Shown: piece by piece, positions 1 to 64,000 of the stretch
How the letters are laid out: every line of letters starts with the position of its first letter
How positions within the stretch are numbered: position 1 is the first letter of the stretch
Source of the DNA: a virus
DNA length: 64,000 nt
Strand: one strand, 5' to 3'
Virus record (IMG/VR): IMGVR_UViG_3300020202_000076
Span: 1-64,000 of that record
The notes under the pieces: generated by a model
The model's database searches: none
The model's input: only the letters and a program-made list of their open reading frames with translations
What the model was told of the DNA's origin: nothing
Program-made: the position numbers and the translations under genes

Positions 1-1
1 G

Positions 2-547
2 ATCGCGTCCGCAGCCCTCGCCGGCACCTTCAGCGACTTCAAGCTCATCAAGAGCCGAGGGGTTGCTCAGTTGGTGATCGAAGTTCCGCTTGAGAAGGCG
101 GACGCCGCTTTGTCCACGCTCGGCGGATTGCCCAAGCCGGATGAGGAGCGATGGGTTGCGCTCGCACGGCTGAACACGAAACCACTCGGCGCGTCCATGT
201 CGGAGTCCGCAGGCCAAGGGTCTGCCGCGGATACGGCGTCCCCGCAGAAACAGTCCGCTGTCGCGCCGGGTGGGACCAAAGGTGGGTGGTATGCGCTGAA
301 GCCATCCGCAAGGGCGGCGCTGCTGTGCAAGGACGAGGATTTTAGAGGGTGGGTCGAGGCCACCTACAGACTCTCCGGGCTGACGGAAGTGGAGGCGGCG
401 GACTGGCTTCGCAACTGCCTCGATGTGCCGACGCGAGCGCGACTGAACCCCGACAACCAGCCGCACTATCCGGCCGCCCTCAAGAAGTTCAACGCCATCG
501 AGCGCGCCTATCGTGTCTCGCGCGGGCTGGAGACGGAGGCCCGATGA
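2..547 (+). CDS. Phage hypothetical protein, 5' end cut by window edge
   Basis: The open frame runs in from the window edge, so the start is missing. The visible N-terminal part (TFSDFKLIKSR, then VAQLVIEVP and LGGLPKPDEERWVALARL) resembles a conserved phage protein that usually sits in recombination/early cassettes of alphaproteobacterial phages. An Ala/Ser/Gly linker (residues about 65-95) separates it from a basic C-terminal part with WVEATYRLSG. Its stop overlaps the next start (ATGA). No catalytic motif is visible and the function is unknown. Confidence 0.75.
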   Translation: MASAALAGTFSDFKLIKSRGVAQLVIEVPLEKADAALSTLGGLPKPDEERWVALARLNTKPLGASMSESAGQGSAADTASPQKQSAVAPGGTKGGWYALKPSARAALLCKDEDFRGWVEATYRLSGLTEVEAADWLRNCLDVPTRARLNPDNQPHYPAALKKFNAIERAYRVSRGLETEAR

Positions 548-888
548 CGGTTCTCCTCCCCAAGACCCGGATCGTGCGCGATCAGAAGTGGCTCGACCAC
601 CTGAAGACGCAGCCGTGCATCATCACGGGCTATCGCGGCAACGATTACGAAGCGGTGGACCCGGCGCACATCGGGACGCTTGGGCGCGGGATCAAGTCGC
701 CGGACAACGAATGCCTCCCGATCCGGCACAGCATCCACGTTCAGATGCACGCGCATGGGGAAATGTCGATCCTACGCGCCCACCTACCGGACGACGTGTT
801 GCGCGCAGCTCTCCGGGCTTATGCGCGCGAGATGTATGCGGAGTGGGCCGGCAAGCGCTTTCGCATGGAGCAGAAGGAGAGAGGGTGA
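544..888 (+). CDS. HNH-like / DUF968-type phage nuclease-like protein
   Basis: This 114-residue protein has the pattern WLDHLKTQPCIITG, then DPAHIG, GRGIKSPDNECLPI and HSIHVQMHAHG. It matches the layout of DUF968/YbcO-like small phage nucleases, in which clustered His/Cys/Asp residues bind metal. Those families are thought to act in phage recombination or in nicking DNA. Only one of the usual Cys pairs is present, so the metal site may be degenerate. The start overlaps the upstream stop by ATGA, which supports translational coupling in the early operon. Confidence 0.6.
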   Translation: MTVLLPKTRIVRDQKWLDHLKTQPCIITGYRGNDYEAVDPAHIGTLGRGIKSPDNECLPIRHSIHVQMHAHGEMSILRAHLPDDVLRAALRAYAREMYAEWAGKRFRMEQKERG

Positions 889-1091
889 TGGTTGAGCAAA
901 CGGTCGCTGACATCGCTGATGCCGAATTGCTGAGCCGAGCCGTCAGGAACGCCCGCAGCCGCGACAAGCGCAAGGGCGAGAAGCATTGGCGCTGGGTTGC
1001 CGTGATGGACGTCTTCGCTCTTGGTCGGACTTATTCCTGTCAGCTCTGTGAGCGCTTCGGGCTCAATCCTGACGAAGAGGTCGCTCGTTGA
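888..1091 (+). CDS. Small phage hypothetical protein
   Basis: This 67-residue protein starts at an ATG overlapping the preceding stop (TGATG). It is mixed-charge, with a basic stretch (SRDKRKGEKHWRW) followed by a possible helix ending in CQLCERFGLNPDEEV. The CxxC pair could bind metal but stands alone. The resemblance to small Nin-region proteins is loose. Function is unknown. Confidence 0.6.
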   Translation: MVEQTVADIADAELLSRAVRNARSRDKRKGEKHWRWVAVMDVFALGRTYSCQLCERFGLNPDEEVAR

Positions 1092-1161
1092 CGCGCTCTA
1101 GCCGAAACGTAGTGCCTGACCAGATCGAAGAACAGAGTTCAGCAATCCGAAAACTCGTTCC

Positions 1162-1455
1162 ATGACATCACCAGAAACAAACAAACTACTCGATGAGGTG
1201 GACCGCATGGGCCGGCAGCGGAACGGCTCTACGTCCACAGCAAGCAAGATCGCAGAGGCTGCCGACTTCCTCGCCGACGCGGCACCCATCCTCGCCCGAG
1301 AGGTCCGCAAGCTCCAAGAGGAACTGGCGGCGGCGGACTACGCGCTCATCATGTCGAACAGCGATAGCGGGAACTGGGATGATCGAGCCCGCAACGCCCT
1401 GGCAGGCGCCCGCTCCCGTCAGCGCACCACCGGGGTGGAGGGGGCCGATGTCTGA
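1162..1455 (+). CDS. Small phage hypothetical protein, helical
   Basis: This 97-residue protein is mostly predicted helix (KIAEAADFLADAAPILAREVRKLQEELAAADYAL) with a Ser/Asp/Arg-rich tail. It follows a 70-base gap and its 3' end overlaps the next gene by 8 bases. The helix could support oligomerisation. No known family is recognised. Confidence 0.6.
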   Translation: MTSPETNKLLDEVDRMGRQRNGSTSTASKIAEAADFLADAAPILAREVRKLQEELAAADYALIMSNSDSGNWDDRARNALAGARSRQRTTGVEGADV

Positions 1456-2158
1456 GCGTCACGAGATGGAGATCCTGGAGTGCCCATTCGACGGCTGCCA
1501 ATCACCGCAACCGTGCTTTGACGCTCAGACATGCCTCGCAGAACAGATTCAGCCCTTGGGGGCCACACCAATGATCGATGACACGCACCAAGCGCGACTG
1601 GACGGCGTAGAAGGCGGCGATGCGCAGTACACCGCTCAGCTTGAGGATCGAGTCACCGCGCTGACCGAACAAGTCGAGCAGCTACAGGGCCGAGCGGAGA
1701 GGGCGGAAGCTCTTGCCGACGCACGCAACGAGGGCATGAACGAACTGCTCACCCACCTCTCAGCATCCGAAGCCACCGTGGCGCAGCTACAGACGAGCCT
1801 CATGGGGGCGAGGGAGGTGCTGCGGGAAGCTCGAACCGTTCTGCATCTTCTCCAAAGCAACCCCGAGCTGAGCGGCTGCGGCCAGCATACGCATGCCATC
1901 GCCAGCGTTAATGCCGCCCTTGCGTTGAAGGCAGATTGGCCGAAAGAGATCGCGGGTCTTGTGATGGCCGTCGTCATGGACCTGGACGTGCCAAAGGCGA
2001 TGGGCGCGGTTCTGGCGGCCTACCCGTCCCTCGCAGAGCAGGCGAGCGGTCTAGAGCCCGTTCGCACCGAGCCGATTTATGACGGATCGAGACGGGGGCA
2101 ACGACTCATGCCGCCGCGCTTCGCCCTGCGTGCAGAGAAGTTCAGGAGCGCACGATGA
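1448..2158 (+). CDS. Coiled-coil phage protein
   Basis: This 236-residue protein has a short Cys-containing N-terminus (ECPFDGCQSPQPCFDAQTC, a possible small metal site), then a long heptad-like stretch at residues about 60-130 (LEDRVTALTEQVEQLQGRAERAEAL) that should form a coiled coil. A hydrophobic helical part with LVMAVVMDLDVPKAMG follows. Proteins of this make-up recur in early regions of rhizobial phages, but no function is established. It ends in ATGA overlap with the next gene. Confidence 0.6.
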   Translation: MSERHEMEILECPFDGCQSPQPCFDAQTCLAEQIQPLGATPMIDDTHQARLDGVEGGDAQYTAQLEDRVTALTEQVEQLQGRAERAEALADARNEGMNELLTHLSASEATVAQLQTSLMGAREVLREARTVLHLLQSNPELSGCGQHTHAIASVNAALALKADWPKEIAGLVMAVVMDLDVPKAMGAVLAAYPSLAEQASGLEPVRTEPIYDGSRRGQRLMPPRFALRAEKFRSAR

Positions 2159-2703
2159 CCCCCTCACCGACGAAAGAGGAAATCCAGGCGCTGATCGCGG
2201 AGCTTCGCGACGATGCTGATGCACGCGACGGCGGCGCAGTTCGCCATCCGTTGCTGGGCGCCTCGCGCATTCGGGCGGCGGCGAGCGCTCTCGAAGCTCT
2301 ATACCGCAATCTCACCACAGCAGGCAGGGATGGGTTCATGAAGGCGAGGGAGGCGGCGGCGAAGTGGCACGACGAGCGGCGCGCGTCAGCAGAACGACAA
2401 TGCGAAGCTCTACAGTATCCAGTCGAGCATCCGTTCCAGACCATCGCGCGCCCGAGTGTCGCAGCATTTAGGGAAGAAGAAAAACTTCATACGAATTGCG
2501 CCTCCGCCATCCGCTCCATCCCCCTCCCCACAGAGATGGAAGAGGAGAAGGTGGGGGATGATGGATGGATCGATAAGGTGACCGTTCGCCTAAACAAGCT
2601 TGAGTTTTTTCTCCGAGGCTCAGATGCAAACGAAAGCGCTCACGCCCTCGTATGCGAAGCCCTCGCCCTCCTCCCCTCTAAGGACATCCAAGATGGCGAC
2701 TGA
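2155..2703 (+). CDS. Phage hypothetical protein
   Basis: This 182-residue, mainly helical protein begins at an ATG overlapping the previous stop. The N-terminal helix (EEIQALIAELRDDADARD) is followed by an Ala-rich segment with LGASRIRAAASALEALY and a basic stretch. No catalytic motif is visible. The context is an early operon of accessory proteins. Confidence 0.55.
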   Translation: MTPSPTKEEIQALIAELRDDADARDGGAVRHPLLGASRIRAAASALEALYRNLTTAGRDGFMKAREAAAKWHDERRASAERQCEALQYPVEHPFQTIARPSVAAFREEEKLHTNCASAIRSIPLPTEMEEEKVGDDGWIDKVTVRLNKLEFFLRGSDANESAHALVCEALALLPSKDIQDGD

Positions 2704-2893
2704 CCTTGAGGACAGACTGGCGAAGGATGCGTATCTGGTCGCCCTCGTATCCGTGGCCGAGGATCTGCCGCGCCTGATGAAGCAGGAGAATGCGTTCCTC
2801 GTCGCGCTCATCATCGGCTTGACCAAGGCGGTCAAAGAAGCGCGGCCGGACGTGCCGTTCATCGCCACCAAGGGAGGCCCCAATGGCGGATGA
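2693..2893 (+). CDS. Small helical phage protein
   Basis: This 66-residue protein starts at ATG 2693, eleven bases inside the previous gene. It has two amphipathic helices (LAKDAYLVALVSVAEDLPRL and AFLVALIIGLTKAVKEA). The second is hydrophobic but interrupted by charges, so membrane insertion is uncertain. Function is unknown. Confidence 0.5.
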   Translation: MATDLEDRLAKDAYLVALVSVAEDLPRLMKQENAFLVALIIGLTKAVKEARPDVPFIATKGGPNGG

Positions 2894-3260
2894 AGTGAAG
2901 CTGGATGAGCGGGGGCTGGAGGCGGCGTGCATCTATTCCGTCGAGACGATGGGCAAGTACACGTCCCCGCGCCAAGTCATCGAAGGAATCATCCGAGCCT
3001 ACCTCACGCACACCCTCGGGCAGGAGAAGGAGGGGTGGAGGCCCGTTCCGCACATTCGCGAGCGGCAGGAGGGCGTGGCGCCGTGGGATGGCAGGCGGGT
3101 GTTGCTTTGGTCTCGACTCTATCCGCAGACGCCGACCGTCTCGCGATGGATCGAGGCCAACATGGGCGCGGGGTGGGAGGGCTACTACATCACGCCCGAT
3201 CTCTGGCATCCGCTGCCGGGCCTTCCCGCCCCTCCGCCTTCTATGGAGAAGAAGCCGTGA
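2883..3260 (+). CDS. DUF551-like phage protein
   Basis: This 125-residue protein has an N-terminal helical half (LEAACIYSVE, VIEGIIRAYL) and a C-terminal half resembling DUF551. That half contains GWRPVPHIRER, DGRRVLLWS, then GWEGYYITPDLWHPLPGLP. DUF551 proteins are small phage proteins with a W...DG..VL.W...HW.PLP signature and no assigned activity. A second, more typical DUF551 gene lies at 55073-55396. Confidence 0.6.
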   Translation: MADEVKLDERGLEAACIYSVETMGKYTSPRQVIEGIIRAYLTHTLGQEKEGWRPVPHIRERQEGVAPWDGRRVLLWSRLYPQTPTVSRWIEANMGAGWEGYYITPDLWHPLPGLPAPPPSMEKKP

Positions 3261-3496
3261 GCGATGAATACATTCCGCCGCTCGTTTCGTTTCCCGGCGC
3301 ACCCCTCACACCCGAAGTTGTCCTGCATCGAACGCTCAACAAGCTGGAGCACATCAAGGGCGTGACGGTCATCATTCAATGGAAAGCCGACGAAAGCTTT
3401 TCGGTCGACTGGTCGACGATGAACAAGAGCGAGCTTTACATGTCGGCGCGAGTTCTGGATCAGACCGCCGTCGAAAGCGCGAGGAGCGATCCGTGA
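3257..3496 (+). CDS. Small phage protein, GTG start
   Basis: This 79-residue protein is assigned a GTG start because GTG overlaps the preceding TGA (GTGA), as in many gene pairs here. It carries LVSFPGAPLTPEVVLHRTLN, a VIIQWK strand and a short Ser/Asp-rich tail. Similar small proteins are annotated as hypothetical in phages. Confidence 0.55.
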   Translation: MSDEYIPPLVSFPGAPLTPEVVLHRTLNKLEHIKGVTVIIQWKADESFSVDWSTMNKSELYMSARVLDQTAVESARSDP

Positions 3497-3609
3497 TGCG
3501 CTCCTCTAGCCGACAGGAACCGCTTCCGGAAGAGAATGGAAAGCGTTCAGCCCGAAAAGATTCTGATGTGCGCTTCGCGATCACGTTGAGAAAGGGCCAG
3601 AACTTATGA
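3496..3609 (+). CDS. Very small basic phage protein carrying a repeat-like segment
   Basis: This 37-residue frame begins at an ATG overlapping the previous stop (TGATG) and ends in ATGA overlap with the next gene. Bases 3571-3589 match the core of the repeat also found near 57061, 57653 and 61367. The coupling argues for translation; the biological role is unknown. Confidence 0.4.
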   Translation: MRSSSRQEPLPEENGKRSARKDSDVRFAITLRKGQNL

Positions 3610-3980
3610 CCGCCGAGTTGATCGAGAGATTGGAGCAAGCTGAGGGGCCGTCGCCTGAACTCGACGAAGCGATCTTCCAGGTCGTCTTCGGCGATCAACC
3701 GCTCGCGAGCCCCGGCCGCAGATTCACCTCCAGTGTCGATGCGGCCCTTACCTTGGTGCCGGAGGGGTGGGATTGGGCCGTCAGCACATCGACCACAGGG
3801 CCTGACGTGGCGGCATGCTTTTTTGCCTCCGTGAGGGAGACGCAGCCGTTCGACCCAGTGACATTGCAATGGCCAGATCGGCCGGACGCAGAAGGCTTCA
3901 AGCATCATAAGGGCGGCCCCGCGCTCGCCCTCTGCATCGCCAGCCTTAAGGCCCGTCTTTCCGTGATCGCGAGAGGGTGA
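3606..3980 (+). CDS. Conserved phage hypothetical protein
   Basis: This 124-residue protein has the typical outline of a widespread alphaproteobacterial phage protein. It starts with LIERLEQAEGPSPELDEAI, has SSVDAALTLVPEGWDWAV in the middle and GGPALALCIASLKAR at the end. No function is known. The start is fixed by ATGA overlap with the preceding small gene. Confidence 0.7.
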   Translation: MTAELIERLEQAEGPSPELDEAIFQVVFGDQPLASPGRRFTSSVDAALTLVPEGWDWAVSTSTTGPDVAACFFASVRETQPFDPVTLQWPDRPDAEGFKHHKGGPALALCIASLKARLSVIARG

Positions 3981-4027
3981 AGAGATCAGGGGTGGCTTCG
4001 CATCACGCGGATGGGCATTGCGTCAAC

Positions 4028-4270
4028 ATGGAGAGCGAGAACATGGACGACTCCTTCGGCGCCCGACTCTTGACGGCACGCAAGCGCCGCGACCTCTCAG
4101 CATCGCAGCTCGCCGAGCGCGCGGACATCAACGTCACGCAGATCTCTCATTTTGAGAACGGTCAGCGACAGCCGGGCGCCGACAACATCCGCAAGCTCGC
4201 ACGCGCCCTAGACATCACGGCCGATTTCCTGCTCGGCCTGACGACTGATACGCGAAGGATCAGCTCATGA
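4028..4270 (+). CDS. XRE-family helix-turn-helix regulator
   Basis: Residues about 8-65 form a Cro/CI-type HTH (ARLLTARKRRDLSASQLAERADI, then VTQISHFENGQRQPGADNIRKLARAL). It probably binds DNA as a dimer. ATG 4028 is a compromise: a GTG at 3977 overlaps the previous stop, and ATG 4043 lies just before the domain. It sits three genes upstream of the integrase and may help to control early or integration genes, which is inference from position. Confidence 0.8.
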   Translation: MESENMDDSFGARLLTARKRRDLSASQLAERADINVTQISHFENGQRQPGADNIRKLARALDITADFLLGLTTDTRRISS

Positions 4271-4605
4271 CCACCCCTCCCCCCGGTAACAGCGGAAGCC
4301 GAAGGAAGGCAGACGTGAGCGTCGACTATTTCCTGTTTTCGCCCGGGGCCAACAGGGCAGTGCTGATCGGCTCGGTCGGCGCGTTCGGTGTCAAATCTTG
4401 GCCGGTTGAATATGGCGGGCGGGAGTTCATCGCTTGGGCAATCGAGGAATCCATCAACGACGTGCGGATGGTGAGCGAGCGCGAGTTGCCGGAGAGTTAT
4501 GAACGCTTTGTCCCGCGGCCCCCCGCGACGAACGAGGAAGACAGCGGCAGGACTCCGCAGAAGACGGAGCCCCTACTTAAGTCTTCCCCTGATAGGGACA
4601 CATGA
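4267..4605 (+). CDS. Phage hypothetical protein
   Basis: This 112-residue protein starts in ATGA overlap. A Pro/Ser-rich N-terminus precedes a compact domain (VDYFLFSPGANRAVLIG, FIAWAIEESINDVRMV) and a hydrophilic tail. The N-terminal bases 4288-4300 loosely resemble part of the dispersed repeat discussed in the findings. Function is unknown. Confidence 0.5.
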   Translation: MTTPPPGNSGSRRKADVSVDYFLFSPGANRAVLIGSVGAFGVKSWPVEYGGREFIAWAIEESINDVRMVSERELPESYERFVPRPPATNEEDSGRTPQKTEPLLKSSPDRDT

Positions 4606-4922
4606 CGGCGAGGCGGGGTGACATCGCTGATCTGCCGGCTTGGCCGCTCGGGCTCTCGCTCGAACAGGCTGCCGCTATGGTCGGGGTGTCCGAAAGCCAC
4701 TTCCTTGAGCACTGCAAGCTGATTCCCGTCCGCATCGGCTCCCGGAAACTCTACGACCGGGACGAGGTCACCGCCTGGTTCAAGGGCTTGAAGGGGGTGG
4801 TTGACGCGACCAAGCCCGGCAAGCCAGCCTTACCGCCCCGCCGCCGTTCTGCCATGGAGATGCTGGATGCCGCGTTCACGAAAGAACGTAGTCCGCCGCA
4901 AGCTCGCAGACGGCTCGGTTAA
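4602..4922 (+). CDS. Excisionase-like / HTH_17 DNA-binding protein
   Basis: This 106-residue protein has a MerR/AlpA-type short winged helix at residues about 15-65 (LSLEQAAAMVGVSESHFLEHC, then RIGSRKLYDRDEVTAWF). Such proteins read attachment-site DNA or direct excision. It lies directly upstream of, and overlaps by 56 bases, the integrase gene. This is the usual place for a recombination directionality factor. The C-terminal tail is basic and probably disordered. Confidence 0.7.
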   Translation: MTARRGDIADLPAWPLGLSLEQAAAMVGVSESHFLEHCKLIPVRIGSRKLYDRDEVTAWFKGLKGVVDATKPGKPALPPRRRSAMEMLDAAFTKERSPPQARRRLG

Positions 4923-5835
4923 GGTCTATGTCTACGAGGGCGGGATCAGGACGGACGCCGAAGAGGCGCCGAAGCCCAAAGACCTCGGCGACCTGATCCG
5001 TGACTACCGCCGCCCCAAAGGCCCATGGTGGAAGCTCGCTCCGAACACGCAGCGCACGCAGAACGCGGCAATGAAGAAACTGGAGGCCATTCACGCGACG
5101 CTGCTATCCGACATCGACGCGGCGTGGTGCGAGCGCGTTCAAGAGCACCTGTCGGATACCCCCGGCATCGCCAACATCACCACCGGACTGTTGCGGCGCA
5201 TGTTCAAGCGCGGCGTGAAGCTCAAATGGATGCCCTTCAACCCTGCTGCAGACCTTGAGAAGCTGAAGACCGGAGAGGGCAAGCCCTGGCCGCTCTGGGC
5301 CATCAGGCAGTTCCGTCAGCGCGCCCCGGCGGACTGGTGCTTCATCTTCGACCTTGCCATCGCCACCGGCCTGCGCGTGAGCGACCTGCGGGCGCTTCGG
5401 TGGTCCAACTACGACGGGACATGGATACGGTGCATCCAGCAGAAGACCGGCGAGGAAGTCGAATGCCTGCTGGTGCCCGAGATGGTGCGGCGCCTCAATC
5501 AGAAGAAGCGCCAGGCGCGGGGGCTGTCGATCATCGCCACGGCGACGGGCACGCCCTACACCAAGACCGGCTTTGAAGCAGCCTGGTACAAGGTCCTCAA
5601 GCACACGGGGTTGAAGGGGAAGGGCTACACCTTCCACGGGCTGCGCCACACGCACGGCACCATGCGCGCGGACTCCGGCGACAGCGAGCACACCATCGCC
5701 GCAGCCCTCGGCCACAAGAGCCTTCAGAGCACGCGCCGATACACGAAGAACGCCAACCGACGCCGGCTTTTGGAAGACGCTCAGGAGCGTTTTGCCGCCG
5801 AGTGGCAAAACGGCAAATCCAGCAAGTCTAACTAG
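4867..5835 (+). CDS. int: Tyrosine site-specific integrase
   Basis: This 322-residue recombinase contains the catalytic set of the tyrosine integrase family: the first Arg in ATGLRVSDLRALRW, the H-x-x-R box in FHGLRHTHG, the second His in LGHKSLQSTRRY and the nucleophilic Tyr in RRYTKNANRR. The N-terminal part is a core-binding/arm-type domain beginning RRKLADGSVKVYVYEGG. ATG 4867 is preferred to ATG 4801 because the extra residues are out of character. It would insert the phage at a host attachment site. I could not identify the att core. Confidence 0.92.
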   Translation: MPRSRKNVVRRKLADGSVKVYVYEGGIRTDAEEAPKPKDLGDLIRDYRRPKGPWWKLAPNTQRTQNAAMKKLEAIHATLLSDIDAAWCERVQEHLSDTPGIANITTGLLRRMFKRGVKLKWMPFNPAADLEKLKTGEGKPWPLWAIRQFRQRAPADWCFIFDLAIATGLRVSDLRALRWSNYDGTWIRCIQQKTGEEVECLLVPEMVRRLNQKKRQARGLSIIATATGTPYTKTGFEAAWYKVLKHTGLKGKGYTFHGLRHTHGTMRADSGDSEHTIAAALGHKSLQSTRRYTKNANRRRLLEDAQERFAAEWQNGKSSKSN

Positions 5836-5857
5836 CGATCACCCTTGAGAAAATGCC

Positions 5858-6028
5858 ATGCTTTTGGTAACGCACACTCCCAATCATCTGAGCGACTTAA
5901 TGAGGCGCGGCTGTCAAAAGTTGGCCGCCGTGTTCCTGAGTCGTTTGCTGTCGGCAAAACGAACGGCCGACATGCTGGCCAAGGCCCGAGCGAAGGGGCT
6001 GAAGATCATCGAGCGGGGAGCGCAATGA
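5858..6028 (+). CDS. Small basic phage protein
   Basis: This 56-residue frame starts 23 bases after the integrase and ends in ATGA overlap with the next gene. It is helical and basic (RGCQKLAAVFLSRLL, MLAKARAKGLKIIERG). The coupling is the main support. Function is unknown. Confidence 0.4.
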   Translation: MLLVTHTPNHLSDLMRRGCQKLAAVFLSRLLSAKRTADMLAKARAKGLKIIERGAQ

Positions 6029-6294
6029 GCGAGCGATGCCCAACTTGTGGTCAGTCGATGCGCAAGCCGACCGCGCCGCCGATCATGAGTGCGGACGCCC
6101 TGGTCGCGTTGATGCGATCGCCAACGCCCAAGGGCGGCTCCGCATGCGTCTATCTGACGAACAGCGGCGGATACGCCATCGAGTACGGGCGGGGTCGCGT
6201 TCATCTGGACGCCATAGACGAGGCGCGGTCTCGCGGGCTCATCGTGCCAAAGTGGCCAGATCGTCACCCCACCGGCTATTGGCGGCTGGCGTAA
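6025..6294 (+). CDS. Small zinc-ribbon-like phage protein
   Basis: This 89-residue protein starts with a CPTCGQSM motif that may bind metal, followed by a small globular domain (SADALVALMRSP, IEYGRGRVHLDAIDEARSRGLI). The start has a GGGGAG ribosome binding site. It resembles short phage proteins without known function. Confidence 0.55.
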   Translation: MSERCPTCGQSMRKPTAPPIMSADALVALMRSPTPKGGSACVYLTNSGGYAIEYGRGRVHLDAIDEARSRGLIVPKWPDRHPTGYWRLA

Positions 6295-6313
6295 GGCTCA
6301 GCCACAATGCCCC

Positions 6314-6601
6314 ATGCCCTCCGCCTACACCGTCGCCGACGTGCTCCGCTATGGCTACACGCTGACGGTCTATTGCCGGAACCACAAATGCGAGCGGAAC
6401 AAGAAGCCTGCCCCTGGAGCACCGAGAATCCCGAAGTGGGTAACCCTCGACCTGTCGAAATATCCTCCTATGACACCTGTAGACGACATAGAGGCAAGGC
6501 TCAGATGCTCGGTATGCAATGGGAAGGATGTGCTTCTACAGGTGACGCCGGGAGAGGGTGTGCCGGGAGCGGGAAAGCCGAAGTATCGGCCTATGGAGTA
6601 G
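6314..6601 (+). CDS. Cys-rich, probable zinc-binding protein
   Basis: This 95-residue protein has YCRNHKCERNK near residue 20 and RLRCSVCNG near residue 65. Together they offer four Cys and one His for a zinc ribbon. Between them lies a hydrophobic segment (PKWVTLDLSKY). Similar small Zn-ribbon proteins recur in alphaproteobacterial genomes and phages. Function is unknown; DNA or RNA binding is possible. Confidence 0.6.
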   Translation: MPSAYTVADVLRYGYTLTVYCRNHKCERNKKPAPGAPRIPKWVTLDLSKYPPMTPVDDIEARLRCSVCNGKDVLLQVTPGEGVPGAGKPKYRPME

Positions 6602-6688
6602 AATATGGACTGGGCACTGTCTCAGTTAGATCGGTGACCGGCCGCTAACGGGGTTGGACCCGTCCGGCCCCCATGCCATCTTAGCCGC

Positions 6689-6919
6689 ATGCCCAAGGGA
6701 CCTAAAGGCGAGCGCCGCCCCGCCGATGTCGTCGGCGCCGCCATCATGGTGGCGAAGATCGCGGTCGGCGAGGTCGAAGAGAACACGCCGGCCAGGGAAG
6801 GGAAAGAGTACGCCCGCAAGGGCGGCCTGAAGGGCGGGAAGGCCCGCGCCAAGGCCCTTACCCCCAATCCGGTCTTTTGGTGCAAAGGCCACCAACCGAT
6901 TCAAGGTGATAAGCGATGA
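6689..6919 (+). CDS. MPKGPKGE-type small basic protein with replaced C-terminus
   Basis: The first 58 residues (start MPKGPKGERRPADVVG, later RKGGLKGGKARAKALTP) match a common small basic protein of alphaproteobacteria, sometimes called RNA-binding or histone-like. The usual ending, an E-rich helix finishing in lysines and tryptophan, is absent. It is replaced by 17 unrelated residues including FWCKGHQP. I read this as a gene whose 3' end was lost in a rearrangement. It may be non-functional. Confidence 0.55.
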   Translation: MPKGPKGERRPADVVGAAIMVAKIAVGEVEENTPAREGKEYARKGGLKGGKARAKALTPNPVFWCKGHQPIQGDKR

Positions 6920-7033
6920 ACGAGCAGAACCCGAGAGAAGCGGCATTAGGTAGCTGAAACAACCAGCCTCCTTTTGCCGCTCAGTTGAAAGGACTGAGCT
7001 ATGGAATTCCGGAAGGGGGCGATGGTCGCCCTC
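6920..7033. other. Intergenic junction between plus and minus genes
   Basis: About 114 bases separate the truncated MPKGPKGE-type gene from the end of the minus-strand membrane-protein gene. I see no convincing promoter, terminator or gene here. The break at 6865-6919 suggests a recombination join. Confidence 0.3.
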
Positions 7034-7927
7034 TCAGTCTTGGTACTCGTAGTTGGGATCGTCGTGAACAACGAGGCGTTCGGAAGCTCCTCCGACCTCT
7101 TCCAGGACGCGACAGCAAGACGTGGTGCGCCCGCGTCCATCCAAATCGACATAGTTCACGATCCCCACGACATAGAACTTCGCGGTTCCGTTCCTAAGCT
7201 CGATGAATTCCGAGCCTGTAATCGCCCTATGCACCGGGAGCCCAGACGGTATTTGCGGCATTCCTGGGTGCATCCATCCGTCCATCGCGAGAATGACGGG
7301 CGTCATGCTCCCGAGGTCAGTTTCCCGAGGTGGGAGCGGTCGTCCCTTGGGAAGGATGATGCCTACTATCACCGCGCGCCGAACCTGACCGAGCGTGAGC
7401 CCGCTGTTCACTATCGCCCAGTCAACTGTGACTGGTTGTTCGCTGGTGATCGACCTCGCCATCCAAACATGACGCACGCGGATCAGCGGGCGATGATTGG
7501 CGCGGAAGTCCCTTTGCAGCTCGCCAGTGGTGCGTCGGGCCTCTCCAAAGGTCTTCCACAAGAACCAAAGGGTGATGAACCCAACAACCAGTTGAACGGC
7601 CGTGAGCCCCGCGAGCGCGCTGGCCCAGAAGGCCATGTCTTCCTGTGCTTTAAGGTCCGCAGCCTCCCGCTTGTCATCGTCGGGCTTGTCGGCCTCTTTG
7701 CGTGCCTCACGGGCATCTTGGCGGGAAAGTATCTGTATCGCCTCGTTGGCGGCGGATACGAGGCCCCACAACGCTTCGATGGCGTGCGTGTTGTCGGTAT
7801 TCTGGCTTTGGGGATTGGCTTGATCTGGGCTGGGCTGCTGTTGGGCAAAAGCTACTGCGCCTAGCAGCAACCAGACAGCTAGGAGTCCTCCAGCCGCAAG
7901 ACGGTGCAGCCAATCGCTACGAGACAT
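7034..7927 (-). CDS. Membrane-anchored hypothetical protein
   Basis: This 297-residue protein has a signal-peptide-like start (RLAAGGLLAVWLLLGAVAFAQ), an acidic/basic helical stretch rich in Arg, Lys and Asp, one strong transmembrane helix at about residues 100-122 (ASALAGLTAVQLVVGFITLWF), and a soluble C-terminal beta-rich domain (HRPLIRVRHVWMARS). This plan is common among uncharacterised rhizobial proteins. It is transcribed against the phage operon and looks like a moron gene, perhaps expressed in the lysogen. Confidence 0.65.
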   Translation of the reverse strand: MSRSDWLHRLAAGGLLAVWLLLGAVAFAQQQPSPDQANPQSQNTDNTHAIEALWGLVSAANEAIQILSRQDAREARKEADKPDDDKREAADLKAQEDMAFWASALAGLTAVQLVVGFITLWFLWKTFGEARRTTGELQRDFRANHRPLIRVRHVWMARSITSEQPVTVDWAIVNSGLTLGQVRRAVIVGIILPKGRPLPPRETDLGSMTPVILAMDGWMHPGMPQIPSGLPVHRAITGSEFIELRNGTAKFYVVGIVNYVDLDGRGRTTSCCRVLEEVGGASERLVVHDDPNYEYQD

Positions 7928-8106
7928 TGGACAAAGAAAGCCGCCGTGAAGCCACCCCGGCTGATCTTGTTCGCGATGTTGCGTTCTGTCTCGCGGATTC
8001 CGAGTGGTTCTAGCTTTTCGGCCAACTCTCGGTAGCCGACGTTTCGGCGCTTAAGTTCGGCCTTTAACAAGGACTTAACCCGCTCAGACCATTCCTTTTC
8101 CGGCAT
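7879..8106 (-). CDS. DUF6471 protein
   Basis: This 75-residue protein matches the DUF6471 pattern almost end to end: WSERVKSLLKAELKRRNVGY, ELAEKL, then ETERNIANKISRGGFTA and FFVQCLVAIG. DUF6471 looks like a small HTH-type DNA-binding fold, but its role is not established. ATG 8106 is chosen because upstream residues do not fit the family. It overlaps the downstream membrane-protein gene by 49 bases and is divergent from the transposase across a palindrome-bearing promoter region. Confidence 0.8.
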   Translation of the reverse strand: MPEKEWSERVKSLLKAELKRRNVGYRELAEKLEPLGIRETERNIANKISRGGFTAAFFVQCLVAIGCTVLRLEDS

Positions 8107-8209
8107 AGACACCCCGTTTCCGTGGGAAATATCACCATATCCGATGTAAACACCATTGACAACGGGACGGATCATCATCATATTCGATGTATCAACATCG
8201 GATTTGATG
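8107..8209. promoter_or_regulatory. Divergent promoter region with operator-like repeats
   Basis: On the plus strand TTGACA (8156-8161) and CATATT (8179-8184) lie 17 bases apart, a plausible sigma-70 promoter for the transposase. The -10 overlaps an imperfect palindrome, TTCGATGT (8183-8190) and ACATCGGA (8195-8202), with a 4-base spacer. A third half-site CCGATGT lies at 8141-8147, 43 bases (about four helical turns) from its partner. This suggests cooperative repression by a dimeric regulator, possibly the DUF6471 product. Confidence 0.5.
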
Positions 8210-9175
8210 ATGTCTCAGCACTTCCTCCTCTCCTCAGCCGCCCGTTCGCTCTCCCTGGCGAAGGTCATGCGGCTGTCGGACGAAGAGGCTTCCGCCACCT
8301 TCGCCAAGGTCCGTTGGGCGTGTAACGACGGCAAGCCGGTCTGCCCGAAATGCGGCTCCGTGACCGTCTACGCCTGCAAGTCCCGCCCGATCTTCAAGTG
8401 CAAGGACTGCAAGGCGCAGTTCAGCGTCACGAGCGGCACCATCTTTGCCGACCGCAAGCTCCCGGTGCGCGACATTCTCGCGGCCATTGCGATCTTCACG
8501 AACGGCGCCAAGGGCTACTCGGCGCTTCAACTGAGCCGCGATCTGGATTGCCAGTACAAGACGGCGTTCGTTCTCGCGCACAAGCTCCGGGAAGCGATGG
8601 CGGCTGAGAGCAAGACGCGCACGCTCAAGGGTCACGTCGAGATCGACGGCGCTTTCTTCGGCGGTCACGTCCAGCCCGAGAACCGCAAGGAAGACCGCAA
8701 GGACCTGCGCCTCAAGCGGAACCAGACCGGCAAGCGCAAGGCCGTGGTGGTCATGCGCGAGCGCAACGGCAAGACGCTTACCGCCGTCTTCGCGGCCGAA
8801 GGCGATGCCGTCCAGACCGTGCGTGACCGCGTTGAGAGCGGCACCACGATCTATGCCGACGAAGCCTCGCATTGGGATGCGCTGCACTCGCGCTTTGACG
8901 CGAAGCGCATCAATCACAGCATCGCCTTCTCGGATGACGGCGCCTGCACGAACCAAGCGGAGAGCTTCTTTAGCCGTCTCCGCCGCGCGGAGATCGGCAC
9001 GCACCATCATATCAGCGGCCAGTACCTCGCTTCCTACGCCAACGAAATGGCGTGGCGCGAAGACAACCGCCGCGTTCCGAACGGCAAGCAGTTCCTGATG
9101 ATCGCGGGCGCCGTCATGGCCGCTCCGGTCTCGTCTCAGTGGTGCGGTTACTGGCAGAGGAGCAACAAGGAATGA
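8210..9175 (+). CDS. IS1595-family (ISXO2-like) transposase
   Basis: This protein of 321 residues has an N-terminal zinc ribbon (CPKCGS ... FKCKDCKAQFSV) followed by SGTIFADRKLPVRD. It then has a DDE-type core: first Asp in GHVEIDGAFFGG, second in IYADEASHWDAL, and the Asn/Glu box in TNQAESFFSRLRR. These are the hallmarks of IS1595 transposases. The open frame is intact. I could not find terminal inverted repeats or target duplications, so it may be resident rather than part of a recently inserted element. Confidence 0.88.
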   Translation: MSQHFLLSSAARSLSLAKVMRLSDEEASATFAKVRWACNDGKPVCPKCGSVTVYACKSRPIFKCKDCKAQFSVTSGTIFADRKLPVRDILAAIAIFTNGAKGYSALQLSRDLDCQYKTAFVLAHKLREAMAAESKTRTLKGHVEIDGAFFGGHVQPENRKEDRKDLRLKRNQTGKRKAVVVMRERNGKTLTAVFAAEGDAVQTVRDRVESGTTIYADEASHWDALHSRFDAKRINHSIAFSDDGACTNQAESFFSRLRRAEIGTHHHISGQYLASYANEMAWREDNRRVPNGKQFLMIAGAVMAAPVSSQWCGYWQRSNKE

Positions 9176-9618
9176 AGATCGAGCGCCCCAACACTCTCTC
9201 GGGCCTCGTGGACAAGCGCCGCGAGATCGCCGGCAAGGTCGGCGAGACGCGCGCCCTGCTACGCCAACTCATCATCGACTTGGACCACGTAGACGCGGCT
9301 ATCCGCCTCTTCGATCCGACCTACGATGTAGAGGGACTGCGGCCGAAGCTTCCGCAGGCTCGCGGCTACGCCATGAAAGGCGACGTGACGCGCGCCTTTC
9401 TGGAAATCCTGCGGAAGGCGGATGGCCCAATGACTACGCAAGAGCTAGCCAAGCACCTGATGACCGAACGTGGCCTCGATCCCAAGGACGTTGATCTAGT
9501 GCAGACCATGACTCGGCGCGCGGGGCCGCTTCTCAAGAACCAATTGAAACGCGGCGTTCTCAGGCGGACCAAAGACCCGAAGCATGGGCGCTTTAGCTTC
9601 TGGGAGATCGCGGACTAG
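9172..9618 (+). CDS. Coiled-coil winged-helix partner of the IS1595 transposase
   Basis: This 148-residue protein starts in ATGA overlap with the transposase. Residues 1-45 form a helix pair (LSGLVDKRREIAGKV, LRQLIIDLDHVDAAIRLFDP). Residues about 65-148 look like a winged helix (DVTRAFLEILRKADGPMTTQ, ending in GRFSFWEI). This partner is often found immediately downstream of IS1595-type genes in rhizobia. It may regulate or assist the transposase; no function is proven. Confidence 0.65.
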   Translation: MKIERPNTLSGLVDKRREIAGKVGETRALLRQLIIDLDHVDAAIRLFDPTYDVEGLRPKLPQARGYAMKGDVTRAFLEILRKADGPMTTQELAKHLMTERGLDPKDVDLVQTMTRRAGPLLKNQLKRGVLRRTKDPKHGRFSFWEIAD

Positions 9619-9806
9619 CTTTCCGGATGGTCTGACGCCTTCCGAGGCGCGATGACCTGTTTTCCCAACGCCTCCCTGATGCCGGCCTCAATCAGGGTTC
9701 GCGCCACGTCAGTCTTGTCCTTCCCGTACGCGCCGATATCCGCCAAATCCTCAAGATAGGCGTGCATGATCGGGGCTAGACGCGGCTCAACCTTCTTATT
9801 GGCCAT
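9615..9806 (-). CDS. Small ribbon-helix-helix-like protein
   Basis: This 63-residue protein has the outline of a short ribbon-helix-helix or antitoxin-like regulator (KVEPRLAPIMHAYLEDLADI, TDVARTLIEAGIREAL). Its stop overlaps the convergent stop of the wHTH gene. A perfect palindrome and a further half-site lie 23-62 bases upstream of its start, consistent with autoregulation. No toxin-like partner gene is adjacent. Confidence 0.6.
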   Translation of the reverse strand: MANKKVEPRLAPIMHAYLEDLADIGAYGKDKTDVARTLIEAGIREALGKQVIAPRKASDHPES

Positions 9807-9828
9807 TGGAGGCAGCGTACCACGACAT

Positions 9829-9868
9829 GGCTGCCAATTGACCGCCAGTCGGCTGCCATTTGGCAGCC
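9829..9868. promoter_or_regulatory. Palindromic operator candidates
   Basis: Bases 9851-9868 read GGCTGCCA-TT-TGGCAGCC, a perfect 18-bp palindrome. A further half-site GGCTGCCA lies at 9829-9836, 22 bases away (two helical turns). Both sit just upstream of the ribbon-helix-helix-like gene at 9806. Regularly spaced short half-sites are typical of RHH autoregulation. Confidence 0.55.
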
Positions 9869-9918
9869 ACAACATGCTTGACGGCGCCGGCCGTCACCTA
9901 CTACATTTCGAAAAAGAA

Positions 9919-9936
9919 GGGCGCCCGAAGGCGCCC
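9919..9936 (-). terminator. Probable intrinsic terminator (leftward)
   Basis: GGGCGCC (9919-9925) and GGCGCCC (9930-9936) pair around a CGAA tetraloop. Read leftward, the hairpin is followed by CTTCTTTTTC, a U-rich tract. It would stop minus-strand transcription before the RHH-like gene's own promoter. Confidence 0.6.
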
Positions 9937-10179
9937 CTGAGGTCAGTTAGGTGGGTGTCCTGGTGGAGGGGACCCCATTGCTCGCGAGAGAGTGATCGGC
10001 CCTGGAAAGATCGGGCACTCGCTCCGAGAAGATCAGCTTAGCGCGAATCCCCCGCGACCGCAACATGTCGCGGGCGATTAGCCCATCTGCACAAACTGTT
10101 GTGACCCCGACTCTGAGTCATTGGGCGAGAATTTCCCCCTGATTGACTCAGGAGCCGCGGTCGTTCTCTCATTGTTCCC
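9937..10179. other. Non-coding stretch
   Basis: With the operator and terminator just described, 9807-10179 holds no gene I can support. A TGTCGCGGGCG-type repeat occurs near 10045-10075 and the sequence is otherwise featureless. It may be remnant DNA. Confidence 0.3.
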
Positions 10180-10509
10180 ATGCCCCCGATTGACGGACGC
10201 GCCCGGCCCCTAGCCCACGGGGACCGGCCCAGGAAGAAGGGCGATCTCGTCCGGCTCATCGCCGGGAGCGTCATGCATCGCCTGCCCGAAACCAACCAAG
10301 ACGTAGCTATAGAAGTCGCCGAGCTGGTCTTGCAGGTCTTCGCCGAGAGCGGGCTACGGATCATCTGGCGGCCGAAGCTGCCTCCTACCCGACCGGCCTA
10401 CGTCCCGCCGAAGAGGGGCAAAGGCTCGCGACCCGCCCACTACCCGCTGCCGCGCATGGGGGAGTCGATTGCCGAAGCGCAGGAGAGATTGAAGCGGGAG
10501 AAGGAGTAG
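10180..10509 (+). CDS. Small basic hypothetical protein
   Basis: This 109-residue protein has a basic, Pro-rich N-terminus (RARPLAHGDRPRKKGDL), a central helical part (QDVAIEVAELVLQVFAESG) and a basic tail ending AQERLKREKE. No family is recognised. The amphipathic centre suggests a real folded protein, but evidence is limited to coding character. Confidence 0.45.
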   Translation: MPPIDGRARPLAHGDRPRKKGDLVRLIAGSVMHRLPETNQDVAIEVAELVLQVFAESGLRIIWRPKLPPTRPAYVPPKRGKGSRPAHYPLPRMGESIAEAQERLKREKE

Positions 10510-10614
10510 CGGGCACTTTGGCGCAAACGCCACCTAGCGCATGGGGCGGCGCAACCTTCGACTCCCGGAGGTTGTCGCGGTACACTAGTAGCGGGAGTCG
10601 GAATGGAGGCGCGA

Positions 10615-10890
10615 GTGGCGAAGTTCGTGATTACCTACGACCTGCGAAAGGTTCGGGACTATGACAAGGTCTACGAACTTCTCGGAAAGTGGAAAGCGGT
10701 CCGAATCCTTGAGTCCGTATGGCTGGCCGGTATTGAGGGCACAGCATCCCAGGTCGTGGACGCGCTACGAAAGCAAGCCGACTTCGACGACGGGCTTGCA
10801 GTAATCCAGCTAAAGAACCCCGGCGACTGGGCCACCGTCGGAGTGGGCGACGCGTCCCTGAAGTGGCTTCGCGCAAACATTGCTCCGTAA
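10615..10890 (+). CDS. Cas2/VapD-like fold protein (SinR-like), stand-alone
   Basis: This 91-residue protein begins KFVITYDLRKVRDYDKVYELL, the strand-then-YDLR start seen in Cas2, VapD and SinR-like ferredoxin-fold proteins. It continues with RILESVWLA, VVDALRKQADFDDGLAVIQL and a C-terminal WLRANI. GTG 10615 is chosen for its GGAGG site five bases upstream; ATG 10603 is an alternative. There is no CRISPR array or Cas1 in the window. VapD-like homologues can be RNases, but activity here is unknown. Confidence 0.65.
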   Translation: MAKFVITYDLRKVRDYDKVYELLGKWKAVRILESVWLAGIEGTASQVVDALRKQADFDDGLAVIQLKNPGDWATVGVGDASLKWLRANIAP

Positions 10891-11007
10891 CTGGGGAGTC
10901 ATCCAAAACTCCTCGCGTATCCTGACGGGCACGCGCAAGACGGCAGCAATCCAACACACGATCTTTGCGCGCATGGCTTAGCCTCCTATCTCCGAAGGGG
11001 ACTCGCG

Positions 11008-11313
11008 ATGAGCTACGCAGCACTGAAGGCCGCAATTCAAAAGCGCCAATCCGTGACGTTTTACGTTCGCGGCAAGGTCCGCCATGTCAGCCCGCACGCC
11101 ATCGGCACGAACAGCAAGGGCGTCGCAAACGTCATGACGTTTCAGTATGCGGGAGACGGCAGTAAGCCGCTGCCCATCGGGGGCGAGTGGCGCTGCTTTG
11201 AGGTAGCGGACGTTTCGGGTGTGCGCGAGAACGGCGATCCGTGGCACACAAACCCGTTCGAGCACTCCGAGCGGAACACCTGCGTTACGCACGTTGATGC
11301 TTCCACGTCCTAA
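11008..11313 (+). CDS. WYL-like domain protein
   Basis: This 101-residue protein shows the pattern LKAAIQKRQSVTFYVRGKVR, VSPHAIGTNSKG, VMTFQYAG and GEWRCFEVAD. It resembles stand-alone WYL-like or related small beta-barrel domains in alphaproteobacterial mobile regions. WYL domains sense ligands or nucleic acids in transcription regulators. There is no HTH in this chain, so it may act with a partner or directly as a sensor. Confidence 0.6.
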   Translation: MSYAALKAAIQKRQSVTFYVRGKVRHVSPHAIGTNSKGVANVMTFQYAGDGSKPLPIGGEWRCFEVADVSGVRENGDPWHTNPFEHSERNTCVTHVDASTS

Positions 11314-11497
11314 GCTCCGGCAGCATCTCGGGCGATAGAGCGGGCCACTCGGCCGCAGCAAATCGCTTAGCCTGATCGGGCGCGTTGCGTCCTAAGAAAA
11401 TCGCCTTCTCGCAGAGGCCGTCGTCCTGGGGGTCGATGTGCTCGACCGCCCAAGCAACCTCGCCAGCATCGAAGGGGTAGATCGCAACCCAGGCCAT
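11285..11497 (-). CDS. Small hypothetical protein
   Basis: This 70-residue protein (start MAWVAIYPFDAGEVAWAVEH) ends convergently inside the WYL-like gene, overlapping by 29 bases. It is Trp-rich and acidic in the middle, then basic. A 16-bp perfect palindrome lies just upstream of its start. Function is unknown. Confidence 0.5.
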   Translation of the reverse strand: MAWVAIYPFDAGEVAWAVEHIDPQDDGLCEKAIFLGRNAPDQAKRFAAAEWPALSPEMLPELRTWKHQRA

Positions 11498-11509
11498 GGG
11501 CCACCTTGA

Positions 11510-11525
11510 AACTGCAATTGCAGTT
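11510..11525. promoter_or_regulatory. Perfect 16-bp palindrome
   Basis: AACTGCAATTGCAGTT is a perfect palindrome 13 bases upstream of the start of the gene ending at 11285. This placement suits an operator over its promoter. It is too AT-rich at the centre to form a strong hairpin. Confidence 0.45.
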
Positions 11526-11554
11526 ACAGTACCATAGGGCTTCGGTTGTGTCAG

Positions 11555-11749
11555 CTACCTAATGCCGAACTTATGGCGCGGCGGGATCTTGGTCGGGTTC
11601 TCGGCATAGCCGTGCAGCTCTAGCGTCCGGTCTATCGCCCGCAGATCGGCTAGGAGCTTGTCCAACTCGACCTGCGCCTTGCGGACCAGGCCCGACACGT
11701 CCGCCCGCTTCCTGACCAGAGCCTCTACGACCAACGAATGCTCAGGCAT
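11555..11749 (-). CDS. Small coiled-coil protein, paralogue of the IS1595 partner N-terminus
   Basis: This 64-residue protein (LVVEALVRKRADVSGLVRKA, VELDKLLADLRAIDRTLELHG) follows the same helix-pair pattern as residues 1-45 of the wHTH protein at 9172-9618. It has no winged helix. It may be an orphan remnant of a transposase-linked gene or a distinct small dimerisation protein. Confidence 0.5.
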   Translation of the reverse strand: MPEHSLVVEALVRKRADVSGLVRKAQVELDKLLADLRAIDRTLELHGYAENPTKIPPRHKFGIR

Positions 11750-12028
11750 GCATCCCTCCATTGCTGGAGGGGCAAGTTAGCCGCTCATGCCGCTAATGGG
11801 TTGACGGGCTTGGTGGCCCTTGCGCCAAGATACCGCTGTGTCGCCTTAAACTTGACGCTCCTAAGCTCTTGCAGAGCCGGAGGCGAGCGGCCCTGCAAAA
11901 GCCGGTACTCAAGCCCGGCCCGCAGCTAATAACCATCTGTTGCACCACCGACATCGTGTCGGCGAGGACAGAGGTAGGGCGGCTCAGCCTCAGCCGACGC
12001 AAGCCGGGGCACTGAAGCGGAGACGACG
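11750..12028. other. Structured non-coding region
   Basis: No gene of confidence is present. I see several hairpins: CGGC/GCCG around CCTGCAAAA (11888-11904), GCCGG/CCGGC around a 9-base loop (11901-11919) followed by CCGCAGC, and CCGACA/TGTCGG (11948-11962). The GCCGG hairpin and its flank recur at 12695-12720. The region could be a leader or a small RNA for the gene at 12029. Confidence 0.35.
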
Positions 12029-12184
12029 ATGGCACACTACAAGCGGCGCAAGCGGAAGAACGCCCGAGGCGGTTGCCTGATGTGCAAGCCATGGAAGGTC
12101 AACGGCGCCAAGCGGCAGTGCGAGCACATCTCAGCGGCGCGTGTGCGCGAGTGGACCAAGGCGCAGATGGCTGACGCGCGTTAA
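12029..12184 (+). CDS. Small very basic CxxC protein
   Basis: This 51-residue protein starts HYKRRKRKNARGGCLMCKPWKVNG, a pattern (basic run, then C-L-x-C-K-P-x-K-x-N-G) that recurs in small bacterial proteins of unknown role. It may bind RNA and a metal. Repeat copy 12185-12240 begins directly after its stop codon, and a hairpin shared with the release-factor leader lies about 100 bases upstream. Confidence 0.55.
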   Translation: MAHYKRRKRKNARGGCLMCKPWKVNGAKRQCEHISAARVREWTKAQMADAR

Positions 12185-12240
12185 TCTCCCGCGACGAGCG
12201 CTGAAGACGGCGGCCGGTCTCGCTGGCGGCCGGAGCCACT
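12185..12240 (+). repeat. Dispersed repeat, family 1, copy b
   Basis: This copy begins TCTCCCGCGACGAG directly after the stop of the 12029 gene and ends CGGAGCCACT. Related copies are at 13492-13547, 50961-51016 (minus), 55108-55162 (minus) and 62543-62598. Copies b and the one at 13492 are in direct orientation and flank the release-factor cassette. Confidence 0.6.
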
Positions 12241-12285
12241 TCCAATCGTCGGAACCCTCAATTACCCCTCACCGTTCCCATATCC

Positions 12286-12606
12286 ATGACCAAGGAAGAG
12301 GAACGCCTGAGAGGTGGTATCATAGGGGCTATCAATGCCCTTGGTGCTCCCGACTGGGATTCCGTCAAAGCCCAGTTCCCGTCAGGCGGGGACCACACCG
12401 AGCGGATGATCGACCGGCTCCTCGATCACCTGCGGACGCTCGTAGGGAAGAAACCCCTGACCAGACCCGGGAAAGCCGGAACCTACATCGCAGCGATAGA
12501 CGAGCAGATGGACAGGCTCCTGGCGGAAACGGAGTTCGTCAGAGAGACCTGGAACGACCCGCCGATGAAGACCTTCAAGCCGGGGAAGAAGAAGCGGCGG
12601 AGGTGA
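12286..12606 (+). CDS. Helical phage protein
   Basis: This 106-residue protein (RGGIIGAINALGAPDWDSV, ERMIDRLLDHLRTLVGKK) follows the same layout as part of the 47809-48213 product (MRRAIIGAINLLSG, ERMCEVLVDHLRVAIG). The two appear to be distant paralogues. The tail is very basic. Function is unknown. Confidence 0.55.
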   Translation: MTKEEERLRGGIIGAINALGAPDWDSVKAQFPSGGDHTERMIDRLLDHLRTLVGKKPLTRPGKAGTYIAAIDEQMDRLLAETEFVRETWNDPPMKTFKPGKKKRRR

Positions 12607-12798
12607 GGGGATTCTGGTAAAGTAGGGTCGTTGCGGCGGTGAGCGTTAGGGTCCCGCTGACGAGCGGATGAGATCTCAAAGCCGAGGTCGACTTGCCGGG
12701 GTTCGCGCCCGGCCCGCAGCATCGGCCCCCGAGGCCGCTACCAGTGAAAGCCGCTGTCTTCGGATGGCGGCTTTCGCGCAAGAGATAGGAGAAGGTCG
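12607..12798 (+). other. Long structured leader before the release factor
   Basis: This stretch carries GCCGG (12695-12699) pairing with CCGGC (12709-12713) around GGTTCGCGC, then CCGCAGC, matching the hairpin at 11901. A perfect 9-bp stem follows: GAAAGCCGC (12746-12754) with GCGGCTTTC (12767-12775). The stem ends 23 bases before the ATG. A GGAG-type ribosome binding site follows at 12788. There is no U-tract, so the stem looks like a control element rather than a terminator. Confidence 0.45.
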
Positions 12799-13491
12799 AT
12801 GAAGTACACGCTCGAAATCAGACCGGCCGAGGGCGGCGATGACGCCAAGCTCTTTGTCCACGACCTCGTGAGCGCCTATTCGCGGACCTTCCTCAAGCTC
12901 GGCTGAAAGCACCGGGTCGTGCGACAGCGCGCGGCCCCTATCGGATTCTTCGACGCCACCCTGGAAGTCGAGGGCGACAGTCGCTTGGAGGCCGAAGCCG
13001 GCGGCCATCGCATCCAGCGCATTCCGCCGACCGAGCGGCGCGGGCGCGTCCACACCTCAACCTGTACCGTCGCTGTGCTCGGCAAAGCCGCCGAGGCGGA
13101 CCCGCGCTACCTGATGCGCGCGGACGGTGATTTCCGGGTCGAGTGGTTCAGCGGCACCGGCAAGGGCGGTCAGCACCGCAACAAGCATCAGAACTGTTGC
13201 CGGCTGTTCCACAATCCCACGGGCATCAAGAAGGAAGCCCAGACCCGATCGCGCGAAAGCAGCCTCAGAGAGGCGCGGGCGGCGATGATCGCGGAGCTAG
13301 ACCGGCGGATTGCTGGCGAACAAGAAGCGGTCCTGTCGGACACCCGACGCGGCCAGATGGGCTCCGGCATGAGAGGCGACAAGGTGCGGACCTATCGGTT
13401 CCAGGACGACGTGGTGAAGGATCACCGAACCGGCCGCACCGCCTCGTGCGAGAAGATGATGCGCGGGAACATGGACGCGATCTGGGGCTGA
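12799..13491 (+). CDS. RF1-type peptide chain release factor interrupted by one in-frame UGA
   Basis: Read through codon 36 (TGA, 12904-12906), the frame gives 230 residues of a short class I release factor. It lacks the N-terminal domain of RF1. The codon-recognition motif is PxT-type (P76-P77-T78 in RIPPTERRG), as in RF1, which reads UAA and UAG. The catalytic GGQ is at 123-125 (TGKGGQHRNK). The 23 residues ending YSR align without gaps to RF1, which puts the UGA exactly at the tryptophan of RF1's SRRWRV. Both parts are in one frame, so no frameshift is needed. It is either a TGG-to-TGA nonsense mutant or a gene expressed through UGA read-through. Reinitiation at GTG 12919 would give a truncated protein. 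Confidence 0.8.
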
Positions 13492-13547
13492 GCCTCCCGC
13501 GACGGGCTCAAGCGACAACGGCAGCAGGAGGCGGGTGACGGAGCCAC
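13492..13547 (+). repeat. Dispersed repeat, family 1, copy a
   Basis: It begins GCCTCCCGCGACGGGCTC right after the release-factor stop codon and ends GACGGAGCCAC. CCCG-CGA-CGGG within it can form a small hairpin. It is in direct orientation with copy b 1.3 kb upstream. Confidence 0.6.
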
Positions 13548-13562
13548 AAATGATGGCGGACT

Positions 13563-13585
13563 TAACACGTCACCAGAACGTGTTA
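13563..13585. repeat. Perfect inverted repeat between convergent genes
   Basis: TAACACGT (13563-13570) pairs with ACGTGTTA (13578-13585) around a 7-base loop. It lies between the convergent release factor and o-spanin genes. It could act in termination, although no strong U-tract follows on either strand. Confidence 0.4.
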
Positions 13586-13638
13586 GCGATCTGACGAAAA
13601 ACAAACGCATCACCCCGCATTCGCCCTACCGGTGTCCC

Positions 13639-13848
13639 TCAGCGCGGCGCCTTGAAGCAACCAAGCCTCAAGCCGAACTCGTTGTGCGCCAGGATCGCAT
13701 CCTCGGTCGGCCGTGTAAGCACGTCTTCCTTGCTGAGCAGGATGGGGCGGAACCCGGCGCAGTTATCTCTTACTCCAGCGGTCGCGCATCCGTTGATGCT
13801 GAACAGGATCGGCAGCAGCGACAACCGCATCCACTTCCCTGCGGACAT
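13639..13848 (-). CDS. Outer-membrane spanin-like lipoprotein (Rz1-like)
   Basis: This 69-residue protein has a short signal sequence with a lipobox (ILFSINGC, Cys 21) and a small periplasmic domain with two further Cys. Most of its gene is embedded, in another frame, in the 3' part of the putative i-spanin gene. This is the classic Rz/Rz1 layout. It would link to the inner spanin and fuse the membranes at lysis. Confidence 0.65.
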   Translation of the reverse strand: MSAGKWMRLSLLPILFSINGCATAGVRDNCAGFRPILLSKEDVLTRPTEDAILAHNEFGLRLGCFKAPR

Positions 13849-13987
13849 GTTCGGCCTCCTGGGTTTTGGATAGGTCGGCGAGCTTCTGTTCGTCCCGCCC
13901 CGCCTGTCGGTCGCGCTCGCGGCTGAGCCATGCGAGGACGAGGTTGAACGCCTCGACAAGCCCGGCCGCGAGTTTGGCGAAGGTCAC
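13763..13987 (-). CDS. Inner-membrane spanin-like protein (Rz-like)
   Basis: This 74-residue protein starts at a GTG overlapping the holin-like gene stop (GTGA). It has a hydrophobic N-terminal helix (FAKLAAGLVEAFNLVLAWL) and a long charged helix (SRERDRQAGRDEQKLADL ...) that could span the periplasm as a coiled coil. Its overlap with a lipoprotein gene supports the spanin assignment. Confidence 0.6.
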   Translation of the reverse strand: MTFAKLAAGLVEAFNLVLAWLSRERDRQAGRDEQKLADLSKTQEAEHVRREVDAVVAAADPVQHQRMRDRWSKR

Positions 13988-14151
13988 TCGCGATCCTTCA
14001 TGAAGAAGGCGGCGAGGCCGGCAACACCGGTCAGAACCTGGATGACCATGGTCCACGCCTCGGGCGCGACCTGGAGGCCGAAGATGCCCATGAGGGCCGC
14101 GAGACCCGCATAGCTCGACGGCTCACGAAGGCGATCGACCAGATAATTCAT
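13984..14151 (-). CDS. Small holin-like membrane protein
   Basis: This 55-residue protein has two hydrophobic segments (YAGLAALMGIFGLQVA and MVIQVLTGVAGLAAFFM) with a short turn and a charged C-terminus (KDRE). That is the size and topology of a small holin. It lies between lysozyme-linked genes and the spanins, in GTGA overlap with the i-spanin. Confidence 0.6.
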   Translation of the reverse strand: MNYLVDRLREPSSYAGLAALMGIFGLQVAPEAWTMVIQVLTGVAGLAAFFMKDRE

Positions 14152-14166
14152 GTCATGCTCCTATGC

Positions 14167-14379
14167 TCAATGCCCGGTGCCGCCGGGTGCGGTCAGCTCT
14201 TCGATTTCTTGTAGCTTGGCCTTCAATCGGAGAATGGATGCGAGGTGCCCAACGCGCGTCGTGCGCAGGCTGTCGACGATGGCCTGATTGCGACTGTGGT
14301 CGAGCATTGCTTGCTTCACCTCGTCCGCCTGCTGGCGATAGAAGGCGATCTCGCTTCGAATGAAGTCGGCTTCGCTCAT
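14167..14379 (-). CDS. Small helical protein in the lysis cassette
   Basis: This 70-residue protein is soluble and helical (DFIRSEIAFYRQQADEVKQA, SILRLKAKLQEIEELTA). It overlaps the lysozyme stop by ATGA. No role is known; such coiled-coil proteins sometimes accompany holins. Confidence 0.55.
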   Translation of the reverse strand: MSEADFIRSEIAFYRQQADEVKQAMLDHSRNQAIVDSLRTTRVGHLASILRLKAKLQEIEELTAPGGTGH

Positions 14380-14819
14380 CCTGTTTCCATCATCTTCGCC
14401 AGACGCTCGCACCGTGCCGGCGTCTGCTGAGCCCACGCTGAATCGCGCATCTCGCGAGCCGCATCGGTGAAGTCCATGCGCCGGATCGCGGCGAGGAACT
14501 TGACGAACTTCGACACCCCGCCCCATCCCATCTGGTAGACCATGCTCATCAGCACGATCTGCCTGACCTCGGAGAGGGATCGCCAGCCAAGCAGGTTCCG
14601 ATCAAGCGCCTCCTCCGCGTGCTTCAGCGGTTGTTCGGAGAGGTAGACCGCCTCTTCCCTGGTGAGCGGATAGACGTCGAGAGCTCGGCCGATTCCGATG
14701 GTGGGGTGTCCCTCGACGACGCTGCCCTTACGGATAGTCTTGCCCGTTGCATCGTCGTAGAGGTCGAGGCGCAGCCCCTCGTCCTTGATCAGCAGATCGA
14801 GCATCGCGGCGCGGTTCAC
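14376..14819 (-). CDS. Endolysin, T4-lysozyme-like (GH24 type)
   Basis: This 147-residue enzyme has the T4-type catalytic triad context: Glu14 in LIKDEGLRL, an Asp in LYDDATG, and Thr40 in HPTIGIGRA. It would cleave the glycan strands of peptidoglycan. No signal peptide is present, so it needs the holin to reach the wall. GTG 14819 is chosen because it overlaps the upstream stop (GTGA). Further lysozyme features are SMVYQMGWGGVSKF and WAQQTPAR. Confidence 0.85.
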   Translation of the reverse strand: MNRAAMLDLLIKDEGLRLDLYDDATGKTIRKGSVVEGHPTIGIGRALDVYPLTREEAVYLSEQPLKHAEEALDRNLLGWRSLSEVRQIVLMSMVYQMGWGGVSKFVKFLAAIRRMDFTDAAREMRDSAWAQQTPARCERLAKMMETG

Positions 14820-14995
14820 TTCAGCACCGCCTTGAGCACGGCGAGCACAGGTTCGGACGTGGCGCCCAAGGCAATGAGCACCGCGTACATCAGGTATTCG
14901 AGGCGCTTCAGGCGATCTTCCATCGCCTTGTAGCGGAGCGCGCACAGGTCGACATGCGCCGGGAGGGAGTCCCGCTCGGAGGGGGAGCCGGTCAT
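14816..14995 (-). CDS. Small membrane protein, holin-like
   Basis: This 59-residue protein has a hydrophilic helix (ALRYKAMEDRLKRLEYL) followed by a hydrophobic stretch (MYAVLIALGATSEPVLAVL). It resembles XhlA-type holin accessories. It is coupled to lysozyme by GTGA and to the next gene by TGATG-type overlap. Confidence 0.55.
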   Translation of the reverse strand: MTGSPSERDSLPAHVDLCALRYKAMEDRLKRLEYLMYAVLIALGATSEPVLAVLKAVLK

Positions 14996-15129
14996 CAGAG
15001 CCCCACCGCCCACCGGCCAGACACCACCCCCTGGAACAGGCCAGGGGACATGACGGCCGTGTCGAACATGAACTGCTTGGTGATCAGGAGGGCGACCACG
15101 AGGCAGAGGAAAAGGCAGAACCAGCGCAT
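14995..15129 (-). CDS. Tiny membrane protein
   Basis: This 44-residue protein is mostly one transmembrane helix (WFCLFLCLVVALLITKQFMF). It shares start and stop overlaps with both neighbours. Its position between secreted and holin-like proteins suggests a lysis-accessory role. Confidence 0.5.
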   Translation of the reverse strand: MRWFCLFLCLVVALLITKQFMFDTAVMSPGLFQGVVSGRWAVGL

Positions 15130-15473
15130 TACACGCCCCCCGCCGGACGGATCAGGCACTTGACCTTGGGGAAGGTCGCCGCCGGACGGCACCACCAGAA
15201 GAACTGATCCCGGCTCATGTGAAGGTCGGGGTCGCCCTCCATGAAGACCTGGCCGGTCGAGATGATCTCCCACCCGCCCCGGATCGGGCGCACGGCCGTC
15301 AGGGGCACCCGCTCACAGTCATGGATTCCGCAGCAATAGGAGAGCTTTGGGTCGTCCGCGATCCATTGCGCGTCGCCATGCGCCAGGGCCGGGGAAGCCA
15401 GAAACAAAATGAGCAAACAGACGCCAAGACTCTTTCCGACCGATCTGTTTAGACTTTCGACGGCTCGCGACAT
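15129..15473 (-). CDS. Secreted Cys-rich protein in the lysis cassette
   Basis: This 114-residue protein has a signal peptide (SLGVCLLILFLASPALA) and a mature part starting HGDAQWIADDPKLSYCCG. It contains five Cys and FFWWCRPA. The pattern is common in exported rhizobial proteins of unknown role. It heads the lysis operon, so it may act on the envelope during lysis. Confidence 0.6.
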   Translation of the reverse strand: MSRAVESLNRSVGKSLGVCLLILFLASPALAHGDAQWIADDPKLSYCCGIHDCERVPLTAVRPIRGGWEIISTGQVFMEGDPDLHMSRDQFFWWCRPAATFPKVKCLIRPAGGV

Positions 15474-15706
15474 GGACTGAATCTCCTGTCGTGGGTGGCT
15501 GTCCCTTTCGGGGGGTAGTCGCGGCCGGGGCGCGCTGCCGTGAGAAGTCGCGCGCTCCGGTCGCCGAGGCTTCGACGACTCCGTGATAGGTGCGGGGCGC
15601 CTGCAGAGAGGGGCCGCAGACGCCCCGCGTCGCGCTCAACCCGGGGTGAACGGGGAGCGCGAACCGTGCTAGGGTTAGGCAATGACCAACGGGTTCGGGA
15701 TCGGCG
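15474..15706. other. Intergenic region with a long hairpin and a tiny plus-strand ORF
   Basis: GCGGGGCG (15592-15599) pairs with CGCCCCGC (15621-15628), and CTGC/GCAG extends the stem inside. It separates the virion genes from the lysis operon. On the plus strand, 15682-15750 encodes a 22-residue hydrophobic peptide (GIGVIATLIGVILLW) with only a weak ribosome binding site. It overlaps the end of the polyvalent-protein gene. Confidence 0.35.
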
Positions 15707-18700
15707 TCATCGCGACGCTGATCGGAGTGATCCTTCTCTGGATGTCTTGAGGCGCGTGTAGCCCTGCTGGGCAATCGCGCTCATCCGATCCGTCAGTTGA
15801 TCGATCTCGGAACGCTTCTTCGCCCCGTCCATCTTCGTATCGGCCTGGATCTGCCTGATCCTCTGTCGGATCTGCGCGATCTGGTCGGAGGTCCGGTCAG
15901 CCATCCGCGCCTGCTGGAGAATGCCTGGGTTATCCTTCGCCAACTCCCTGGCTTCTTCCGTGCGGCCGAGCTTCTGCAGGGAGCGGACAGAACCGGCGAT
16001 CTGCCGGATCTCGGTTTGCAGGTCGTAGAAGTCGGTCATGTACTGAGACGAGCGCCCGGAGGCCTGGCGCATGAAGCGGCCGATGACCGGCGTGTCTTCG
16101 ATCCGCCGCGCCGCCCGCTCCCCGGGAGTCACCGCGTCATGCACGACGTTCGAGGCGCCCATCAGGTAGGTGGCGAGGGTGCCGAAATACCCCCGAAGGG
16201 CAGCGTCCACACGGACGGGCGAGACGACTTCAGGCGCGAGGGCACCGAGAGACTTGGCAAGCCCGCTGGTCTGGTCGCTGACCCGTTCTCCCGGGCGGAG
16301 GTTGCGCATCGCCTCGGTCTCGATGGTCTGGCCGGTGAAGCCGACCTTGTTCATCGCCTGCTCCAGGATGGGTTTGACGAGCTGCGGGGTGGGATCGAGG
16401 CTCAACTGATCGGCGAAGACGCGGAGCATTCGCTTCCTCAGTCTCTGGCTGTCGTCCTGGCCCAAGGCCCAGCGGGTCAGTCGTTCCGGGACGGTGGAGA
16501 AGACCGCACCGACCTCGAAGGGCTTGGGGAACTTGAACCAGGTGTCGCCGATTTTGATGTGATAGTTGTTGTCCTTCTCCTGGTCCGGGATCTTCTCGTA
16601 ATCCGGATCGCCCATGTTCGATAGCATCAGGGCGAGAGACGCGCCCATGATGAGGGAGCCGCGGAAGAGGAAAGACCGAGGCGTTTCGTTCGCCGAGCGG
16701 CCGAGCTTGTAGAGACCCTGAAGCCTGGCATTGAGGAACGGCACCACGGCGGTCAGGTAGCGCAGCGCGGTCATGTCGCCGCGCATCGAGAAGTCCATCA
16801 GGTCCATCGCCTGATACGCCGCCTCCGCCGGGCTCGCCCCTTCCTTGATCAGACGATCGTAGAGAGCCAGCCGGTTGGCGTTGTCCGAGGCCTTGCCGAC
16901 GGCCTCCCACTTTTCCCACCAGCTCCTGAGCGCATTCCGTGCGGCCTTGCCTTCGTCGAGGCGGTTCAGCTCACGGGCTTTGCCGATCGGATCGGTGCCG
17001 TAGAACCCCACCGCATCCGCGCCGCCTTCCCTCAAGGCCTGTGCGGAAGTCGAATCCTTGAGGGAGTCGACGAAGCCCTTCGCGGCTTTCCAAGGGTTGG
17101 TCCGACCTCCGGTAACGACCCAGGACGCGAGAGAGTCGCGCATCGCGTTGGCGAGCATGAAGTCGGGGAAGACCGTGACCGTGCGGGTGAGGAGATTCTT
17201 CGCTCCGCCGAAGATCTTCATCATCCCGTCGTTGAAGCCCGGCCAGTGAATGGCGGTCATCGAGCGAAGGAAGAACGGATCGTTCGCCGTGAAGGAAACC
17301 GGCTTGCCGTCATACATCACGGTAAACCCCGAACGGTCCTTGGACGGACGGGTCTTCAGGATGTCGGCGTAGCCCTTCTTGTCGGCGTCGGGAACATCCG
17401 AAGGCACGTCAGGCTCGGCATCGACCACGCCCCGGCGATCGAGAGCCCCGACCTTGACCCCGAGTTCGGCCGCCGACTGTGCGGCCATGTTCTTCATCGA
17501 GGCGTCGACCAGGTGAGAGACGTTCCTCACCATGTTCATCATCAGGTCGTTGATCTGCTCCTCGCCGCCTTCGAGCTTCTTGATCCCCGCGCGTTGACCG
17601 GCAAGACCCCTCTTCCCCCGTGGGGTGACTTCCTCGCCTTCGAGGATGCGGAAGAACGGGACGTAATCGTCCTTCTCGAAAACCGCCCGCGCGTCTTTCG
17701 AGACCAATCCCGATTGCTCCGCCATGTCGAGGACAGCGGAATTGAAACGCGCCCATTTGCGCTGAACCTCGCGGAACTCCGGGTACTGCTCGCCAAGCTT
17801 CAGCAGCTCGTCGATGTCGCTTTGCGAGAGGAGGCTTTCCCTGCCTTCCTGGATCAGGCGCTTCGACCGATTGGCGATGGCCCAGCCCTGCCAGAGACGG
17901 AGCAGACCTTTCTTCGCCAGGGGCTCGAAGATCGCGTTGAACCCGCCCTCGAACCCCTCCCGCTTCTGCCAGCGCCCGTCCTTCCACTGGACCATGCCGC
18001 TGGTCATCAGGGTGTGGATGACACCTCCGGAGTTGAGCATCCGCGCTCGTTTGTAGGCCGAGACCTCGGCGGAAAGCAGCTTCCCTTGGTTGAGGGATTT
18101 CTCGGCCTCGGCAATCGCGTCGTACTGATCGAACACGCCCTGGCGGAACTCGCGGCCGATATTCTCCTTCCAGTGCGCGAAGAACTCGCGGAGCTTCTGG
18201 CCGAAGGGCTTGTCGGTCGAGCCCATGATGCGCGAGATGATCTCTTCCTGCTGAGACGAGCCTTTCTTCTGCTCGGCCCGCTGGAAGAGAGAGCCGCGCG
18301 CCTGATCCATCTGCGCCGGGGTGACGCTGACGTTGCGCTCGGCATTGAGCGTGTCGGACCACCGCTCCTGGGCACGCTGGAACTTAGCCGTTACCTTCAC
18401 CAGCTTGTCGTCGAAGATGACGTAGTTGCGGGGGCCGTCGCCCTTGTCGCGGCTCGATCCGTCGAGGTAGCGGATGCCGGGGATGCCGGCTTTTGCCAGC
18501 CATTCCGACGCCGCTTTTGGCGAGCGACCAATTCCCAGTTCGTCACCGAGCCAGCCGGTCAGCTCACGGTATATCATCCGGCCTTCGGCCGACTGCATTG
18601 CGCGATGGGGCATATTGGCGCCAGCGAACGCAGCCCGCAGACGGTCACCGACCTTGTCGGACTGCGGACCATCCCAATCCAGATACTCATCCTCGGCGGG

Positions 18701-21700
18701 CGCAAGATCGACCTGATAAAGGCGTCCTTTCTTGCCGGCGCGCTCTTCCATGAGCCGGTCGTACTCAGCCTTCACTTCGTAGCCGCGCGGGTCGTTGAAT
18801 TTGCCATATTCGCCCGCCCTGTACTTATCCATCTCGCGCGAAAGATCCGTCAGGCGCTTGTTGACCGCGGCGAGGTATGCGTCGTCGCTCACGTTGTCGC
18901 GATAGTATTCAGCGACCTTCTTGTTGCCGGCGAAGTACAGCCCCCAGCCATACGCTTGGTTGCCCTCCCCTGAGCCGATCTTGTGCAGAGAGAACTCTTC
19001 GAAGTCGTGCGGCGAGCCATGCCATGCTGCGTGCATCGAAGAGTCCGAGCGGCCAGAGCGTCCTTGCTCTCTTGATCCGATCTCGCCGGAGCCGACGGCC
19101 TCCATCACGTCCTGCCACGACTTGAAGCCGTTGCCCTGCATCCAGTTCTTCACACGCGAGAGGAACTGCGCGATGCGATCGAACAGCCGACGGATGCCCG
19201 GCGCGACCTTGAGGTCGCCGACCGAATAAGCGGCGCGGGCCTCGGCAATCGCTTCCTCGATCTGCTGCTCGCGGGAAAGGTCGGAATAGCGCTCACCGAT
19301 ATTGTATTTCTGCATCCACCCACGGGCGGCAGCCTTGAGTATGTTCCACTCCTCCTGGGTGAAGAGGCCGGACTGCTTGAAGAAGTGGACGATCTCGTGG
19401 TTGAGCGTCTTGATCAGGTCCCGGGTCCCGCGGGACTTGCCGTCCTGGTCCTGCATCGCCAGCGAGACGATGCTCTCCAGCGAGCGCTCGTTGTAGGCCC
19501 CGAGGACGGCGCCCCTGTTCTCTCCGGTCCCGCCGGTCAGCTTGTCGGCGACGTTGACCGCAAGCTTCTTGTTCGGCGCCATCTGGCGCGCGATCTCGAC
19601 CATGGCTTCAGCGGCCTGGGAGCGCTTCGCCGTCCATTCGGGGCTTACGCGGTATTCCGCCTTGAGGTCGGGCGCGACCTGCCAGGAGACGGTTTCGCCT
19701 TCGGTCTTTGATGGGGTGTCGGCGCGACGCTCGGAGGTGGGGTTGTCGAAATTCGACCCAACCTCTATATTCAAATCGTCGCCGGGACGGCTCTCCAATG
19801 CGTTCGGGGCTGTTCTCTCGAAAGAGGACCCTCCCTCTGGGATCTCTGAATCCCTCGGCCCGGCGACCGCATCCCTGTCTTTGTTGAGTGCGTAGTGAAA
19901 GGTGCCGTCACGCATCTCGCGAACGGTCATGATCAAATCGCGCCTTTGGCCTCCAACGTCGGCCGACGCCTTGAGTTTGTGCCACACCTTGACATCGCTA
20001 CGGGGGTCGGCCTCCGGCTCGCTGCTGATTTTCTTCCCGCGCTCAAGCAATTGCGGAAGGGCCGGAATTGCGCGAAGCAGGTCTTCGCCCGCCCCGAAAA
20101 TCGTCTTCTTTTTTCCCTTCTTGTCGAACGAGATGGGCTTACCGAGGTCGGCGTTATTGACCGAGCGACCCTGGAGATTGTCCTCAAAATATCGGGTGGC
20201 CGCGTCGCGAAGGGAGCGAATGTCCGCGTGCTCCCCGAGCTCGGCCCCGGTCAGGCTGATCGGTTCGGCCTCGGCGCTAACTCCCGGCGGCGTGGCCCGA
20301 TCTTGGTTGGCGGGAGAAACGGGCGCGGCCGGAGCCACGGGCGCCGGGGCCTGCGGATTCGCCGCCCTCACCCATGCCTTGCCCTTCTGCTCGATCAATC
20401 CCTGTTGAGCGAGGGAGGCTTTGACCTGATCGAGGTTCGCCTCTTTCCCCGCGGCCTGGGCGATGTAGCGGTTTGTGACGGGCTTGCCGGGTTCGAGCTG
20501 AGCGACCGCTGCCGCAACCGGATCAGGCGCCGCAGATGGCGCGTCGAGATCGGAGACCAAAGCGCGCAGGCGCTCGGTGATGGCGCCCATGTCGTCTTGC
20601 GCGGGAAGCGCGGGCGGGGGCGCGGCCGGCATCTCGACGGGAGCGGCACTCGGATCGGGCGCAACCGGGGCGGCCGAAAGGTCGGGCATCTGAGTGCCGG
20701 ACTTATCGGGCATGGGAATGGGAGTTTCGGCCGGCTCGACCGGAGGGGCCGAGATCGGGGCGGGCTGAGGCGCGACGGCCGCGTGGGCCCGCTCGACGAG
20801 CTCGTCCGCGGGGACAAGCGGCGCCTGCCCTGGTTCCGCGCCAGGGACCGACGGTTGCTGGCGCGAGGAACCGACTGCCGTCTCGACAACGCCCGTGGGG
20901 ATCTCGGCGATGGCTTCGAGCGCGACTTCGCCGGGGCGCTTGATCTGGCCTTCGGAAACGAGCTGAGCGCCCGCCTCGCCGGCAGCCCCGCCCGTGGCCT
21001 GCATTCCCGCCTCGCCAGCGGCGCGCCCGACAAAGCGCGCGGTGGATTTCGGGCCGCCCGCCATGCGCAGGATCTTGCCGGCGAAACCAGCGGTGAGGCC
21101 GTCGAACAGACCGACCGGGACGCCGCGCTTGACCGCGTGCTCCCGCGCCTTCGCCATCATCTCGGGATCGGAAAGCCCGGAGGTGACGGATTGCGCATCG
21201 TCGAGCTTGATCCCCGCCTCGCGCAGCGCATCGAGGACGGAGGAGGCGTATTCCGTGGCGCCGGAGGTCACGCCGGCCGCGGCGCCGAAAGCGAGGGGAC
21301 CGCCGAGGGCAGCAGGGAGAGCCGCGGCCATTCCCGGACCCGCCTGCCCGATGGACTCGCCCATGATCGAGAACAGAGCGCCGGGGGATTTGATCAGGCC
21401 GCCGAGGAAGTCGGAGACCGACTGCGCCTCGGACATCTGGCGCATGGCTTCCTGTGTTTCAGGAGGGGCCGGGATGGACTGCTGATAGCGTTCCTGCTCG
21501 GCGATGGTCTGCGCCGCACTCTCCGGCGCCATAACACCGAGGTCGGCAGCGACACCCGCGGCCCCTTGCTTGAAGCGCGAGAAACCGCGGCGGCCGGAGG
21601 CGAAGAACGGAGAGGAGGTCTCGACCGGAGGCGGGGGCCGGATATCCGAAGTGAGATCGTCGAGCAGGCCGGAGAGCGACGGAGCAGCCTTGGGAACGGG

Positions 21701-21763
21701 CGCGCCTCCGCCGGACACCGGCATCGGGCCGATATCCTGGAGGAGGTCGCTGAACAGGTTCAC
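15707..21763 (-). CDS. 2018-residue polyvalent virion protein with metallopeptidase-like and ART-like domains
   Basis: This very large chain looks like an injected polyvalent phage protein. The N-terminal third is Ala/Pro-rich linker with hydrophobic helices (about 120-290). Around 410-470 lies a winged-helix-like segment. LKTLNHEIVHFF (His789-Glu-x-x-His793) is a zinc peptidase motif. At about 915-1120, HGSPHDFEEFS, YGWGLYFA and GIPGIRYLDG with NYVIFDD match ADP-ribosyltransferase modules of polyvalent proteins. The last third is helical and matches LPD38-like associated domains (FPDFMLANAMRDSLASWVV). It would enter the host with the DNA and act early. Confidence 0.8.
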   Translation of the reverse strand: MNLFSDLLQDIGPMPVSGGGAPVPKAAPSLSGLLDDLTSDIRPPPPVETSSPFFASGRRGFSRFKQGAAGVAADLGVMAPESAAQTIAEQERYQQSIPAPPETQEAMRQMSEAQSVSDFLGGLIKSPGALFSIMGESIGQAGPGMAAALPAALGGPLAFGAAAGVTSGATEYASSVLDALREAGIKLDDAQSVTSGLSDPEMMAKAREHAVKRGVPVGLFDGLTAGFAGKILRMAGGPKSTARFVGRAAGEAGMQATGGAAGEAGAQLVSEGQIKRPGEVALEAIAEIPTGVVETAVGSSRQQPSVPGAEPGQAPLVPADELVERAHAAVAPQPAPISAPPVEPAETPIPMPDKSGTQMPDLSAAPVAPDPSAAPVEMPAAPPPALPAQDDMGAITERLRALVSDLDAPSAAPDPVAAAVAQLEPGKPVTNRYIAQAAGKEANLDQVKASLAQQGLIEQKGKAWVRAANPQAPAPVAPAAPVSPANQDRATPPGVSAEAEPISLTGAELGEHADIRSLRDAATRYFEDNLQGRSVNNADLGKPISFDKKGKKKTIFGAGEDLLRAIPALPQLLERGKKISSEPEADPRSDVKVWHKLKASADVGGQRRDLIMTVREMRDGTFHYALNKDRDAVAGPRDSEIPEGGSSFERTAPNALESRPGDDLNIEVGSNFDNPTSERRADTPSKTEGETVSWQVAPDLKAEYRVSPEWTAKRSQAAEAMVEIARQMAPNKKLAVNVADKLTGGTGENRGAVLGAYNERSLESIVSLAMQDQDGKSRGTRDLIKTLNHEIVHFFKQSGLFTQEEWNILKAAARGWMQKYNIGERYSDLSREQQIEEAIAEARAAYSVGDLKVAPGIRRLFDRIAQFLSRVKNWMQGNGFKSWQDVMEAVGSGEIGSREQGRSGRSDSSMHAAWHGSPHDFEEFSLHKIGSGEGNQAYGWGLYFAGNKKVAEYYRDNVSDDAYLAAVNKRLTDLSREMDKYRAGEYGKFNDPRGYEVKAEYDRLMEERAGKKGRLYQVDLAPAEDEYLDWDGPQSDKVGDRLRAAFAGANMPHRAMQSAEGRMIYRELTGWLGDELGIGRSPKAASEWLAKAGIPGIRYLDGSSRDKGDGPRNYVIFDDKLVKVTAKFQRAQERWSDTLNAERNVSVTPAQMDQARGSLFQRAEQKKGSSQQEEIISRIMGSTDKPFGQKLREFFAHWKENIGREFRQGVFDQYDAIAEAEKSLNQGKLLSAEVSAYKRARMLNSGGVIHTLMTSGMVQWKDGRWQKREGFEGGFNAIFEPLAKKGLLRLWQGWAIANRSKRLIQEGRESLLSQSDIDELLKLGEQYPEFREVQRKWARFNSAVLDMAEQSGLVSKDARAVFEKDDYVPFFRILEGEEVTPRGKRGLAGQRAGIKKLEGGEEQINDLMMNMVRNVSHLVDASMKNMAAQSAAELGVKVGALDRRGVVDAEPDVPSDVPDADKKGYADILKTRPSKDRSGFTVMYDGKPVSFTANDPFFLRSMTAIHWPGFNDGMMKIFGGAKNLLTRTVTVFPDFMLANAMRDSLASWVVTGGRTNPWKAAKGFVDSLKDSTSAQALREGGADAVGFYGTDPIGKARELNRLDEGKAARNALRSWWEKWEAVGKASDNANRLALYDRLIKEGASPAEAAYQAMDLMDFSMRGDMTALRYLTAVVPFLNARLQGLYKLGRSANETPRSFLFRGSLIMGASLALMLSNMGDPDYEKIPDQEKDNNYHIKIGDTWFKFPKPFEVGAVFSTVPERLTRWALGQDDSQRLRKRMLRVFADQLSLDPTPQLVKPILEQAMNKVGFTGQTIETEAMRNLRPGERVSDQTSGLAKSLGALAPEVVSPVRVDAALRGYFGTLATYLMGASNVVHDAVTPGERAARRIEDTPVIGRFMRQASGRSSQYMTDFYDLQTEIRQIAGSVRSLQKLGRTEEARELAKDNPGILQQARMADRTSDQIAQIRQRIRQIQADTKMDGAKKRSEIDQLTDRMSAIAQQGYTRLKTSREGSLRSASR

Positions 21764-23136
21764 TTCATCGCCTCGTCGACACGCTTTTTGGCTTCGCCGA
21801 TGCGGCGTTCTTTTTCTTCGGGAGAAAGAGGCGACGCCTTGATCTGGTCGATCGCCTCGCCGAGCTGGCGATAAAGAGCCGTGCGTCCCACCCGGGTCTT
21901 CGGGCCGAAGATGTCCAGGATCTCGCCTTCGACCTTGCGGCGCATCTCCGGAGTCTCGGGAACGCTGCCTTTCTCGGTCAGAGCCTCCAGGCGCTCGCGG
22001 AAATGCTTGGCGGCATCCTCGTCCACCCGCCTTTGATCCTGCTCGCTGCGCCGCTGGCCTTCGGCGTGGCGGTCTTCCCTTCGACCGCTTTCGATCATGG
22101 CCGTAAGCGCGCGCTGCGAGGCCTGATTGCCCTGCTGCGCTTCGAGGGAGAGCTTGCGGAACTCCAGGAGATCGCGCTGCGCCTCGGCCCTGGCCTCGCG
22201 GTTGAGCTGATTGTCCTTCGCCCGCTGCTCGAGCTGGAGAAGGAAATCCTTGCCCTTGAGATCGAGGCCCTTCTGTTCGAGGTCGAGCCGTCGATCGCCC
22301 TGCGCAAGCTGGCGCTCTTCGCGCTTGTCGAGGTTGTCGTTGCGCCTGCGCTGCTCATGCAGTTGCATCGCCGCCAATCCGCCCTCGCCGATCGCGCCGC
22401 CGAAGGTAGCGCCGGGTTTGCCGCCGGCAGCCATGGTGGCGAGACCCATGGTCAGGAGCGATTGCGGCAGGTTTGGGAACCTCTGCATCAGCCCGGCAAG
22501 CGCCCCTTGATCTGCGCCATTGCCGCCGTTTGCCGCAGGTGAGCCCTGCGTCATGGCGATGCCGCGCTGCCCTTCGAGATCGGGGGATTGGGGAATGACC
22601 GGCGGAGAGTTCGGCGGCATGCCGTTCTCCATCGCCGAGAGCGACGGCATCGAGCCGCCGAGCATAGGGTTCGGCGGAGTCGGTTTCGGCGGAGGGGCGG
22701 GCGGCGCTCCGATCAACGCTTGGAGCGCCGGCGGAAGCGCGTTTCGGCGCACGCCCCCTCTCTGACCTTCGAGGTCGGGAGATATGGACGTTTCGGCCGG
22801 GAGCGCCATGCCCCGTTGGCCCTCAAGGTCGATGGGGGCTGTCGAGGGAACTTCGCCCGTCGGCATCAGATGCTGAAGGACCGAGCCAACGACGCCGCGG
22901 CCGGGAGCCATCGGGAACTCGCCTCGCATGACCTGCGCCGCGGCACCGGGCTTGTATCCTTCAGGGACCGGATTGGGCTTCAGCAGAGGCGCGCGCTGCG
23001 ATGCGACAGGCGACTGCGCCACGGGGGACGGCATTCTCGCGCGCCAGTCCTCCGCGTATTCTTCCCCATAGGGGGCGTAGGAGGTCGGGGGCTGGTTGAT
23101 CTGCGCCAGCCGGCGGAGAAGCTGGATCGTGTCCAT
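21760..23136 (-). CDS. Internal virion protein with DLEGQRG repeats
   Basis: This 458-residue protein has a Pro-rich first half containing three copies of a P/I-D-L-E-G-Q-R-G box (about residues 105, 120 and 190). A short hydrophobic stretch follows (LLTMGLATMAAGG). The second half is a long charged helix (LDLEQKGLDLKGKDFLLQLEQRAKD). It ends in ATGA overlap with the polyvalent gene. The layout suits an internal or ejection protein. Confidence 0.55.
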   Translation of the reverse strand: MDTIQLLRRLAQINQPPTSYAPYGEEYAEDWRARMPSPVAQSPVASQRAPLLKPNPVPEGYKPGAAAQVMRGEFPMAPGRGVVGSVLQHLMPTGEVPSTAPIDLEGQRGMALPAETSISPDLEGQRGGVRRNALPPALQALIGAPPAPPPKPTPPNPMLGGSMPSLSAMENGMPPNSPPVIPQSPDLEGQRGIAMTQGSPAANGGNGADQGALAGLMQRFPNLPQSLLTMGLATMAAGGKPGATFGGAIGEGGLAAMQLHEQRRRNDNLDKREERQLAQGDRRLDLEQKGLDLKGKDFLLQLEQRAKDNQLNREARAEAQRDLLEFRKLSLEAQQGNQASQRALTAMIESGRREDRHAEGQRRSEQDQRRVDEDAAKHFRERLEALTEKGSVPETPEMRRKVEGEILDIFGPKTRVGRTALYRQLGEAIDQIKASPLSPEEKERRIGEAKKRVDEAMK

Positions 23137-24492
23137 CTACTTGCCCATGAACATCGAGAGAAGCCCGGCGAGGCTGAGGGCGCCACCGCCGACCTGCGCT
23201 GCCGTGTTGGGCCCGGGCCCGTAGGTCGTGCGCCCGTAGGGAGACTGGTTGAGCGCCGAGATCAGCATGTTGAGGTTTTCCTGCGGGTGGTTCTGCTCCC
23301 TCAAGAAATCCTGATAGGCAAGGTCCATGTTCGCCTGATCCATGCCCTGCTGCTCTTTGCCGATCCCCATCAGTGCGGCGATGTCCTTGTAGGACATGTC
23401 CTGCGAAAGTTTCGCGAGCTCGCCCTGCTGGCCGGCGGACTGGATGTCCAGGCCCATCTTCTTGAGCATCGCGTCCTGGTTGGCGAGGTTGGATTCCTGC
23501 CGGAGCTTCGCGTTCAACTGCGCGATCGTGTTGAGCGCATCCTGGTTTCGGAACTGCGCCTGGGTGGTGACGTTCTGGTTCGACTTCGCCGCATCCAGTC
23601 CCGTGGACTGATTGGCCAACCCCGCCGTCAAGGCGCGGTCCTGATCGCGCTGAACGAGACCAGAGGCCGTGTCGAAACCGCCGGCCATGCCTTCGGCTTC
23701 GGTCTTCGCCAGTTGGGCGAGGATGTTCTTCTGCGTCTCGGCGTCGAGAAGCGCGGCGCGCGAACCCCCGAACGCGCCGGAGCCCGTGGCTCGGGCTGCG
23801 TTCCCGGTGAGCATGATGTCGCCCTGCCGCTGAATCTCGGCGAGCGTCGGATCAAGGGCCGCTTGGCGGTACTGATTGAGGTATTGGATAACGGGCGCGT
23901 CGGTGAAGCGCTCGGCCGCCACACGCTCGGCGTTCACCCGTTCGAGCCCGGCCGGATCGACCGTCGACGCCTCGGCCTGGGGCTGGCCGCCCATGAAGGA
24001 ATTCCCGGACGGGAAGGAGATCGGGGCCCCGCCGCCATTCAGGGCCGGCAGCAAAGCGCCGATGCTCGATGCGCTGCCGAACATCGGCGAGGTGTTGAGC
24101 ATCGGCTCCGGCCCGCCGGTTCGCGGCATGCCGAAGTTGAGCACGCCAGGACGCGCCAGGCCGGGCGTGTGACCGGCGCCGATCGATCCGCCTCTCGCCT
24201 TCTGCATCCAGTCGACGTTCGGGCCGCCAACCATCGGCGCCGCGGTCGCGCTCACGCCCTGAGCTGCCTTCATCGCGGAGGCGAGGTTCCCCGACTGAGC
24301 GCCCATGCCGGAGCGGATTGCGCCGAAGGCATTGGCCTGATCCGGCGACCAGCCGGCGATCCTCTGATTGCCATAGGTCTGGAAGGGCTTGGTCGCGAGC
24401 TCGTTGGCGAGGCTCATATTGGACTGAGCCTGCTTGTCGACCCATTCGGGAAGCTCGATTTTCGACGCGACTTGGGAAGAGCTACCGCCCAT
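23137..24492 (-). CDS. Internal virion / ejection-type protein
   Basis: This 451-residue protein is Gln/Asn/Ala-rich, with long helices (LDAETQKNILAQLAKTEAEG, FRNQDALNTIAQLNAKL) and a hydrophobic C-terminus (GGGALSLAGLLSMFMG). It lies between the polyvalent gene block and the tail genes. The resemblance is to uncharacterised internal proteins of Bcep22-like podoviruses. Confidence 0.55.
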   Translation of the reverse strand: MGGSSSQVASKIELPEWVDKQAQSNMSLANELATKPFQTYGNQRIAGWSPDQANAFGAIRSGMGAQSGNLASAMKAAQGVSATAAPMVGGPNVDWMQKARGGSIGAGHTPGLARPGVLNFGMPRTGGPEPMLNTSPMFGSASSIGALLPALNGGGAPISFPSGNSFMGGQPQAEASTVDPAGLERVNAERVAAERFTDAPVIQYLNQYRQAALDPTLAEIQRQGDIMLTGNAARATGSGAFGGSRAALLDAETQKNILAQLAKTEAEGMAGGFDTASGLVQRDQDRALTAGLANQSTGLDAAKSNQNVTTQAQFRNQDALNTIAQLNAKLRQESNLANQDAMLKKMGLDIQSAGQQGELAKLSQDMSYKDIAALMGIGKEQQGMDQANMDLAYQDFLREQNHPQENLNMLISALNQSPYGRTTYGPGPNTAAQVGGGALSLAGLLSMFMGK

Positions 24493-24901
24493 CGGGCACC
24501 TCGGCTTCGTAAATCGTGGCGACGGCCTTGACCGGCAGGGCCTTGTCGTTGGCCCTCGGCCCCTGCATGCGGATGCGTCGGATGTTCAGCGAGCGGGCAA
24601 AGTCCAGAACCTCGGGCCAGTAGTCGGCGATGGTCCTGTTCTGGTGTCGATGGAAGCAGATCCAGACGAAGAGGATCGGCGTTCCGCCTTCGAAGATGCG
24701 TTGGCTGACAAGGCAGCCGCAGACATGCCCGTCCTCATCCCGCGCGACATGCAGGAGGGCGGTCTGTCCGATCAGCTCGATGAACACGTCCTCGGGCAGC
24801 CAGAGCGCCTTGGTGCGTTCCTTGACCGCCTCGACCATCGGGCGCACGAGCGGCCACGCCTCCCGGATCTTCTCGGGAGGGACCGCTTCGAGATGGGGCA
24901 T
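24482..24901 (-). CDS. GNAT-like acetyltransferase-type virion-module protein
   Basis: This 139-residue protein has a GNAT-like order of elements: LHVARDEDGHVCGCLVSQRI, TPILFVWICFHRH, then RSLNIRRIRMQGP. It resembles small acetyltransferase-like proteins that occur among phage structural genes. The usual acetyl-CoA loop is not clear, so activity is uncertain. Its end overlaps the next gene by 11 bases. Confidence 0.5.
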   Translation of the reverse strand: MPHLEAVPPEKIREAWPLVRPMVEAVKERTKALWLPEDVFIELIGQTALLHVARDEDGHVCGCLVSQRIFEGGTPILFVWICFHRHQNRTIADYWPEVLDFARSLNIRRIRMQGPRANDKALPVKAVATIYEAEVPDGR

Positions 24902-25857
24902 TACTTGAGGCCGACGGCCTTGCGCAGACGGTTCAGGTCGTAGGCCCCGGTGTTGAGCTTCTTCAGGAAGTCGGCGCCGAGCTTCTGCATCTGGACCGCG
25001 CGGATCACGCCCTCGCCGCCATCGGCGTTGATCGTCACATCGTCCTTGCCGTACTTCTTGTCGCCTTTGACCACGCCGCCCTTGGCATACATGCCCGGCG
25101 ACTCGCCCTCGCTTCCGGCCTCGGCTGGATCGATGCCGCCGCTGTAGTCGCCCTGCGAAGGATCGCTTCGACCCGCGAGTTCCGGGTTCGCGACGCCGCC
25201 GGCCACGTTCATGCCGGTGTTCGCAGCGCCGGCAATCTGACCGCCGACATAATCACCGGGGTTGGACAGACCGCTATTGGCGAGAGCGGCCGAAAGCTGG
25301 CTGTCTTCGAGGAAGTTGGCGCCCTTCATGCCGATGATGCTGGCGACGATGCTCGGCAGGCTGAACCCGGCGATGGAGTTCTTTTCCTTGCCGGCCGCGT
25401 ATGACTGAAGCTCTGCCGGCGTCATCTGATCGAAGGCTTTTCCATGCTCGGCATTGCGCTCGTTCGCCATGCTCTGGCCGCCATCCGGACCGCCGCCTCT
25501 TCCGTCGAGAAGATCCGTTGCCGTGGAGCTCGCCGTGTTCGTACCCGTCGAGGTCGCCGGGGATGTGGTCCAGGCCGAGTTATCCGGGCGGAAGTTGCGG
25601 TGCTGCGGGCCGAAGCCGTATTTCGAGACGTCGCCTGCATACGGGGTGTAGGAGGATTTCAACGCCCCACCGGCAAAGCGGTCGGCGTAGGGAAGCGTCG
25701 AAGGCGGACGCATGGCGTTGTATGGATCGACGGCGGGCGCCATCGGCTGATCGCCGGATAGGCTCTGAGCCAGCCCCGGCACGCCGGCCCGCGTCGGCGC
25801 ACGCGGCGGCGCGGAAGACTGAAACTGCCGGAGGATCTGGGACAGGTCGAAACTCAT
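24901..25857 (-). CDS. Virion-module protein
   Basis: This 318-residue protein has a disordered Pro/Thr/Ser-rich first half, a middle helix (TPAELQSYAAGKEKN) and a Gly-rich second half. It ends with GEGVIRAVQMQKLGADFLKKLN. The C-terminal MYAKGGVVKG and DDVTINADGGEGVI look like those of phage proteins with unknown internal roles. The start overlaps the upstream stop by ATGA. Confidence 0.5.
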   Translation of the reverse strand: MSFDLSQILRQFQSSAPPRAPTRAGVPGLAQSLSGDQPMAPAVDPYNAMRPPSTLPYADRFAGGALKSSYTPYAGDVSKYGFGPQHRNFRPDNSAWTTSPATSTGTNTASSTATDLLDGRGGGPDGGQSMANERNAEHGKAFDQMTPAELQSYAAGKEKNSIAGFSLPSIVASIIGMKGANFLEDSQLSAALANSGLSNPGDYVGGQIAGAANTGMNVAGGVANPELAGRSDPSQGDYSGGIDPAEAGSEGESPGMYAKGGVVKGDKKYGKDDVTINADGGEGVIRAVQMQKLGADFLKKLNTGAYDLNRLRKAVGLK

Positions 25858-27665
25858 GGGCGCTCTCCCAGAGGCTGAACATCGAAACGCTGGACGCCCA
25901 ACCGCAGCCGTCCCGTGGCGTCGTTGCGTTCGAGACGGATGCTGCCCTGTCTTCCCGAAGCCCTCGGATCGATCCGGACGCCCGAGGTTCCGATCATGTA
26001 CGGGCCATCCTCTTCGTCCGGAGACTGAGGATACTCGCGGGTCTTGACCGTCAGCTCGATGACGCCGGCCTGATCCTTGAAGTCCGGGATGTAGCCCAGA
26101 ACCTCCATCAGCAACCCGCCCTCCGCGAGGTCGAACGGCGCGCATTCGATATAGGCGTTGAGCGGGCCGCCATCGGCGGAGCGTCCGATCTCGTGGATGT
26201 AGAGCTTGGAATCCGTGCCCGCCATCACCGGGTATTGATCCACGCCCGCATCGACCATGGCGGTTCGCGCAATGGTGCCGGCGAACCACCCGCCCTCTTC
26301 CGTGCTCAGCGCCGCGTAGTTCGAGCACTCCGCGTCGTCGTCGGCCGGATAGAGGCACCACATCTCGTTGTTGAGACCGTTGCGGCAGAGATAGATCTTC
26401 TCCTGCTGCGCCGGGGTGATCGCGTCGAACACGTATTTGATGATCGGGCAATCGGCCATCGCCCTCGGCTGACCGCCGTCATAGATCCAGAACTGCCCGT
26501 TATTGGAGAGCCAATAGACATTCGCGCCGACCACGCAGACGGCGTTCGGCCCGATCAACCCGCACCCCTTGGCGAGAAGCACGAAGCCGTAGACCAGGGA
26601 AGGATCGGAGAGGTAGCGCATCGCATAGACGGCGGTGTCGGTGAAGATCAGGCTCTCGCTCTTGGTAGAAAGCCCCGCGACGATTCTCGACCCCTCGGAA
26701 AGCGTGTAGTCCCCGGCCTGGTTGGTGACCGCGGGCGTCCAGGTCGTGTCCTGCCTCTGCCCCGACCAGCGGAGCAGCATGGGGACGAAGTTGACGCCGT
26801 CATGCGTTCCCGCCGCGACGATGAAGCCCTCGGCCGTGACGAACATGTAGGTCGTCTGGGACGGCGCATTGGCAAGCGGCTGCGCCCGGACCCCGGTGTT
26901 CAATTGCCACTGGTAGATCAGGCCGGAGCGAGGGTTGGCGAGAAGGTACTGGCCGAAATTATCGAGCGACCATGTGCGCGGATAAGCGACGGTCGCCGAG
27001 GAGACGCCAAAAAACCCGAGGCCATGACCGCCGACGCCGTAGCCCGGTCCGCCCAAGCCGTTCTGGTTGCCGATCGCCAGCTCGTACTCGGCGACGACGG
27101 AAGTGCCGCCGCCGGTTCCCGCGGCCGTGGCGGTGCTCGCCGCCGTGATCTGGAAGGACGTACCGGACAGCACGTCCATGACGTAAGGCCCGGCGACGAC
27201 GATACCGCCCACGGTCCCGGCGCCGGAGAAGACCACCGTGTCGTCGTCGCTCCCGCCATGGGTGAGCGTGCCGATGTTGACCGTGACGATCGGGCTGCCG
27301 GAGGAAACGATGAACGGATTGGAATATGTGGAGGTGCCGCGAAAGGGCGTGATGTCGTAGAGACCGCCGCCGTAAAGCACCGCAAGCTTCTTGTGCGTGG
27401 CCGCCGCGAGATAGGGAACGGCGGAGGTGTCCGCCCAGGCATGGAGGCGCCGGCAGATACCGGGGATCGTTCCGTCGGTGGCGACGACATAGGTGTCCGT
27501 GCCGGTGACGAGATTGACCAGAGAGGCCGATTGATAGCCGGGGATGTCTTCGAAGTATCCGAGATGCGGGCGCATCCACTGCATCGCGGTCCAGTTGCCC
27601 TTCGCCGAGAGCGCGGTCACGTCCTTGACCAGCGTCGGGGCGAAGTCGAGCTTGACGATGCTCAC
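25854..27665 (-). CDS. Tail hub / DNA-stabilisation-type tail protein
   Basis: This 603-residue protein is beta-rich with propeller-like repeats (RRLHAWADTSAVPYLAAATHK, FVTAEGFIVAAGTHDGVNFV, YWLSNNGQFWIYDGGQPRAM). This pattern is typical of P22 gp10-like tail proteins that close the portal channel. GTG 27665 is chosen because it overlaps the upstream stop (GTGA). Confidence 0.65.
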   Translation of the reverse strand: MSIVKLDFAPTLVKDVTALSAKGNWTAMQWMRPHLGYFEDIPGYQSASLVNLVTGTDTYVVATDGTIPGICRRLHAWADTSAVPYLAAATHKKLAVLYGGGLYDITPFRGTSTYSNPFIVSSGSPIVTVNIGTLTHGGSDDDTVVFSGAGTVGGIVVAGPYVMDVLSGTSFQITAASTATAAGTGGGTSVVAEYELAIGNQNGLGGPGYGVGGHGLGFFGVSSATVAYPRTWSLDNFGQYLLANPRSGLIYQWQLNTGVRAQPLANAPSQTTYMFVTAEGFIVAAGTHDGVNFVPMLLRWSGQRQDTTWTPAVTNQAGDYTLSEGSRIVAGLSTKSESLIFTDTAVYAMRYLSDPSLVYGFVLLAKGCGLIGPNAVCVVGANVYWLSNNGQFWIYDGGQPRAMADCPIIKYVFDAITPAQQEKIYLCRNGLNNEMWCLYPADDDAECSNYAALSTEEGGWFAGTIARTAMVDAGVDQYPVMAGTDSKLYIHEIGRSADGGPLNAYIECAPFDLAEGGLLMEVLGYIPDFKDQAGVIELTVKTREYPQSPDEEDGPYMIGTSGVRIDPRASGRQGSIRLERNDATGRLRLGVQRFDVQPLGERP

Positions 27666-28069
27666 TTGATCTGGCCTCGCCAACCCTGGCGGTCGCGGAA
27701 GCGCTTGGCGACGGGTTCCGGCAGATCATCCAGGCTCGACCCGGTCTTCTGGAGCAGGAAGAGGACCGTATCCTCCAGGGCGCGGACCATCGGCTGGTCG
27801 GAGAAGGCGAGCATGCGCATGTGGTGCAGCCCCCTTTCCTCGGCCAGCTCGTAGGGTGTTTTCTCGCGGACGATCCAATGCCGGCGGACCCTCCTGGCGA
27901 GAGGATCGGCGTAGAGGTCGCCGGCCGTGCAAACATCGGTCTTGCGGTTGAAGGAGGGCCGCTCGGTCTCGATCAGCCACCACGCAAACCCTTCATTCGC
28001 CTGGGGCGCATAGGGTTCGTGGGGGATGTCGACGAGGGAGTGGTCGGAGAGGCGGACAAGAGCAAACAT
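27662..28069 (-). CDS. Tail-module protein
   Basis: This 135-residue protein (start FALVRLSDHSLVDIPHEPYAP) has a compact beta N-terminus and a helical C-terminus (DTVLFLLQKTGSSLDDLPEP). It is coupled to the tail hub gene. A likely ribosome binding site precedes ATG 28069. It may be a small tail or chaperone-like protein. Confidence 0.5.
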   Translation of the reverse strand: MFALVRLSDHSLVDIPHEPYAPQANEGFAWWLIETERPSFNRKTDVCTAGDLYADPLARRVRRHWIVREKTPYELAEERGLHHMRMLAFSDQPMVRALEDTVLFLLQKTGSSLDDLPEPVAKRFRDRQGWRGQIK

Positions 28070-28142
28070 TCAAGCTCCGTCAAGTTGCGCGTCCCGGTAG
28101 CCAAGGTTTCAACTTCGGGTCGTTTTCTGATATGCTCCGCTC

Positions 28143-28301
28143 ATGGTTGAAGCCGCCCATGAGTTGCCTCTGCCTGATTGCGCCCTCCAGGCCCAACACA
28201 AGCTTGAGACGGTTTGGAGAAAAGACGAGCGCGGCCAGTGGACGCCGCTGCTTACGATGCGGGATACTTGGGGCATCAGAGATCCAGATCCCTTCCGTTA
28301 G
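28143..28301 (+). CDS. Small plus-strand gene inside the minus virion operon
   Basis: This 52-residue frame (start VEAAHELPLPDCALQ, ending IRDPDPFR) runs against the surrounding structural genes. Its TAG shares two bases with the TAA of the Gly-rich gene. A TTTCAAC ... TGATATGC stretch upstream could be a promoter. The residue composition looks coding. It may be a moron expressed independently of late genes. Confidence 0.45.
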   Translation: MVEAAHELPLPDCALQAQHKLETVWRKDERGQWTPLLTMRDTWGIRDPDPFR

Positions 28302-29458
28302 GCGACCAGGAAGATCGAGCCGACGCCCGCGCCTCCAGCACCACCCGTGCTGCCGCTACCCCCGCCTCCCCCACCGGCACCGCCAGCACCGCCGGTCGCC
28401 GTATCTGTCACCGTCGTGCCGTTCTGAGCAGGCGGGATAAATCCAGCCCCGGCCCCTGGACCGCCGCCGTTCCAGCTCTGCCGAACCGGGCCGCCGGACG
28501 TATCAATGACCGTGCCTCCAGCTCGCGCTGGACCGCCGCCACCCGCGCCGCTTCGGCCTGATGTTCCTCCACCACCGCCGCCGCCGCCCGTATTTGTCCC
28601 ATCGTTTCCGACTGCGCCGCCGGCCCCGCCTGCTCCGCCAGCACCAGTCGGGCCGCCAGCCCCGCCCCCACCTCCTCCGCCACCGCTTGCACCGCCATTG
28701 CCGCCAGCGCCGCCGGAATTGTTGCTCAGGAAATTGGACGCCGTGCCGCCGGCACCACCGGTTCCGGGAGCGCCCGCTGCGCCGCCCGCTCCACCGCCAG
28801 CCGTCAGCGTCGTTGCGCCCAGAAGTGTCCCAGTGATCGTCGTATCGCCGCCACTAGAGCCCGGAGCGCCTGCGGCTCCCCCAGCGCCGATCGTGAAAAC
28901 GAATTCCCCGTTGCCGGAAGGCCGCAGAAGAAAAGGCGTGTATCCGCCGGCTCCACCGCCGCCGCCGCCGCCGTCGTTCCCACCGTCGTTGGCGGCTCCT
29001 CCGCCGGCTCCCGATGCGGCGACCTCACCAAATCGATAGTTATCCGGAATTGTATGTGCCGGCTTCGCTCCGGCGGTCGTGAAGGAAGTGATGACGTAGA
29101 ACGGCGAGGCGATGTCGTTGTCATAGGCAAAGAAGTTGCCGGTGACCGGCCCCGCCATGCGCCCCCCCGCGCCGGCCAGTCCTCGTCCTCTTCCCGCATT
29201 GCCGTTGAGCGCCATCAGCAAGGCGCCCTTCTCCATCATCTCCTTGAGCGGGGCTTTGACCGCGATCTCCCATCCATCCTTGAAGAAGTCACGAAGCCAG
29301 CGGAGGTGAAGGTCGGACCAGATCACTGGCGGACACTCTCCGTCTCGCGCCAGATTGTGAGAGTCGAAGCGCAGCCGCATCGGCTTGCACGCGACGGTGA
29401 CGTTCTCGCGATGCGAGAGGCGAAGCCCGTGGAAGGGCATCCAGATCGAGGTCGCCAT
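28298..29458 (-). CDS. Glycine-rich tail/fibre-type protein
   Basis: This 386-residue protein has a normal N-terminal domain (SIWMPFHGLRLSHRENVTVACK) of about 130 residues, then a long Gly-rich domain with runs of four to eight glycines and TGGAGGAGG-type repeats. Such domains occur in phage tail tips and fibres and can form PGII sandwiches or bind hosts. The start overlaps the upstream stop (TAATG). The repeats make this stretch prone to length change. Confidence 0.65.
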   Translation of the reverse strand: MATSIWMPFHGLRLSHRENVTVACKPMRLRFDSHNLARDGECPPVIWSDLHLRWLRDFFKDGWEIAVKAPLKEMMEKGALLMALNGNAGRGRGLAGAGGRMAGPVTGNFFAYDNDIASPFYVITSFTTAGAKPAHTIPDNYRFGEVAASGAGGGAANDGGNDGGGGGGGAGGYTPFLLRPSGNGEFVFTIGAGGAAGAPGSSGGDTTITGTLLGATTLTAGGGAGGAAGAPGTGGAGGTASNFLSNNSGGAGGNGGASGGGGGGGGAGGPTGAGGAGGAGGAVGNDGTNTGGGGGGGGTSGRSGAGGGGPARAGGTVIDTSGGPVRQSWNGGGPGAGAGFIPPAQNGTTVTDTATGGAGGAGGGGGGSGSTGGAGGAGVGSIFLVA

Positions 29459-29808
29459 TACGGCGTGATCCGGTTGACGAAGCCGTAGATCAGCGGCTTC
29501 ACCGCCGAGGTCGAGAAGGCCGAGACCACGCCTTGATTGGCGATCGGCCAGCCCGGGATGATCTCGTATGCTCCGGCGTTGTTCGTGATCGTCACGGTGT
29601 TCTGGAAGTTCGCGCCGGTCCCGCCGAACTGCACGGTCAGCACAGATGCCGCCGTGCCGGGGTTGGCCGCGTAGAGCCACACCTCGTCTTTTGTGGCGGT
29701 TCCCGTGCCGGCCGTGTGCAGGGCCGTCGCGGCGGTGCCCGCCGTTCCCGCAACGGGGATGGGCTGCCCACCGGTGCCGTGGGTCAGAAACTCTTTCGTG
29801 AATGGCAT
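29458..29808 (-). CDS. Thr/Gly-rich virion surface protein
   Basis: This 116-residue protein (PFTKEFLTHGTGGQPIPVAG) is a beta-rich domain containing HTAGTGTATKDEVWLY, a member of the motif set shared with neighbouring virion proteins. It resembles small decoration or fibre-associated proteins. Confidence 0.5.
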   Translation of the reverse strand: MPFTKEFLTHGTGGQPIPVAGTAGTAATALHTAGTGTATKDEVWLYAANPGTAASVLTVQFGGTGANFQNTVTITNNAGAYEIIPGWPIANQGVVSAFSTSAVKPLIYGFVNRITP

Positions 29809-29815
29809 GGCTACC

Positions 29816-30703
29816 TCAGGAGAAAACCTGGACCTCGAGGACCGAGGACGCGGCGGCGAAGGTTCCGGCGCCGGAGAGAAACTTGGTGTCGTCGCCCGCT
29901 TGCGGGGCCGGGACGACACCCGCGGTCCCCGCGCTCGTGCTCGTCGCCGCGACGAAAGCCGGGAGGACGAGGATCTCGTTTGCCCCGGGATTGGCGCGCG
30001 TACCGAGGACGCTCGACGATCCGAGCGCGATCTTGGTGCTGATGTATCCGGGCGTCGCGTCGGTGAGGCTCACCAGCACGGCGCCGGCAGAGGCGGGCAG
30101 AGCCGCCGCGGCAATCGCCGCATCCATTTGGGACTTGTTCACCGCATCGGCATTCGCCGTACCGGTCCCGACACTCGTCAGCCTGAAGCCGCCCATCGAG
30201 CGGTTTTCCGTCGCGGTGACGACCTGGGCGAAATTCGCCGCAGATGTTGAAGCCGTGGCGCTGCCGACGTTCTTCAGCTCGTTCGACCCGAAATCCAGCG
30301 TGCGGCGGATCGAAGTATCCGTGCCGTCGCAGGAGACGATGTAAGACCCGCCCGAAGGAATGGAGGCCCCGACACCGCCCGAGGTCTTGATCGTGATGGT
30401 GAAGGCGCCCATCGTCGCGCCGTTCGGGACCAGATACCACTTCTGAACCGACGGAATGATGATCGTGCAGTTGCCCGAGAGGGTTCCGGCCAGGATCAGC
30501 ATCCGCATCCGGGATTCATCGGCCGCGTAGTTGACCGAGGTCAGCGTCGTCGTGCCGGAGGTCAGGGTGATCGTGACCTGACCGTCGAGCGCGTCGTCGA
30601 TCAGATCGAAATTGGTGTTGAGGTAGGGATCGCCCCAGACATTGAGGTTCGACCCGAGGCTCTGCTTGCGGAAGCGGTTTCGCGTCGTTGCCGTATCGGC
30701 CAT
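29816..30703 (-). CDS. Tail fibre-type virion protein
   Basis: This 295-residue protein opens with RNRFRKQSLGSNLNVWGDPYLNTNFDLID, a tail-fibre base signature seen in podoviruses. It continues with beta-rich repeats, including LRRTLDFG-like strands and TSVGTGTANADAVNKSQMD. It would be part of the host-recognition apparatus. The start overlaps the upstream stop. Confidence 0.6.
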   Translation of the reverse strand: MADTATTRNRFRKQSLGSNLNVWGDPYLNTNFDLIDDALDGQVTITLTSGTTTLTSVNYAADESRMRMLILAGTLSGNCTIIIPSVQKWYLVPNGATMGAFTITIKTSGGVGASIPSGGSYIVSCDGTDTSIRRTLDFGSNELKNVGSATASTSAANFAQVVTATENRSMGGFRLTSVGTGTANADAVNKSQMDAAIAAAALPASAGAVLVSLTDATPGYISTKIALGSSSVLGTRANPGANEILVLPAFVAATSTSAGTAGVVPAPQAGDDTKFLSGAGTFAAASSVLEVQVFS

Positions 30704-31038
30704 CAGACGCTCCCGTGGTTGAAGCGCGCGCCGAGGCCCGGCCGAATGTCACCGGACCGTCCCGGAGAGCCCGAGAAAGCCGGATCGGCGTAGCGGTAGC
30801 CGTCGGCAAAATGAAGCGCGAGGCCGTCGTAGAAAGGCGTCTGGCAGATCGCACAAACGACATTCGCATCGCCCGAAGCGGGTTCCGGCTGGCGCCAGTT
30901 GCCGAGCAGACGCGACGGATCGAAAGGTTCCCCGCAAAGCCCGTCCCTGCGGAAGTCGCAGATGACATGGCCGTGCTCGCACGTCACCTGTTCGCCAGCC
31001 GTCGCATAGATCGGTCGGCGCTGCGGGGAGTCGAACAT
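30703..31038 (-). CDS. Cys-rich tail-module protein, probable zinc binder
   Basis: This 111-residue protein has CEHGHVICDF, GLCGEPFDP and CAICQTPF, offering up to six Cys and two His for one or two zinc sites. ATG 31038 is preferred over 31062 because it overlaps the upstream stop. A structural zinc in a tail appendage is one possibility. Confidence 0.55.
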   Translation of the reverse strand: MFDSPQRRPIYATAGEQVTCEHGHVICDFRRDGLCGEPFDPSRLLGNWRQPEPASGDANVVCAICQTPFYDGLALHFADGYRYADPAFSGSPGRSGDIRPGLGARFNHGSV

Positions 31039-31490
31039 CAGGAGCCTCGCAGGATCTGCCATTGCTGGGCGGTGATGCAGGAGAGAAGGGCCGAGGTCCC
31101 GACGCCGAGCGTGACGCTCGCATTGGTGCCGGCCGTGCCGATCCGGGCCCCGGTCTGCGGCCATACCGAAGCCGCCGCCGTCCCGGTCATCGCGACGAAT
31201 ACCTGTCGTCCGGGCCTTGCCCCCGGAAGCAGAAACGCGCCGGTCCCGACCGTGCCCGTTGTCAGCTCGGCGAGGTCGGCCGAGATCGGCGTCGCCGTCG
31301 CCTGCGATGTCCCCGTCCCCGTCCCGGTGATCACGGCGAAGGAGCGGTTGGCGAAGTGAGGAATCCCGGGCGGGAAGGAAAACTTGTTGGTCTCCAGCTC
31401 GGTCAGCGTGCGCTCGACATTGCCCGTCAGCTCTTGCGCCCAAGGAATGACCTGCGCCGCATTTCTGGGTGCGGCCGGGAGACGCGCCAT
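31038..31490 (-). CDS. Tail-module protein, Thr/Gly-rich
   Basis: This 150-residue protein has a helical N-terminus (VIPWAQELTGNVERTLTELE) and a beta-rich Thr/Gly body (AVITGTGTGTSQATATP, AVASVWPQTGA-like). Both ends overlap with neighbours. It may be a tail appendage or fibre-connector. Confidence 0.5.
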   Translation of the reverse strand: MARLPAAPRNAAQVIPWAQELTGNVERTLTELETNKFSFPPGIPHFANRSFAVITGTGTGTSQATATPISADLAELTTGTVGTGAFLLPGARPGRQVFVAMTGTAAASVWPQTGARIGTAGTNASVTLGVGTSALLSCITAQQWQILRGS

Positions 31491-32128
31491 CAGCCCGAGG
31501 ACATGCCGAGATCGAGGCCGATCAGCTCGGAATTGCTCTCGGCATTGACGCTATCGATCTCGGCATCGGCGATCGCCTGCCAATATTCCTGCTGCGGCGA
31601 GTTGCGCAGCCACTCATAGGCGTAGCTGGCGCAGATCGCGCGGATCAGGCGCGGGTTCTTCTGGGTGAGCCAGGTCGTTTCCGTCGCCGTCCCCAGGGTC
31701 GGCATGTCCTTGTAGAAGACGAAGCGGTAGGCGTAGGTGCCGTCGAGGCAGGACGGAAACGCCGCATTGGTCCCGACCGCCGCCCAGATCGCCGGGAAGG
31801 CGGTCCCCAGGAGTCCCGTCGTCCCCGAATAGAACCGCGCCTGCTCCATCTCCTCCACGGTCTTGGGCACGATGATCTGCGCCGTCGGCGCCGTGAACTC
31901 GAACTTGGACGCCGCCCGGAAGCCGGCAGGAAGCGGGATCTCGCTCTGCCCGGTGGTCGCGGTGCCGACATGGGTGGACAGCATCTCGCGGGCGCGCAGC
32001 CTGGAATTGAGATAGGGCTGCGCGTCGTCGAGGATCGTGTCGGGATCGATCGACGAGTTGTTGACGAACGATTTGAGCGACCCGCTGCTTCCCTTCTCGT
32101 TGACCAGCGCCGAGTAGGTCATCGCCAT
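31490..32128 (-). CDS. Head-tail adaptor, SU10-type
   Basis: This 212-residue protein follows the SU10 adaptor layout: AQPYLNSRLRAREML near the start, IPLPAGFRAASKFEF, a central beta part ending YRFVFYKDMPTLG, then TTWLTQKNPRLIRAICASYAYEWL and a final helix QEYWQAIADAEIDSVN. Such adaptors bind under the portal ring. Confidence 0.65.
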   Translation of the reverse strand: MAMTYSALVNEKGSSGSLKSFVNNSSIDPDTILDDAQPYLNSRLRAREMLSTHVGTATTGQSEIPLPAGFRAASKFEFTAPTAQIIVPKTVEEMEQARFYSGTTGLLGTAFPAIWAAVGTNAAFPSCLDGTYAYRFVFYKDMPTLGTATETTWLTQKNPRLIRAICASYAYEWLRNSPQQEYWQAIADAEIDSVNAESNSELIGLDLGMSSG

Positions 32129-32131
32129 GGG

Positions 32132-33790
32132 CTACTCCGCAGCGGCCTGCATCTCGACGAGCTTCTGGTCGCCAGCGGTGATGGTGATCGAGTGGCCATC
32201 TTCGATAAGATGGGCCGCCGCATCCGCGAAGTCGCGAGCGACCTCCGCCGGCAGCAGAGCCAGGATCGCCTCCACCGTATCCTCGACGGTGATGTTGGCC
32301 TGGCATAGAGCCGCCCCGGTCACCTTGTCCTGGTTGCAGCGCGACCAGTCGTAGTGAAGACGGTGGCAGGGATAGCAGGCCGTCGAGCCCGCAACAGGCG
32401 TGAGGGCTTTGGTCCTCGGCCAGTGCTTCGTCAGATTCTCTTCGCTCGAATGCGAGAGGAAGACGACCTTCGGGATGTCGAGATGGCTGACCGAGTTGAG
32501 GACGCCGGTCTCGGGGCCGACGACGAGGTCGACCTTTCGCGCCAGCGCCATGGTTCCGCGGATCGGCCACTCCCCGCAGGTCCGGACGATCCGTTGCGCA
32601 TCGCCGAAGAACAGCTTGGCCGAGTCCTGGACCTGCACCTCCAGATCCTTGTGCTTTTCCTCTCCCGCCAGGATCACCGTCGCCGTCGGGTGTTTGTAGA
32701 GCAGACGGACGATCGCGGGCGGGGTGTGCGGCCAGATCTTGTGCGGGGCCGAGCCGCCGACGATCCAGAGGATCACCGGACCCGACAACCCTTTCAGGAT
32801 TCCTTCCACCCGCTTCTCCTCTTCCTCGGTCGGGTAGAAGGCGGGCTTGAAGACATGCGGGAGGCCGGCGATGTCGTGCTGACGTTCGAGATAGTTCTTG
32901 TCGTAGAGCTTCCGCCTCACCTCGTCGGTATGCTTGTCGTGCAGCGAGCCGGGAAGCGTGAGCAGCGTCGCCTCCACGCCCTCGCACAGATTGACGGTGC
33001 GGTCGTAGCGCTTGCCCATCTCGTCCCAATAGGGGCCGAGGGCTTCGTTCGGGACCTGTCCCTCGTCCTGGATGATGAAGGCATCGATGTTCGGATCGTT
33101 CTGGACCACGCTCATCCCTCTGGGCGTGGTGTTCAGCGTGACGTGCCAGCCCTCGGCCTTGAGCCCGGCGGCGACCGACGATGCCTGGATCAGGTCGCCG
33201 AAGGCGCCATAGCGGATCAGCAGGCAGGATTTCTCCCTCTTCGCCCACGGCTTGACGTTCTGCTGGAAGTCGTCCCTCTTCCGCCAGACTTGGAATTGCG
33301 AGTATTCCTCGCCGCCGTTGCGCGTCTCGTTCTCCAGCAGGTCCCAGCCCCCGAGACGGCGGAAGACCTGCACCATCTCATGCGGCCAGATATCGGCCTT
33401 GTGGTCCGGGTTGGCTCCCGGCTGCCCGACCCTTGGATAGAGATCGGGATGCGGCCAGTAGAGCGTGAGGAAGCCGCCGGGCTTGACGATGCGCCACCAC
33501 TCGGCGATGGCCTTGGGCCACTCCTTCACATGCTCGATGAAGTGCGAGGAGATGACGAAATCCTGGGAGGCATCGGCGATCCCGGTCAAGGGGCCGCCGC
33601 CATCCATGTGATAGTCGGCGACCCTCTTGCCGCCGTAATCCTTGCCGGAGTCGAGCGTCATCCAGTGGCCGAACCACCGAGCCTGGCCCGAACCGATGTC
33701 GATCCCCTTCCCTCTCGTATAGGGGACGACCAGCGGATAGATCTTGGCCAGCTCCTGGCCGGTCGAGTCGATCTTGATGTTCCAGACCAC
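32132..33790 (-). CDS. Methyltransferase-glycosyltransferase (GT9) fusion
   Basis: The first about 180 residues are a class I SAM methyltransferase-like domain (GIDIGSGQARWFG, FVISSHFIEHVKEW, IVKPGGFLTLYWPHPD). The rest is a GT9/heptosyltransferase-like domain (CLLIRYGAFGDLIQASSVA, ILWIVGGSAPHKIWP, LVVGPETGVLNSVSHLDIP). It sits between adaptor and decoration genes. It may modify a sugar on the virion or on host surface polysaccharide; both are inference. Confidence 0.75.
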   Translation of the reverse strand: MVWNIKIDSTGQELAKIYPLVVPYTRGKGIDIGSGQARWFGHWMTLDSGKDYGGKRVADYHMDGGGPLTGIADASQDFVISSHFIEHVKEWPKAIAEWWRIVKPGGFLTLYWPHPDLYPRVGQPGANPDHKADIWPHEMVQVFRRLGGWDLLENETRNGGEEYSQFQVWRKRDDFQQNVKPWAKREKSCLLIRYGAFGDLIQASSVAAGLKAEGWHVTLNTTPRGMSVVQNDPNIDAFIIQDEGQVPNEALGPYWDEMGKRYDRTVNLCEGVEATLLTLPGSLHDKHTDEVRRKLYDKNYLERQHDIAGLPHVFKPAFYPTEEEEKRVEGILKGLSGPVILWIVGGSAPHKIWPHTPPAIVRLLYKHPTATVILAGEEKHKDLEVQVQDSAKLFFGDAQRIVRTCGEWPIRGTMALARKVDLVVGPETGVLNSVSHLDIPKVVFLSHSSEENLTKHWPRTKALTPVAGSTACYPCHRLHYDWSRCNQDKVTGAALCQANITVEDTVEAILALLPAEVARDFADAAAHLIEDGHSITITAGDQKLVEMQAAAE

Positions 33791-33793
33791 GCG

Positions 33794-34006
33794 CTACCTC
33801 GCCTTGGGCGGGCGGCCAACGCGGCGCAGCGTCGGCTCGACCGGAGAAATCGCGGCAGGCACATCGGCCGGCGCCGCGGGCGCGGGAGGGGTGACCTCCC
33901 GGCCGTTGGCATCGAAGCAGATGTTGTCCTGCACGAAGGCTCCCCCGGGACCTGGCGGGCACATCAGCCCGTAGGACCGGGAGAAGTCGATCATGCGAGG
34001 GGCCAT
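33794..34006 (-). CDS. Small virion-module protein
   Basis: This 70-residue protein (IDFSRSYGLMCPPGPGGAFVQ) has an Ala/Pro-rich C-terminus ending in RVGRPPKAR, an AT-hook-like basic motif. The start overlaps the upstream stop (TAATG). Confidence 0.5.
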   Translation of the reverse strand: MAPRMIDFSRSYGLMCPPGPGGAFVQDNICFDANGREVTPPAPAAPADVPAAISPVEPTLRRVGRPPKAR

Positions 34007-34182
34007 TACTTCTTCCCTTGGTGGCCGACGGCGCCGCCGTAGTTGAAGCTGTCGGCGATGCCGGCATAGGGGGCGCTCTGCTTGTCGGGCGCGGCCAGAT
34101 CGTTGCTCGGCTCGGTCGAGACGCCCGTGTCGTTATTGACGACCTTGGTCGACGGCTTGTCGCCGTGGCGAAGGATGCTCAT
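34006..34182 (-). CDS. Small virion-module protein
   Basis: This 58-residue frame (SILRHGDKPSTKVVNND, ending GGAVGHQGKK) sits between the paralogous decoration-like genes and the 33794 gene, with an overlapping stop/start. It is hydrophilic and probably disordered. Confidence 0.5.
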   Translation of the reverse strand: MSILRHGDKPSTKVVNNDTGVSTEPSNDLAAPDKQSAPYAGIADSFNYGGAVGHQGKK

Positions 34183-34195
34183 CGTTCTCTCCTGA

Positions 34196-34579
34196 TTAGC
34201 CGGCGAAGCTGCCGGTGTAGGTGGGGAAGTACTCGTAGTTGACGGCGATCACCGAGGTGGCATCCGTGCCCTTGGTCGCGAAGGTCTGCGAGCCTGCGGG
34301 CAACGCGATCGGCGCCGACTGCGAGAAGGTGCCGAAGGTGGTCCCGGCCGTGGTCGCGAGATCGACCGTGCCGAGCGCCGTGGTGCCGACCGTGACGGTC
34401 AGGGTATTCGCGGTCTCGGTGCCCGCGACGACGATGCGATACGTCGCCTGGGTAACCGTGATCGCGAAGGGATTGACCATCCGGCAACTCATCACAGAAG
34501 CCGTTGCCGGCGTCTGGTACGTCGCCGAATGCCGAGCCAGATAGCTCGGCTGCATGTAGTTGAAGGACTGAACTGGCAT
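34196..34579 (-). CDS. Virion surface (decoration-like) protein, paralogue 1
   Basis: This 127-residue protein (PVQSFNYMQPSYLARHSATYQ) has a basic/aromatic N-terminal arm followed by a Thr/Gly-rich beta domain (RIVVAGTETANTLTVTVGTTALGTVDL). It is equal in length and parallel in pattern to the gene directly upstream. The position next to the capsid gene supports a decoration role. Confidence 0.6.
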   Translation of the reverse strand: MPVQSFNYMQPSYLARHSATYQTPATASVMSCRMVNPFAITVTQATYRIVVAGTETANTLTVTVGTTALGTVDLATTAGTTFGTFSQSAPIALPAGSQTFATKGTDATSVIAVNYEYFPTYTGSFAG

Positions 34580-34603
34580 AGGCCTTACTCCTTCTTTCCG
34601 GGG

Positions 34604-34987
34604 CTAGGCCGTGACATCGCCGAAGGGCGTCGGGTAGTACTCGTAGGCGACGTTGATGTTCCCGACCGCATCGGCGCCGCGGACGGTGTAGATCTCCCCG
34701 CCCTTGGCGATGGCGACGCTCGCCGCGACCGCGAAGGTCCCGGTGGAGGTGCCGACCGTGGTGCCGAGGGAGATCGTGCCGACCGCGGAACCGCCGGCAT
34801 TGACGATGTAGGTGTTCACCGCCGTTCCCGTACCCGCCGTGACCACGCGATAGGAGGCCCCGGTGAAGGTGATCGGAAACTGGGCGACGAAGCGGGCGAC
34901 CGTACCGGAGACAGCCGTCCCGGTGTCGACCGAGTGGAAGCGCCGCGCATTGTAATGCGGGTGCATGTAGTCGAAGTTGATGGGCAT
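34604..34987 (-). CDS. Virion surface (decoration-like) protein, paralogue 2
   Basis: This 127-residue protein (PINFDYMHPHYNARRFHSVDT) repeats the architecture of its downstream neighbour: arm, then RVVTAGTGTAVNTYIVNAGG, then VGTISLGTTVG. The pair must come from a tandem duplication followed by strong divergence. It is the gene next to the major capsid gene. Confidence 0.6.
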   Translation of the reverse strand: MPINFDYMHPHYNARRFHSVDTGTAVSGTVARFVAQFPITFTGASYRVVTAGTGTAVNTYIVNAGGSAVGTISLGTTVGTSTGTFAVAASVAIAKGGEIYTVRGADAVGNINVAYEYYPTPFGDVTA

Positions 34988-35008
34988 AGGCTGCTCCTGA
35001 AACGAGAG

Positions 35009-35030
35009 CGGCCCGCGCTCTGGCGGGCCG
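35009..35030 (-). terminator. Strong hairpin downstream of the capsid gene
   Basis: CGGCCCGC (35009-35016) pairs with GCGGGCCG (35023-35030) around a 6-base loop. Leftward the sequence continues CTCTCGTTTC, a weak U-tract. It could be a partial terminator or a 3' stabiliser that sets capsid mRNA level above that of the decoration genes. Confidence 0.45.
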
Positions 35031-35054
35031 GCTCAGGTTGACGAGGAAGGAAGT

Positions 35055-35074
35055 CGCCGCGTGACTACGCGGCG
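35055..35074 (-). repeat. Hairpin spanning the capsid stop codon
   Basis: CGCCGCGT (35055-35062) and ACGCGGCG (35067-35074) are perfect inverted repeats with a 4-base loop, and the capsid TAG lies inside. Together with the hairpin at 35009 it forms a two-stem 3' structure. Confidence 0.45.
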
Positions 35075-36036
35075 GAGTCCCATTTAATTATCCGACTGTT
35101 CGTGGCGCCGCTGTCGTTGGTCGCGGAATACATGATCCCGAAACCTTCGAGCGCGTACCACGCAACACCGAGGTCGCGGCCGTAATCGCCGGGGATCTTG
35201 CCGCGGATCTCCGGAGGAACGGCGATGATCTCGGCCGCCGTATCGGCGCCCATGAAGTACGCCCAGTCGGAATGGCCAGACGACCAAGCCGTGCCCGAGT
35301 TGTTGACGCCCTTGAGGATATTCGTCTGCTCGATGGCGCGGCAGGTGTCGTAGCGGCCGATCTCGCCCTTGAGGATCTTCTGGTAGCCCGACTCGGTGTA
35401 CTGGTAGACGCCTTCGAGCTGTTCGCGGATGGGCTCGAAAGTGGTCGGGCGGCCGATGACGGCGTAATCATCCGCGGCGAAACCTGGGATGTTGCGCTCC
35501 TTCATGGTGTTGACGATCGCCCGCCAGTGGTACTTGTTGAGCGCGGAGGCGTTGGTCGCCGTCGCCGTACCGTTGGTGGTGAGCACGCCCGCATGCGCGG
35601 TGCCGGTGCCGACGTAGCGCAGAAGGCAGTTGTTGAACTGCGCCTGTGCGCCGCGGTCCAGGGCTTCGCGAGCGTCACGCGCGAGGATGTTGCGGGTGAC
35701 GGCGGTCACCGACTGGCGGGAGTAGAGATCCACCAGGGAGGTGAACGGAACGGCGATGCCCCATTCGGTGATGGTCGCCGTGCCCTGCTTGACCAGGAAG
35801 TTCGACTGCGGGATGGCCGTACCCTCGGAGAGGGTGGTGCCCGACTGCTGGAGCTTCGAGTAGACGTTCCAGGTGACGAGCTGGCCGTTGTTGAGGCCCT
35901 TGTCGGAGAAGTCCTGCGCGTCGCACAGGGGGCGGAATTTGGCGGAGGCGCGAACCTCGGTGCGCATGACATCGGACAACTCGTCCGCGTACATGAAGCC
36001 GCCGAGGGTGTTCGTGCCCCAAAGCTGTCCAGCCAT
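35065..36036 (-). CDS. Major capsid protein, N4-gp56 type
   Basis: This 323-residue protein matches the N4-gp56 capsid family: MYADELSDVMRTEVRASAKFR, QLVTWNVYSKL, ITEWGIAVPFTSLVDLY, LNKYHWRAIVNTMKERNIPG, DYAVIGRPTTFEPI. It would assemble into the HK97-fold head shell. ATG 36036 is the start that gives the family-typical N-terminus. Confidence 0.85.
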   Translation of the reverse strand: MAGQLWGTNTLGGFMYADELSDVMRTEVRASAKFRPLCDAQDFSDKGLNNGQLVTWNVYSKLQQSGTTLSEGTAIPQSNFLVKQGTATITEWGIAVPFTSLVDLYSRQSVTAVTRNILARDAREALDRGAQAQFNNCLLRYVGTGTAHAGVLTTNGTATATNASALNKYHWRAIVNTMKERNIPGFAADDYAVIGRPTTFEPIREQLEGVYQYTESGYQKILKGEIGRYDTCRAIEQTNILKGVNNSGTAWSSGHSDWAYFMGADTAAEIIAVPPEIRGKIPGDYGRDLGVAWYALEGFGIMYSATNDSGATNSRIIKWDSAA

Positions 36037-36057
36037 GGGAGTTACCTCGTAAGGATG

Positions 36058-36075
36058 GCGCGCTTGAGAGCGCGC
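36058..36075 (-). repeat. GC hairpin between scaffold and capsid genes
   Basis: GCGCGC (36058-36063) pairs with GCGCGC (36070-36075) around TTGAGA. It lies in the 49-base space between the scaffold stop and the capsid start. It could be a processing or stability element that raises the capsid segment. Confidence 0.4.
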
Positions 36076-36085
36076 GTTGATGGGA

Positions 36086-37297
36086 TCAGCGGGGGTAAGC
36101 GCGCTCGCGCTGGTCCTCGGCCACGATCTGTGACGCCGTTTTACGGGTGGCCACTTTCGGGGTCGGACGGGCGGTCGCGGCTGCCGGCACCGGCGGCGCC
36201 CCGCGCTTGGCATCCAACCTCTGTTGGGTAGCCGGCGGGGTAGTCGGGGTGACCGGGGATTCTTTCGGCCGCACGAAGGTGTTCTCCACGTCTTCGGCGG
36301 CGGTACGGAAAATGGTTTCGAGTGAACGGCCACGGAAATCCACGGCGTTGCGGAACTTGGCGTGCCAGCCGGCGATCTGCTCCTGCGGCATGGCATTGAC
36401 GCGGACGGGATCGGCACCCGCCTCGATCAGGTCTTCCCTCATCATGCGCGAGGACTGCGCCGCGACGGCGGCACCCAGGCGTTCATCGGCAAACACCGCC
36501 TGATGCTTGGCGGCGATCTCGCCGAAGGTCTCCTCAAGGCGCTGCTGCTGGTGCTCCTGGCGGTAGGTCGATTGTGCGATCTGCTGGATCTGCTCGGCCG
36601 TGAGCGTCTGGACGGGCTGCGCCGGAGCCGGCGTCAGGATCTTGCGGAGGACCGCCTTGATCTCGTCCTCGGAGCCGTGAAGAACCGCCTTGGCTGCCTG
36701 ATCCACGACATCGTCGATGCTCGGCGCCTGTGGCGTCGGAGGCGACGCGGGTGCGGCCGGAGCTGCCGGAGGCGTCTGGCGGCCGGCTTGCTCAAGGACG
36801 CGCTCTGCTTCCGCTCTCCGGGCGGTTGCTTCTTCGAGGCGCTTCCTTGCCGCGCCTTCGAGCTGATTGATGCGGATGCCTTCCGCGACCGTGACCTCGC
36901 GCTCCTGGCCCTCGATCTTGATGACCATCTTCGCATCGGCCGGGATGTCCTGCGGCTGGCCGTTGACCATGATGCGGATGGTCTGCGGGGCCGGAGGCGC
37001 GACCGGAGCGACGGGCTCGGCCGGCGCGGGCTCATCCGCGACAGGCTCGGGTGCAGGCTCCGCCGGCTCCTCGGGCACGCCGTCGGGAACCGGAACCGCG
37101 ATATGGCCGAACTCGGCCTTCCGTGCCTCGGCGATCTTCTTTGCCGCCTCGTCCTCGATCGCATCGCGTGCGTCGGGGGAAGAAGCAGGCGGACGATTGC
37201 CGAGTTCGACCTCGGCGACCTTCGGCACTTCGATCATGGAAGCAAGCGACGGAGCCGGCACGCCCGTTGGGGTGGCACCGGGGGGATGCGTGGTCAC
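36086..37297 (-). CDS. Scaffolding protein
   Basis: This 403-residue protein lies directly upstream of the capsid gene. It has the typical acidic, Pro/Ala-rich N-terminus and long central coiled-coil stretches (QREVTVAEGIRINQLEGAARKRL, YRQEHQQQRLEETFGEIAAKH). It ends with a basic tail (RKTASQIVAEDQRERAYPR). Scaffolds guide capsid assembly and then leave the head. Confidence 0.7.
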   Translation of the reverse strand: MTTHPPGATPTGVPAPSLASMIEVPKVAEVELGNRPPASSPDARDAIEDEAAKKIAEARKAEFGHIAVPVPDGVPEEPAEPAPEPVADEPAPAEPVAPVAPPAPQTIRIMVNGQPQDIPADAKMVIKIEGQEREVTVAEGIRINQLEGAARKRLEEATARRAEAERVLEQAGRQTPPAAPAAPASPPTPQAPSIDDVVDQAAKAVLHGSEDEIKAVLRKILTPAPAQPVQTLTAEQIQQIAQSTYRQEHQQQRLEETFGEIAAKHQAVFADERLGAAVAAQSSRMMREDLIEAGADPVRVNAMPQEQIAGWHAKFRNAVDFRGRSLETIFRTAAEDVENTFVRPKESPVTPTTPPATQQRLDAKRGAPPVPAAATARPTPKVATRKTASQIVAEDQRERAYPR

Positions 37298-37353
37298 GAA
37301 TGAGACTCCTTCAAAGGGATGCGGCTCCTCACGGAGCTGCGGTCAGCCGGTGT

Positions 37354-37662
37354 CTAGCCGGCGGATTCTTCGATGCCTTGCGAGGCATTGAACGCCTGCT
37401 CGGCAAGCTCGCCTCTCTGGATGGTTCCGTTCATCCAGGTTTCGATGTCGTAGAAGCGCTTCACTTCGCCCTGCAGCCTGGCGATCAGCCCCGCGTTCGT
37501 GGGGTCGGCCTTGACCAGCTCCTCAGTCGCCGCGAGCGCGGCGAGCCGGGCGGTCTCGACCAGCCACTGGTAAAGGACCGTCTGCCTTGCGCCCCGGAGC
37601 TCGACGGCAAGGCGGACATCGGCGAGAAGCCTCCTCTGCTCCTCGGAATATTCTTCGCTCAA
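37354..37662 (-). CDS. Small helical head-module protein
   Basis: This 102-residue protein is all-helical (SEEQRRLLADVRLAVELRG, LYQWLVETARLAALAATEEL). It overlaps the portal gene by ATGA. Its position between portal and scaffold is often held by small head accessory proteins. Confidence 0.55.
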   Translation of the reverse strand: MSEEYSEEQRRLLADVRLAVELRGARQTVLYQWLVETARLAALAATEELVKADPTNAGLIARLQGEVKRFYDIETWMNGTIQRGELAEQAFNASQGIEESAG

Positions 37663-39824
37663 GCCGCCGCCCTCTCCGGCTGGTTGAACTCGGCGATCAA
37701 CCCTCCGAGGTGCTGGCGGACCTGTGCCGCCCGGTCCTGCGCGCTGATGCGCTCGCGGCTGGCGATCTCCATGCCCGTGCGCTCGGTCTCGCCGGCTTCT
37801 TGAATCTCGGTCTTGGCGATCTCGCCCTGGATCTTCTCCTGGTTGCTCGCGAGCTTCTGCTCGAGCTGGGCGATCTGCTCCTGCATCGCCTGCATCTGCT
37901 GCTGGACCTCGGGCGGAAGGCCGGATTCCTGGAGCTTGAAGTCGAGGAAGCGCTTGCCGTCCTTGTATCCGGCAAGGCCGAACACTTCCTTGGTGATTGC
38001 CTCGAAGCCAGGGGACTCGACGACCTGCGGCCCATAAACCTTCACCAGGGGCTCGCCAATCTTGAGCACCGATCCGAGAGCCCCCATGAACCGGCCCAGC
38101 CTCTGCTCCGGATTGGTCGCACCGATGCCGACATTGACAGTCGTCGTCAGCTCGGCCGAGAGAAGATCGTCGGTCATCGGATCGATGTTGTAGCGCTGCC
38201 AGGTCTGTGCCTGCTTTCCCGCCAGGGCGATGACGGTCAAATCCGTCTCGTAGCGCTGCACGAGCTTGACGGCCTGTGTAAGCGTGGGCTCGACCCAGGT
38301 CTCGGCGAAGATGCGAAGGTCGTACTCGCCGAGGGTATTGGCGCCTCCCGCAAGGAGGTTCATGCCGCCGACGGTCTCGTTCAAGTCCCGGTTCGACTGC
38401 ACCGACGACCCGGAGAACTGGCCCGCCAGGTCGTCGAAGTCCAGGTTGAGCATGTTCTGCTCTTGATAGGACGACGCCGTGACATCGGGCGGGCGGACGA
38501 AGCTCACCACATCATTGGGATTGCCGGGAACCTGGACGACGCCGCCGACCCGCGAGCTGGTAAGGGCCCTGAGATCGATATTGCTTGCGCTCTTGACCAG
38601 CACCTTCGGTTCGAGCGCCTGGAACACGTTGTCGAGCCGCAAATTCTCCAGGTGGTTCGCACGAACCTGAAGGTCGAAGACGAGGCCCACCTTGGATTCT
38701 GGGAAGAGCCGGAACGCCTCGATCTGCCCCACGCCCCAGGTGAAGGGCCGCTCGTCGAGGAAGTAGACCTCCTTCAGCGGACGAGGATCGGAAAGGATCT
38801 GCTGCGTTCCAAGGGTGTAGAACTGCCAGTCCTCGCCGTCGCGGCGGATGATGTTCTCATGCACCCAGACCAGCGCCATCTCATTATCCGAGGGCGATGC
38901 CGCCGCCTGGTCAGAGAACCGATCCTGTCCGCCCTCGCGCTTCTCTCTCAGACCCAAGGTCTCATCGACGAGCGCCCCGGCAACGGCCTGGGGCGAGACT
39001 TCACGCCATGTCGGCTGGCCGGTCTTGGGGTCCTTGAGCTTGGATCTCTCCCGGACCTGCGCCACGTACATCGGAAAGCGATAGATCAGATAGGGCGAAA
39101 GCTGGATCGGGTTGAGCCAGTCCGCGCCCGGATGAATGCGCATGTTCTCCGGCGGGATGGGCTGGATGACCAGATCGTCGCGGACGATCTTCCTTGTCTC
39201 CTCCTCCATCATCGCCGGGGCGCCGGTCACGTCGTCGAGGCGCTGTTCTCCCGTGTAAGGATCGAGCACGGGCACCCAACGGCCGGTCTTGGTGACCTTC
39301 TCCTCGAAAGCCCAGTATTGCTTGGAGCAGCAGACCCCCATGACATTGGCGGTCTGATACTGCCCCTGGACGATGCGGAACCACGGAATCTTCTTGGTCA
39401 GGCGATATTGCAGGATCGCCCCGGTGATCTCCGCCCCCGCCCTTTCCTTCTCCACGCTGTCGTCGACCGGCGCGACATTGACCACGTCCTGGGTCGAGAA
39501 AAAGGCGCGGGCGCAGTCGGCTTCGGACCGGCGCACCATCGAGCGGGTCTTCGGCCGGAACAGCCGCGAGCGCGACCTGTATTCGTCCGCGAGATAACGC
39601 GAGCCGGAGGCGTGCTTGGACTGGAAGTGGTCGATATCCCGAGCCCAATGCTTCTGCACGAAGCCCGTCAGGAAGTCGGTCGACTCGCGATAGGCGTTCT
39701 GGGCCTGCTTGAGGAAATCCTCGTCGGTCGGCGGCGTGTCGCCGGCCGGTCCGTTGGCCGGCGGAATGTCTCCTCCGAGCCCGTTCTCCAGCATTGCTTC
39801 GGACGAGGCATTGACGATCGACAT
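37659..39824 (-). CDS. Portal protein
   Basis: This 721-residue protein resembles P22/SU10-type portals. An N-terminal helical part has DIDHFQSKHASGSRYLADEY and SRLFRPKTRSMVRRSEAD. A central wing contains IPPENMRIHPGADW and PYLIYRFPMYVAQV. The C-terminal stem/barrel has coiled-coil helices (EQIAQLEQKLASNQEKIQGE). The portal forms the dodecameric DNA gate and docks terminase. Confidence 0.8.
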   Translation of the reverse strand: MSIVNASSEAMLENGLGGDIPPANGPAGDTPPTDEDFLKQAQNAYRESTDFLTGFVQKHWARDIDHFQSKHASGSRYLADEYRSRSRLFRPKTRSMVRRSEADCARAFFSTQDVVNVAPVDDSVEKERAGAEITGAILQYRLTKKIPWFRIVQGQYQTANVMGVCCSKQYWAFEEKVTKTGRWVPVLDPYTGEQRLDDVTGAPAMMEEETRKIVRDDLVIQPIPPENMRIHPGADWLNPIQLSPYLIYRFPMYVAQVRERSKLKDPKTGQPTWREVSPQAVAGALVDETLGLREKREGGQDRFSDQAAASPSDNEMALVWVHENIIRRDGEDWQFYTLGTQQILSDPRPLKEVYFLDERPFTWGVGQIEAFRLFPESKVGLVFDLQVRANHLENLRLDNVFQALEPKVLVKSASNIDLRALTSSRVGGVVQVPGNPNDVVSFVRPPDVTASSYQEQNMLNLDFDDLAGQFSGSSVQSNRDLNETVGGMNLLAGGANTLGEYDLRIFAETWVEPTLTQAVKLVQRYETDLTVIALAGKQAQTWQRYNIDPMTDDLLSAELTTTVNVGIGATNPEQRLGRFMGALGSVLKIGEPLVKVYGPQVVESPGFEAITKEVFGLAGYKDGKRFLDFKLQESGLPPEVQQQMQAMQEQIAQLEQKLASNQEKIQGEIAKTEIQEAGETERTGMEIASRERISAQDRAAQVRQHLGGLIAEFNQPERAAA

Positions 39825-40160
39825 CTAGTGGAAGCGCGACTTGAGTTCGAGGGTGCGGAGCTGGTCCATGTCCGCCTTCCCGCGCTTGACGAAGAAGCGC
39901 TCCAGGATCTCGCCCCCCGCCTTGATCGCGGCGCGGCGAACATCGTTGTGCGAGTAGAGGTCGGTGAGTTTGAGGTAGTAGCCGCACTGCTCCGACAGCA
40001 TCCAATGCTGGATGATGACCATGCCGACGGTCGGCGCCGAGTTGACGTGGACGTAGAACTTATGGCCCGGATATTCACGCGACAGGATGCGGGAGATTTC
40101 CGAGGCGAAGGTGATGTCGTTCAGGGTGTGCGCGTCGTAGAGCGCGACTTCTTCGCTCAT
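39825..40160 (-). CDS. Head-module protein
   Basis: This 111-residue protein (SEEVALYDAHTLNDITFASE) has a beta-strand centre (YPGHKFYVHVNSAPTVGMVII) and a helical end (RAAIKAGGEILERFFVKRG). ATG 40160 overlaps the upstream stop by ATGA. No function is known. Confidence 0.5.
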   Translation of the reverse strand: MSEEVALYDAHTLNDITFASEISRILSREYPGHKFYVHVNSAPTVGMVIIQHWMLSEQCGYYLKLTDLYSHNDVRRAAIKAGGEILERFFVKRGKADMDQLRTLELKSRFH

Positions 40161-40465
40161 GCGTAGAGCTTCCGCGCCGTCTCTTCGAGGTCCTTGCCCA
40201 GCACCCACGCAATGGCCGGGGCGCCGCGCTTGCGAAGCTTCTCGCCAACTCGAACGTCGAAGGCGTTGCCGTATTCGCGACCGTCTAGAGTTTTGAAGTA
40301 CCAAGCAACATACTGAAGCCGGCACGGCATGCCGCCGAAATCGAAGATGGCCATCGGGAACAAGGCCCGCACCTGACGCGCCAGCCGCATATCGGCTTTG
40401 GGCGCGTACTTGACGCCGCGGTCCCAGTCACCGCCGTTGACCTGCCGCCCGATCCTCCCGCTCAT
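40157..40465 (-). CDS. Head-module protein
   Basis: This 102-residue protein contains ARQVRALFPMAIFDFGGMPCR, YVAWYFKTLDGREYGNAFDV and a basic helical C-terminus. The start overlaps the upstream stop. Its role is unknown. Confidence 0.5.
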   Translation of the reverse strand: MSGRIGRQVNGGDWDRGVKYAPKADMRLARQVRALFPMAIFDFGGMPCRLQYVAWYFKTLDGREYGNAFDVRVGEKLRKRGAPAIAWVLGKDLEETARKLYA

Positions 40466-40653
40466 CGCTGTATCCCGCAGGTCGTGGTCGGCACATGCGT
40501 TCCGGGCATCACCGTGGCGTCGTGTCCCCAATCCCAGGCGATCGGCGACATCTGCCGCTCCCGCCGGTATTCGGTCTGGAACCGTTCGGTCTCCACCCGG
40601 ATCCTCTCTTTCTGGCCTGCCGTCATGCGTTCCAGCATCTCCTCGTAGGTCAC
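40462..40653 (-). CDS. Small helical protein
   Basis: This 63-residue protein has one long charged helix (MLERMTAGQKERIRVETERF) followed by a Trp-rich tail (PIAWDWGHDATVMPGTH). Both ends overlap neighbours. Confidence 0.45.
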   Translation of the reverse strand: MTYEEMLERMTAGQKERIRVETERFQTEYRRERQMSPIAWDWGHDATVMPGTHVPTTTCGIQR

Positions 40654-40862
40654 GGGTCCACCACTTCGAGGGCGAGCGTCTTTCCCATCGCGCGGGCCAG
40701 CCGCTCCAGGGAGTCGTAGGACGATCCGTGCGCCTCATCGAGGGCGCGCGTGACGATGATCGGCGCCACGCCGGCCTTGCGCGCCAAACCCGCCGGGGTG
40801 AGGCCGCTGTCGGCCATGGCCTGCGCCAGAAGCCGCTTGGCCTTCGTTCGTGTCGGGCTCAT
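40650..40862 (-). CDS. HTH regulator embedded in the virion operon
   Basis: This 70-residue protein is an XRE-like HTH (LLAQAMADSGLTPAGLARKAG, VAPIIVTRALDE, YDSLERLARAMGKTLALEV), the form of small antitoxin-like regulators. A regulator among head genes is unusual. No toxin partner is recognisable beside it. Confidence 0.65.
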   Translation of the reverse strand: MSPTRTKAKRLLAQAMADSGLTPAGLARKAGVAPIIVTRALDEAHGSSYDSLERLARAMGKTLALEVVDP

Positions 40863-41059
40863 AGCCACGAGTAGGGCTGTCCCGGCTGCTGCGTGGTCGA
40901 GAAGCCGCGCTTGTTCGAAAACACGTAGGTGATCGGCTGGACCGAATCCTTGGCCCATTTCGGATCGGCCTGGACGACCAGCGACTTCATGTCGCCCGGA
41001 GGCGGCGTGCCGCGCTTGGTGCGGTCGAAGACGCGGTAGACAATGGGAAGGTCGTTCAT
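40859..41059 (-). CDS. Small head-module protein
   Basis: This 66-residue protein (NDLPIVYRVFDRTKRGTPPP, then VQPITYVFSNKRG) is beta-rich and overlaps both neighbours by ATGA-type junctions. It sits beside the HTH gene, and a functional link cannot be judged. Confidence 0.45.
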   Translation of the reverse strand: MNDLPIVYRVFDRTKRGTPPPGDMKSLVVQADPKWAKDSVQPITYVFSNKRGFSTTQQPGQPYSWL

Positions 41060-41436
41060 CGTTCCTCCAATGCCTTCACGCGCCCGTCGATCAGTCGGAC
41101 GGCAGAGCCGAGCGGCGGCAAAGCCTCGGAGAGAGTCGTCGCCGCCTCGGCCTCGGTAACCAGGTCGTCGACCACGGCCGACGGATCGGGCTCGACTTCG
41201 GGGGCCACAACCGGCGCGGCGGGGCGGTAAGGTTTAAGCGCCTCGACGATCCTGAGCGAGTCCTTGGCGATGGAGGAGCGGTCGCTGACCGATTGCCACC
41301 GGCCATGCTCGGCATCGATGTACGTCCAGTCCGCGTCGCTGAATTGACTGGCGAGGGTCGCAGCCTGTGCAGGCGAGAGGTCGTTTCGGTTCTGACGGTA
41401 TGCGGTGAAAGCGGCGCGGAACCCTGCGGGGATCAC
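41056..41436 (-). CDS. Hypothetical protein, GTG start
   Basis: This 126-residue protein (IPAGFRAAFTAYRQNRNDLS) is helical with a Pro-rich middle and a coiled-coil-like end (LTVAEAATTL-type, VRLIDGRVKALEER). GTG 41436 overlaps the methyltransferase stop (GTGA). Confidence 0.5.
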   Translation of the reverse strand: MIPAGFRAAFTAYRQNRNDLSPAQAATLASQFSDADWTYIDAEHGRWQSVSDRSSIAKDSLRIVEALKPYRPAAPVVAPEVEPDPSAVVDDLVTEAEAATTLSEALPPLGSAVRLIDGRVKALEER

Positions 41437-42632
41437 GCCGCCCTCCGCCTGACATGCTCGTGAACCGTTGGAAGAGGCACGATGAACCGCGTGGTCGGAT
41501 GCTTGTCGGCGATCATGGAAGCGTAGCGCCAGGCGAAGACCAGGACGGCGCTTGGCTTGTCCTTCTCCAGCCTGTCGCCCGGGTGGATAGGGATCTCGTA
41601 GCCAGGGCCCTTGAGGAAGGGGGGCTTGTCGGCGGTGTTGTCGTCGTAGAGGCAATGGATGCGGTGCTGAAGGCCGAGCTGATGCAGGAGGGCTACCGTG
41701 CCGACGGAGGCGCCGTAGCCGGCGATGGTCTTGCCCTCGCGGTCGATCAGGCGATGGACGGCGGCGCGGAGGTTTTCGATGCGCTCGGCGAAGCCTGAGA
41801 GCGCGGCCTGGACATTCACCGTCCGACTTTCATGTGGCGAATGCTGGAACGCCCGCCCGCGACCGATAGAGACACGGATTGAGCCGCCCTTGGTATCGAC
41901 GCGGTCAGTACGACTAAGCCCCATCGCGCGCTGGGCGAAGTGCGCGCCGAGAGGATTGATCGCGAAATAGCTCACATGCTCCGGATAGATCGTATCCAGC
42001 AGCATCTTCTCGAACACGTCCGGGCCGTATTGCGTTTCGAAGACCAGGGCGCCGTCGGTGCTCAGCAGGGTTTCGACCCCCTCGGTGAAGACGCTCAGAT
42101 CCTCAAGGTTCGCCAGCACGTTGTTGGCGATGATCAGATCGGCCGGGCCTTCGGTCGCCAGGATCTCCCGGGCAATTCCCGCCCCGAAGAAGCTTGAGAG
42201 CGTCGGAATGCCCGAGGCCGTCGCTTCCCGTGCGATCTTTGTCGCGGGGTCCACACCCAGAACCCGCAATCCCTTTTCCTTGAAGCAGTGCAGCAGAGAG
42301 CCATCGTTGCTGCCCACCTCGACAACCAGATCCCCGGTCTTCAGGTCGTGCCGATCGATCAGCGTCCGGGCCAGCTCGCGGAAGTGGTCGACCAGACCGG
42401 GGGAGGATGAGGTCCGATAGACATAGGTGCCGTAGTTGAACTCGGGGTCCAGCATGTGGCTGGTCTGGACGTGCCCGCATTCCTTGCAGAGCATGAGGTT
42501 GAGCGGGACCATCTCGAACACGTCGGACTTGAGGTTAGGCGATGTCGCCGGCATGGGCTTCATCGGCACGGCAAGATCCAGATCGGTGGAGCGGCAGAGA
42601 ACGCAGTGGGTGATGGGGCGATGGACGGTCAT
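41433..42632 (-). CDS. Sugar C-methyltransferase-type enzyme
   Basis: This 399-residue protein has the three-part structure of nucleotide-sugar C-methyltransferases. First comes an N-terminal zinc site (THCVLCRSTDLDLAV with CKECGHVQ). A SAM domain follows (VVEVGSNDGSLLHCFKEKGL, VLGVDPATKI). The C-terminal domain has IAGYGASVGTVALLHQL. The substrate would be a deoxysugar linked to a nucleotide. It stands in a sugar-modification block between head genes and terminase. Confidence 0.75.
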   Translation of the reverse strand: MTVHRPITHCVLCRSTDLDLAVPMKPMPATSPNLKSDVFEMVPLNLMLCKECGHVQTSHMLDPEFNYGTYVYRTSSSPGLVDHFRELARTLIDRHDLKTGDLVVEVGSNDGSLLHCFKEKGLRVLGVDPATKIAREATASGIPTLSSFFGAGIAREILATEGPADLIIANNVLANLEDLSVFTEGVETLLSTDGALVFETQYGPDVFEKMLLDTIYPEHVSYFAINPLGAHFAQRAMGLSRTDRVDTKGGSIRVSIGRGRAFQHSPHESRTVNVQAALSGFAERIENLRAAVHRLIDREGKTIAGYGASVGTVALLHQLGLQHRIHCLYDDNTADKPPFLKGPGYEIPIHPGDRLEKDKPSAVLVFAWRYASMIADKHPTTRFIVPLPTVHEHVRRRAA

Positions 42633-42880
42633 CTGGCCCTCTTGATGTAGGGGCGCAGCCGCCACGCGACGAAGTTGTCTCGTGCGCGCCGAAACCCCTC
42701 AAGAAGCAAGAGCGGTCCGAGACCACAGGCTGCGCCCATGCCAACAAGAGCAAAGGCCGCGATCCAGTAAGGCACGCCATCGACTAGGCTCATCTGCCAA
42801 GCCGATAGCCCGAAGAAGGCGAGTGTCAGCGCCATCTGGACGGCCAATCTCCAACCCTTCGTCTGTCCGGCGAGGATCAC
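42629..42880 (-). CDS. Small inner-membrane protein
   Basis: This 83-residue protein has two transmembrane segments (LAVQMALTLAFFGLSAWQMSL and WIAAFALVGMGAACGLGPLLL) and a basic C-terminus. GTG 42880 overlaps the GT2 stop. It could anchor the sugar enzymes or act in lipid-linked sugar transfer. Confidence 0.5.
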   Translation of the reverse strand: MILAGQTKGWRLAVQMALTLAFFGLSAWQMSLVDGVPYWIAAFALVGMGAACGLGPLLLLEGFRRARDNFVAWRLRPYIKRAR

Positions 42881-43797
42881 GCAGCCACCCTTTCTTCCCG
42901 CTTCATCTCGTCGAGCTTGTGCCGGGCCTGCGCCCATCCGAGGGCGTGCTCGATCAGCCCGCTGTAGAGCCCTTCCCGCGCCTTCTGCGGCCAGGTCTTC
43001 TCATCCATCTGCGATGCACGATGGAACATGCGCGCCAGCGTGCGGCTGATGTCGCACCAGATCCGCTCCTCCAGGATCTGCTTCTCCAGGGCCGTGCTCG
43101 CCGCCCTCAACTGCCCTTCCAGCCCCGCATTGCCGGCATCCACATGCTTGACGTGGCAGGCCAAAGGCTCGGCGATGACGAACAGCCCGTCCCGGCACGT
43201 GGCGAAGTAAGGCAGCCACACATCGGGGATCACGTCGTCGATGAGCGGAAACTCTTCGAACAGTTCACGCTTCCATGCGCAAGAGCACGATCCCCCGACC
43301 CGATCGGAGATCACCCGGGACGGATCGACGAAGCCCGTCTCCTTGGGCCATATCGTCTGCTGCACCATCTCCCCTGGGCCCGGCATCGGATTGTCAGGCG
43401 TGGTGAACAGGCAGTGCGTCCCGACATAGGAGGCGCCGGATATGCGGAAGGCCTCGACCACCCGCTCGACTCGATTGGGAAAGTTCAGGTCGTCCGCCCC
43501 AAGCGTGAGGTAGATGTCCGCCTCGACCTGCCTGTGTATCCACCGGAGATGCGCGTTGAGCCCGGCCAGCCCGTAGGCCGTGCGGTCGGGGCAGTCGTAG
43601 ACGACGACGTGATGCTTGTGCTGCTTGCCGACCAGGATTTCCTTGACGGCATCCATGGTGCCGTCGGTCGAGCCCTGATCCGATACGACGATGGACAGGC
43701 CCCGGTAGGTCTGCGCGAGGGCCGACTTCAACGCCTCGCCTATATGTTTCGCTTTGTTACGGGCAGGAATGACGAGCGCGACGCGCGGATCAGGCAT
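42877..43797 (-). CDS. Family 2 glycosyltransferase (GT-A fold)
   Basis: This 306-residue protein starts RVALVIPARNKAKHIGEAL, with VVSDQGSTDGTMDAV and the metal-binding region IYLTLGADDLNFPNRV. These are hallmarks of GT2. It would transfer a sugar from a nucleotide donor to an unknown acceptor. It lies next to terminase, away from any recognisable polysaccharide operon. Confidence 0.8.
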   Translation of the reverse strand: MPDPRVALVIPARNKAKHIGEALKSALAQTYRGLSIVVSDQGSTDGTMDAVKEILVGKQHKHHVVVYDCPDRTAYGLAGLNAHLRWIHRQVEADIYLTLGADDLNFPNRVERVVEAFRISGASYVGTHCLFTTPDNPMPGPGEMVQQTIWPKETGFVDPSRVISDRVGGSCSCAWKRELFEEFPLIDDVIPDVWLPYFATCRDGLFVIAEPLACHVKHVDAGNAGLEGQLRAASTALEKQILEERIWCDISRTLARMFHRASQMDEKTWPQKAREGLYSGLIEHALGWAQARHKLDEMKREERVAA

Positions 43798-43806
43798 ACG
43801 TCCCCT

Positions 43807-45330
43807 CTAGTGATCCCACCGTGTCTCCGGCGTGTACGACTGCTGCACGTTACGGGCAGAGCCTTGAGCGAAGGTCAGAACGAAGGCGTCCCCGAGGTCA
43901 GGTGACCGCAGGCCCCGCTTCTCCATCTCGTCCTTGCTCTCGACCTTCTTTCGCTCCCGCCCCGAGGTGTAGCTGTATCGGGGGGCGGTAAGCTCGGCGA
44001 TCAGCGGCTCGTCCTGGACGATCGACACGTCCTTGGCCTCGAACCACTCCCTTGCGGCAAACCACAGCTCGTCCCTGAGACGCGGATAGGTCTCCTTCGC
44101 GGACGATCCTTCCGCCGCATTCACCCCGACCACAGGCAGCCCCAGCTCGGTGAGCCGGTCGACCACACCGGCCCCCAGGCCGATGACATCGACGAAGATC
44201 ACCTCGGGCTTGTCCTCGGCCTCTAGATACTCCTGATGAACCCGACCGGCGGTCTGCATCGTGTCCAGGCCGGACCACGCCGCCACCCTCTCGGTCAGCG
44301 CATTGCCCTGGCGCTTGGCCAAGGCGCAGCGGTCTCCACCGAAGCGGGCAACGTCCAGGCCCCAGACCACGCGGCCCGTCGGCTTGACCTTGCGGTTGAT
44401 CGCCGCCCTCACCAGGGGAGAGGGAATCACGCTCCGCTTGTTCGATGCCTCGAAGGCCTCTTCCGGTGTCGCCGGGTACTCCCGGCGGAAGCTCTCTTCG
44501 CCTTCCTCGCCACCACCAAGATCCGCAATCTTGGCGCGGCGCCAGGCGATCTGGCCGTCCGTCAGCCCACCGCAGAGGGCCGAATACTCAACCTCGTCCT
44601 TGTCCTGCGCGAACCCCTTGTCGACCGGATGGCTGTATTCGGTCTGGAGATACCAGGGCACGAAGATGGCGATGAAGCCGCCCTCGCCCCGTACCGCCGA
44701 CTGCCAACGGCCGTGGAAGAAATCCCCCGGACCGTCCGACGTGCTCTCCAGGATCGCTTCGGTCCCCGGCTCATCGGGGATGGCTTGGAGGATTCCCGCC
44801 GCATGGGTTGAGGCGAAGGGCCAGAAGGCGACCTCGGACCCGTGGAAGAACTGGATCGTCTGCGACCGCCCAACGGCCTTGGTCCCTGCCGTGCCGACCT
44901 TGTAGCCCGAGTCCAGCTTGTCGAAGTGAAGCTCTTTCGCATTCGCTGCGCCCGTTGAGGGCTTGACCACATCCGGGCAGTGCTCGTGATAGCGCTCGGC
45001 CATCTCGAACAGGTTGTCCGTCGCCTCCTGCTCATGCGTGAGGATGAAGGCCCTGACGCCGTAACGGTGAGAAACCTTCCAGTAGAAGCGGCCCTCAACG
45101 TAGGTGGAGCAACCCTGTTGCCGCCCCTTGAGGATGATCGCCCGGACCTTGCCGGTCTCCTTGAGCTGCGCCTCGATCCTGTCGTGGATCAGCCGTTGCG
45201 CCGAGTTGAGCGTTAGAGGCTCGATCGCCCCCGACTTGGTGCGGATGCGAAGGCATTTGCTGGCGTAGTGAACGAAGTCGTCCTTGAGACGCTGGCGGAT
45301 GGCCAGCTCCTCGGACTCATCGAAGGGCAC
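43807..45330 (-). CDS. Terminase large subunit
   Basis: This 507-residue protein has a Walker A-like P-loop (LKGRQQGCST, residues 67-76), a Walker B-like region near GSEVAFWPF, and an RNase H-type nuclease domain with Asp residues in VVWGLDVARFGGD, VIFVDVIGLGAGVVD and SPDLGDAFVL. It drives DNA packaging and cuts the concatemer. Confidence 0.9.
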   Translation of the reverse strand: MPFDESEELAIRQRLKDDFVHYASKCLRIRTKSGAIEPLTLNSAQRLIHDRIEAQLKETGKVRAIILKGRQQGCSTYVEGRFYWKVSHRYGVRAFILTHEQEATDNLFEMAERYHEHCPDVVKPSTGAANAKELHFDKLDSGYKVGTAGTKAVGRSQTIQFFHGSEVAFWPFASTHAAGILQAIPDEPGTEAILESTSDGPGDFFHGRWQSAVRGEGGFIAIFVPWYLQTEYSHPVDKGFAQDKDEVEYSALCGGLTDGQIAWRRAKIADLGGGEEGEESFRREYPATPEEAFEASNKRSVIPSPLVRAAINRKVKPTGRVVWGLDVARFGGDRCALAKRQGNALTERVAAWSGLDTMQTAGRVHQEYLEAEDKPEVIFVDVIGLGAGVVDRLTELGLPVVGVNAAEGSSAKETYPRLRDELWFAAREWFEAKDVSIVQDEPLIAELTAPRYSYTSGRERKKVESKDEMEKRGLRSPDLGDAFVLTFAQGSARNVQQSYTPETRWDH

Positions 45331-45574
45331 GCAGCTTGTCCTCGTGCGTGACGGTCAGGTCGCCAGTGATCTGCGTGGGCAAGACCTTGCCGAGCAGCGT
45401 GCAGAAGACTGCGGGATTCTCCCGGGCCACCGTGTTGAGGTACGCCTCGCCGCCAACCTGGGTGAAGGCGTTGAGGATCGCGGTCTTGAGGTCGGCAGTG
45501 ATCTTGTTGACCGAGCCCTTGGGCCGCCCTTTGCCGGCATTCCCCCTATTCGGGCCTAGTTTACGCTCAGCCAT
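45317..45574 (-). CDS. Terminase small subunit-like protein
   Basis: This 85-residue protein has a basic GNAGKGRPKGSVNKIT start, then helices (LKTAILNAFTQVGGEAYL, VFCTLLGKVLP). It overlaps the large-subunit gene by 14 bases. The size and position suit a small terminase that marks pac or cos DNA. Confidence 0.65.
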   Translation of the reverse strand: MAERKLGPNRGNAGKGRPKGSVNKITADLKTAILNAFTQVGGEAYLNTVARENPAVFCTLLGKVLPTQITGDLTVTHEDKLRALR

Positions 45575-45620
45575 ATACGCCCAAGCCACGCCCCTTGCGG
45601 GGTAGCAGCCCTCTATCGGT

Positions 45621-45812
45621 TCACTCGCGCTCGGATGGCCGCGACATGTGCGGCCGAAGCTTCTCGCGGATCTGGAGATATTCCGTGTGGCCACACTTCT
45701 CGCAGACATGGCTGAGGAAGTCGGCGTCGTGGAGATAGCGCACAACCTCAACCGATCCGTCCTGCATCGGGATCTGGGCGATGGGGCCGGTCACCCCACA
45801 CAACGTTTCCAT
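45621..45812 (-). CDS. Small CxxC protein
   Basis: This 63-residue protein has HVCEKCGHTEYLQI, a zinc-ribbon half, and otherwise beta-rich sequence. It is separated from the small terminase by 46 bases. Function is unknown. Confidence 0.5.
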   Translation of the reverse strand: METLCGVTGPIAQIPMQDGSVEVVRYLHDADFLSHVCEKCGHTEYLQIREKLRPHMSRPSERE

Positions 45813-45818
45813 GCCGCG

Positions 45819-46067
45819 CTATCGGTTCTCTTCGTACCCGTAATCGAGCTTGCGACGGTAGCCGTAGCCCGGAGAGCCGGACCCGCTCGCGCCGGCACTC
45901 ACATCCTCGGCGCCGAGCTGACGGGCACGATCATGGGTGAAGAAGCTGTCGGTGCTCTCATGAGCCGACCCCATGCGCCGCTGATAGTCGGGCGCCGCAA
46001 CCACGGGGACGGATTGCTTGGACGGCCAGTCAAGGACGGCCGGGCCGTCGACATCGCGGACTTTCAT
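45819..46067 (-). CDS. Small hydrophilic protein
   Basis: This 82-residue protein (KVRDVDGPAVLDWPSKQSV) becomes Gly/Ser/Tyr-rich at the C-terminus (GSGSPGYGYRRKLDYGYEE). ATG 46067 is chosen over upstream starts. It is likely flexible; the role is unknown. Confidence 0.45.
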   Translation of the reverse strand: MKVRDVDGPAVLDWPSKQSVPVVAAPDYQRRMGSAHESTDSFFTHDRARQLGAEDVSAGASGSGSPGYGYRRKLDYGYEENR

Positions 46068-46166
46068 GGGCGGGGCTCCCAAAGCAAAAACCCGCCGCGG
46101 ATGGTTCCGGGCGGGCGCAGAAATCGTATTCTGAGCGGTAGTCAATACCAGCAATCGGGCTAGGCG

Positions 46167-46373
46167 TCAACCATTCGCTTCCACATTTCGTCGGTATGTC
46201 TCCAGCACCTCAGGCAGATCGTTGCCATGAATGCCGATGAGCGCGAACTCGATATCGAAACACCTGATGCACAGGTCATAAGACCGATGAGGGGAATAGA
46301 CGCCGCTTTCGCCGATCTCGCTCTCCCACTCCAGATCCTTGGAGCATCCGGCGCAGTGGCGATTGCGCGGCAT
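46167..46373 (-). CDS. Small zinc-binding protein
   Basis: This 68-residue protein has RHCAGCSKDLEWE and RSYDLCIRCFDIEF, two CxxC pairs suited to one zinc. ATG 46373 overlaps the upstream stop (ATGA). Confidence 0.55.
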   Translation of the reverse strand: MPRNRHCAGCSKDLEWESEIGESGVYSPHRSYDLCIRCFDIEFALIGIHGNDLPEVLETYRRNVEANG

Positions 46374-46879
46374 CACGCCACCCAATCCAGGTTTCGCGGC
46401 AGCGGCGTCGCTTTCCTGATCCGCGCGTAGGCCTGCAGAGCCTCGGCAACCATCCTCGATGGAAGATCAAACTCGATCGTGCCGTCAGCGAATTTCTGGC
46501 CCCAGCCCGGCGGTTCGCCATCCACCACCATGTCGAGCAAACGGGAGAGGACGTTATGGCCCCATCCCTGCGTCCAGGGGAGATAGCGGTTGGCGTGTAT
46601 CCAGGCAATCTCGGGATTCATCACCGCCCGACCACCCTCGCCTCGCGCCTTGGTCAGAAGGCTTCCGGCGACGGCCATGTAGACCTTGCGGATCTCCAGG
46701 GCTCCGTCCCGTGCAGCGTCGTCGATCAGACCCTCGGTGTGCATGATCACCAGAGGGTCCGGCTGAAGCTTCGCTAGGGTCTCTGGCGTAGGCCCCACCC
46801 TGTCGGACACCTTGACGGCCTCGCGCTTCGCCTTCTTGCCCTTACGCTTCGGCATCCAGACCTCGGTCGCTAGTTGCAT
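46373..46879 (-). CDS. Hypothetical early protein
   Basis: This 168-residue protein has a strongly basic start (PKRKGKKAKREAVKV), a helical middle (EIRKVYMAVAGSLLTKARG) and a C-terminal helix. ATG 46879 or 46855 may be the start. A DNA- or RNA-binding role is possible. Confidence 0.5.
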   Translation of the reverse strand: MQLATEVWMPKRKGKKAKREAVKVSDRVGPTPETLAKLQPDPLVIMHTEGLIDDAARDGALEIRKVYMAVAGSLLTKARGEGGRAVMNPEIAWIHANRYLPWTQGWGHNVLSRLLDMVVDGEPPGWGQKFADGTIEFDLPSRMVAEALQAYARIRKATPLPRNLDWVA

Positions 46880-46888
46880 GGTCGATCC

Positions 46889-47149
46889 TCACGGCAGCCT
46901 CAGTTGTCCCTCTGGGAGCTTCTGTCCCGATGCGTGGAAGCGGGCGTATTCGAGTTCTCGATATGCGTTCTGCAGGGCTATGGCGTCGTTGATGTCCAGG
47001 GCGCCCCAGAGTCGGGAACGGTTCTTCATCACCTGGTCCAAGGCCTTGAGCGTGTTGTGTTCAGCAAGAGCAAGGTTGGTCAGCATCTCGACCTGAGAGC
47101 CGTCTCGCATGGTCAGGGTTTCGGTCTTGGGGGGCTGAACGTCTGTCAT
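46889..47149 (-). CDS. Small helical protein
   Basis: This 86-residue protein is mostly one helix pair (EMLTNLALAEHNTLKALDQV, DAIALQNAYRELEYARFHA). It is coupled to the next gene by ATGA. Confidence 0.5.
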   Translation of the reverse strand: MTDVQPPKTETLTMRDGSQVEMLTNLALAEHNTLKALDQVMKNRSRLWGALDINDAIALQNAYRELEYARFHASGQKLPEGQLRLP

Positions 47150-47334
47150 CGAGCCTTGCGAGACCCCGTTTCGGCCAGGTATTCGCCGCACCAGTAGATT
47201 GTCGAGTTCACGACAGCCTGCGGAAAGCGCACACACTGGACGCGCGGGTATTCCACACCCTCGAAGGGACCGTGAAGGATTTCCTTCGGAGGCCACGGCC
47301 TCGCCCATTTGCAGGTTTCGCAGCTCTCCGTCAC
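47146..47334 (-). CDS. Small Cys-rich protein, GTG start
   Basis: This 62-residue protein contains SCETCKWARPWPP, RVQCVRFP and YWCGEY, five spaced Cys typical of a small zinc or Fe-S-like fold. GTG 47334 overlaps the upstream stop. Confidence 0.55.
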   Translation of the reverse strand: MTESCETCKWARPWPPKEILHGPFEGVEYPRVQCVRFPQAVVNSTIYWCGEYLAETGSRKAR

Positions 47335-47759
47335 TTCGCGCTCTCGTAAAGGGCGCGCAGATCGGTCATTTTGACGACCAGCCCACTGTCGCGCGGGTCT
47401 TCGCCTAGTCGCGGCCCCGCATGCCTTGAGGCAAGCTTCTCGATCTTCTCCATCCATTCGGAGTCGCGGGCGCGAACCCCTGAGCAAAACACATCCATTG
47501 AACTCACAATGGGAACCGCGTTCCGCCATGCCGTGTCGTAGCATTCCGCCGCCGTGCGCAGCCTCGGCTTGTCTAGAGCCGCACGCTCGGCTTCGGCGAA
47601 CTTGATCGCGTCGTTTGCTGCCAGAAGGTCGCTTGCGCTCACAATGTCGACCGGGTTCATGTGGACCTTGCCGAGCCCGGCCGCCCATCGAGCGAGCACC
47701 CTAAGCGCCCTCTCCTTCGCCTCTTGTACCCTGATGTCTGCTGTGGTGGTGGATGTCAT
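47331..47759 (-). CDS. Early-region hypothetical protein
   Basis: This 142-residue protein is helical (VQEAKERALRVLARWAAGLG, AIKFAEAERAALDKPRL) with a basic region. It resembles uncharacterised early phage proteins. Confidence 0.5.
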   Translation of the reverse strand: MTSTTTADIRVQEAKERALRVLARWAAGLGKVHMNPVDIVSASDLLAANDAIKFAEAERAALDKPRLRTAAECYDTAWRNAVPIVSSMDVFCSGVRARDSEWMEKIEKLASRHAGPRLGEDPRDSGLVVKMTDLRALYESAK

Positions 47760-47808
47760 GGTGAGGTCTTTCGATGGGTCTTATGTGGAGGGTTCTTGAG
47801 AGCAACCG

Positions 47809-48213
47809 TCACCGAGCACTGTCAGCGGGCATCGTAATCGTCATCGGCTCGCGCACGGCGTCAGTCACCGAAAGCCAGTGGGCGGCAGACTCATCGCCAG
47901 CAAGCGGCGCGGGCGTTCCGTCATCGTTCATCGCGCCCCGGAAGCTCTTCGGCTCAAGGCCGATTGCGACGCGCAGGTGATCGACCAGCACCTCGCACAT
48001 GCGCTCACACTCGATGCCGCCAGCCGGCAGCGAGCCCAAGATCGTGTCGGGCGCGTGTCCGCTTAGCAGGTTGATCGCGCCGATGATCGCGCGGCGCATC
48101 TTGATCTCGCTCGATTCCTGATCCGCAATCATCGCTCTGATCTCCGGTGAATTGAGGCCTTCGATGGTGCGCCGCATAACCTCAGCGCAGTCTTCCGTGC
48201 TCCAGTCGCTCAT
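47809..48213 (-). CDS. Early-region helical protein
   Basis: This 134-residue protein has MRRAIIGAINLLSG and CEVLVDHLRVAIG, shared in pattern with the 12286-12606 product, and a Cys-containing start. Function is unknown. Confidence 0.5.
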   Translation of the reverse strand: MSDWSTEDCAEVMRRTIEGLNSPEIRAMIADQESSEIKMRRAIIGAINLLSGHAPDTILGSLPAGGIECERMCEVLVDHLRVAIGLEPKSFRGAMNDDGTPAPLAGDESAAHWLSVTDAVREPMTITMPADSAR

Positions 48214-48214
48214 C

Positions 48215-48451
48215 TCAGCCTCCCCACATCCATCGCCAGCGTCGATACCAGGGCTCGGGCGCGGGACCGACCGCAGCGTCGTAGACCTTCCTCGGACGAG
48301 GCCCAGGCCGATCAGACCAACCGCCCGTCGCGCAGCACCGCTTGCTGGTTCGGCTTCCAGCCCGGGCAGACGCGCCGCTCGGTATCGCCACCAGAGCAAG
48401 GCTTATCGCCGCGCACCCCAGAAGCGACGCAAGCAACGATCTCCTCCTCAT
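48215..48451 (-). CDS. Small exported protein
   Basis: This 78-residue protein has a signal peptide (SLLASLLGCAAISLALVAI) and a mature part with Arg/Trp-rich ending WYRRWRWMWGG. It may be a small envelope protein or a lipoprotein-like moron product. Confidence 0.5.
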   Translation of the reverse strand: MRRRSLLASLLGCAAISLALVAIPSGASARAGSRTSKRCCATGGWSDRPGPRPRKVYDAAVGPAPEPWYRRWRWMWGG

Positions 48452-48504
48452 CGCCCCTCTCCGTTGGTTGCCAAGGTCTCCGCGAGCGGAGCGAGCCACC
48501 TCAC
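48448..48504 (-). CDS. 18-codon coupled ORF
   Basis: This short GTG frame (RWLAPLAETLATNGEG) overlaps the upstream stop by GTGA and the downstream start by ATGA. That double coupling is the only support. It could be a translation bridge. Confidence 0.25.
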   Translation of the reverse strand: MRWLAPLAETLATNGEGR

Positions 48505-48728
48505 GCTGCCTTCCTCTTCCTTGGCAGCCGGTAGCGTGCCACTCGCTTTCCGGACTCCACCTCCACCATGGTCTTCTCGATCGGGTGCTTGTCCTTTCGG
48601 AGGTCGTAGATCCTTCCGCTCAACCTGAGACACCCGTACAGCCTCAAAGCCTCCAACGAGGTGATCGTCTTCCCCCGCTTCAGATGCGCGAGGATCGCTG
48701 CGGATTGTGTTTCGTTCGTCGCCATCAC
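48501..48728 (-). CDS. Helix-turn-helix protein
   Basis: This 75-residue protein has the widespread phage winged-helix pattern: TQSAAILAHLKRGKTITSLEA, LYGCLRLSGRIYDLRKDK, then MVEVESGKRVARYRL. It is likely a small DNA-binding regulator or replication accessory. Confidence 0.7.
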   Translation of the reverse strand: MMATNETQSAAILAHLKRGKTITSLEALRLYGCLRLSGRIYDLRKDKHPIEKTMVEVESGKRVARYRLPRKRKAA

Positions 48729-48742
48729 AGGCCCCTCTCTGG

Positions 48743-49495
48743 TTACGCCGCCTTCGGCACTTCGCTCGCAATCGCCACGAGATCGGCAAAGGCGGACGTT
48801 CCGCGCCTCTCAGCCGACCGCATCGCCCCCTGCATCCGCTCCGCGAACTCCTGACGCTCGCCGACCTGAGCAGCGATCTGCCAAGCCTGATTGACCTCGA
48901 AGCCGTGGCTTTGCATGCGCTGGACGATGCGAGCCCAGTCGATGCCGACAAGGTCCGTGATCCGCCGAGCGCGAGGCGCAGCCGAGCGTCGGGACCGAGA
49001 ATCCAATTCAGAGGTTTTAAAATCTCTTGGTCTGGTATCTGGCCTCTGGCTTCTGGCCTCTCGGTCGCGCGCGTCGCGAGACTTATCCGTCGGGTTATCC
49101 GGTTTTGGCGGCGGGGGGTTATCCGACCCCTTATCCAAAAGGCGGGGGTTGCCGCCGCTCGCTCCGTTCGCTTGGTTGACCGCCCGGCGATGCGCGTCAC
49201 GGACCATGCGCCGGCTGATCCAGACGCCATCTTTGATCGTGGCTACTCCGGCGCCCTCAAGCTCATCGAGCGCCTTCCTGACGAGCCCTGTGGGCGCCCC
49301 GACCTGTACCGCGATCTGCGGAAGTGTCGGCGCTTTGCCGTTGATCAGCAGATGGCCATAGGGCGTCGCCTCGTGCATGAGGCAGAGCATTTCCATCCAG
49401 AGGCCGCGCGCCGCCAGGCTGCACAGGCGTAGCTCTTTGTTGGCTCGCCAATCGGCCCAGTAAAATTTCGACCAGGGCTCGCGCTTGTCGATCAT
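48743..49495 (-). CDS. Phage replication-initiator-like protein
   Basis: This 250-residue protein begins KREPWSKFYWADWRANKELRL, then PTLPQIAVQVGAPTGLVRKA (a winged helix) and ISRRMVRDAHRRAVNQ. A disordered basic linker and a helical C-terminus follow. It resembles phage replisome organisers. ATG 49495 overlaps the upstream stop. Confidence 0.65.
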   Translation of the reverse strand: MIDKREPWSKFYWADWRANKELRLCSLAARGLWMEMLCLMHEATPYGHLLINGKAPTLPQIAVQVGAPTGLVRKALDELEGAGVATIKDGVWISRRMVRDAHRRAVNQANGASGGNPRLLDKGSDNPPPPKPDNPTDKSRDARDREARSQRPDTRPRDFKTSELDSRSRRSAAPRARRITDLVGIDWARIVQRMQSHGFEVNQAWQIAAQVGERQEFAERMQGAMRSAERRGTSAFADLVAIASEVPKAA

Positions 49496-50040
49496 CAGTG
49501 CAGGCTCCAGCCCATTTCCTCGGGCGTCCGGGTGCGCTTGCGGCGATTGCACGGCTTGCAGGCGGTGACCAAGTTGTCGGGATCGTCGCGTCCGCCGCGG
49601 CTACGCGGGAGGACGTGATCGCACTCAAGCTTACCGCCCCGAGCGCCGCAGTACCGGCACGTGAAGTCGTCACGCTCGAATACCGATTGCCTGATCTGCC
49701 GCCAGTCAGCAGGCATCTCCCTGGAATCGCGCGGGAGAAGACGCCTCGATCCGCGCCAGTGGCGCATCCATTGCATTGGCCTGGGCGTCCAGCCCTTGGC
49801 CGTTACATCGAACATCGACTCCAGACGCGGACGCATCCGGCGCCATTTCCGGACCGAGAAAAGACGGGTTGTTTGCGCAAAATCGCGATCGTCGTAGTCG
49901 AGTGGAGTGCCGCGCCACCACCACGCCGCGACTAACAAGAGGTATGCCCCTATCTCCGCGGCGCCAAGATGGGCCGCCTCCGAGACGAGCTGCGCCACAT
50001 CAATAGGCATTGCCTCCGGCGCGTCGCTGTCCGACCGCAT
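49495..50040 (-). CDS. DUF1376-like/HNH endonuclease fusion
   Basis: The first about 110 residues form a DUF1376-like domain (AAEIGAYLLLVAAWWWRGTPL, RLFSVRKWRRMRPRLESMF). The C-terminal about 60 residues are an HNH nuclease (RDDFTCRYCGARGG, LECDHVLPRSRGGRDDPDN, ACKPCNRRK). The usual arrangement has the two as separate genes. It stands beside the replication initiator. Confidence 0.75.
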   Translation of the reverse strand: MRSDSDAPEAMPIDVAQLVSEAAHLGAAEIGAYLLLVAAWWWRGTPLDYDDRDFAQTTRLFSVRKWRRMRPRLESMFDVTAKGWTPRPMQWMRHWRGSRRLLPRDSREMPADWRQIRQSVFERDDFTCRYCGARGGKLECDHVLPRSRGGRDDPDNLVTACKPCNRRKRTRTPEEMGWSLH

Positions 50041-50309
50041 TACGACGTCCTCCATACGCGCACACCCTCAGGCATGAGCCTGGAGGTGTAGCTTCGCTCC
50101 TCGATGCCCTTTACGGCCTTGCCAGCAGCGACGGCGCTCCGGCGTGGCGTCGCGTTATGCAGATGAGTGCGTCCCGGGATCAGAAAGCTGTCGCCGACTT
50201 CCATCTCGCGCCAAGGAAAGTTGACTTGCTTGGAGCCGCGAGGCCGCCCGCCCCGCTTAAGCGGCGGGATCGGAATGCCCTTTTCGACTGGCAGGAAGCT
50301 CCGGCTCAT
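50040..50309 (-). CDS. Small basic protein
   Basis: This 89-residue protein has [17 protein letters not shown], a basic AT-hook-like stretch, and [14 protein letters not shown]. It ends in TAATG overlap with the DUF1376-HNH gene. Confidence 0.5.
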
Positions 50310-50653
50310 TGCATCCCCTCACCCAGCAGCGCGCCATGGATGCGGACCTTGGCGCCGATGATTGCGGATCGAGCCTCGGGATGAGCGTTGGCCGTCTCGT
50401 CCAGAATGCGATCGATCTCGGAGCGCAGGTTGGGCTTCGCCTCGATGGCCCTCAGGACCTCGATGGACCGATCCTGGAATGGGCGGCGCCGGATGAATCC
50501 GCGCTCCTCAAGCCCGAGGACCAAGCGATGGATGCCCGATCTGGACTTGAGACCGAGCGCATCCTTCATCTCGTCATAGGAAGGCGCACATCGGTTCTCG
50601 ACCATGTACTGGCCGATGAAGTCCAGAAGGTGCGATTGCTGGCGCGTCAGCAT
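50306..50653 (-). CDS. LexA-type DNA-binding domain without peptidase
   Basis: This 115-residue protein has the LexA N-terminal winged helix ([50 protein letters not shown]). It lacks the Ser/Lys autoprotease domain. It could read LexA-like operators without RecA-triggered cleavage. ATG 50653 has a GGGAAA-type site upstream. Confidence 0.75.
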
Positions 50654-50684
50654 CGTGTTTCCCGTGAAACAGAACATGCAGTGA

Positions 50685-50945
50685 TCACAGCCCCGCCCTA
50701 TGCAGCACGAGCCGGTTGACGAAGGCGCTGAACGCCCGCTTGTCCGCCTCACCGATGAGCTTTGCGTGGCTCTCCACCATGGCGATGAATGAATTGAGGT
50801 CCATCGGGTAGTGGAGGTCGGATGCAGAGCCCTGCCTTCCGTTCTTCCCTCCTCCGTCCCTTCCCGCCTCGGCGATGATCTCGATACCGCCGGCAATAAG
50901 ACGAGCCTCTATCGCGGCCTTGCGCATGGTTACCTGGTCTCTCAT
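50685..50945 (-). CDS. Small early protein
   Basis: This 86-residue protein is helical ([40 protein letters not shown]). It is coupled to the next upstream small ORF by ATGA. Confidence 0.5.
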
Positions 50946-51034
50946 GCGGATAGCCCTTTAGGTGGCTCCGGCAGTCGCCGTTCTGCTGCCGTGGCTACCG
51001 AGCCCGTCGCGGGAGTGTGGCCGTTGTCGGTCAT
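50942..51034 (-). CDS. 30-codon ORF containing repeat family 1, copy c
   Basis: The frame (TDNGHTPATGSVATAAERR) overlaps the stop of the upstream gene and the start of the downstream gene. Most of it is repeat copy c (50961-51016). The repeat thus forms a translated mini-gene. Confidence 0.4.
   Translation of the reverse strand: MTDNGHTPATGSVATAAERRLPEPPKGLSA
50961..51016 (-). repeat. Dispersed repeat, family 1, copy c
   Basis: On the minus strand it reads ACTCCCGCGACGGGCTC ... CACGGCAGCAG ... CCGGAGCCACC. It is part of the 30-codon ORF above. Confidence 0.6.
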
Positions 51035-51369
51035 GCCCGCCTCGCCTTCTTCGGCTTGGTCTTGCCGAAGAGATTGGGCATCTCTTTCGCCAGCTTCTCG
51101 TCGGCAGCACTGGGCAAGCCGAGCTTCGCCCGCAGGCGGTCAATTTCCGTGCGCGCCGCGTAGAGCGAACCGACAGTGGAGAGGAGCGACCCGGCGACGT
51201 GCTCCGGCTCCTCTTGAAGCATCGGATAGGGCCGACGTTTCGCAAGAGCCTCGCCGATCATCTGCACGTGACGAGAGGCGGGACAGGTGTTCTCGGGGAA
51301 CCGTCGCTCTCGGTTGGCCCTGCGCAGCGCGCGCATCGCGTACTGGCGGTCGGTCATCGGCTTCTTCAT
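51031..51369 (-). CDS. Basic early protein
   Basis: This 112-residue protein begins with a basic region (RQYAMRALRRANRERRFP), then helices (LLSTVGSLYAARTEIDRLRA) and a basic tail (LFGKTKPKKARRA). It overlaps the RusA gene by ATGA. Confidence 0.5.
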   Translation of the reverse strand: MKKPMTDRQYAMRALRRANRERRFPENTCPASRHVQMIGEALAKRRPYPMLQEEPEHVAGSLLSTVGSLYAARTEIDRLRAKLGLPSAADEKLAKEMPNLFGKTKPKKARRA

Positions 51370-51713
51370 GACAACGATCCGATGGTGACGAGCATGTCGC
51401 TGCGATCCGCACGCTTGATGTGCAGATCGTCTATGAACTTGTCGTCCGTGAGGATGCGGAGCTTCACCAATAGGTCTGAAGCCGCTTTCTCGAAATTTCC
51501 GATATCGCGGCGCCGGTCACGCGGCACTTCGTAGGCCACGATGTAGGGCGGCTCGACGGTCCCCTTGCCGACCACCGCTGTCTTCGCCAGCCAGCCGGCC
51601 TCGTTGATCCACTTCCGGTACTCGGGCGACTTCGCGCGACCACGGCCCGGCACGTTGACGAACAGATTGTTCGCCGAAGGTGGAACCGGAATCGTGAACG
51701 TCAGTTTGGACAT
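51366..51713 (-). CDS. rusA: RusA-type Holliday junction resolvase
   Basis: This 115-residue protein begins LTFTIPVPPSANNLFVNVPG and has the family's acidic cluster in RRRDIGNFEKAASDLLV and LTDDKFIDDLHIKR. RusA dimers cut four-way junctions in phage recombination and replication. Length is typical. Confidence 0.8.
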   Translation of the reverse strand: MSKLTFTIPVPPSANNLFVNVPGRGRAKSPEYRKWINEAGWLAKTAVVGKGTVEPPYIVAYEVPRDRRRDIGNFEKAASDLLVKLRILTDDKFIDDLHIKRADRSDMLVTIGSLS

Positions 51714-51740
51714 TTGCCGTTCTGCGACCTTGCGAAGGGA

Positions 51741-51825
51741 CCGGGGGACAAGCCCCCGGCCAAGGTTGGGACAGTGGGAGGACTGTCCCTAGGGAGGAGT
51801 GCCGAGCGACAGTGCCCCGCTCGGC
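51741..51825 (-). repeat. Three consecutive perfect hairpins
   Basis: Three stems occur in 85 bases: CCGGGGG/CCCCCGG (51741-51759), GGGACAGT/ACTGTCCC (51768-51789) and GCCGAGCG/CGCTCGGC (51801-51825). They fill the 123-base space between rusA and the 51837 gene. They could form a structured leader or small RNA on the leftward transcript. Confidence 0.55.
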
Positions 51826-51836
51826 CGGGGATCTCG

Positions 51837-52055
51837 TCAGGACTTGCGTTTTTCGATGCAGTCGGCGATGCCGTAGAAGAGGCCAAACGTCACGCCGGTG
51901 TAGGCAGCGCCAGTCAACGCCACAAAGGCGAGACTGCCCGTCGCATCATGCACGGTGACCACCACGTAGCCGCCGACAACCGCAGCGACGCCAAGCGCAC
52001 CGAATACGACAGCCCCCAAGAGGATGTGCTGAACGACTGCCTTGAGGCATTCCAT
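51837..52055 (-). CDS. Small two-helix membrane protein
   Basis: This 72-residue protein has two transmembrane helices (ILLGAVVFGALGVAAVVGGYV and LAFVALTGAAYTGVTFGLFYG). ATG 52055 has a GGGGAG site upstream. It may act in superinfection exclusion or membrane remodelling; this is inference from type only. Confidence 0.5.
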   Translation of the reverse strand: MECLKAVVQHILLGAVVFGALGVAAVVGGYVVVTVHDATGSLAFVALTGAAYTGVTFGLFYGIADCIEKRKS

Positions 52056-52134
52056 CCGACGACTCCCCAATGTTCACGCGGCCACCTCGCCGCGCCCTGC
52101 TACGACCTGAGCGGCCCACCCGGCCGCGAACGAG

Positions 52135-52860
52135 TTACGCTGCTGTGGTTGACATGCTCAGAACCTTCTCGCTGTCCGCGAGGTGATCCGCTTCCGTGAA
52201 GTAACCGATGTTCGTCACCAGCCCGTCGCAGATGGCTTTGCCGATCACGCGAGGGATGCTGAATGTTTTCTCAAGGCCCTTCCCGTCCACCACCGTTGAA
52301 AAGATCGGCGTGCCCCACTGGAGCCAGCAAACCTTGACGCAGAGGCGGGAGATCAGCTGACCAAGCCCGTTGTTGCCTCGGTCAGGGCGAGCCCATGTCG
52401 TGCCGCAATGGACAAAGGTTTTGAGGTCGTCCAGCTCAGGCGCGTTGCCTTCGACGACGACGTTCTGGTACTGCCGGTCCTCGTCCCTGTCGCACCACAG
52501 CCGTTGTGTCTCGAACAGCCGGCGGATCGTGCCGAGCGGATACATCGCCCCGGTTGAGGTAAGGACCAGCGGCGCCGGCAGGCTCGGATATGTCCCGATG
52601 AAGCCCAGGAAGGAGCCGGGCGCGATGTAGCGCGCGATCGGATCGGCATGGCGAGCGAGAAGAGGAAGTGGAGCGGAGCCGACCATGGCTCGGCGGTATT
52701 CCATCTCCACCGTGTCCCGGAACCGCCACGCATCCATGGAGAGCATGAGGACCACGCCCTTCGCTCTGATCTGATCGACCAGAACGATTGAGGCGTCCCT
52801 GACCTTCTCCTGCTCAGGAGTGCAGACGAGGGCCGACAGCCATTCGCGAAGGCGCATCAT
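52135..52860 (-). CDS. Early hypothetical protein
   Basis: This 241-residue protein (LREWLSALVCTPEQEKVRD) has a mixed alpha/beta fold (VVLMLSMDAWRFRD, APLVLTSTGAMYPLG, KVCWLQWGTPIFSTV). ATG 52860 overlaps the upstream stop. I do not recognise a family. Confidence 0.5.
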   Translation of the reverse strand: MMRLREWLSALVCTPEQEKVRDASIVLVDQIRAKGVVLMLSMDAWRFRDTVEMEYRRAMVGSAPLPLLARHADPIARYIAPGSFLGFIGTYPSLPAPLVLTSTGAMYPLGTIRRLFETQRLWCDRDEDRQYQNVVVEGNAPELDDLKTFVHCGTTWARPDRGNNGLGQLISRLCVKVCWLQWGTPIFSTVVDGKGLEKTFSIPRVIGKAICDGLVTNIGYFTEADHLADSEKVLSMSTTAA

Positions 52861-53030
52861 GCCGCAGCCTCGCTCTTCTCGTTCATCGCGAGCTGGTACT
52901 TCTGCTGCTTCGACAGCGCGGCCTCTGATACCGGGCCGGCTCCGCCAGCAACCTTCCGGCACTGGTTGTCGATTGCGCACGGCGCCGCACAGCGCGTCAT
53001 CGTGTTGGGGCACACGTCGCGGGGCGTCAT
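52857..53030 (-). CDS. Small Cys-rich protein
   Basis: This 57-residue protein contains DVCPNTMTRCAAPCAIDNQC, four Cys that could form a small zinc site. Both ends overlap with neighbours. Confidence 0.5.
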   Translation of the reverse strand: MTPRDVCPNTMTRCAAPCAIDNQCRKVAGGAGPVSEAALSKQQKYQLAMNEKSEAAA

Positions 53031-53356
53031 GCAGCGACGGCCTCCGCCTTCTTCTTCCGCCCCTTCTTAACGCGCGGTGGCTTTTTGCTGAGGTCGAGGC
53101 CGTCGCGAACCCTGAACGTCTGCGAGGTCTCGGCGAACAGGCCATCATGCTGAGCGATGAGCCACCCGTTCGCGATGGCGGAGCGAATGGTTGTCGACTC
53201 GACGAACCCGCCGCCGTCCATGAGCGAGAAACGCGGACTGTCCCAGTCAATGTTGTGCTGGAGCATTACCCCGCCATGCGCGGCGATCCGGCGAAGGCTC
53301 GCGCGCTGCGGGTAAGGAACGTCAGGCATTCTCGGGCTCCCCATATGGACGCTCAT
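53027..53356 (-). CDS. Early hypothetical protein
   Basis: This 109-residue protein ends in a very basic tail (PPRVKKGRKKKAEAVAA) and has a central helical domain with TTIRSAIANGWLIAQHDGLF. It may bind nucleic acid. Confidence 0.5.
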   Translation of the reverse strand: MSVHMGSPRMPDVPYPQRASLRRIAAHGGVMLQHNIDWDSPRFSLMDGGGFVESTTIRSAIANGWLIAQHDGLFAETSQTFRVRDGLDLSKKPPRVKKGRKKKAEAVAA

Positions 53357-54261
53357 GCCGCGGCCTCGAAACGAATGAAGCGCGACATCAGGACCGGCCT
53401 GTTTCCATCCTTGAACACGCAACGGATGATCCGGCCCGAAGCCGTCTTCACCCCGTCGCCACGGATCAGCGAAACCGCACTGTCGAGAAGATGAGGTTGG
53501 TCGTCATTCGCCGCCTGATCGAACTCGCCGATCAGCCTTTGCCCGTATGCCGGGTCGTCGCTCTGTGCGACGGCACGCCCCACCATGGAGGCGGGATTGC
53601 TGTGCATGACGTTCTTCGACGCGACATGGGCAAGAGTCCAGTGGTCAGCCTTGAACGCCACCCCTGTGGTCTGGAGCGGATCGGCCTTCGCAATCTCGAC
53701 GGCTTCGGTAAGGGAAAGTGACGGACGGGCTTTCCAGAGGCTCAGATGCTCCCGGAGCGGCGCGCACGTTCCTCCGGCGAGGAGGTCGAGGGATCGGCGG
53801 GCCGTGACGAGCGCCAGCGCAGGACGATCAGCCGGGCCTTCTCCCGCCATCCCGCCGCCTTCCGGTCCCCCCGATCCACCCAACGGCCAAGATGCGCCAT
53901 CAGCCAGCCGAGGGCCTTTCCCGCGCCCCTCAACGTTGCGGCCTTCAGGTGCAGTCCCGGCGGCAGATCGGATTCCATATCGGATGTCCTTCAGCGTCTG
54001 TTCGATCTCGGCGAGCTTGGCCAGATGGTAGGCAGGGTCGGCCGGGCCGATGATCGGCTCCAGGATCTTCAGTCCGAATCTCGATATCGCCCTGACCAAC
54101 ACCGCAGCGCTCGGCGGCGCACCGTCACGGATGTTCGCGATGGTCTGCGGCGTTACCTTGATCGACCGCGCCGCCTCCTTGAGCGAGCCGAACCGGCCCA
54201 GCTCCTCGGCGATCAGGCCGCGTACCGCGTCAAGCGCGATATCTCTCGATCCAAAAGACAT
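53353..54261 (-). CDS. HTH regulator with long open frame through two segments
   Basis: One uninterrupted frame of 302 codons. Residues 1-85 are an HTH-like domain (GSLKEAARSIKVTPQTIANIR). Residues about 180-302 look like a second real protein (LSLTEAVEIAKADPLQTTG, VFKDGNRPVLMSRFIRF). The middle part is of low-complexity character and overlaps the gene at 53742-53978. It may be two genes, HTH and C-terminal protein, whose separating stop was lost, or a true fusion. Confidence 0.5.
   Translation of the reverse strand: MSFGSRDIALDAVRGLIAEELGRFGSLKEAARSIKVTPQTIANIRDGAPPSAAVLVRAISRFGLKILEPIIGPADPAYHLAKLAEIEQTLKDIRYGIRSAAGTAPEGRNVEGRGKGPRLADGASWPLGGSGGPEGGGMAGEGPADRPALALVTARRSLDLLAGGTCAPLREHLSLWKARPSLSLTEAVEIAKADPLQTTGVAFKADHWTLAHVASKNVMHSNPASMVGRAVAQSDDPAYGQRLIGEFDQAANDDQPHLLDSAVSLIRGDGVKTASGRIIRCVFKDGNRPVLMSRFIRFEAAA
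53742..53978 (-). CDS. Nested overlapping gene
   Basis: This 78-residue frame (ESDLPPGLHLKAATLRGAG, LMAHLGRWVDRGDRKAAGW) is +1 relative to the surrounding 302-codon frame. It has a strong AAGGA site 8 bases upstream of ATG 53978. The composition looks more protein-like than the overlapping frame. Confidence 0.5.
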   Translation of the reverse strand: MESDLPPGLHLKAATLRGAGKALGWLMAHLGRWVDRGDRKAAGWREKARLIVLRWRSSRPADPSTSSPEERARRSGSI

Positions 54262-54518
54262 TAGGTCACTCCTCCTTCAAGCTGATTGGCGTGAGAGGAG
54301 AGAACCAAAGAGTCGAATGCGCGAACGAGGCCGGACCCGCTGCAGTGGGGCTCGGCCACAACAGAGGAGGCACCGGGAGGCGAGTAGCTGATGCTCGCAC
54401 TCCCGGCCTTCGCATCGTGGGGATAGGCGATGCGGTCGATCATCGCTGGCAACCGCTCGGCTCCATCGCCAAGCGACTTGTCAGACGCCTTAATGGGGGT
54501 GGGGGGTGAGAGTGTCAT
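54261..54518 (-). CDS. Small early protein
   Basis: This 85-residue protein is Ser/Pro/Ala-rich (LSPPTPIKASDKSLGDGAERL). It overlaps both neighbours. It may be disordered. Confidence 0.45.
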   Translation of the reverse strand: MTLSPPTPIKASDKSLGDGAERLPAMIDRIAYPHDAKAGSASISYSPPGASSVVAEPHCSGSGLVRAFDSLVLSSHANQLEGGVT

Positions 54519-55072
54519 GCCGGCATGCTCACCAGCGGCGTGTCCGCTTTCAGATAGAGCGGATGCTTTGGCCTGCCGCTCGCGGTGAAGCCGAGCGCGT
54601 GTCGTGGCCTATCGCCGAGCCAGCCGAGCAGCGTTTCATCTTGACCGAGATGCCCACCGTGAGCGCCCCAGGCGCAGATGATCAAGCCGGCCTCGTAGGC
54701 GAGACGCTCAACCCAATGCTGGTTGCGGTCGCCGACCGGGTCGTCACTGTGATTGAGCGCGAGCAAATTCTTGGGGCTGGTGGCGCGATAGGCGAAGAGG
54801 TTGACGACCTCCAGGCGCTCGAACTTCCATGCCTTCGCGAACGCGACGCAGCGGCGGATCGTGGGATCGTCGGTCGCGCCGTCAGCGGTCGACGGATTGA
54901 GCATGATGAAGAGGCACGCCTTCGGCTCGCCGACTTGCTGCCCCGCGCCATCCTTGAAGCCCTGCCATTTCCAGTTCTTCGGATCGTGCGTGCCGCGCCA
55001 CTCGCGCCAGAGCGCATAGCGATATTTCCCGCAAGCCGAAATATCCGCGCCGGTTTGGATGTAGTCGCCCAT
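54515..55072 (-). CDS. DUF1643 protein
   Basis: This 185-residue protein has the DUF1643 signature: CLFIMLNPSTADGATDDPTIRR, FAKAWKFERLEVVNLFAYRA, SPKNLLAL, GLIICAWGAHGGH, and HPLYLKADTPLV. DUF1643 proteins occur on phages and mobile elements; activity is unknown. Confidence 0.85.
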   Translation of the reverse strand: MGDYIQTGADISACGKYRYALWREWRGTHDPKNWKWQGFKDGAGQQVGEPKACLFIMLNPSTADGATDDPTIRRCVAFAKAWKFERLEVVNLFAYRATSPKNLLALNHSDDPVGDRNQHWVERLAYEAGLIICAWGAHGGHLGQDETLLGWLGDRPRHALGFTASGRPKHPLYLKADTPLVSMPA

Positions 55073-55396
55073 CTACCCCCTCCCCTCGGACGCCGCGTTG
55101 TCGGGGTTGGCTCCGTCATCCTTCGGCGTGCTGCCGTGATCAGCAGAGCCCGTCGCGGGAGGCTTCGGGAGCGGCATCCAGTGGGTGAACTTGCGGTTCT
55201 GGACGATGTCCCGGAACGGCACCTCGACGATGCCGAACCCAAGGAAATTCTGAGCGATGACCGGCTGCTGGATGATCAGGTCGCGCGCAACGAGGTTGTC
55301 GTTCTCATCGAACTCTTCGACCTTCGTAATCACGGTCCACGCGAGGAACTTCGTCCCGTCCTTCGGCGCCGTCTTGATGTCTCGCCACTCGCTCAC
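55073..55396 (-). CDS. DUF551 protein with repeat-derived C-terminal tail
   Basis: This 107-residue protein has the DUF551 pattern (WRDIKTAPKDGTKFLAWTVI, RKFTHWMPLPKPPA). Its last about 25 residues (TGSADHGSTPKDDGANPD) are encoded by repeat copy d (55108-55162). Confidence 0.75.
   Translation of the reverse strand: MSEWRDIKTAPKDGTKFLAWTVITKVEEFDENDNLVARDLIIQQPVIAQNFLGFGIVEVPFRDIVQNRKFTHWMPLPKPPATGSADHGSTPKDDGANPDNAASEGRG
55108..55162 (-). repeat. Dispersed repeat, family 1, copy d
   Basis: On the minus strand it reads CCTCCCGCGACGGGCTC ... CACGGCAGCAC ... GACGGAGCCA. It forms the end of the DUF551 gene. Confidence 0.6.
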
Positions 55397-55578
55397 GTCC
55401 TCGCTCCCTGGTGATGTTGCGATGAGGAGCAGCGTGAGGCGAAGCGAACTAAAATCTTCCTCTTACAAACCCTCCTGATGGTGGAGAGAGGAACCAAGGT
55501 CAGGATGCGAATCTCCTCCGCACTCTTCCCTTCACCGTGGAGGCGAAGAATGGCCGCGATGGTCTTGGGGTGCGTCAT
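55393..55578 (-). CDS. Small HTH-like protein
   Basis: This 61-residue protein (THPKTIAAILRLHGEGKSAEE, PLSTIRRVCKRKILVRF) looks like a single HTH. ATG 55578 overlaps the upstream stop. It may regulate the left operon. Confidence 0.55.
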   Translation of the reverse strand: MTHPKTIAAILRLHGEGKSAEEIRILTLVPLSTIRRVCKRKILVRFASRCSSSQHHQGART

Positions 55579-55811
55579 GCCGCCGTGCTCCCCGTCCACT
55601 TCGCGCACTCTTCGAAGCGTCGGATGCGTTCAGCTTGAGAGGCGATAAGGAGCCGCGCCTTGTGCAGCTCGGTGAGCGCCGATGTCAGCGCCTCCTCCGC
55701 CTGCACCCTCGCCGTGTGCGATGCCGTCAGCCGCAGCCGCATCGCATCCAAGGTCGAGCGCCAGCACAGCGGCCAACGATCCACCACACCGGCTTTCAGA
55801 GCGCCGATCAT
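55575..55811 (-). CDS. Small helical protein
   Basis: This 78-residue protein has one long helix (RVQAEEALTSALTELHKARL). It is coupled at both ends to neighbours. Confidence 0.45.
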   Translation of the reverse strand: MIGALKAGVVDRWPLCWRSTLDAMRLRLTASHTARVQAEEALTSALTELHKARLLIASQAERIRRFEECAKWTGSTAA

Positions 55812-56017
55812 GCGGCCCTGCGCTTCGCATTGGCGCGCATGAAGTTCTCGATCTTCTGCTGTGTCTTCCAACCGGGGTCGCGCCCCTTGCGGAGCTGGTA
55901 GACGAAGCGCGGATCGTTGAGAGCGTCCTTCCCGAGCCGGGCGGCGCTCATTTTCGAGGCCGCCAGGAACCGCTCGATCTTCGCGAGCAGCGGGTGGGGT
56001 TGGAGGGTTTCGGACAT
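55808..56017 (-). CDS. Cro-like small HTH regulator
   Basis: This 69-residue protein (LLAKIERFLAASKMSAARLG, DPRFVYQLRKGRD) is a short HTH protein found at immunity switches of alphaproteobacterial phages. It is the first gene of the leftward operon. ATG 56017 lies 12 bases beyond the -10-like sequence, so the mRNA may have almost no leader. Confidence 0.65.
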   Translation of the reverse strand: MSETLQPHPLLAKIERFLAASKMSAARLGKDALNDPRFVYQLRKGRDPGWKTQQKIENFMRANAKRRAA

Positions 56018-56108
56018 GAAAGCGGAGGATAATAGCAATCTTCCTACCGGTCAAGATAGGAATGATCCTCCGCGCGAATCGCAACGTTCATCCGTAGGAT
56101 CGGCGCCC
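56018..56108. promoter_or_regulatory. Left operator/promoter region
   Basis: TTCCTA (56041-56046) and TAGGAA (56057-56062) form a perfect inverted repeat with a 10-base spacer. GGAGGAT and ATCCTCC at 56024-56030 and 56064-56070 form an outer repeat. On the minus strand TTGACC and TATTAT (56029-56034) give a promoter with a short 14-base gap. ATCC-GTA-GGAT (56090-56100) is a further site. The arrangement resembles an OL region. Confidence 0.55.
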
Positions 56109-56576
56109 ATGGGGAGCGATGCAGCCGAGCGGGCGCGCGAGTTGGTTCGCGAGCGGATCAAAGACCTCGGCCTAGAAATGAAAAGCCTTTCGCGCGAAAT
56201 TGGGCGAAATCCCGCCTATATCCATCAGTACCTAAACAAAAGGTCGCCACTCTATATTGGAGAGCAGGAGCGCCCGATCCTGGCAGCCAAACTTGGAATC
56301 TCGGAAGACCTCCTCAAGCCCCCTCCCAAGACTGATATGCAACCGAAGCCGAGATTCAGCGGCTTCAAGGGCGTCAGAAAACCGATCACCGACCAGGCGC
56401 TCATCGAGGGCCTGATTTCGCGAATGCTCCATATTAATCAAAGCTTGAAGTTGAATTGGTCGCCCGAGCGGATGGCGCGGGCAATTACCCTCGGATACGA
56501 GGCTGGCGTAGAAGAGAACGAAGCCAATCCAGTTGAAATTATTGACAAACTAGTTGCCGCGCTAAAGCGGAATTAA
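56109..56576 (+). CDS. CI-type repressor-like HTH protein
   Basis: This 155-residue protein has an N-terminal HTH of the rhizobial phage-repressor kind (LVRERIKDLGLEMKSLSREIG, NPAYIHQYLNKRSPLYI, ILAAKLGISEDLLK) and a helical C-terminal part. No autoprotease motif is seen. ATG 56109 has an AGGAT site; ATG 56016 would add an unlikely extension. It would hold lysogeny. Confidence 0.65.
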   Translation: MGSDAAERARELVRERIKDLGLEMKSLSREIGRNPAYIHQYLNKRSPLYIGEQERPILAAKLGISEDLLKPPPKTDMQPKPRFSGFKGVRKPITDQALIEGLISRMLHINQSLKLNWSPERMARAITLGYEAGVEENEANPVEIIDKLVAALKRN

Positions 56577-56680
56577 TGCCTCTCTCGTGTCCGTGATTGC
56601 GCATCTACACCTTTCGCTTGCACTCCGTCACGGTTGAGACGCAGAATGTCACAGCCAGTCACAGACGGCGCGGAGGCGAT

Positions 56681-56887
56681 ATGCCGACACCGGGGCAATG
56701 GGCAAGAGCGTGTGCAGCGCTCGATGACTTGATCCTCCGCGAGATCCTGCTGGATAACCCGGCAGCCGGGAAGCTCCTTGTACGCCGGCTGAAGAAATAC
56801 GGCCGGCTGGCCCTCCCCCGCCCTCCCGTACCCCGGTCGCTCCCGCGCGCCCGAGCCCGGCCGCCTGGCTCTAAGCCCCTTAGTTAA
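56681..56887 (+). CDS. Small basic protein after the repressor
   Basis: This 68-residue protein (PTPGQWARACAALDDLILRE) has a helical first half and a Pro/Arg-rich tail (RPPVPRSLPRARARPPG). A GGAGG site precedes ATG 56681. Function is unknown. Confidence 0.5.
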   Translation: MPTPGQWARACAALDDLILREILLDNPAAGKLLVRRLKKYGRLALPRPPVPRSLPRARARPPGSKPLS

Positions 56888-56944
56888 CCTGCGATAATAG
56901 CGGCGGGCCGCTCAGCGGTTCCGTTGGCATGGCTAGACGGTAGC

Positions 56945-56985
56945 ATTTTTCCTATTGACGGTCGGTAGCAATCATCCTATTATCC
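56945..56985 (+). promoter_or_regulatory. Rightward early promoter/operator
   Basis: TTGACG (56955-56960) and TATTAT (56978-56983) lie 17 bases apart, a near-ideal sigma-70 promoter for the operon starting at 57029. TTCCTA and TAGCAA flank it like the left operator (one mismatch). The two regions share TTCCTAT ... TTGAC ... GGTAG ... TATTATCCTC. Confidence 0.65.
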
Positions 56986-57028
56986 TCTCGTTCAAAGCCT
57001 ACGGGCTCTCAACCGAGGAGGGATGGGG

Positions 57029-57391
57029 ATGGCGGAGAAGATCAAGAGCGAGGGGACTGCCCTTCGGGATCACGTTGAGCCATCTGCCGAACCTGCGGGC
57101 GCGGAGGTCTCGTTCGCCAAGTGGCTGTCCGACGAGATCGAGCGCGCCGCCGAAGACGCTGAGGAAAGCCACGTTGAGGCGCGCAACACCTACGGCGCCG
57201 GATACGACCGGGGCTATGTCAACGCGCTGAAGGCGGTCGAGGGTCGCGGCGTCAGCGACATGTATGCCTCACTCGTGGAGGTGGTCGCCGCCACCGATGC
57301 CTACGACGAAAGCCCGGCCGCTGATGATCGCTGCATCCGCGCTATCGAGAAATGCCGCGCCGCCTTGTCCCGCTCCCGTGGGGAGGGCTGA
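57029..57391 (+). CDS. Early-operon protein with shared N- and C-terminal segments
   Basis: This 120-residue protein starts AEKIKSEGTALRDHVEPS (part of a 45-bp repeat) and ends IEKCRAALSRSRGEG. The middle differs from the 57627 product, which shares both ends. A GAGGAGG site lies 7 bases before ATG 57029. Function is unknown. Confidence 0.55.
   Translation: MAEKIKSEGTALRDHVEPSAEPAGAEVSFAKWLSDEIERAAEDAEESHVEARNTYGAGYDRGYVNALKAVEGRGVSDMYASLVEVVAATDAYDESPAADDRCIRAIEKCRAALSRSRGEG
57053..57097 (+). repeat. Exact 45-bp direct repeat, copy 1
   Basis: Identical to 57645-57689. It encodes GTALRDHVEPSAEPA in both genes, in the same frame. Shorter relatives are near 3571 and 61367. Confidence 0.9.
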
Positions 57392-57393
57392 TC

Positions 57394-57621
57394 ATGTCCG
57401 TAGCCGGCCGCGTCAGCGATGCCCCTTGGGGCGACATGACCAACGCTCAGCGCTTCGCTCTTGAAGAAGCGGGCGACGCTCATATCGCCACTGCATTCAA
57501 CACGATCTCTTTCGCCGTCTCTCAGCGCGTTGGCGGTGACGAGCTTCGGCGCCGCCTCAAGCGTGCGCTCGCCAGCCTCGACGAGGCCCGCGGCATTCTA
57601 ACCAAGCTGAGCGCGGAGTAG
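57394..57621 (+). CDS. Small early protein
   Basis: This 75-residue protein is helical (NAQRFALEEAGDAHIATAF, RLKRALASLDEARGILTKLS). Function is unknown. Confidence 0.5.
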   Translation: MSVAGRVSDAPWGDMTNAQRFALEEAGDAHIATAFNTISFAVSQRVGGDELRRRLKRALASLDEARGILTKLSAE

Positions 57622-57626
57622 CCCCC

Positions 57627-58184
57627 ATGTCCGAGAAGATTTCAGGGACTGCCCTTCGGGATCACGTTGAGCCATCTGCCGAACCTGCGAAGAGCGAGCC
57701 GGGGCTCGCCAACCTCCACGTCGATTGCGTGAACGAAGAGCGCAATTACGGTTCTGTCGGATGGGAGGCCGAGGGCGCTCGGTTTCACATCTGGGTCACT
57801 CTTCCTGGCCTCGCCCATAATGGAATTCTTCATAAGAACGTTGGCAGCGGTCGGGCTCACTCGCACAGGAGCCTGAACGCTCGATCCAAGAAGTGGGCGC
57901 CCGTCATCGACGCCGCCTTCAACGAGGTCCGAACGCGCGACCTGATCGCGGGCGCCATCGCCGCGAAAGACGCCGAAGACGCTGAGTGGAGGCGCCTCAC
58001 CGAAGAGAGCGCCGCCTTTGAGCGGAAGCGTGAAGCTGGGCCCGATCTCTACGCGGCAGCGCAGAGCCTGATTAACGGCATCGACACCGGCTTGGTCCGG
58101 CTCGAAACCGACGCAGACGAGACGCTGGCGAACACGATGCGCGACCTGCGCTCCGCCTTGTCCCACGCCCGTGGGGAGGACTGA
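57627..58184 (+). CDS. Early-operon protein with shared N- and C-terminal segments
   Basis: This 185-residue protein opens with SEKISGTALRDHVEPS and ends MRDLRSALSHARGED, like the 57029 product. Its middle (VNEERNYGSVGWEAEGARF, AHSHRSLNARSKKWAP) is unrelated to that protein. It resembles phage proteins of unknown function. Confidence 0.55.
   Translation: MSEKISGTALRDHVEPSAEPAKSEPGLANLHVDCVNEERNYGSVGWEAEGARFHIWVTLPGLAHNGILHKNVGSGRAHSHRSLNARSKKWAPVIDAAFNEVRTRDLIAGAIAAKDAEDAEWRRLTEESAAFERKREAGPDLYAAAQSLINGIDTGLVRLETDADETLANTMRDLRSALSHARGED
57645..57689 (+). repeat. Exact 45-bp direct repeat, copy 2
   Basis: Identical to 57053-57097 and in the same reading frame of the next-but-one gene. Confidence 0.9.
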
Positions 58185-58186
58185 TC

Positions 58187-58483
58187 ATGTCCACGCAGCG
58201 GGTGTTCCGTAATCGAAAGGAAGCGGAGAAGGCGGGGTTTAGTTCCTTCTCGAAGGGCTTCAACGAAGAGTGGCGGAAGGGCGAAGGCAAGAACCACGAG
58301 CGCGCCATAGTCCGGTCACCCCTCGAAGCTCGGCTCGCCGAAGCGCTGGAGGAAGCGGAGCAGGGAGGGCCGCGCTGCCCCTGCTGCGGTCGGGATGCGC
58401 GTCCAGGACGCGATCCGAAACACCGGCACGCCGAAGACTGCAAGCTCTCCCTCGCCTTGAGGGCGTTCCGGGGTGAGTCATGA
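58187..58483 (+). CDS. Small zinc-site protein
   Basis: This 98-residue protein has FRNRKEAEKAGFSSFSKGF and a C-terminal site CPCCGRDARP ... HRHAEDCKLSLAL, four Cys and two His. It may bind DNA or a protein partner. Confidence 0.6.
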   Translation: MSTQRVFRNRKEAEKAGFSSFSKGFNEEWRKGEGKNHERAIVRSPLEARLAEALEEAEQGGPRCPCCGRDARPGRDPKHRHAEDCKLSLALRAFRGES

Positions 58484-58797
58484 CACAGCCCCGCACAGAA
58501 GAAGAGGCGATTGCGCGGTTGCGGGAACTGCATCGGAAGATCGATGTGCTCGCTGACGAGGCAATGCTCCTGCACCTGTCGGCAAAGCTCCCCCCGTCCC
58601 TCTGCAGCAAAGCGGAAGAGACGCACGGGTATCTGCGCTCGACGCTGAGCGACTGCGACATCCCGTACGCCATCAAGATGCAAGCGCGGCGCGATCGAGA
58701 CGAGGACGGCGACGAGGAACCCTACGGGCGCATGAGCCGGCATTCCGATGAGAACCACGCCGGCATCTGCGAGCACATCAGGAATGCGGCGGAGTAG
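58480..58797 (+). CDS. Small helical early protein
   Basis: This 105-residue protein has helices (AIARLRELHRKIDVLADEAM) and a His-rich end (SRHSDENHAGICEHI). Its start overlaps the previous stop by ATGA. Confidence 0.5.
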   Translation: MTQPRTEEEAIARLRELHRKIDVLADEAMLLHLSAKLPPSLCSKAEETHGYLRSTLSDCDIPYAIKMQARRDRDEDGDEEPYGRMSRHSDENHAGICEHIRNAAE

Positions 58798-58800
58798 ACG

Positions 58801-59127
58801 ATGAGCGACCGATTGACATGGCAGGAGAAGGCAGCGGCGCTCGATGCGCTCTCCGAGATCCGACTTCTGATCCGCAAACCCGGCGATTGGTACGTGCATC
58901 AGAACGTCTCGGTTGGCGACGGGTCCGCCACGCTTGTCGGCGCGTACGGGAACGGCGAGACACCCGAGGCCGCGCTCAATGATCACTGGCGCGCTCTGGT
59001 CACCGACCTGGTGGGCTGCGGCCCCACCGAAAAGTACCTCGTGGTCTCCGGCGAGAAGGGCAACCGCCGCGTCCGCTGGAACGGCTTCATGTGGATCGAA
59101 CTTCCGCAGCCCAAGGCCGAGTCATGA
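58801..59127 (+). CDS. Conserved early hypothetical protein
   Basis: This 108-residue protein (EKAAALDALSEIRLLIRKPGD, WYVHQNVSVGDG, VRWNGFMWIELPQP) matches a pattern common in rhizobial phages. Function is unknown. Confidence 0.55.
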   Translation: MSDRLTWQEKAAALDALSEIRLLIRKPGDWYVHQNVSVGDGSATLVGAYGNGETPEAALNDHWRALVTDLVGCGPTEKYLVVSGEKGNRRVRWNGFMWIELPQPKAES

Positions 59128-59222
59128 CCCCCATGCACAGCAGCTTATCCCAGACAGGGGAGAGGAAGATTTTTGGTCCCTTCGGATCGTTTGCACCGCA
59201 TCGCCCAACCACTGAGGACTGA
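59124..59222 (+). CDS. 32-codon coupled ORF
   Basis: The frame (MHSSLSQTGERKIFGPFG) overlaps the preceding stop by ATGA. Without other support it is a weak call. Confidence 0.3.
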   Translation: MTPMHSSLSQTGERKIFGPFGSFAPHRPTTED

Positions 59223-59231
59223 GAGGAAGAG

Positions 59232-59831
59232 ATGTCGATGTACGAAGAAGAAGATTTCGATGGGCCGGATCGCTTCAGCGAAGGCGACGGCCAGATGAAG
59301 GCGCTCCTGACGCTCAAGGGCTTCAGCACGCGCGATCTGTTCTACCACATGGCCCGCGCCGTGCTGGACGAAGAGGGGCTCACCAAGCACGACCTCTCGA
59401 AGAAGGTCTTAACGGCTGTCGAGAAGGGGCTTGAGGCGGCTCTGTCCGAAGCGATGAACGGCATCATCGCGCAGCGCGCCGAGAGGCTTGTCGATGAACT
59501 GCTCACCAAGGAATTCGTGAAGACGAACGAGTGGGGCGAAAAGAAGGGCGAAACCATCACCCTTCGCGAGCACATCCTCTCGCTCTTTACGAAATCCCTC
59601 CAGGAGCGCGTGGACACCGACGGGCGCAACTCCTCCTACAACAACGGCATCACGCGCCTGGAGTGGATCATCAAGAAGCACGGGACCGATGGTCTCTTGG
59701 AACTCGCCAAGGGACAGGTCGCGAACGTGCGCAAGGAAGCCGAGAAGCAGATCGCGGCAGCGGTCGGCGCCTTCATCGCTCAGAACCTTGCGCAGCCTCT
59801 CACCGCGGCGACCGCGCTTCCGAAGCAGTAG
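59232..59831 (+). CDS. Early protein, helical
   Basis: This 199-residue protein has long helices (LFYHMARAVLDEEGLTKHDL, AERLVDELLTKEFVKTNEW, EAEKQIAAAVGAFIAQNLA). It may interact with DNA or membranes; no family is recognised. A GAGAGGAAGAG site precedes its ATG. Confidence 0.5.
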   Translation: MSMYEEEDFDGPDRFSEGDGQMKALLTLKGFSTRDLFYHMARAVLDEEGLTKHDLSKKVLTAVEKGLEAALSEAMNGIIAQRAERLVDELLTKEFVKTNEWGEKKGETITLREHILSLFTKSLQERVDTDGRNSSYNNGITRLEWIIKKHGTDGLLELAKGQVANVRKEAEKQIAAAVGAFIAQNLAQPLTAATALPKQ

Positions 59832-59922
59832 CGATCCCACGGGATGCGCCTCACATCGAGACGCATCACGGGCGACCGCCCTCCGCAAACCAGCGGATCA
59901 CATAACCAAGAGGATGAAATCA

Positions 59923-60801
59923 ATGCGATCGAACTTTCTGAAACGACTTCTCTACGGCGCGGCACTCTGCCTCGCCCTGGCGCCTCCGGCCAATGCCGAA
60001 ATGCTCTGGTCCGGACCGTCGAATACCGGGCTGTTCAACGCGCAGATCAGCGAGACGACGAAGGAAAGCCTGCTCGTCCACTACAGCTATCGCGATGAAG
60101 ACGGCACGGCTACCTGGTTCGCCGCGAACGGCAAGAATGGCGGCGATGCCGACCAGTTCAAGGGCCAGACCTTCACCTGTCGCGACGGCCAGCCCTTCGG
60201 CGGCACCTACAGGGCGCCGACCTGTGATGTGTTCGGCTTCCTCAGTGTCGAGTGGCCCTCGTCCCAGACCGGCAGCACCTACAACATCAACGTCGACCTC
60301 ATCGGCACGATCTACCTGCCCAACGACCGCCAGAAGTACGGACAGACGATCACGCCAACGGTGGTAGAGGCTGGCCCCGGCGGCGGCCCGAAGCCGCGCA
60401 ACGACTGTCCGGCTCAGGTCTCCGGCACGGGCGCGTGCATCGCCTATCACCCGGACGGCTGGTACTGGCGCTCGGCCGAAGGTGGCGAGGGCTGGTCGAT
60501 CCTGTTCCAGGGCGACTCCCTGTTCGCGACCGTCTTCACCTACGGCACCGATGGCCGGAACACCTGGAAGATCGCGACCGGACGTATGACGAGCGTGTCG
60601 TCTTTCTCCGGTGCGCTTCAGAGCTGCCGGAAGCCGGCGGGCGCGACCTCGGCGACGTGCGAGAGCGAAGGCAACGTCAGCATGACCTTCCGCACGGTCG
60701 ACAACAGCCCCCAGGCGAACACCTCGCGCAACACGAAGTACATCGACGTGACGCTGCCCACCGGCAAGCAGTTCACGCTCGAACGGTTTCTTCCCAACTA
60801 G
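59923..60801 (+). CDS. Secreted two-repeat protein
   Basis: This 292-residue protein has a signal peptide (RLLYGAALCLALAPPANA). Two units follow: MLWSGPSNTGLFNAQ with LLVHYSYRDEDGTATWF, and GWYWRSAEGGEGWSI with LFATVFTYGTDGRNTW. Each ends near paired Cys. Such units occur in exported proteins of proteobacteria. In an early operon it could mark lysogens at the surface. ATG 59923 has an AAGAGG site 9 bases upstream. Confidence 0.6.
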   Translation: MRSNFLKRLLYGAALCLALAPPANAEMLWSGPSNTGLFNAQISETTKESLLVHYSYRDEDGTATWFAANGKNGGDADQFKGQTFTCRDGQPFGGTYRAPTCDVFGFLSVEWPSSQTGSTYNINVDLIGTIYLPNDRQKYGQTITPTVVEAGPGGGPKPRNDCPAQVSGTGACIAYHPDGWYWRSAEGGEGWSILFQGDSLFATVFTYGTDGRNTWKIATGRMTSVSSFSGALQSCRKPAGATSATCESEGNVSMTFRTVDNSPQANTSRNTKYIDVTLPTGKQFTLERFLPN

Positions 60802-60815
60802 GCCGACGACTTCGG

Positions 60816-60840
60816 CTGCGCCTCACTGCAGGGGGCGCAG
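60816..60840 (+). terminator. Hairpin after the secreted-protein gene
   Basis: CTGCGCC (60816-60822) pairs with GGCGCAG (60834-60840). No U-tract follows, so it may be a partial terminator or stabiliser. Confidence 0.35.
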
Positions 60841-60876
60841 AGGTGGTCGCCGGAGATAACCAGAGGAGCGAGGACG

Positions 60877-61158
60877 ATGGAGTTGGAACAGATTGAAGCA
60901 AGGGCCACAAAGCCTCGTCGCGTCATCTTGGGAGAGGGCGCTCACGTCGTCAACTACGGGACATGGGAAGGATCTCCGGCTGTCTTCATCGAGCCGGCGC
61001 CTTCGCCCGGCCCGGTCGGCGGCGATGCGACCGGCGCCGGGCTGCCCAAGGATGTCGTCAGCCCGGCCGGTCTCGTCCTCACGCTCTTAAACCCCCTGGC
61101 CGCGCTCACACTGATCGAAGCCATCACCAAGGCGCTGCTTCCGCGCAAGCCCGCCTGA
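60877..61158 (+). CDS. Small early protein
   Basis: This 93-residue protein has a beta N-terminus (RRVILGEGAHVVNYGTWEG) and a hydrophobic C-terminal part (AGLVLTLLNPLAALTLIEAI) that may sit in the membrane. Confidence 0.5.
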   Translation: MELEQIEARATKPRRVILGEGAHVVNYGTWEGSPAVFIEPAPSPGPVGGDATGAGLPKDVVSPAGLVLTLLNPLAALTLIEAITKALLPRKPA

Positions 61159-61195
61159 CCACCCGTCCACCGGACCATAGGGGGAGAGATAGATC

Positions 61196-61423
61196 ATGTA
61201 CCAGCCCGGCCAGTGCGTTCAGTCCAGAGATGGGATCGGGACGGTGACGCGCTCTCTCGCTTCCGGCTTTGCATACAAGGTCGTGTTCCCGGGACTCGGA
61301 GAGGTCGTGTGCATGTCCTCTGTCCTTTCGGAAGCGCCGGAGAATGTCATCTCGATTTCTCGGGGCTGCGCTTCGCGATCACGCGGCACCTCATCGCGTC
61401 AAAGTCAGGGAGAGAGGATGTGA
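61196..61423 (+). CDS. Small beta-domain protein
   Basis: This 75-residue protein begins YQPGQCVQSRDGIGTVTRSL and AYKVVFPGLGEVVCMSS, a small SH3/CarD-like barrel in outline. Its C-terminal part overlaps repeat family 2. Confidence 0.5.
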   Translation: MYQPGQCVQSRDGIGTVTRSLASGFAYKVVFPGLGEVVCMSSVLSEAPENVISISRGCASRSRGTSSRQSQGERM

Positions 61424-61674
61424 GCCGGAAGCTTTCCGACAATCAGCGTCGCGCGCTGGAGATTCTGCGCAAAGGTGCGCCATGGCCGAGTGCATACGAC
61501 CTCGGTGTGGGGCTTGGAACGCTGAACTCTCTCGAAGGCCGCGGCTTGGTGATGGCGCACCACGGACTCGGGTCGCTGTTCTCGCCGCACACAGCGATCA
61601 AGTGGTCAATAACGGAAGCCGGCCGCGCCGCCCTCACCGAACGGTCAACTGAGCCCCAAAAGGACGTGTCATGA
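61420..61674 (+). CDS. Winged-helix-like protein, GTG start
   Basis: This 84-residue protein (SDNQRRALEILRKGAPWP, LGVGLGTLNSLEGRGLVM, WSITEAGRAALTE) has the outline of a small winged helix. GTG 61420 overlaps the upstream stop. Confidence 0.6.
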   Translation: MSRKLSDNQRRALEILRKGAPWPSAYDLGVGLGTLNSLEGRGLVMAHHGLGSLFSPHTAIKWSITEAGRAALTERSTEPQKDVS

Positions 61675-61826
61675 GCGGTGTTCTCGCAGCCCTCGGGATG
61701 ATCGGGCTCCTCATGGTTCTCTTCAGACGAATGGGCGGCTTTTCTTTCTTGGAGTGTTTCGCCGTGGGCGTCGGGATCGGCGCCTGTTTTCTGCAGTCTC
61801 TCCAATACTTCGCAGGCACGCCATGA
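61671..61826 (+). CDS. Small membrane protein
   Basis: This 51-residue protein has two hydrophobic helices (VLAALGMIGLLMVLF and FAVGVGIGACFLQSLQYF). It overlaps both neighbours by ATGA. Confidence 0.5.
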   Translation: MSGVLAALGMIGLLMVLFRRMGGFSFLECFAVGVGIGACFLQSLQYFAGTP

Positions 61827-62029
61827 CCCCTACATCTGCCGACTCGATCCTTCCTGATCCGCCGAACAGGAGTGAGGCAGAGGCCCTGTGGAACAGGATC
61901 GAGCGAGCGATTGCTGTGGCGAAGTCTGAACTCGCGGGGAGCTACCAAGTGCCTCAAGGCAAGGCCCGCTCAGTTTTCCGCCGAGAAACCGTCATTCACA
62001 TGGTCGACATCCTGGAAGGGAGACGCTGA
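61823..62029 (+). CDS. Small helical protein
   Basis: This 68-residue protein (ALWNRIERAIAVAKSELAGS) is helical with a basic end. It is coupled at both ends. Confidence 0.45.
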   Translation: MTPTSADSILPDPPNRSEAEALWNRIERAIAVAKSELAGSYQVPQGKARSVFRRETVIHMVDILEGRR

Positions 62030-62241
62030 TGCAAGCGCTCAACGAACGCTTCCGCGCATGGTTTGGCCGCGATGGCGGGGACACTCCTCTGGCCCAGGAA
62101 GAGGCCGAGGCCCCGAAGGCGAAGCCACAAGAGATCCCGGCGAAGAAGGCTCGAACGGTCGCCGACCTCCCTCCGATGCGCCACCCGGAATACCTCGGTG
62201 TCCACATGGCCAACGCTCAGAACGCGAGTGCAATGCGATGA
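62029..62241 (+). CDS. Small acidic/basic protein
   Basis: This 70-residue protein has a helical start (LNERFRAWFGRDGGD) and a Lys/Ala/Pro-rich middle. Function is unknown. Confidence 0.45.
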   Translation: MQALNERFRAWFGRDGGDTPLAQEEAEAPKAKPQEIPAKKARTVADLPPMRHPEYLGVHMANAQNASAMR

Positions 62242-62288
62242 CCAAGGGACTGGAGCCCATGGAGCAGGATGTGGGGAGGGCTTCATGA
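62238..62288 (+). CDS. 16-codon coupled ORF
   Basis: The frame (TKGLEPMEQDVGRAS) links two genes by ATGA overlaps at both ends. Translation is suggested only by this geometry. Confidence 0.25.
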   Translation: MTKGLEPMEQDVGRAS

Positions 62289-62638
62289 GCGAGTGGCTGC
62301 CCGCCATTGCGTATCGTCGGCTGTGCCGGGAGATCGCGTCTGAGATTGTCGCGGCGATGGCGTTCCGAGACATGGGCTTTGAACAGATGGCCCCGGTCAT
62401 TGGCTCCACCGCTGGCGCTCTCAAGCGGAAGCTCGACCGGCTGATCGCGGGTCAATCGATTTCGCTCCGCGACGTGAGCGATCTTGCGTGGGCCCTGGAC
62501 TGTCGACTGTCCTTCCGCCTTGTCCCGCGCGAGCCGGACAAGGCTCCCGCGACGAACTCAAGCAACAGCGGAAGCACTCTGAAGGACGACGGAGCCACAT
62601 CGGATTCCGGGGAGCAGGAGGCGAAGCAGTCGTCATGA
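62285..62638 (+). CDS. HTH-like protein with repeat-derived tail
   Basis: This 117-residue protein has an HTH-like core (RLCREIASEIVAAMAFRDMG, APVIGSTAGALKRKLDRLIA, SLRDVSDLAWALDCRLSF). Its end (APATNSSNSGSTLKDDGATSD) is encoded by repeat copy e, like the DUF551 tail. Confidence 0.6.
   Translation: MSEWLPAIAYRRLCREIASEIVAAMAFRDMGFEQMAPVIGSTAGALKRKLDRLIAGQSISLRDVSDLAWALDCRLSFRLVPREPDKAPATNSSNSGSTLKDDGATSDSGEQEAKQSS
62543..62598 (+). repeat. Dispersed repeat, family 1, copy e
   Basis: It reads GCTCCCGCGACGAACTC ... CAGCGGAAGCAC ... GACGGAGCCAC. It forms the 3' end of the HTH-like gene. Confidence 0.6.
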
Positions 62639-62703
62639 AAACTTTTGTGGCTGACGCAGGCAGTCAGCGAGCCCTTTCCGGTGAAGGAGTGTCCATCCGA
62701 TGA
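62635..62703 (+). CDS. 22-codon coupled ORF
   Basis: The frame (KTFVADAGSQRALSGEGVS) overlaps both neighbours by ATGA. It may be a translation bridge. Confidence 0.25.
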   Translation: MKTFVADAGSQRALSGEGVSIR

Positions 62704-62867
62704 GCGACACCGAACGCGACTGCTGGGAGCTTCAGAAGCTGTGCGAGTGGCTTGCCTCCCGCGCTCCCCAGGATTTGGCCCGCGACCTTCAGACACTGGA
62801 GAAGGCACGCAACACGCTCAACCGGGTGATCGGCTTGGCACGCGGGGAGGTCAAGGATGCCGCGTGA
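62700..62867 (+). CDS. Small helical early protein
   Basis: This 55-residue protein (CWELQKLCEWLASRAPQDL, RDLQTLEKARNTLNRVIGL) has two helices and a short tail. It overlaps the nuclease gene by 11 bases. Confidence 0.45.
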   Translation: MSDTERDCWELQKLCEWLASRAPQDLARDLQTLEKARNTLNRVIGLARGEVKDAA

Positions 62868-63633
62868 CTATCTCTCGGCATCGCAGATCAACCGGTTCCT
62901 CGACGAGCCGGCCCTGTGGGTGATGGACCAGCTATTCGGCATCAAGGCTCCGGCAGGACCGGGAGCATGGCGGGGGTCGGCCGTGGAAGCCGCATGCGAT
63001 GCCGTCCTGTTCGCCAAGGCGGATGACGACGAGGCGCTGAAGGCGGCGAACGACCGGTTCGAGGTCGACGCTCAGGGCGACATGTCCGACGACGTGAACA
63101 AGGAACGGGTCGCAATCCCGGTCTACCTGAAGAACATCCTGCCGACCATCCGTGGTCTTGGGACGCCGCTGACCAAGCAGTCGAAGATCGTCCTGCAACT
63201 ACCGACGCTCGACTTAGACATCATCGGGTACGTCGATTACCGGTTTCCCGACTTCCTGATGGACCTGAAGACGACGGGCCGGATGCCCTCGCTCGATCCC
63301 ATCAGCGGGCGGATCAAGGACAAGGCGGATCACCTTCGACAGGTCGCGATCTACGAGCGCGCGGAGGCCGTGTCCCCTCGCCTCTGCTACGGCACGCCGG
63401 GCAAGCCCGAGAAGGGCCAAGACCGCAAACCCCCACTGATCTACACGCCGAGCCGCGACGAGCTGGACGCTGCCATGCGCCAGGTCGAAGCCGCCGGCCG
63501 CGCGATGCAGCGGCTCCTCAGAAGCGAGCAGCCGAAGGAGCGCATCGCCGAACTCTACCCGCCTCGGGACATGGAGTCCTACGTCTGGAACGACCGGCTT
63601 CGCGCAGAAGCAACAACCATCTGGAGACTGTGA
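62857..63633 (+). CDS. PD-(D/E)XK nuclease (RecB/Cas4-like)
   Basis: This 258-residue protein has RGSAVEAACDAV (Glu44 motif), GYVDYRFPDF (Asp127) and LMDLKTTG (Asp136-x-Lys138), the PD-(D/E)XK active site. SASQINRFL opens it, as in RecB-family nucleases. Next to an SSB-like gene it likely acts in phage recombination. Confidence 0.8.
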   Translation: MPRDYLSASQINRFLDEPALWVMDQLFGIKAPAGPGAWRGSAVEAACDAVLFAKADDDEALKAANDRFEVDAQGDMSDDVNKERVAIPVYLKNILPTIRGLGTPLTKQSKIVLQLPTLDLDIIGYVDYRFPDFLMDLKTTGRMPSLDPISGRIKDKADHLRQVAIYERAEAVSPRLCYGTPGKPEKGQDRKPPLIYTPSRDELDAAMRQVEAAGRAMQRLLRSEQPKERIAELYPPRDMESYVWNDRLRAEATTIWRL

Positions 63634-63635
63634 CC

Positions 63636-64000
63636 ATGTACATGCCGCCCAACAGCGGGAACGACTTCGCGCCGCCGCCCGCCGGCACCCATATGGCGAT
63701 CTGTTATCGCGTGATCGACCTGGGCACGCAGCCCGTCGACTGGCAGGGCGAGACCAAGCACCAGCACAAGGTTCTGGTGTCCTGGGAGTTGCCGGACGAG
63801 AAGATGGAGGACGGCAAGCCGTTCAGCATCCATCAGCGCTACACCTTCTCCAGCCACGAGAAGTCGCGCTTTCGTCAGGATCTGGAGGCGTGGCGGGGCG
63901 CGAAGTTCACCGAGGCCGATCTGGCCGGGCCGCCCAACGGCTTCCACATCCGCAAGATCCTCGGCGTCCCGTGCCTGCTGACGGTCGTTCACAATGTCAA
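63636..64000 (+). CDS. SSB-like / replication-associated phage protein, 3' end cut
   Basis: The visible 121 residues (YMPPNSGNDFAPPPAGTHMA, LVSWELPDEKMEDGKPFSI, HIRKILGVPCLLTVVHN) match a common phage protein linked to recombination nucleases, often called ssDNA-binding. The window ends inside the gene. Confidence 0.65.
   Translation, partial: MYMPPNSGNDFAPPPAGTHMAICYRVIDLGTQPVDWQGETKHQHKVLVSWELPDEKMEDGKPFSIHQRYTFSSHEKSRFRQDLEAWRGAKFTEADLAGPPNGFHIRKILGVPCLLTVVHNV

What the first reader, a model, noticed from the sequence alone, without database searches (positions are those of the whole stretch)
32132..43797. Sugar-modification enzymes embedded in the virion module
A methyltransferase-GT9 fusion (32132-33790), a sugar C-methyltransferase (41433-42632), a two-helix membrane protein (42629-42880) and a GT2 (42877-43797) sit among adaptor, decoration, portal and terminase genes. 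Three of these overlap by ATGA/GTGA and so are co-translated. Phages are known to glycosylate their own capsid or tail proteins with enzymes encoded near structural genes; host O-antigen conversion usually uses a flippase set that I do not see. I infer a virion glycan-decoration or surface-modification system.
Basis: inference. Interest (0 to 1): 0.75.

Follow-up and report, generated by a model that had tools for sequence, protein, structure and literature searches.

The report
Phage virion sugar-tagging enzyme cassette
This uncultured phage carries, among the genes that build its particle, a two-part enzyme (methyl transferase plus heptose-type sugar transferase) that stays at the same place in many related phages but is absent from all 50,697 catalogued phage records searched, so these phages probably put methylated sugars on their own particles, which has not yet been shown.

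Summary
A methyltransferase-GT9 fusion (32132-33790), GT2 (42877-43797), small membrane protein (42629-42880) and sugar C-methyltransferase (41433-42632) lie in the late operon of an SU10-type podovirus, with GTGA/ATGA overlaps.

They are two different things. The fusion belongs to a large, previously unlabelled phage family: 104 of 144 GT9 reading frames fetched carry the same fusion. Of 48 relatives found through the major capsid protein, 33 carry the GT9 gene, always behind the capsid gene and, where detected, directly before the adaptor. It is inherited with virion genes and under purifying selection, yet has no match in 50,697 phage records. The window's closest relatives add HldE (directly behind the fusion) and GmhA, so the donor is probably ADP-heptose. 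The model matches WaaF, WaaC and TibC; four invariant cysteines resemble the iron finger of TibC, a protein heptosyltransferase. The protein behind the capsid gene models as a phage cement protein.

GT2, membrane protein and C-methyltransferase are an accessory set found only here; relatives carry different sugar enzymes.

Best explanation: virion proteins receive a (methyl)heptose. Donor, acceptor and methylation target are inferred; host LPS modification is not excluded. New variant of known phage virion glycosylation.

The parts
32132..33790 (-). MT-GT9 fusion: residues 1-~175 class I SAM methyltransferase, ~187-516 GT-B glycosyltransferase (GT9), Cys472/475/485/496 finger; conserved virion-cassette gene
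   Evidence: Pfam; AF2 model pLDDT 91.2; structure matches; invariant Cys
33794..34006 (-). Small protein with GRPPK tail, of a family that is core in the clade with or without GT9; directly upstream of the fusion
   Evidence: HMM hit 6e-16; also in Vibrio 1.232.O (L012) and PTXU04 (L013)
34196..34579 (-). Thr-rich decoration/cement-like protein, paralogue 2; candidate glycan acceptor
   Evidence: DECO HMM 2e-34; 40% identical to paralogue 1
34604..34987 (-). Thr-rich decoration/cement-like protein, paralogue 1; candidate glycan acceptor
   Evidence: AF2 model pLDDT 82.7; best structural matches include phage cement/capsid chains of KHP30, KHP40, Pam1 (Z 9.6-8.6)
35065..36036 (-). Major capsid protein; alternative acceptor (Thr-rich loop TNGTATATN)
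   Evidence: phrog_1357 1.8e-17; loop alignment
31490..32128 (-). SU10-type adaptor, directly downstream of the fusion
   Evidence: SU10_adaptor 4.2e-15
36086..37297 (-). Scaffold-like protein
   Evidence: Position and 33% identity to relatives
37659..39824 (-). Portal
   Evidence: SU10_portal 2.1e-41
41433..42632 (-). Sugar C-methyltransferase (accessory), Zn-ligand-type Cys10/13/49/52 present
   Evidence: D-mycarose 3-C-methyltransferase 4rv9 5.7e-52, TcaB9 9.2e-44; cysteines
42629..42880 (-). Small membrane protein of unknown family (accessory)
   Evidence: No Pfam or PHROG match; hydropathy
42877..43797 (-). GT2 glycosyltransferase, soluble, with GADD motif (accessory)
   Evidence: Glycos_transf_2 5.5e-14; sequence; no membrane segment
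43807..45330 (-). Terminase large subunit, 9 nt upstream of GT2
   Evidence: phrog_2 2.1e-34

Best explanation
The MT-GT9 fusion is a late, soluble, bifunctional virion-modification enzyme. During assembly its GT-B domain transfers a heptose from ADP-heptose to Ser/Thr residues of an abundant virion protein (cement protein 34196-34987 or the capsid protein), and its SAM-dependent domain methylates the sugar. The donor comes from the host pool or, in relatives, from phage-encoded GmhA and HldE. GT2, the small membrane protein and the C-methyltransferase would extend or vary the glycan in this phage. Shown: gene content, predicted folds, synteny, co-inheritance, purifying selection, and HldE/GmhA genes in relatives. 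Inferred: donor, acceptor, methylation target, the role of the accessory genes and the benefit to the phage.
For: Same fusion in 104 of 144 GT9 ORFs fetched. Fixed place between the capsid/cement/small genes and the adaptor in diverged phages, with members also in lambda-type heads. Of 48 capsid-anchored loci with at least 4.5 kb downstream, 33 carry GT9, 27 with MT. Presence needs only 3 changes on the capsid tree against 11.5 in shuffles. Distances correlate with portal, adaptor and head-closure genes (0.75, 0.75, 0.80), close to virion-virion pairs. dN/dS 0.05-0.14 in most pairs. HldE lies directly behind the fusion and GmhA upstream in the closest relatives. Heptose genes occur in 4 of 35 GT9+ records not chosen for them, against at most 47 of 50,697 catalogued phages. 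GT9 part matches WaaF Z 23.7, WaaC 20.7, TibC 19.7. Four invariant Cys in the TibC order. A TylF sugar O-methyltransferase is a neighbour in 9 of 60 loci. Cement-like fold next door.
Against: No glycan has been observed. WaaF and WaaC, both LPS enzymes, match better than TibC. Some cellular GT9 enzymes also have C-terminal Cys clusters, so the finger does not prove a protein acceptor. The window phage itself lacks GmhA and HldE. Linked genes co-inherit whatever their function. Thr/GTxT enrichment behind the capsid gene is matched by the capsid protein itself and is not specific; the capsid TNGT loop association rests on 3 independent contrasts.
Confidence: 0.52

Rival explanations
1. Host-surface modification: the late-made MT-GT9 (with GT2, membrane protein and C-MT in this phage) adds a methylated heptose to LPS core, blocking superinfection or stopping progeny from sticking to debris.
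For: GT9 is chiefly an LPS heptosyltransferase family and the best characterised structural matches are LPS enzymes. The accessory set has a membrane protein. Named carrier contigs belong mostly to Pseudomonadota.
Against: No GtrA in the record. The fusion has no membrane segment. Its position is fixed in the virion cassette and it is co-inherited with virion genes, unlike mobile serotype-conversion cargo.
Confidence: 0.25
2. Two separate systems (compatible with the best explanation for the fusion): MT-GT9 modifies the virion, while the GT2/membrane protein/C-MT set is independent cargo that alters host surface glycans.
For: The set lies at a variable site between terminase and portal, lacks close viral relatives and no part of it was found in the closest relatives' contigs, which are fragments.
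Against: In L008 a C-MT lies between MT and GT9 genes, so C-MT can belong to the same pathway.
Confidence: 0.3
3. Other target: the enzymes modify phage DNA or a host protein, or the fusion is a non-catalytic assembly factor.
For: Phage glycosyltransferases that modify DNA are known (own knowledge); not every class I MT-like domain is active.
Against: No thymidylate-synthase-type enzyme in the record; many residues of both domains are nearly invariant and the gene is under purifying selection; GT9 substrates known to me are glycolipids and proteins.
Confidence: 0.08

Closest known systems
Virion glycosylation of mycobacteriophages (Che8, Rita; Freeman et al. 2023, as cited in PMC11256854 and PMC10877033)
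   Same: Phage-encoded glycosyltransferases; capsid and tail-tube proteins carry glycans.
   Different: Here a single MT-GT9 fusion in SU10/P22-like and some lambda-like heads, mostly in phages of Gram-negative-type bacteria where a host is named, fixed beside the adaptor, with ADP-heptose genes in relatives; no glycan shown. Maravista, an F1 relative of Che8, has its GTs near the 3' end of the genome.
BAHT protein O-heptosyltransferases (TibC/AAH; PMC4358343)
   Same: GT-B ADP-heptose-type fold (Z 19.7) and four Cys in the same order (C-x2-C ... C ... C).
   Different: TibC has an N-terminal beta-barrel; here a methyltransferase domain. No autotransporter. TibC ranks below WaaF and WaaC structurally.
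ADP-heptose:LPS heptosyltransferases WaaF/WaaC (GT9)
   Same: Best characterised structural matches (Z 23.7 and 20.7).
   Different: E. coli WaaF, WaaC and WaaU lack the C-terminal Cys cluster, have no MT fusion and no place in a phage virion cassette.
TDP-sugar 3-C-methyltransferases (D-mycarose 3-C-methyltransferase 4rv9, TcaB9)
   Same: Full-length match 5.7e-52 and Zn-ligand-type cysteines present.
   Different: No NDP-sugar epimerase-family enzyme in the record; phage setting.
Gtr O-antigen conversion modules
   Same: A GT2 next to a small membrane protein.
   Different: No GtrA, no polytopic GtrC seen; GT2 hits the GtrB-like PHROG only at 0.0033.

Membership tests
GT9 (ADP-heptose glycosyltransferases) | Glyco_transf_9 domain above the family cut-off | tested here: met
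   23.5 bits with neighbours in the frame; 21.7 alone against cut-off 22; L014 member 31.9
GT9 (ADP-heptose glycosyltransferases) | GT-B fold like WaaF/WaaC | tested here: met
   Z 23.7 (1psw, rmsd 4.1 over 280 residues) and 20.7 (2h1h, 4.0 over 264)
GT9 (ADP-heptose glycosyltransferases) | Heptosyl transfer from ADP-heptose | not testable with these tools
   Indirect only: HldE/GmhA in relatives
BAHT (TibC) protein heptosyltransferases | Four-Cys iron finger near the C-terminus | tested here: met
   C472, C475, C485, C496 in 133-134 of 134 members; TibC 339, 342, 358, 370. Met for the Cys pattern only; metal not tested; not exclusive to BAHT
BAHT (TibC) protein heptosyltransferases | N-terminal beta-barrel domain | tested here: not met
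   N-terminal domain models as a class I methyltransferase
BAHT (TibC) protein heptosyltransferases | Dodecamer modifying an autotransporter | not testable with these tools
   No autotransporter gene was noted nearby; oligomer unknown
Phage virion glycosylation systems | Phage glycosyltransferase gene linked to virion genes | tested here: met
Phage virion glycosylation systems | Glycan on capsid or tail protein | not testable with these tools
   Needs mass spectrometry
Gtr O-antigen conversion | GtrA flippase | tested here: not met
   PF04138 no match in the record; control genomes ring
NDP-sugar C-methyltransferases | Methyltransf_13/23/14 domains and Zn cysteines | tested here: met
   (Methyltransf_13 at 30.7 bits, cut-off 31.3)

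The most novel reading that the evidence does not exclude
A large uncultured lineage of tailed phages has a near-core, dedicated cytoplasmic O-heptosylation and sugar-methylation system for its own capsid or cement protein, fed in some lineages by a phage-encoded ADP-heptose pathway.
Probability: 0.4. Interest if true: 0.82.

Novelty: new variant of a known kind. Interest (0 to 1): 0.64.

Why it matters
Virion glycosylation is documented for few phages. Here a single enzyme family, absent from every catalogued phage record searched, recurs next to the capsid genes of many uncultured phages and of contigs assigned to bacterial species, including Paraburkholderia. If it glycosylates virions, surface sugars are a standard part of these particles and may affect adsorption, stability or recognition. 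The Paraburkholderia carriers make it directly testable.

Tried and rejected
Single-sequence scans with the fusion, terminase and GT2 found no viral relatives. Thr/Ser or GTxT enrichment as an acceptor signature: significant for the first post-capsid protein but equally so for the capsid protein, so not specific. Capsid loop TNGT (61 of 77 GT9+ against 1 of 12 GT9-): only 3 independent contrasts, inconclusive. Cement family only with GT9: 0 of 15 GT9- loci, but its profile was trained on GT9+ loci and other cement-like genes occur there, so not used as proof. Cys finger as proof of a BAHT: rejected, since some cellular GT9 enzymes have similar clusters. HldE/GmhA in GT9+ against GT9- records: 7/38 against 0/12, p 0.17, not significant alone and partly ascertained. 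DNA modification: no thymidylate-synthase-type enzyme. Small protein 33794-34006 as part of the sugar system: rejected, its family is also in GT9-less relatives. No paper describing this family was found in the open-access library.

Full report
Observation. The four genes exist as described. The window is almost all of a 64.4 kb virus record. The late operon reads, on the minus strand: terminase, GT2, small membrane protein, sugar C-methyltransferase, small genes, portal, scaffold, major capsid protein, two cement-like paralogues, small genes, MT-GT9, adaptor. Overlaps GTGA, ATGA, GTGA and ATGA link GT2 through to the second gene after the C-MT.

Two layers. Relatives Vibrio phage 1.232.O and Escherichia phage PTXU04 share portal, capsid protein and terminase but no GT9 gene was found in them (the search had no positive control). 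Between terminase and portal they have only short genes or, in PTXU04, a tail fibre. GT2/membrane protein/C-MT therefore occupy a variable site, and no viral contig with a close GT2 was found. C-MT relatives exist at 27-33% identity.

The fusion is a phage family. In L008 the MT, C-MT and GT9 are three consecutive genes. An alignment of the two GT9 domains found 103 viral contigs (80 kept) and 13 contigs assigned to bacterial species, including Polaromonas, Paraburkholderia, Zoogloea, Nevskia, an acidobacterium and an armatimonadete; three of the 13 are distant cellular-type GT9s. Of 144 GT9 reading frames, 104 carry the MT in the same frame. Neither the window protein nor relative L126 matches anything in 50,697 phage records.

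Synteny. In 60 dereplicated loci, many of them fragments, clusters around the gene are capsid protein (32 loci), portal (31), scaffold (30), head closure (29) and adaptor (28, in 22 of them immediately downstream). Some members lie in lambda-type head clusters. To avoid selecting on the gene itself, I collected loci by the capsid protein: 33 of 48 loci with at least 4.5 kb downstream carry GT9, 27 with MT. GT9-less relatives often go straight from the small protein to the adaptor. Presence needs 3 changes on the capsid tree (shuffles 11.5). GT9 distances correlate with portal, adaptor and head-closure distances at 0.75-0.80 and with the capsid protein at 0.49, against 0.60-0.84 for virion-virion pairs. 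dN/dS is 0.05-0.14 in most pairs, 0.38 in one. This is what a gene tied to the virion would show, though linkage alone also gives co-inheritance.

Donor. The window's closest relatives (L107-L111, capsid protein 68-69%, fusion about 50%) carry HldE between the fusion and the adaptor and GmhA upstream, as far as each contig reaches. HldE or GmhA occur in further lineages (L008, L073, L130, L047/L048). Excluding records chosen because they had these genes, 4 of 35 GT9+ records carry them against at most 47 of 50,697 catalogued phages (p 5e-8; sensitivities differ between profile and BLAST searches, and two of the four are close relatives). The window has none, so it would depend on a host pool. 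Its host is unknown; its IS1595 transposase is nearest to alphaproteobacterial ones, which is weak evidence.

Enzyme. The AF2 model (pLDDT 91.2) has a class I methyltransferase (best Z 16.3) and a GT-B domain closest to a Veillonella GT9 (Z 24.1), WaaF (23.7), WaaC (20.7) and TibC (19.7). Four cysteines are invariant in the order of TibC's iron finger, a part needed for TibC assembly and activity (PMC4358343). E. coli LPS heptosyltransferases lack it, but some other cellular GT9s have similar clusters. The N-terminal beta-barrel of TibC is replaced by the MT, so I do not file it as a BAHT.

Acceptor. The Thr-rich protein behind the capsid gene models as a beta-sandwich whose best matches include cement/capsid chains of podoviruses KHP30, KHP40 and Pam1 (Z 9.6, 9.1, 8.6), only a little above the level of chance matches noted by the tool. 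It and the capsid protein are the leading candidates. Sequence-signature tests did not single out either.

Accessory enzymes. Neighbours of the fusion in other phages include TylF (9 of 60 loci), GT2, GT4, MptE-like and FkbM enzymes, consistent with a variable glycan built around a conserved first step. The window's C-MT is a full-length homologue of D-mycarose 3-C-methyltransferase.

Verdict. Virion sugar-tagging is the best reading of the fusion (about 0.5), LPS modification the main rival. Phage virion glycosylation is known, so this is a new variant of a known kind.

Noticed in passing
window 12919-13491: A peptide-chain release-factor-like protein (RF-1 domain 2e-14, GGQ motif) encoded in the phage's non-structural region.
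   Followed up: no
window 10615-10890: A Cas2-like small protein (PF09827, 3.7e-4, below cut-off) with no Cas1 noticed nearby.
   Followed up: no
window 8207-9175: IS1595-family transposase, nearest to Methylobacterium and Rhodovastum copies (under 60% identity).
   Followed up: partly
L064:17968-19278 and 14 other loci: A PurD/GARS-like ATP-grasp protein (about 436 aa) conserved in the tail-gene region of MT-GT9 phages; function in a virion cassette unexplained.
   Followed up: partly
window 15707-21763: 2018-aa polyvalent protein with LPD3, LPD38 and a weak ADP-ribosyltransferase domain.
   Followed up: no
window 33794-34006; L012:9384-9836; L013:11480-11956: Short core protein family with variable C-termini just before the adaptor gene; in L025 it is in one frame with a TylF methyltransferase.
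   Followed up: partly
L144, L156, L165, L172: MT and GT9 as separate genes (L144, L156, L165), and a second GT9 gene (L172): the two domains are separable modules.
   Followed up: partly
L023:6098-7147: MptE-like (PF01973) protein, a family I associate with flagellin glycosylation, beside a GT4 and the MT-GT9.
   Followed up: no
window 35065-36036 (loop near residues 145-165): Capsid loop reads NGT in 61 of 77 GT9+ phages but 1 of 12 GT9- ones; too few independent contrasts to interpret.
   Followed up: partly
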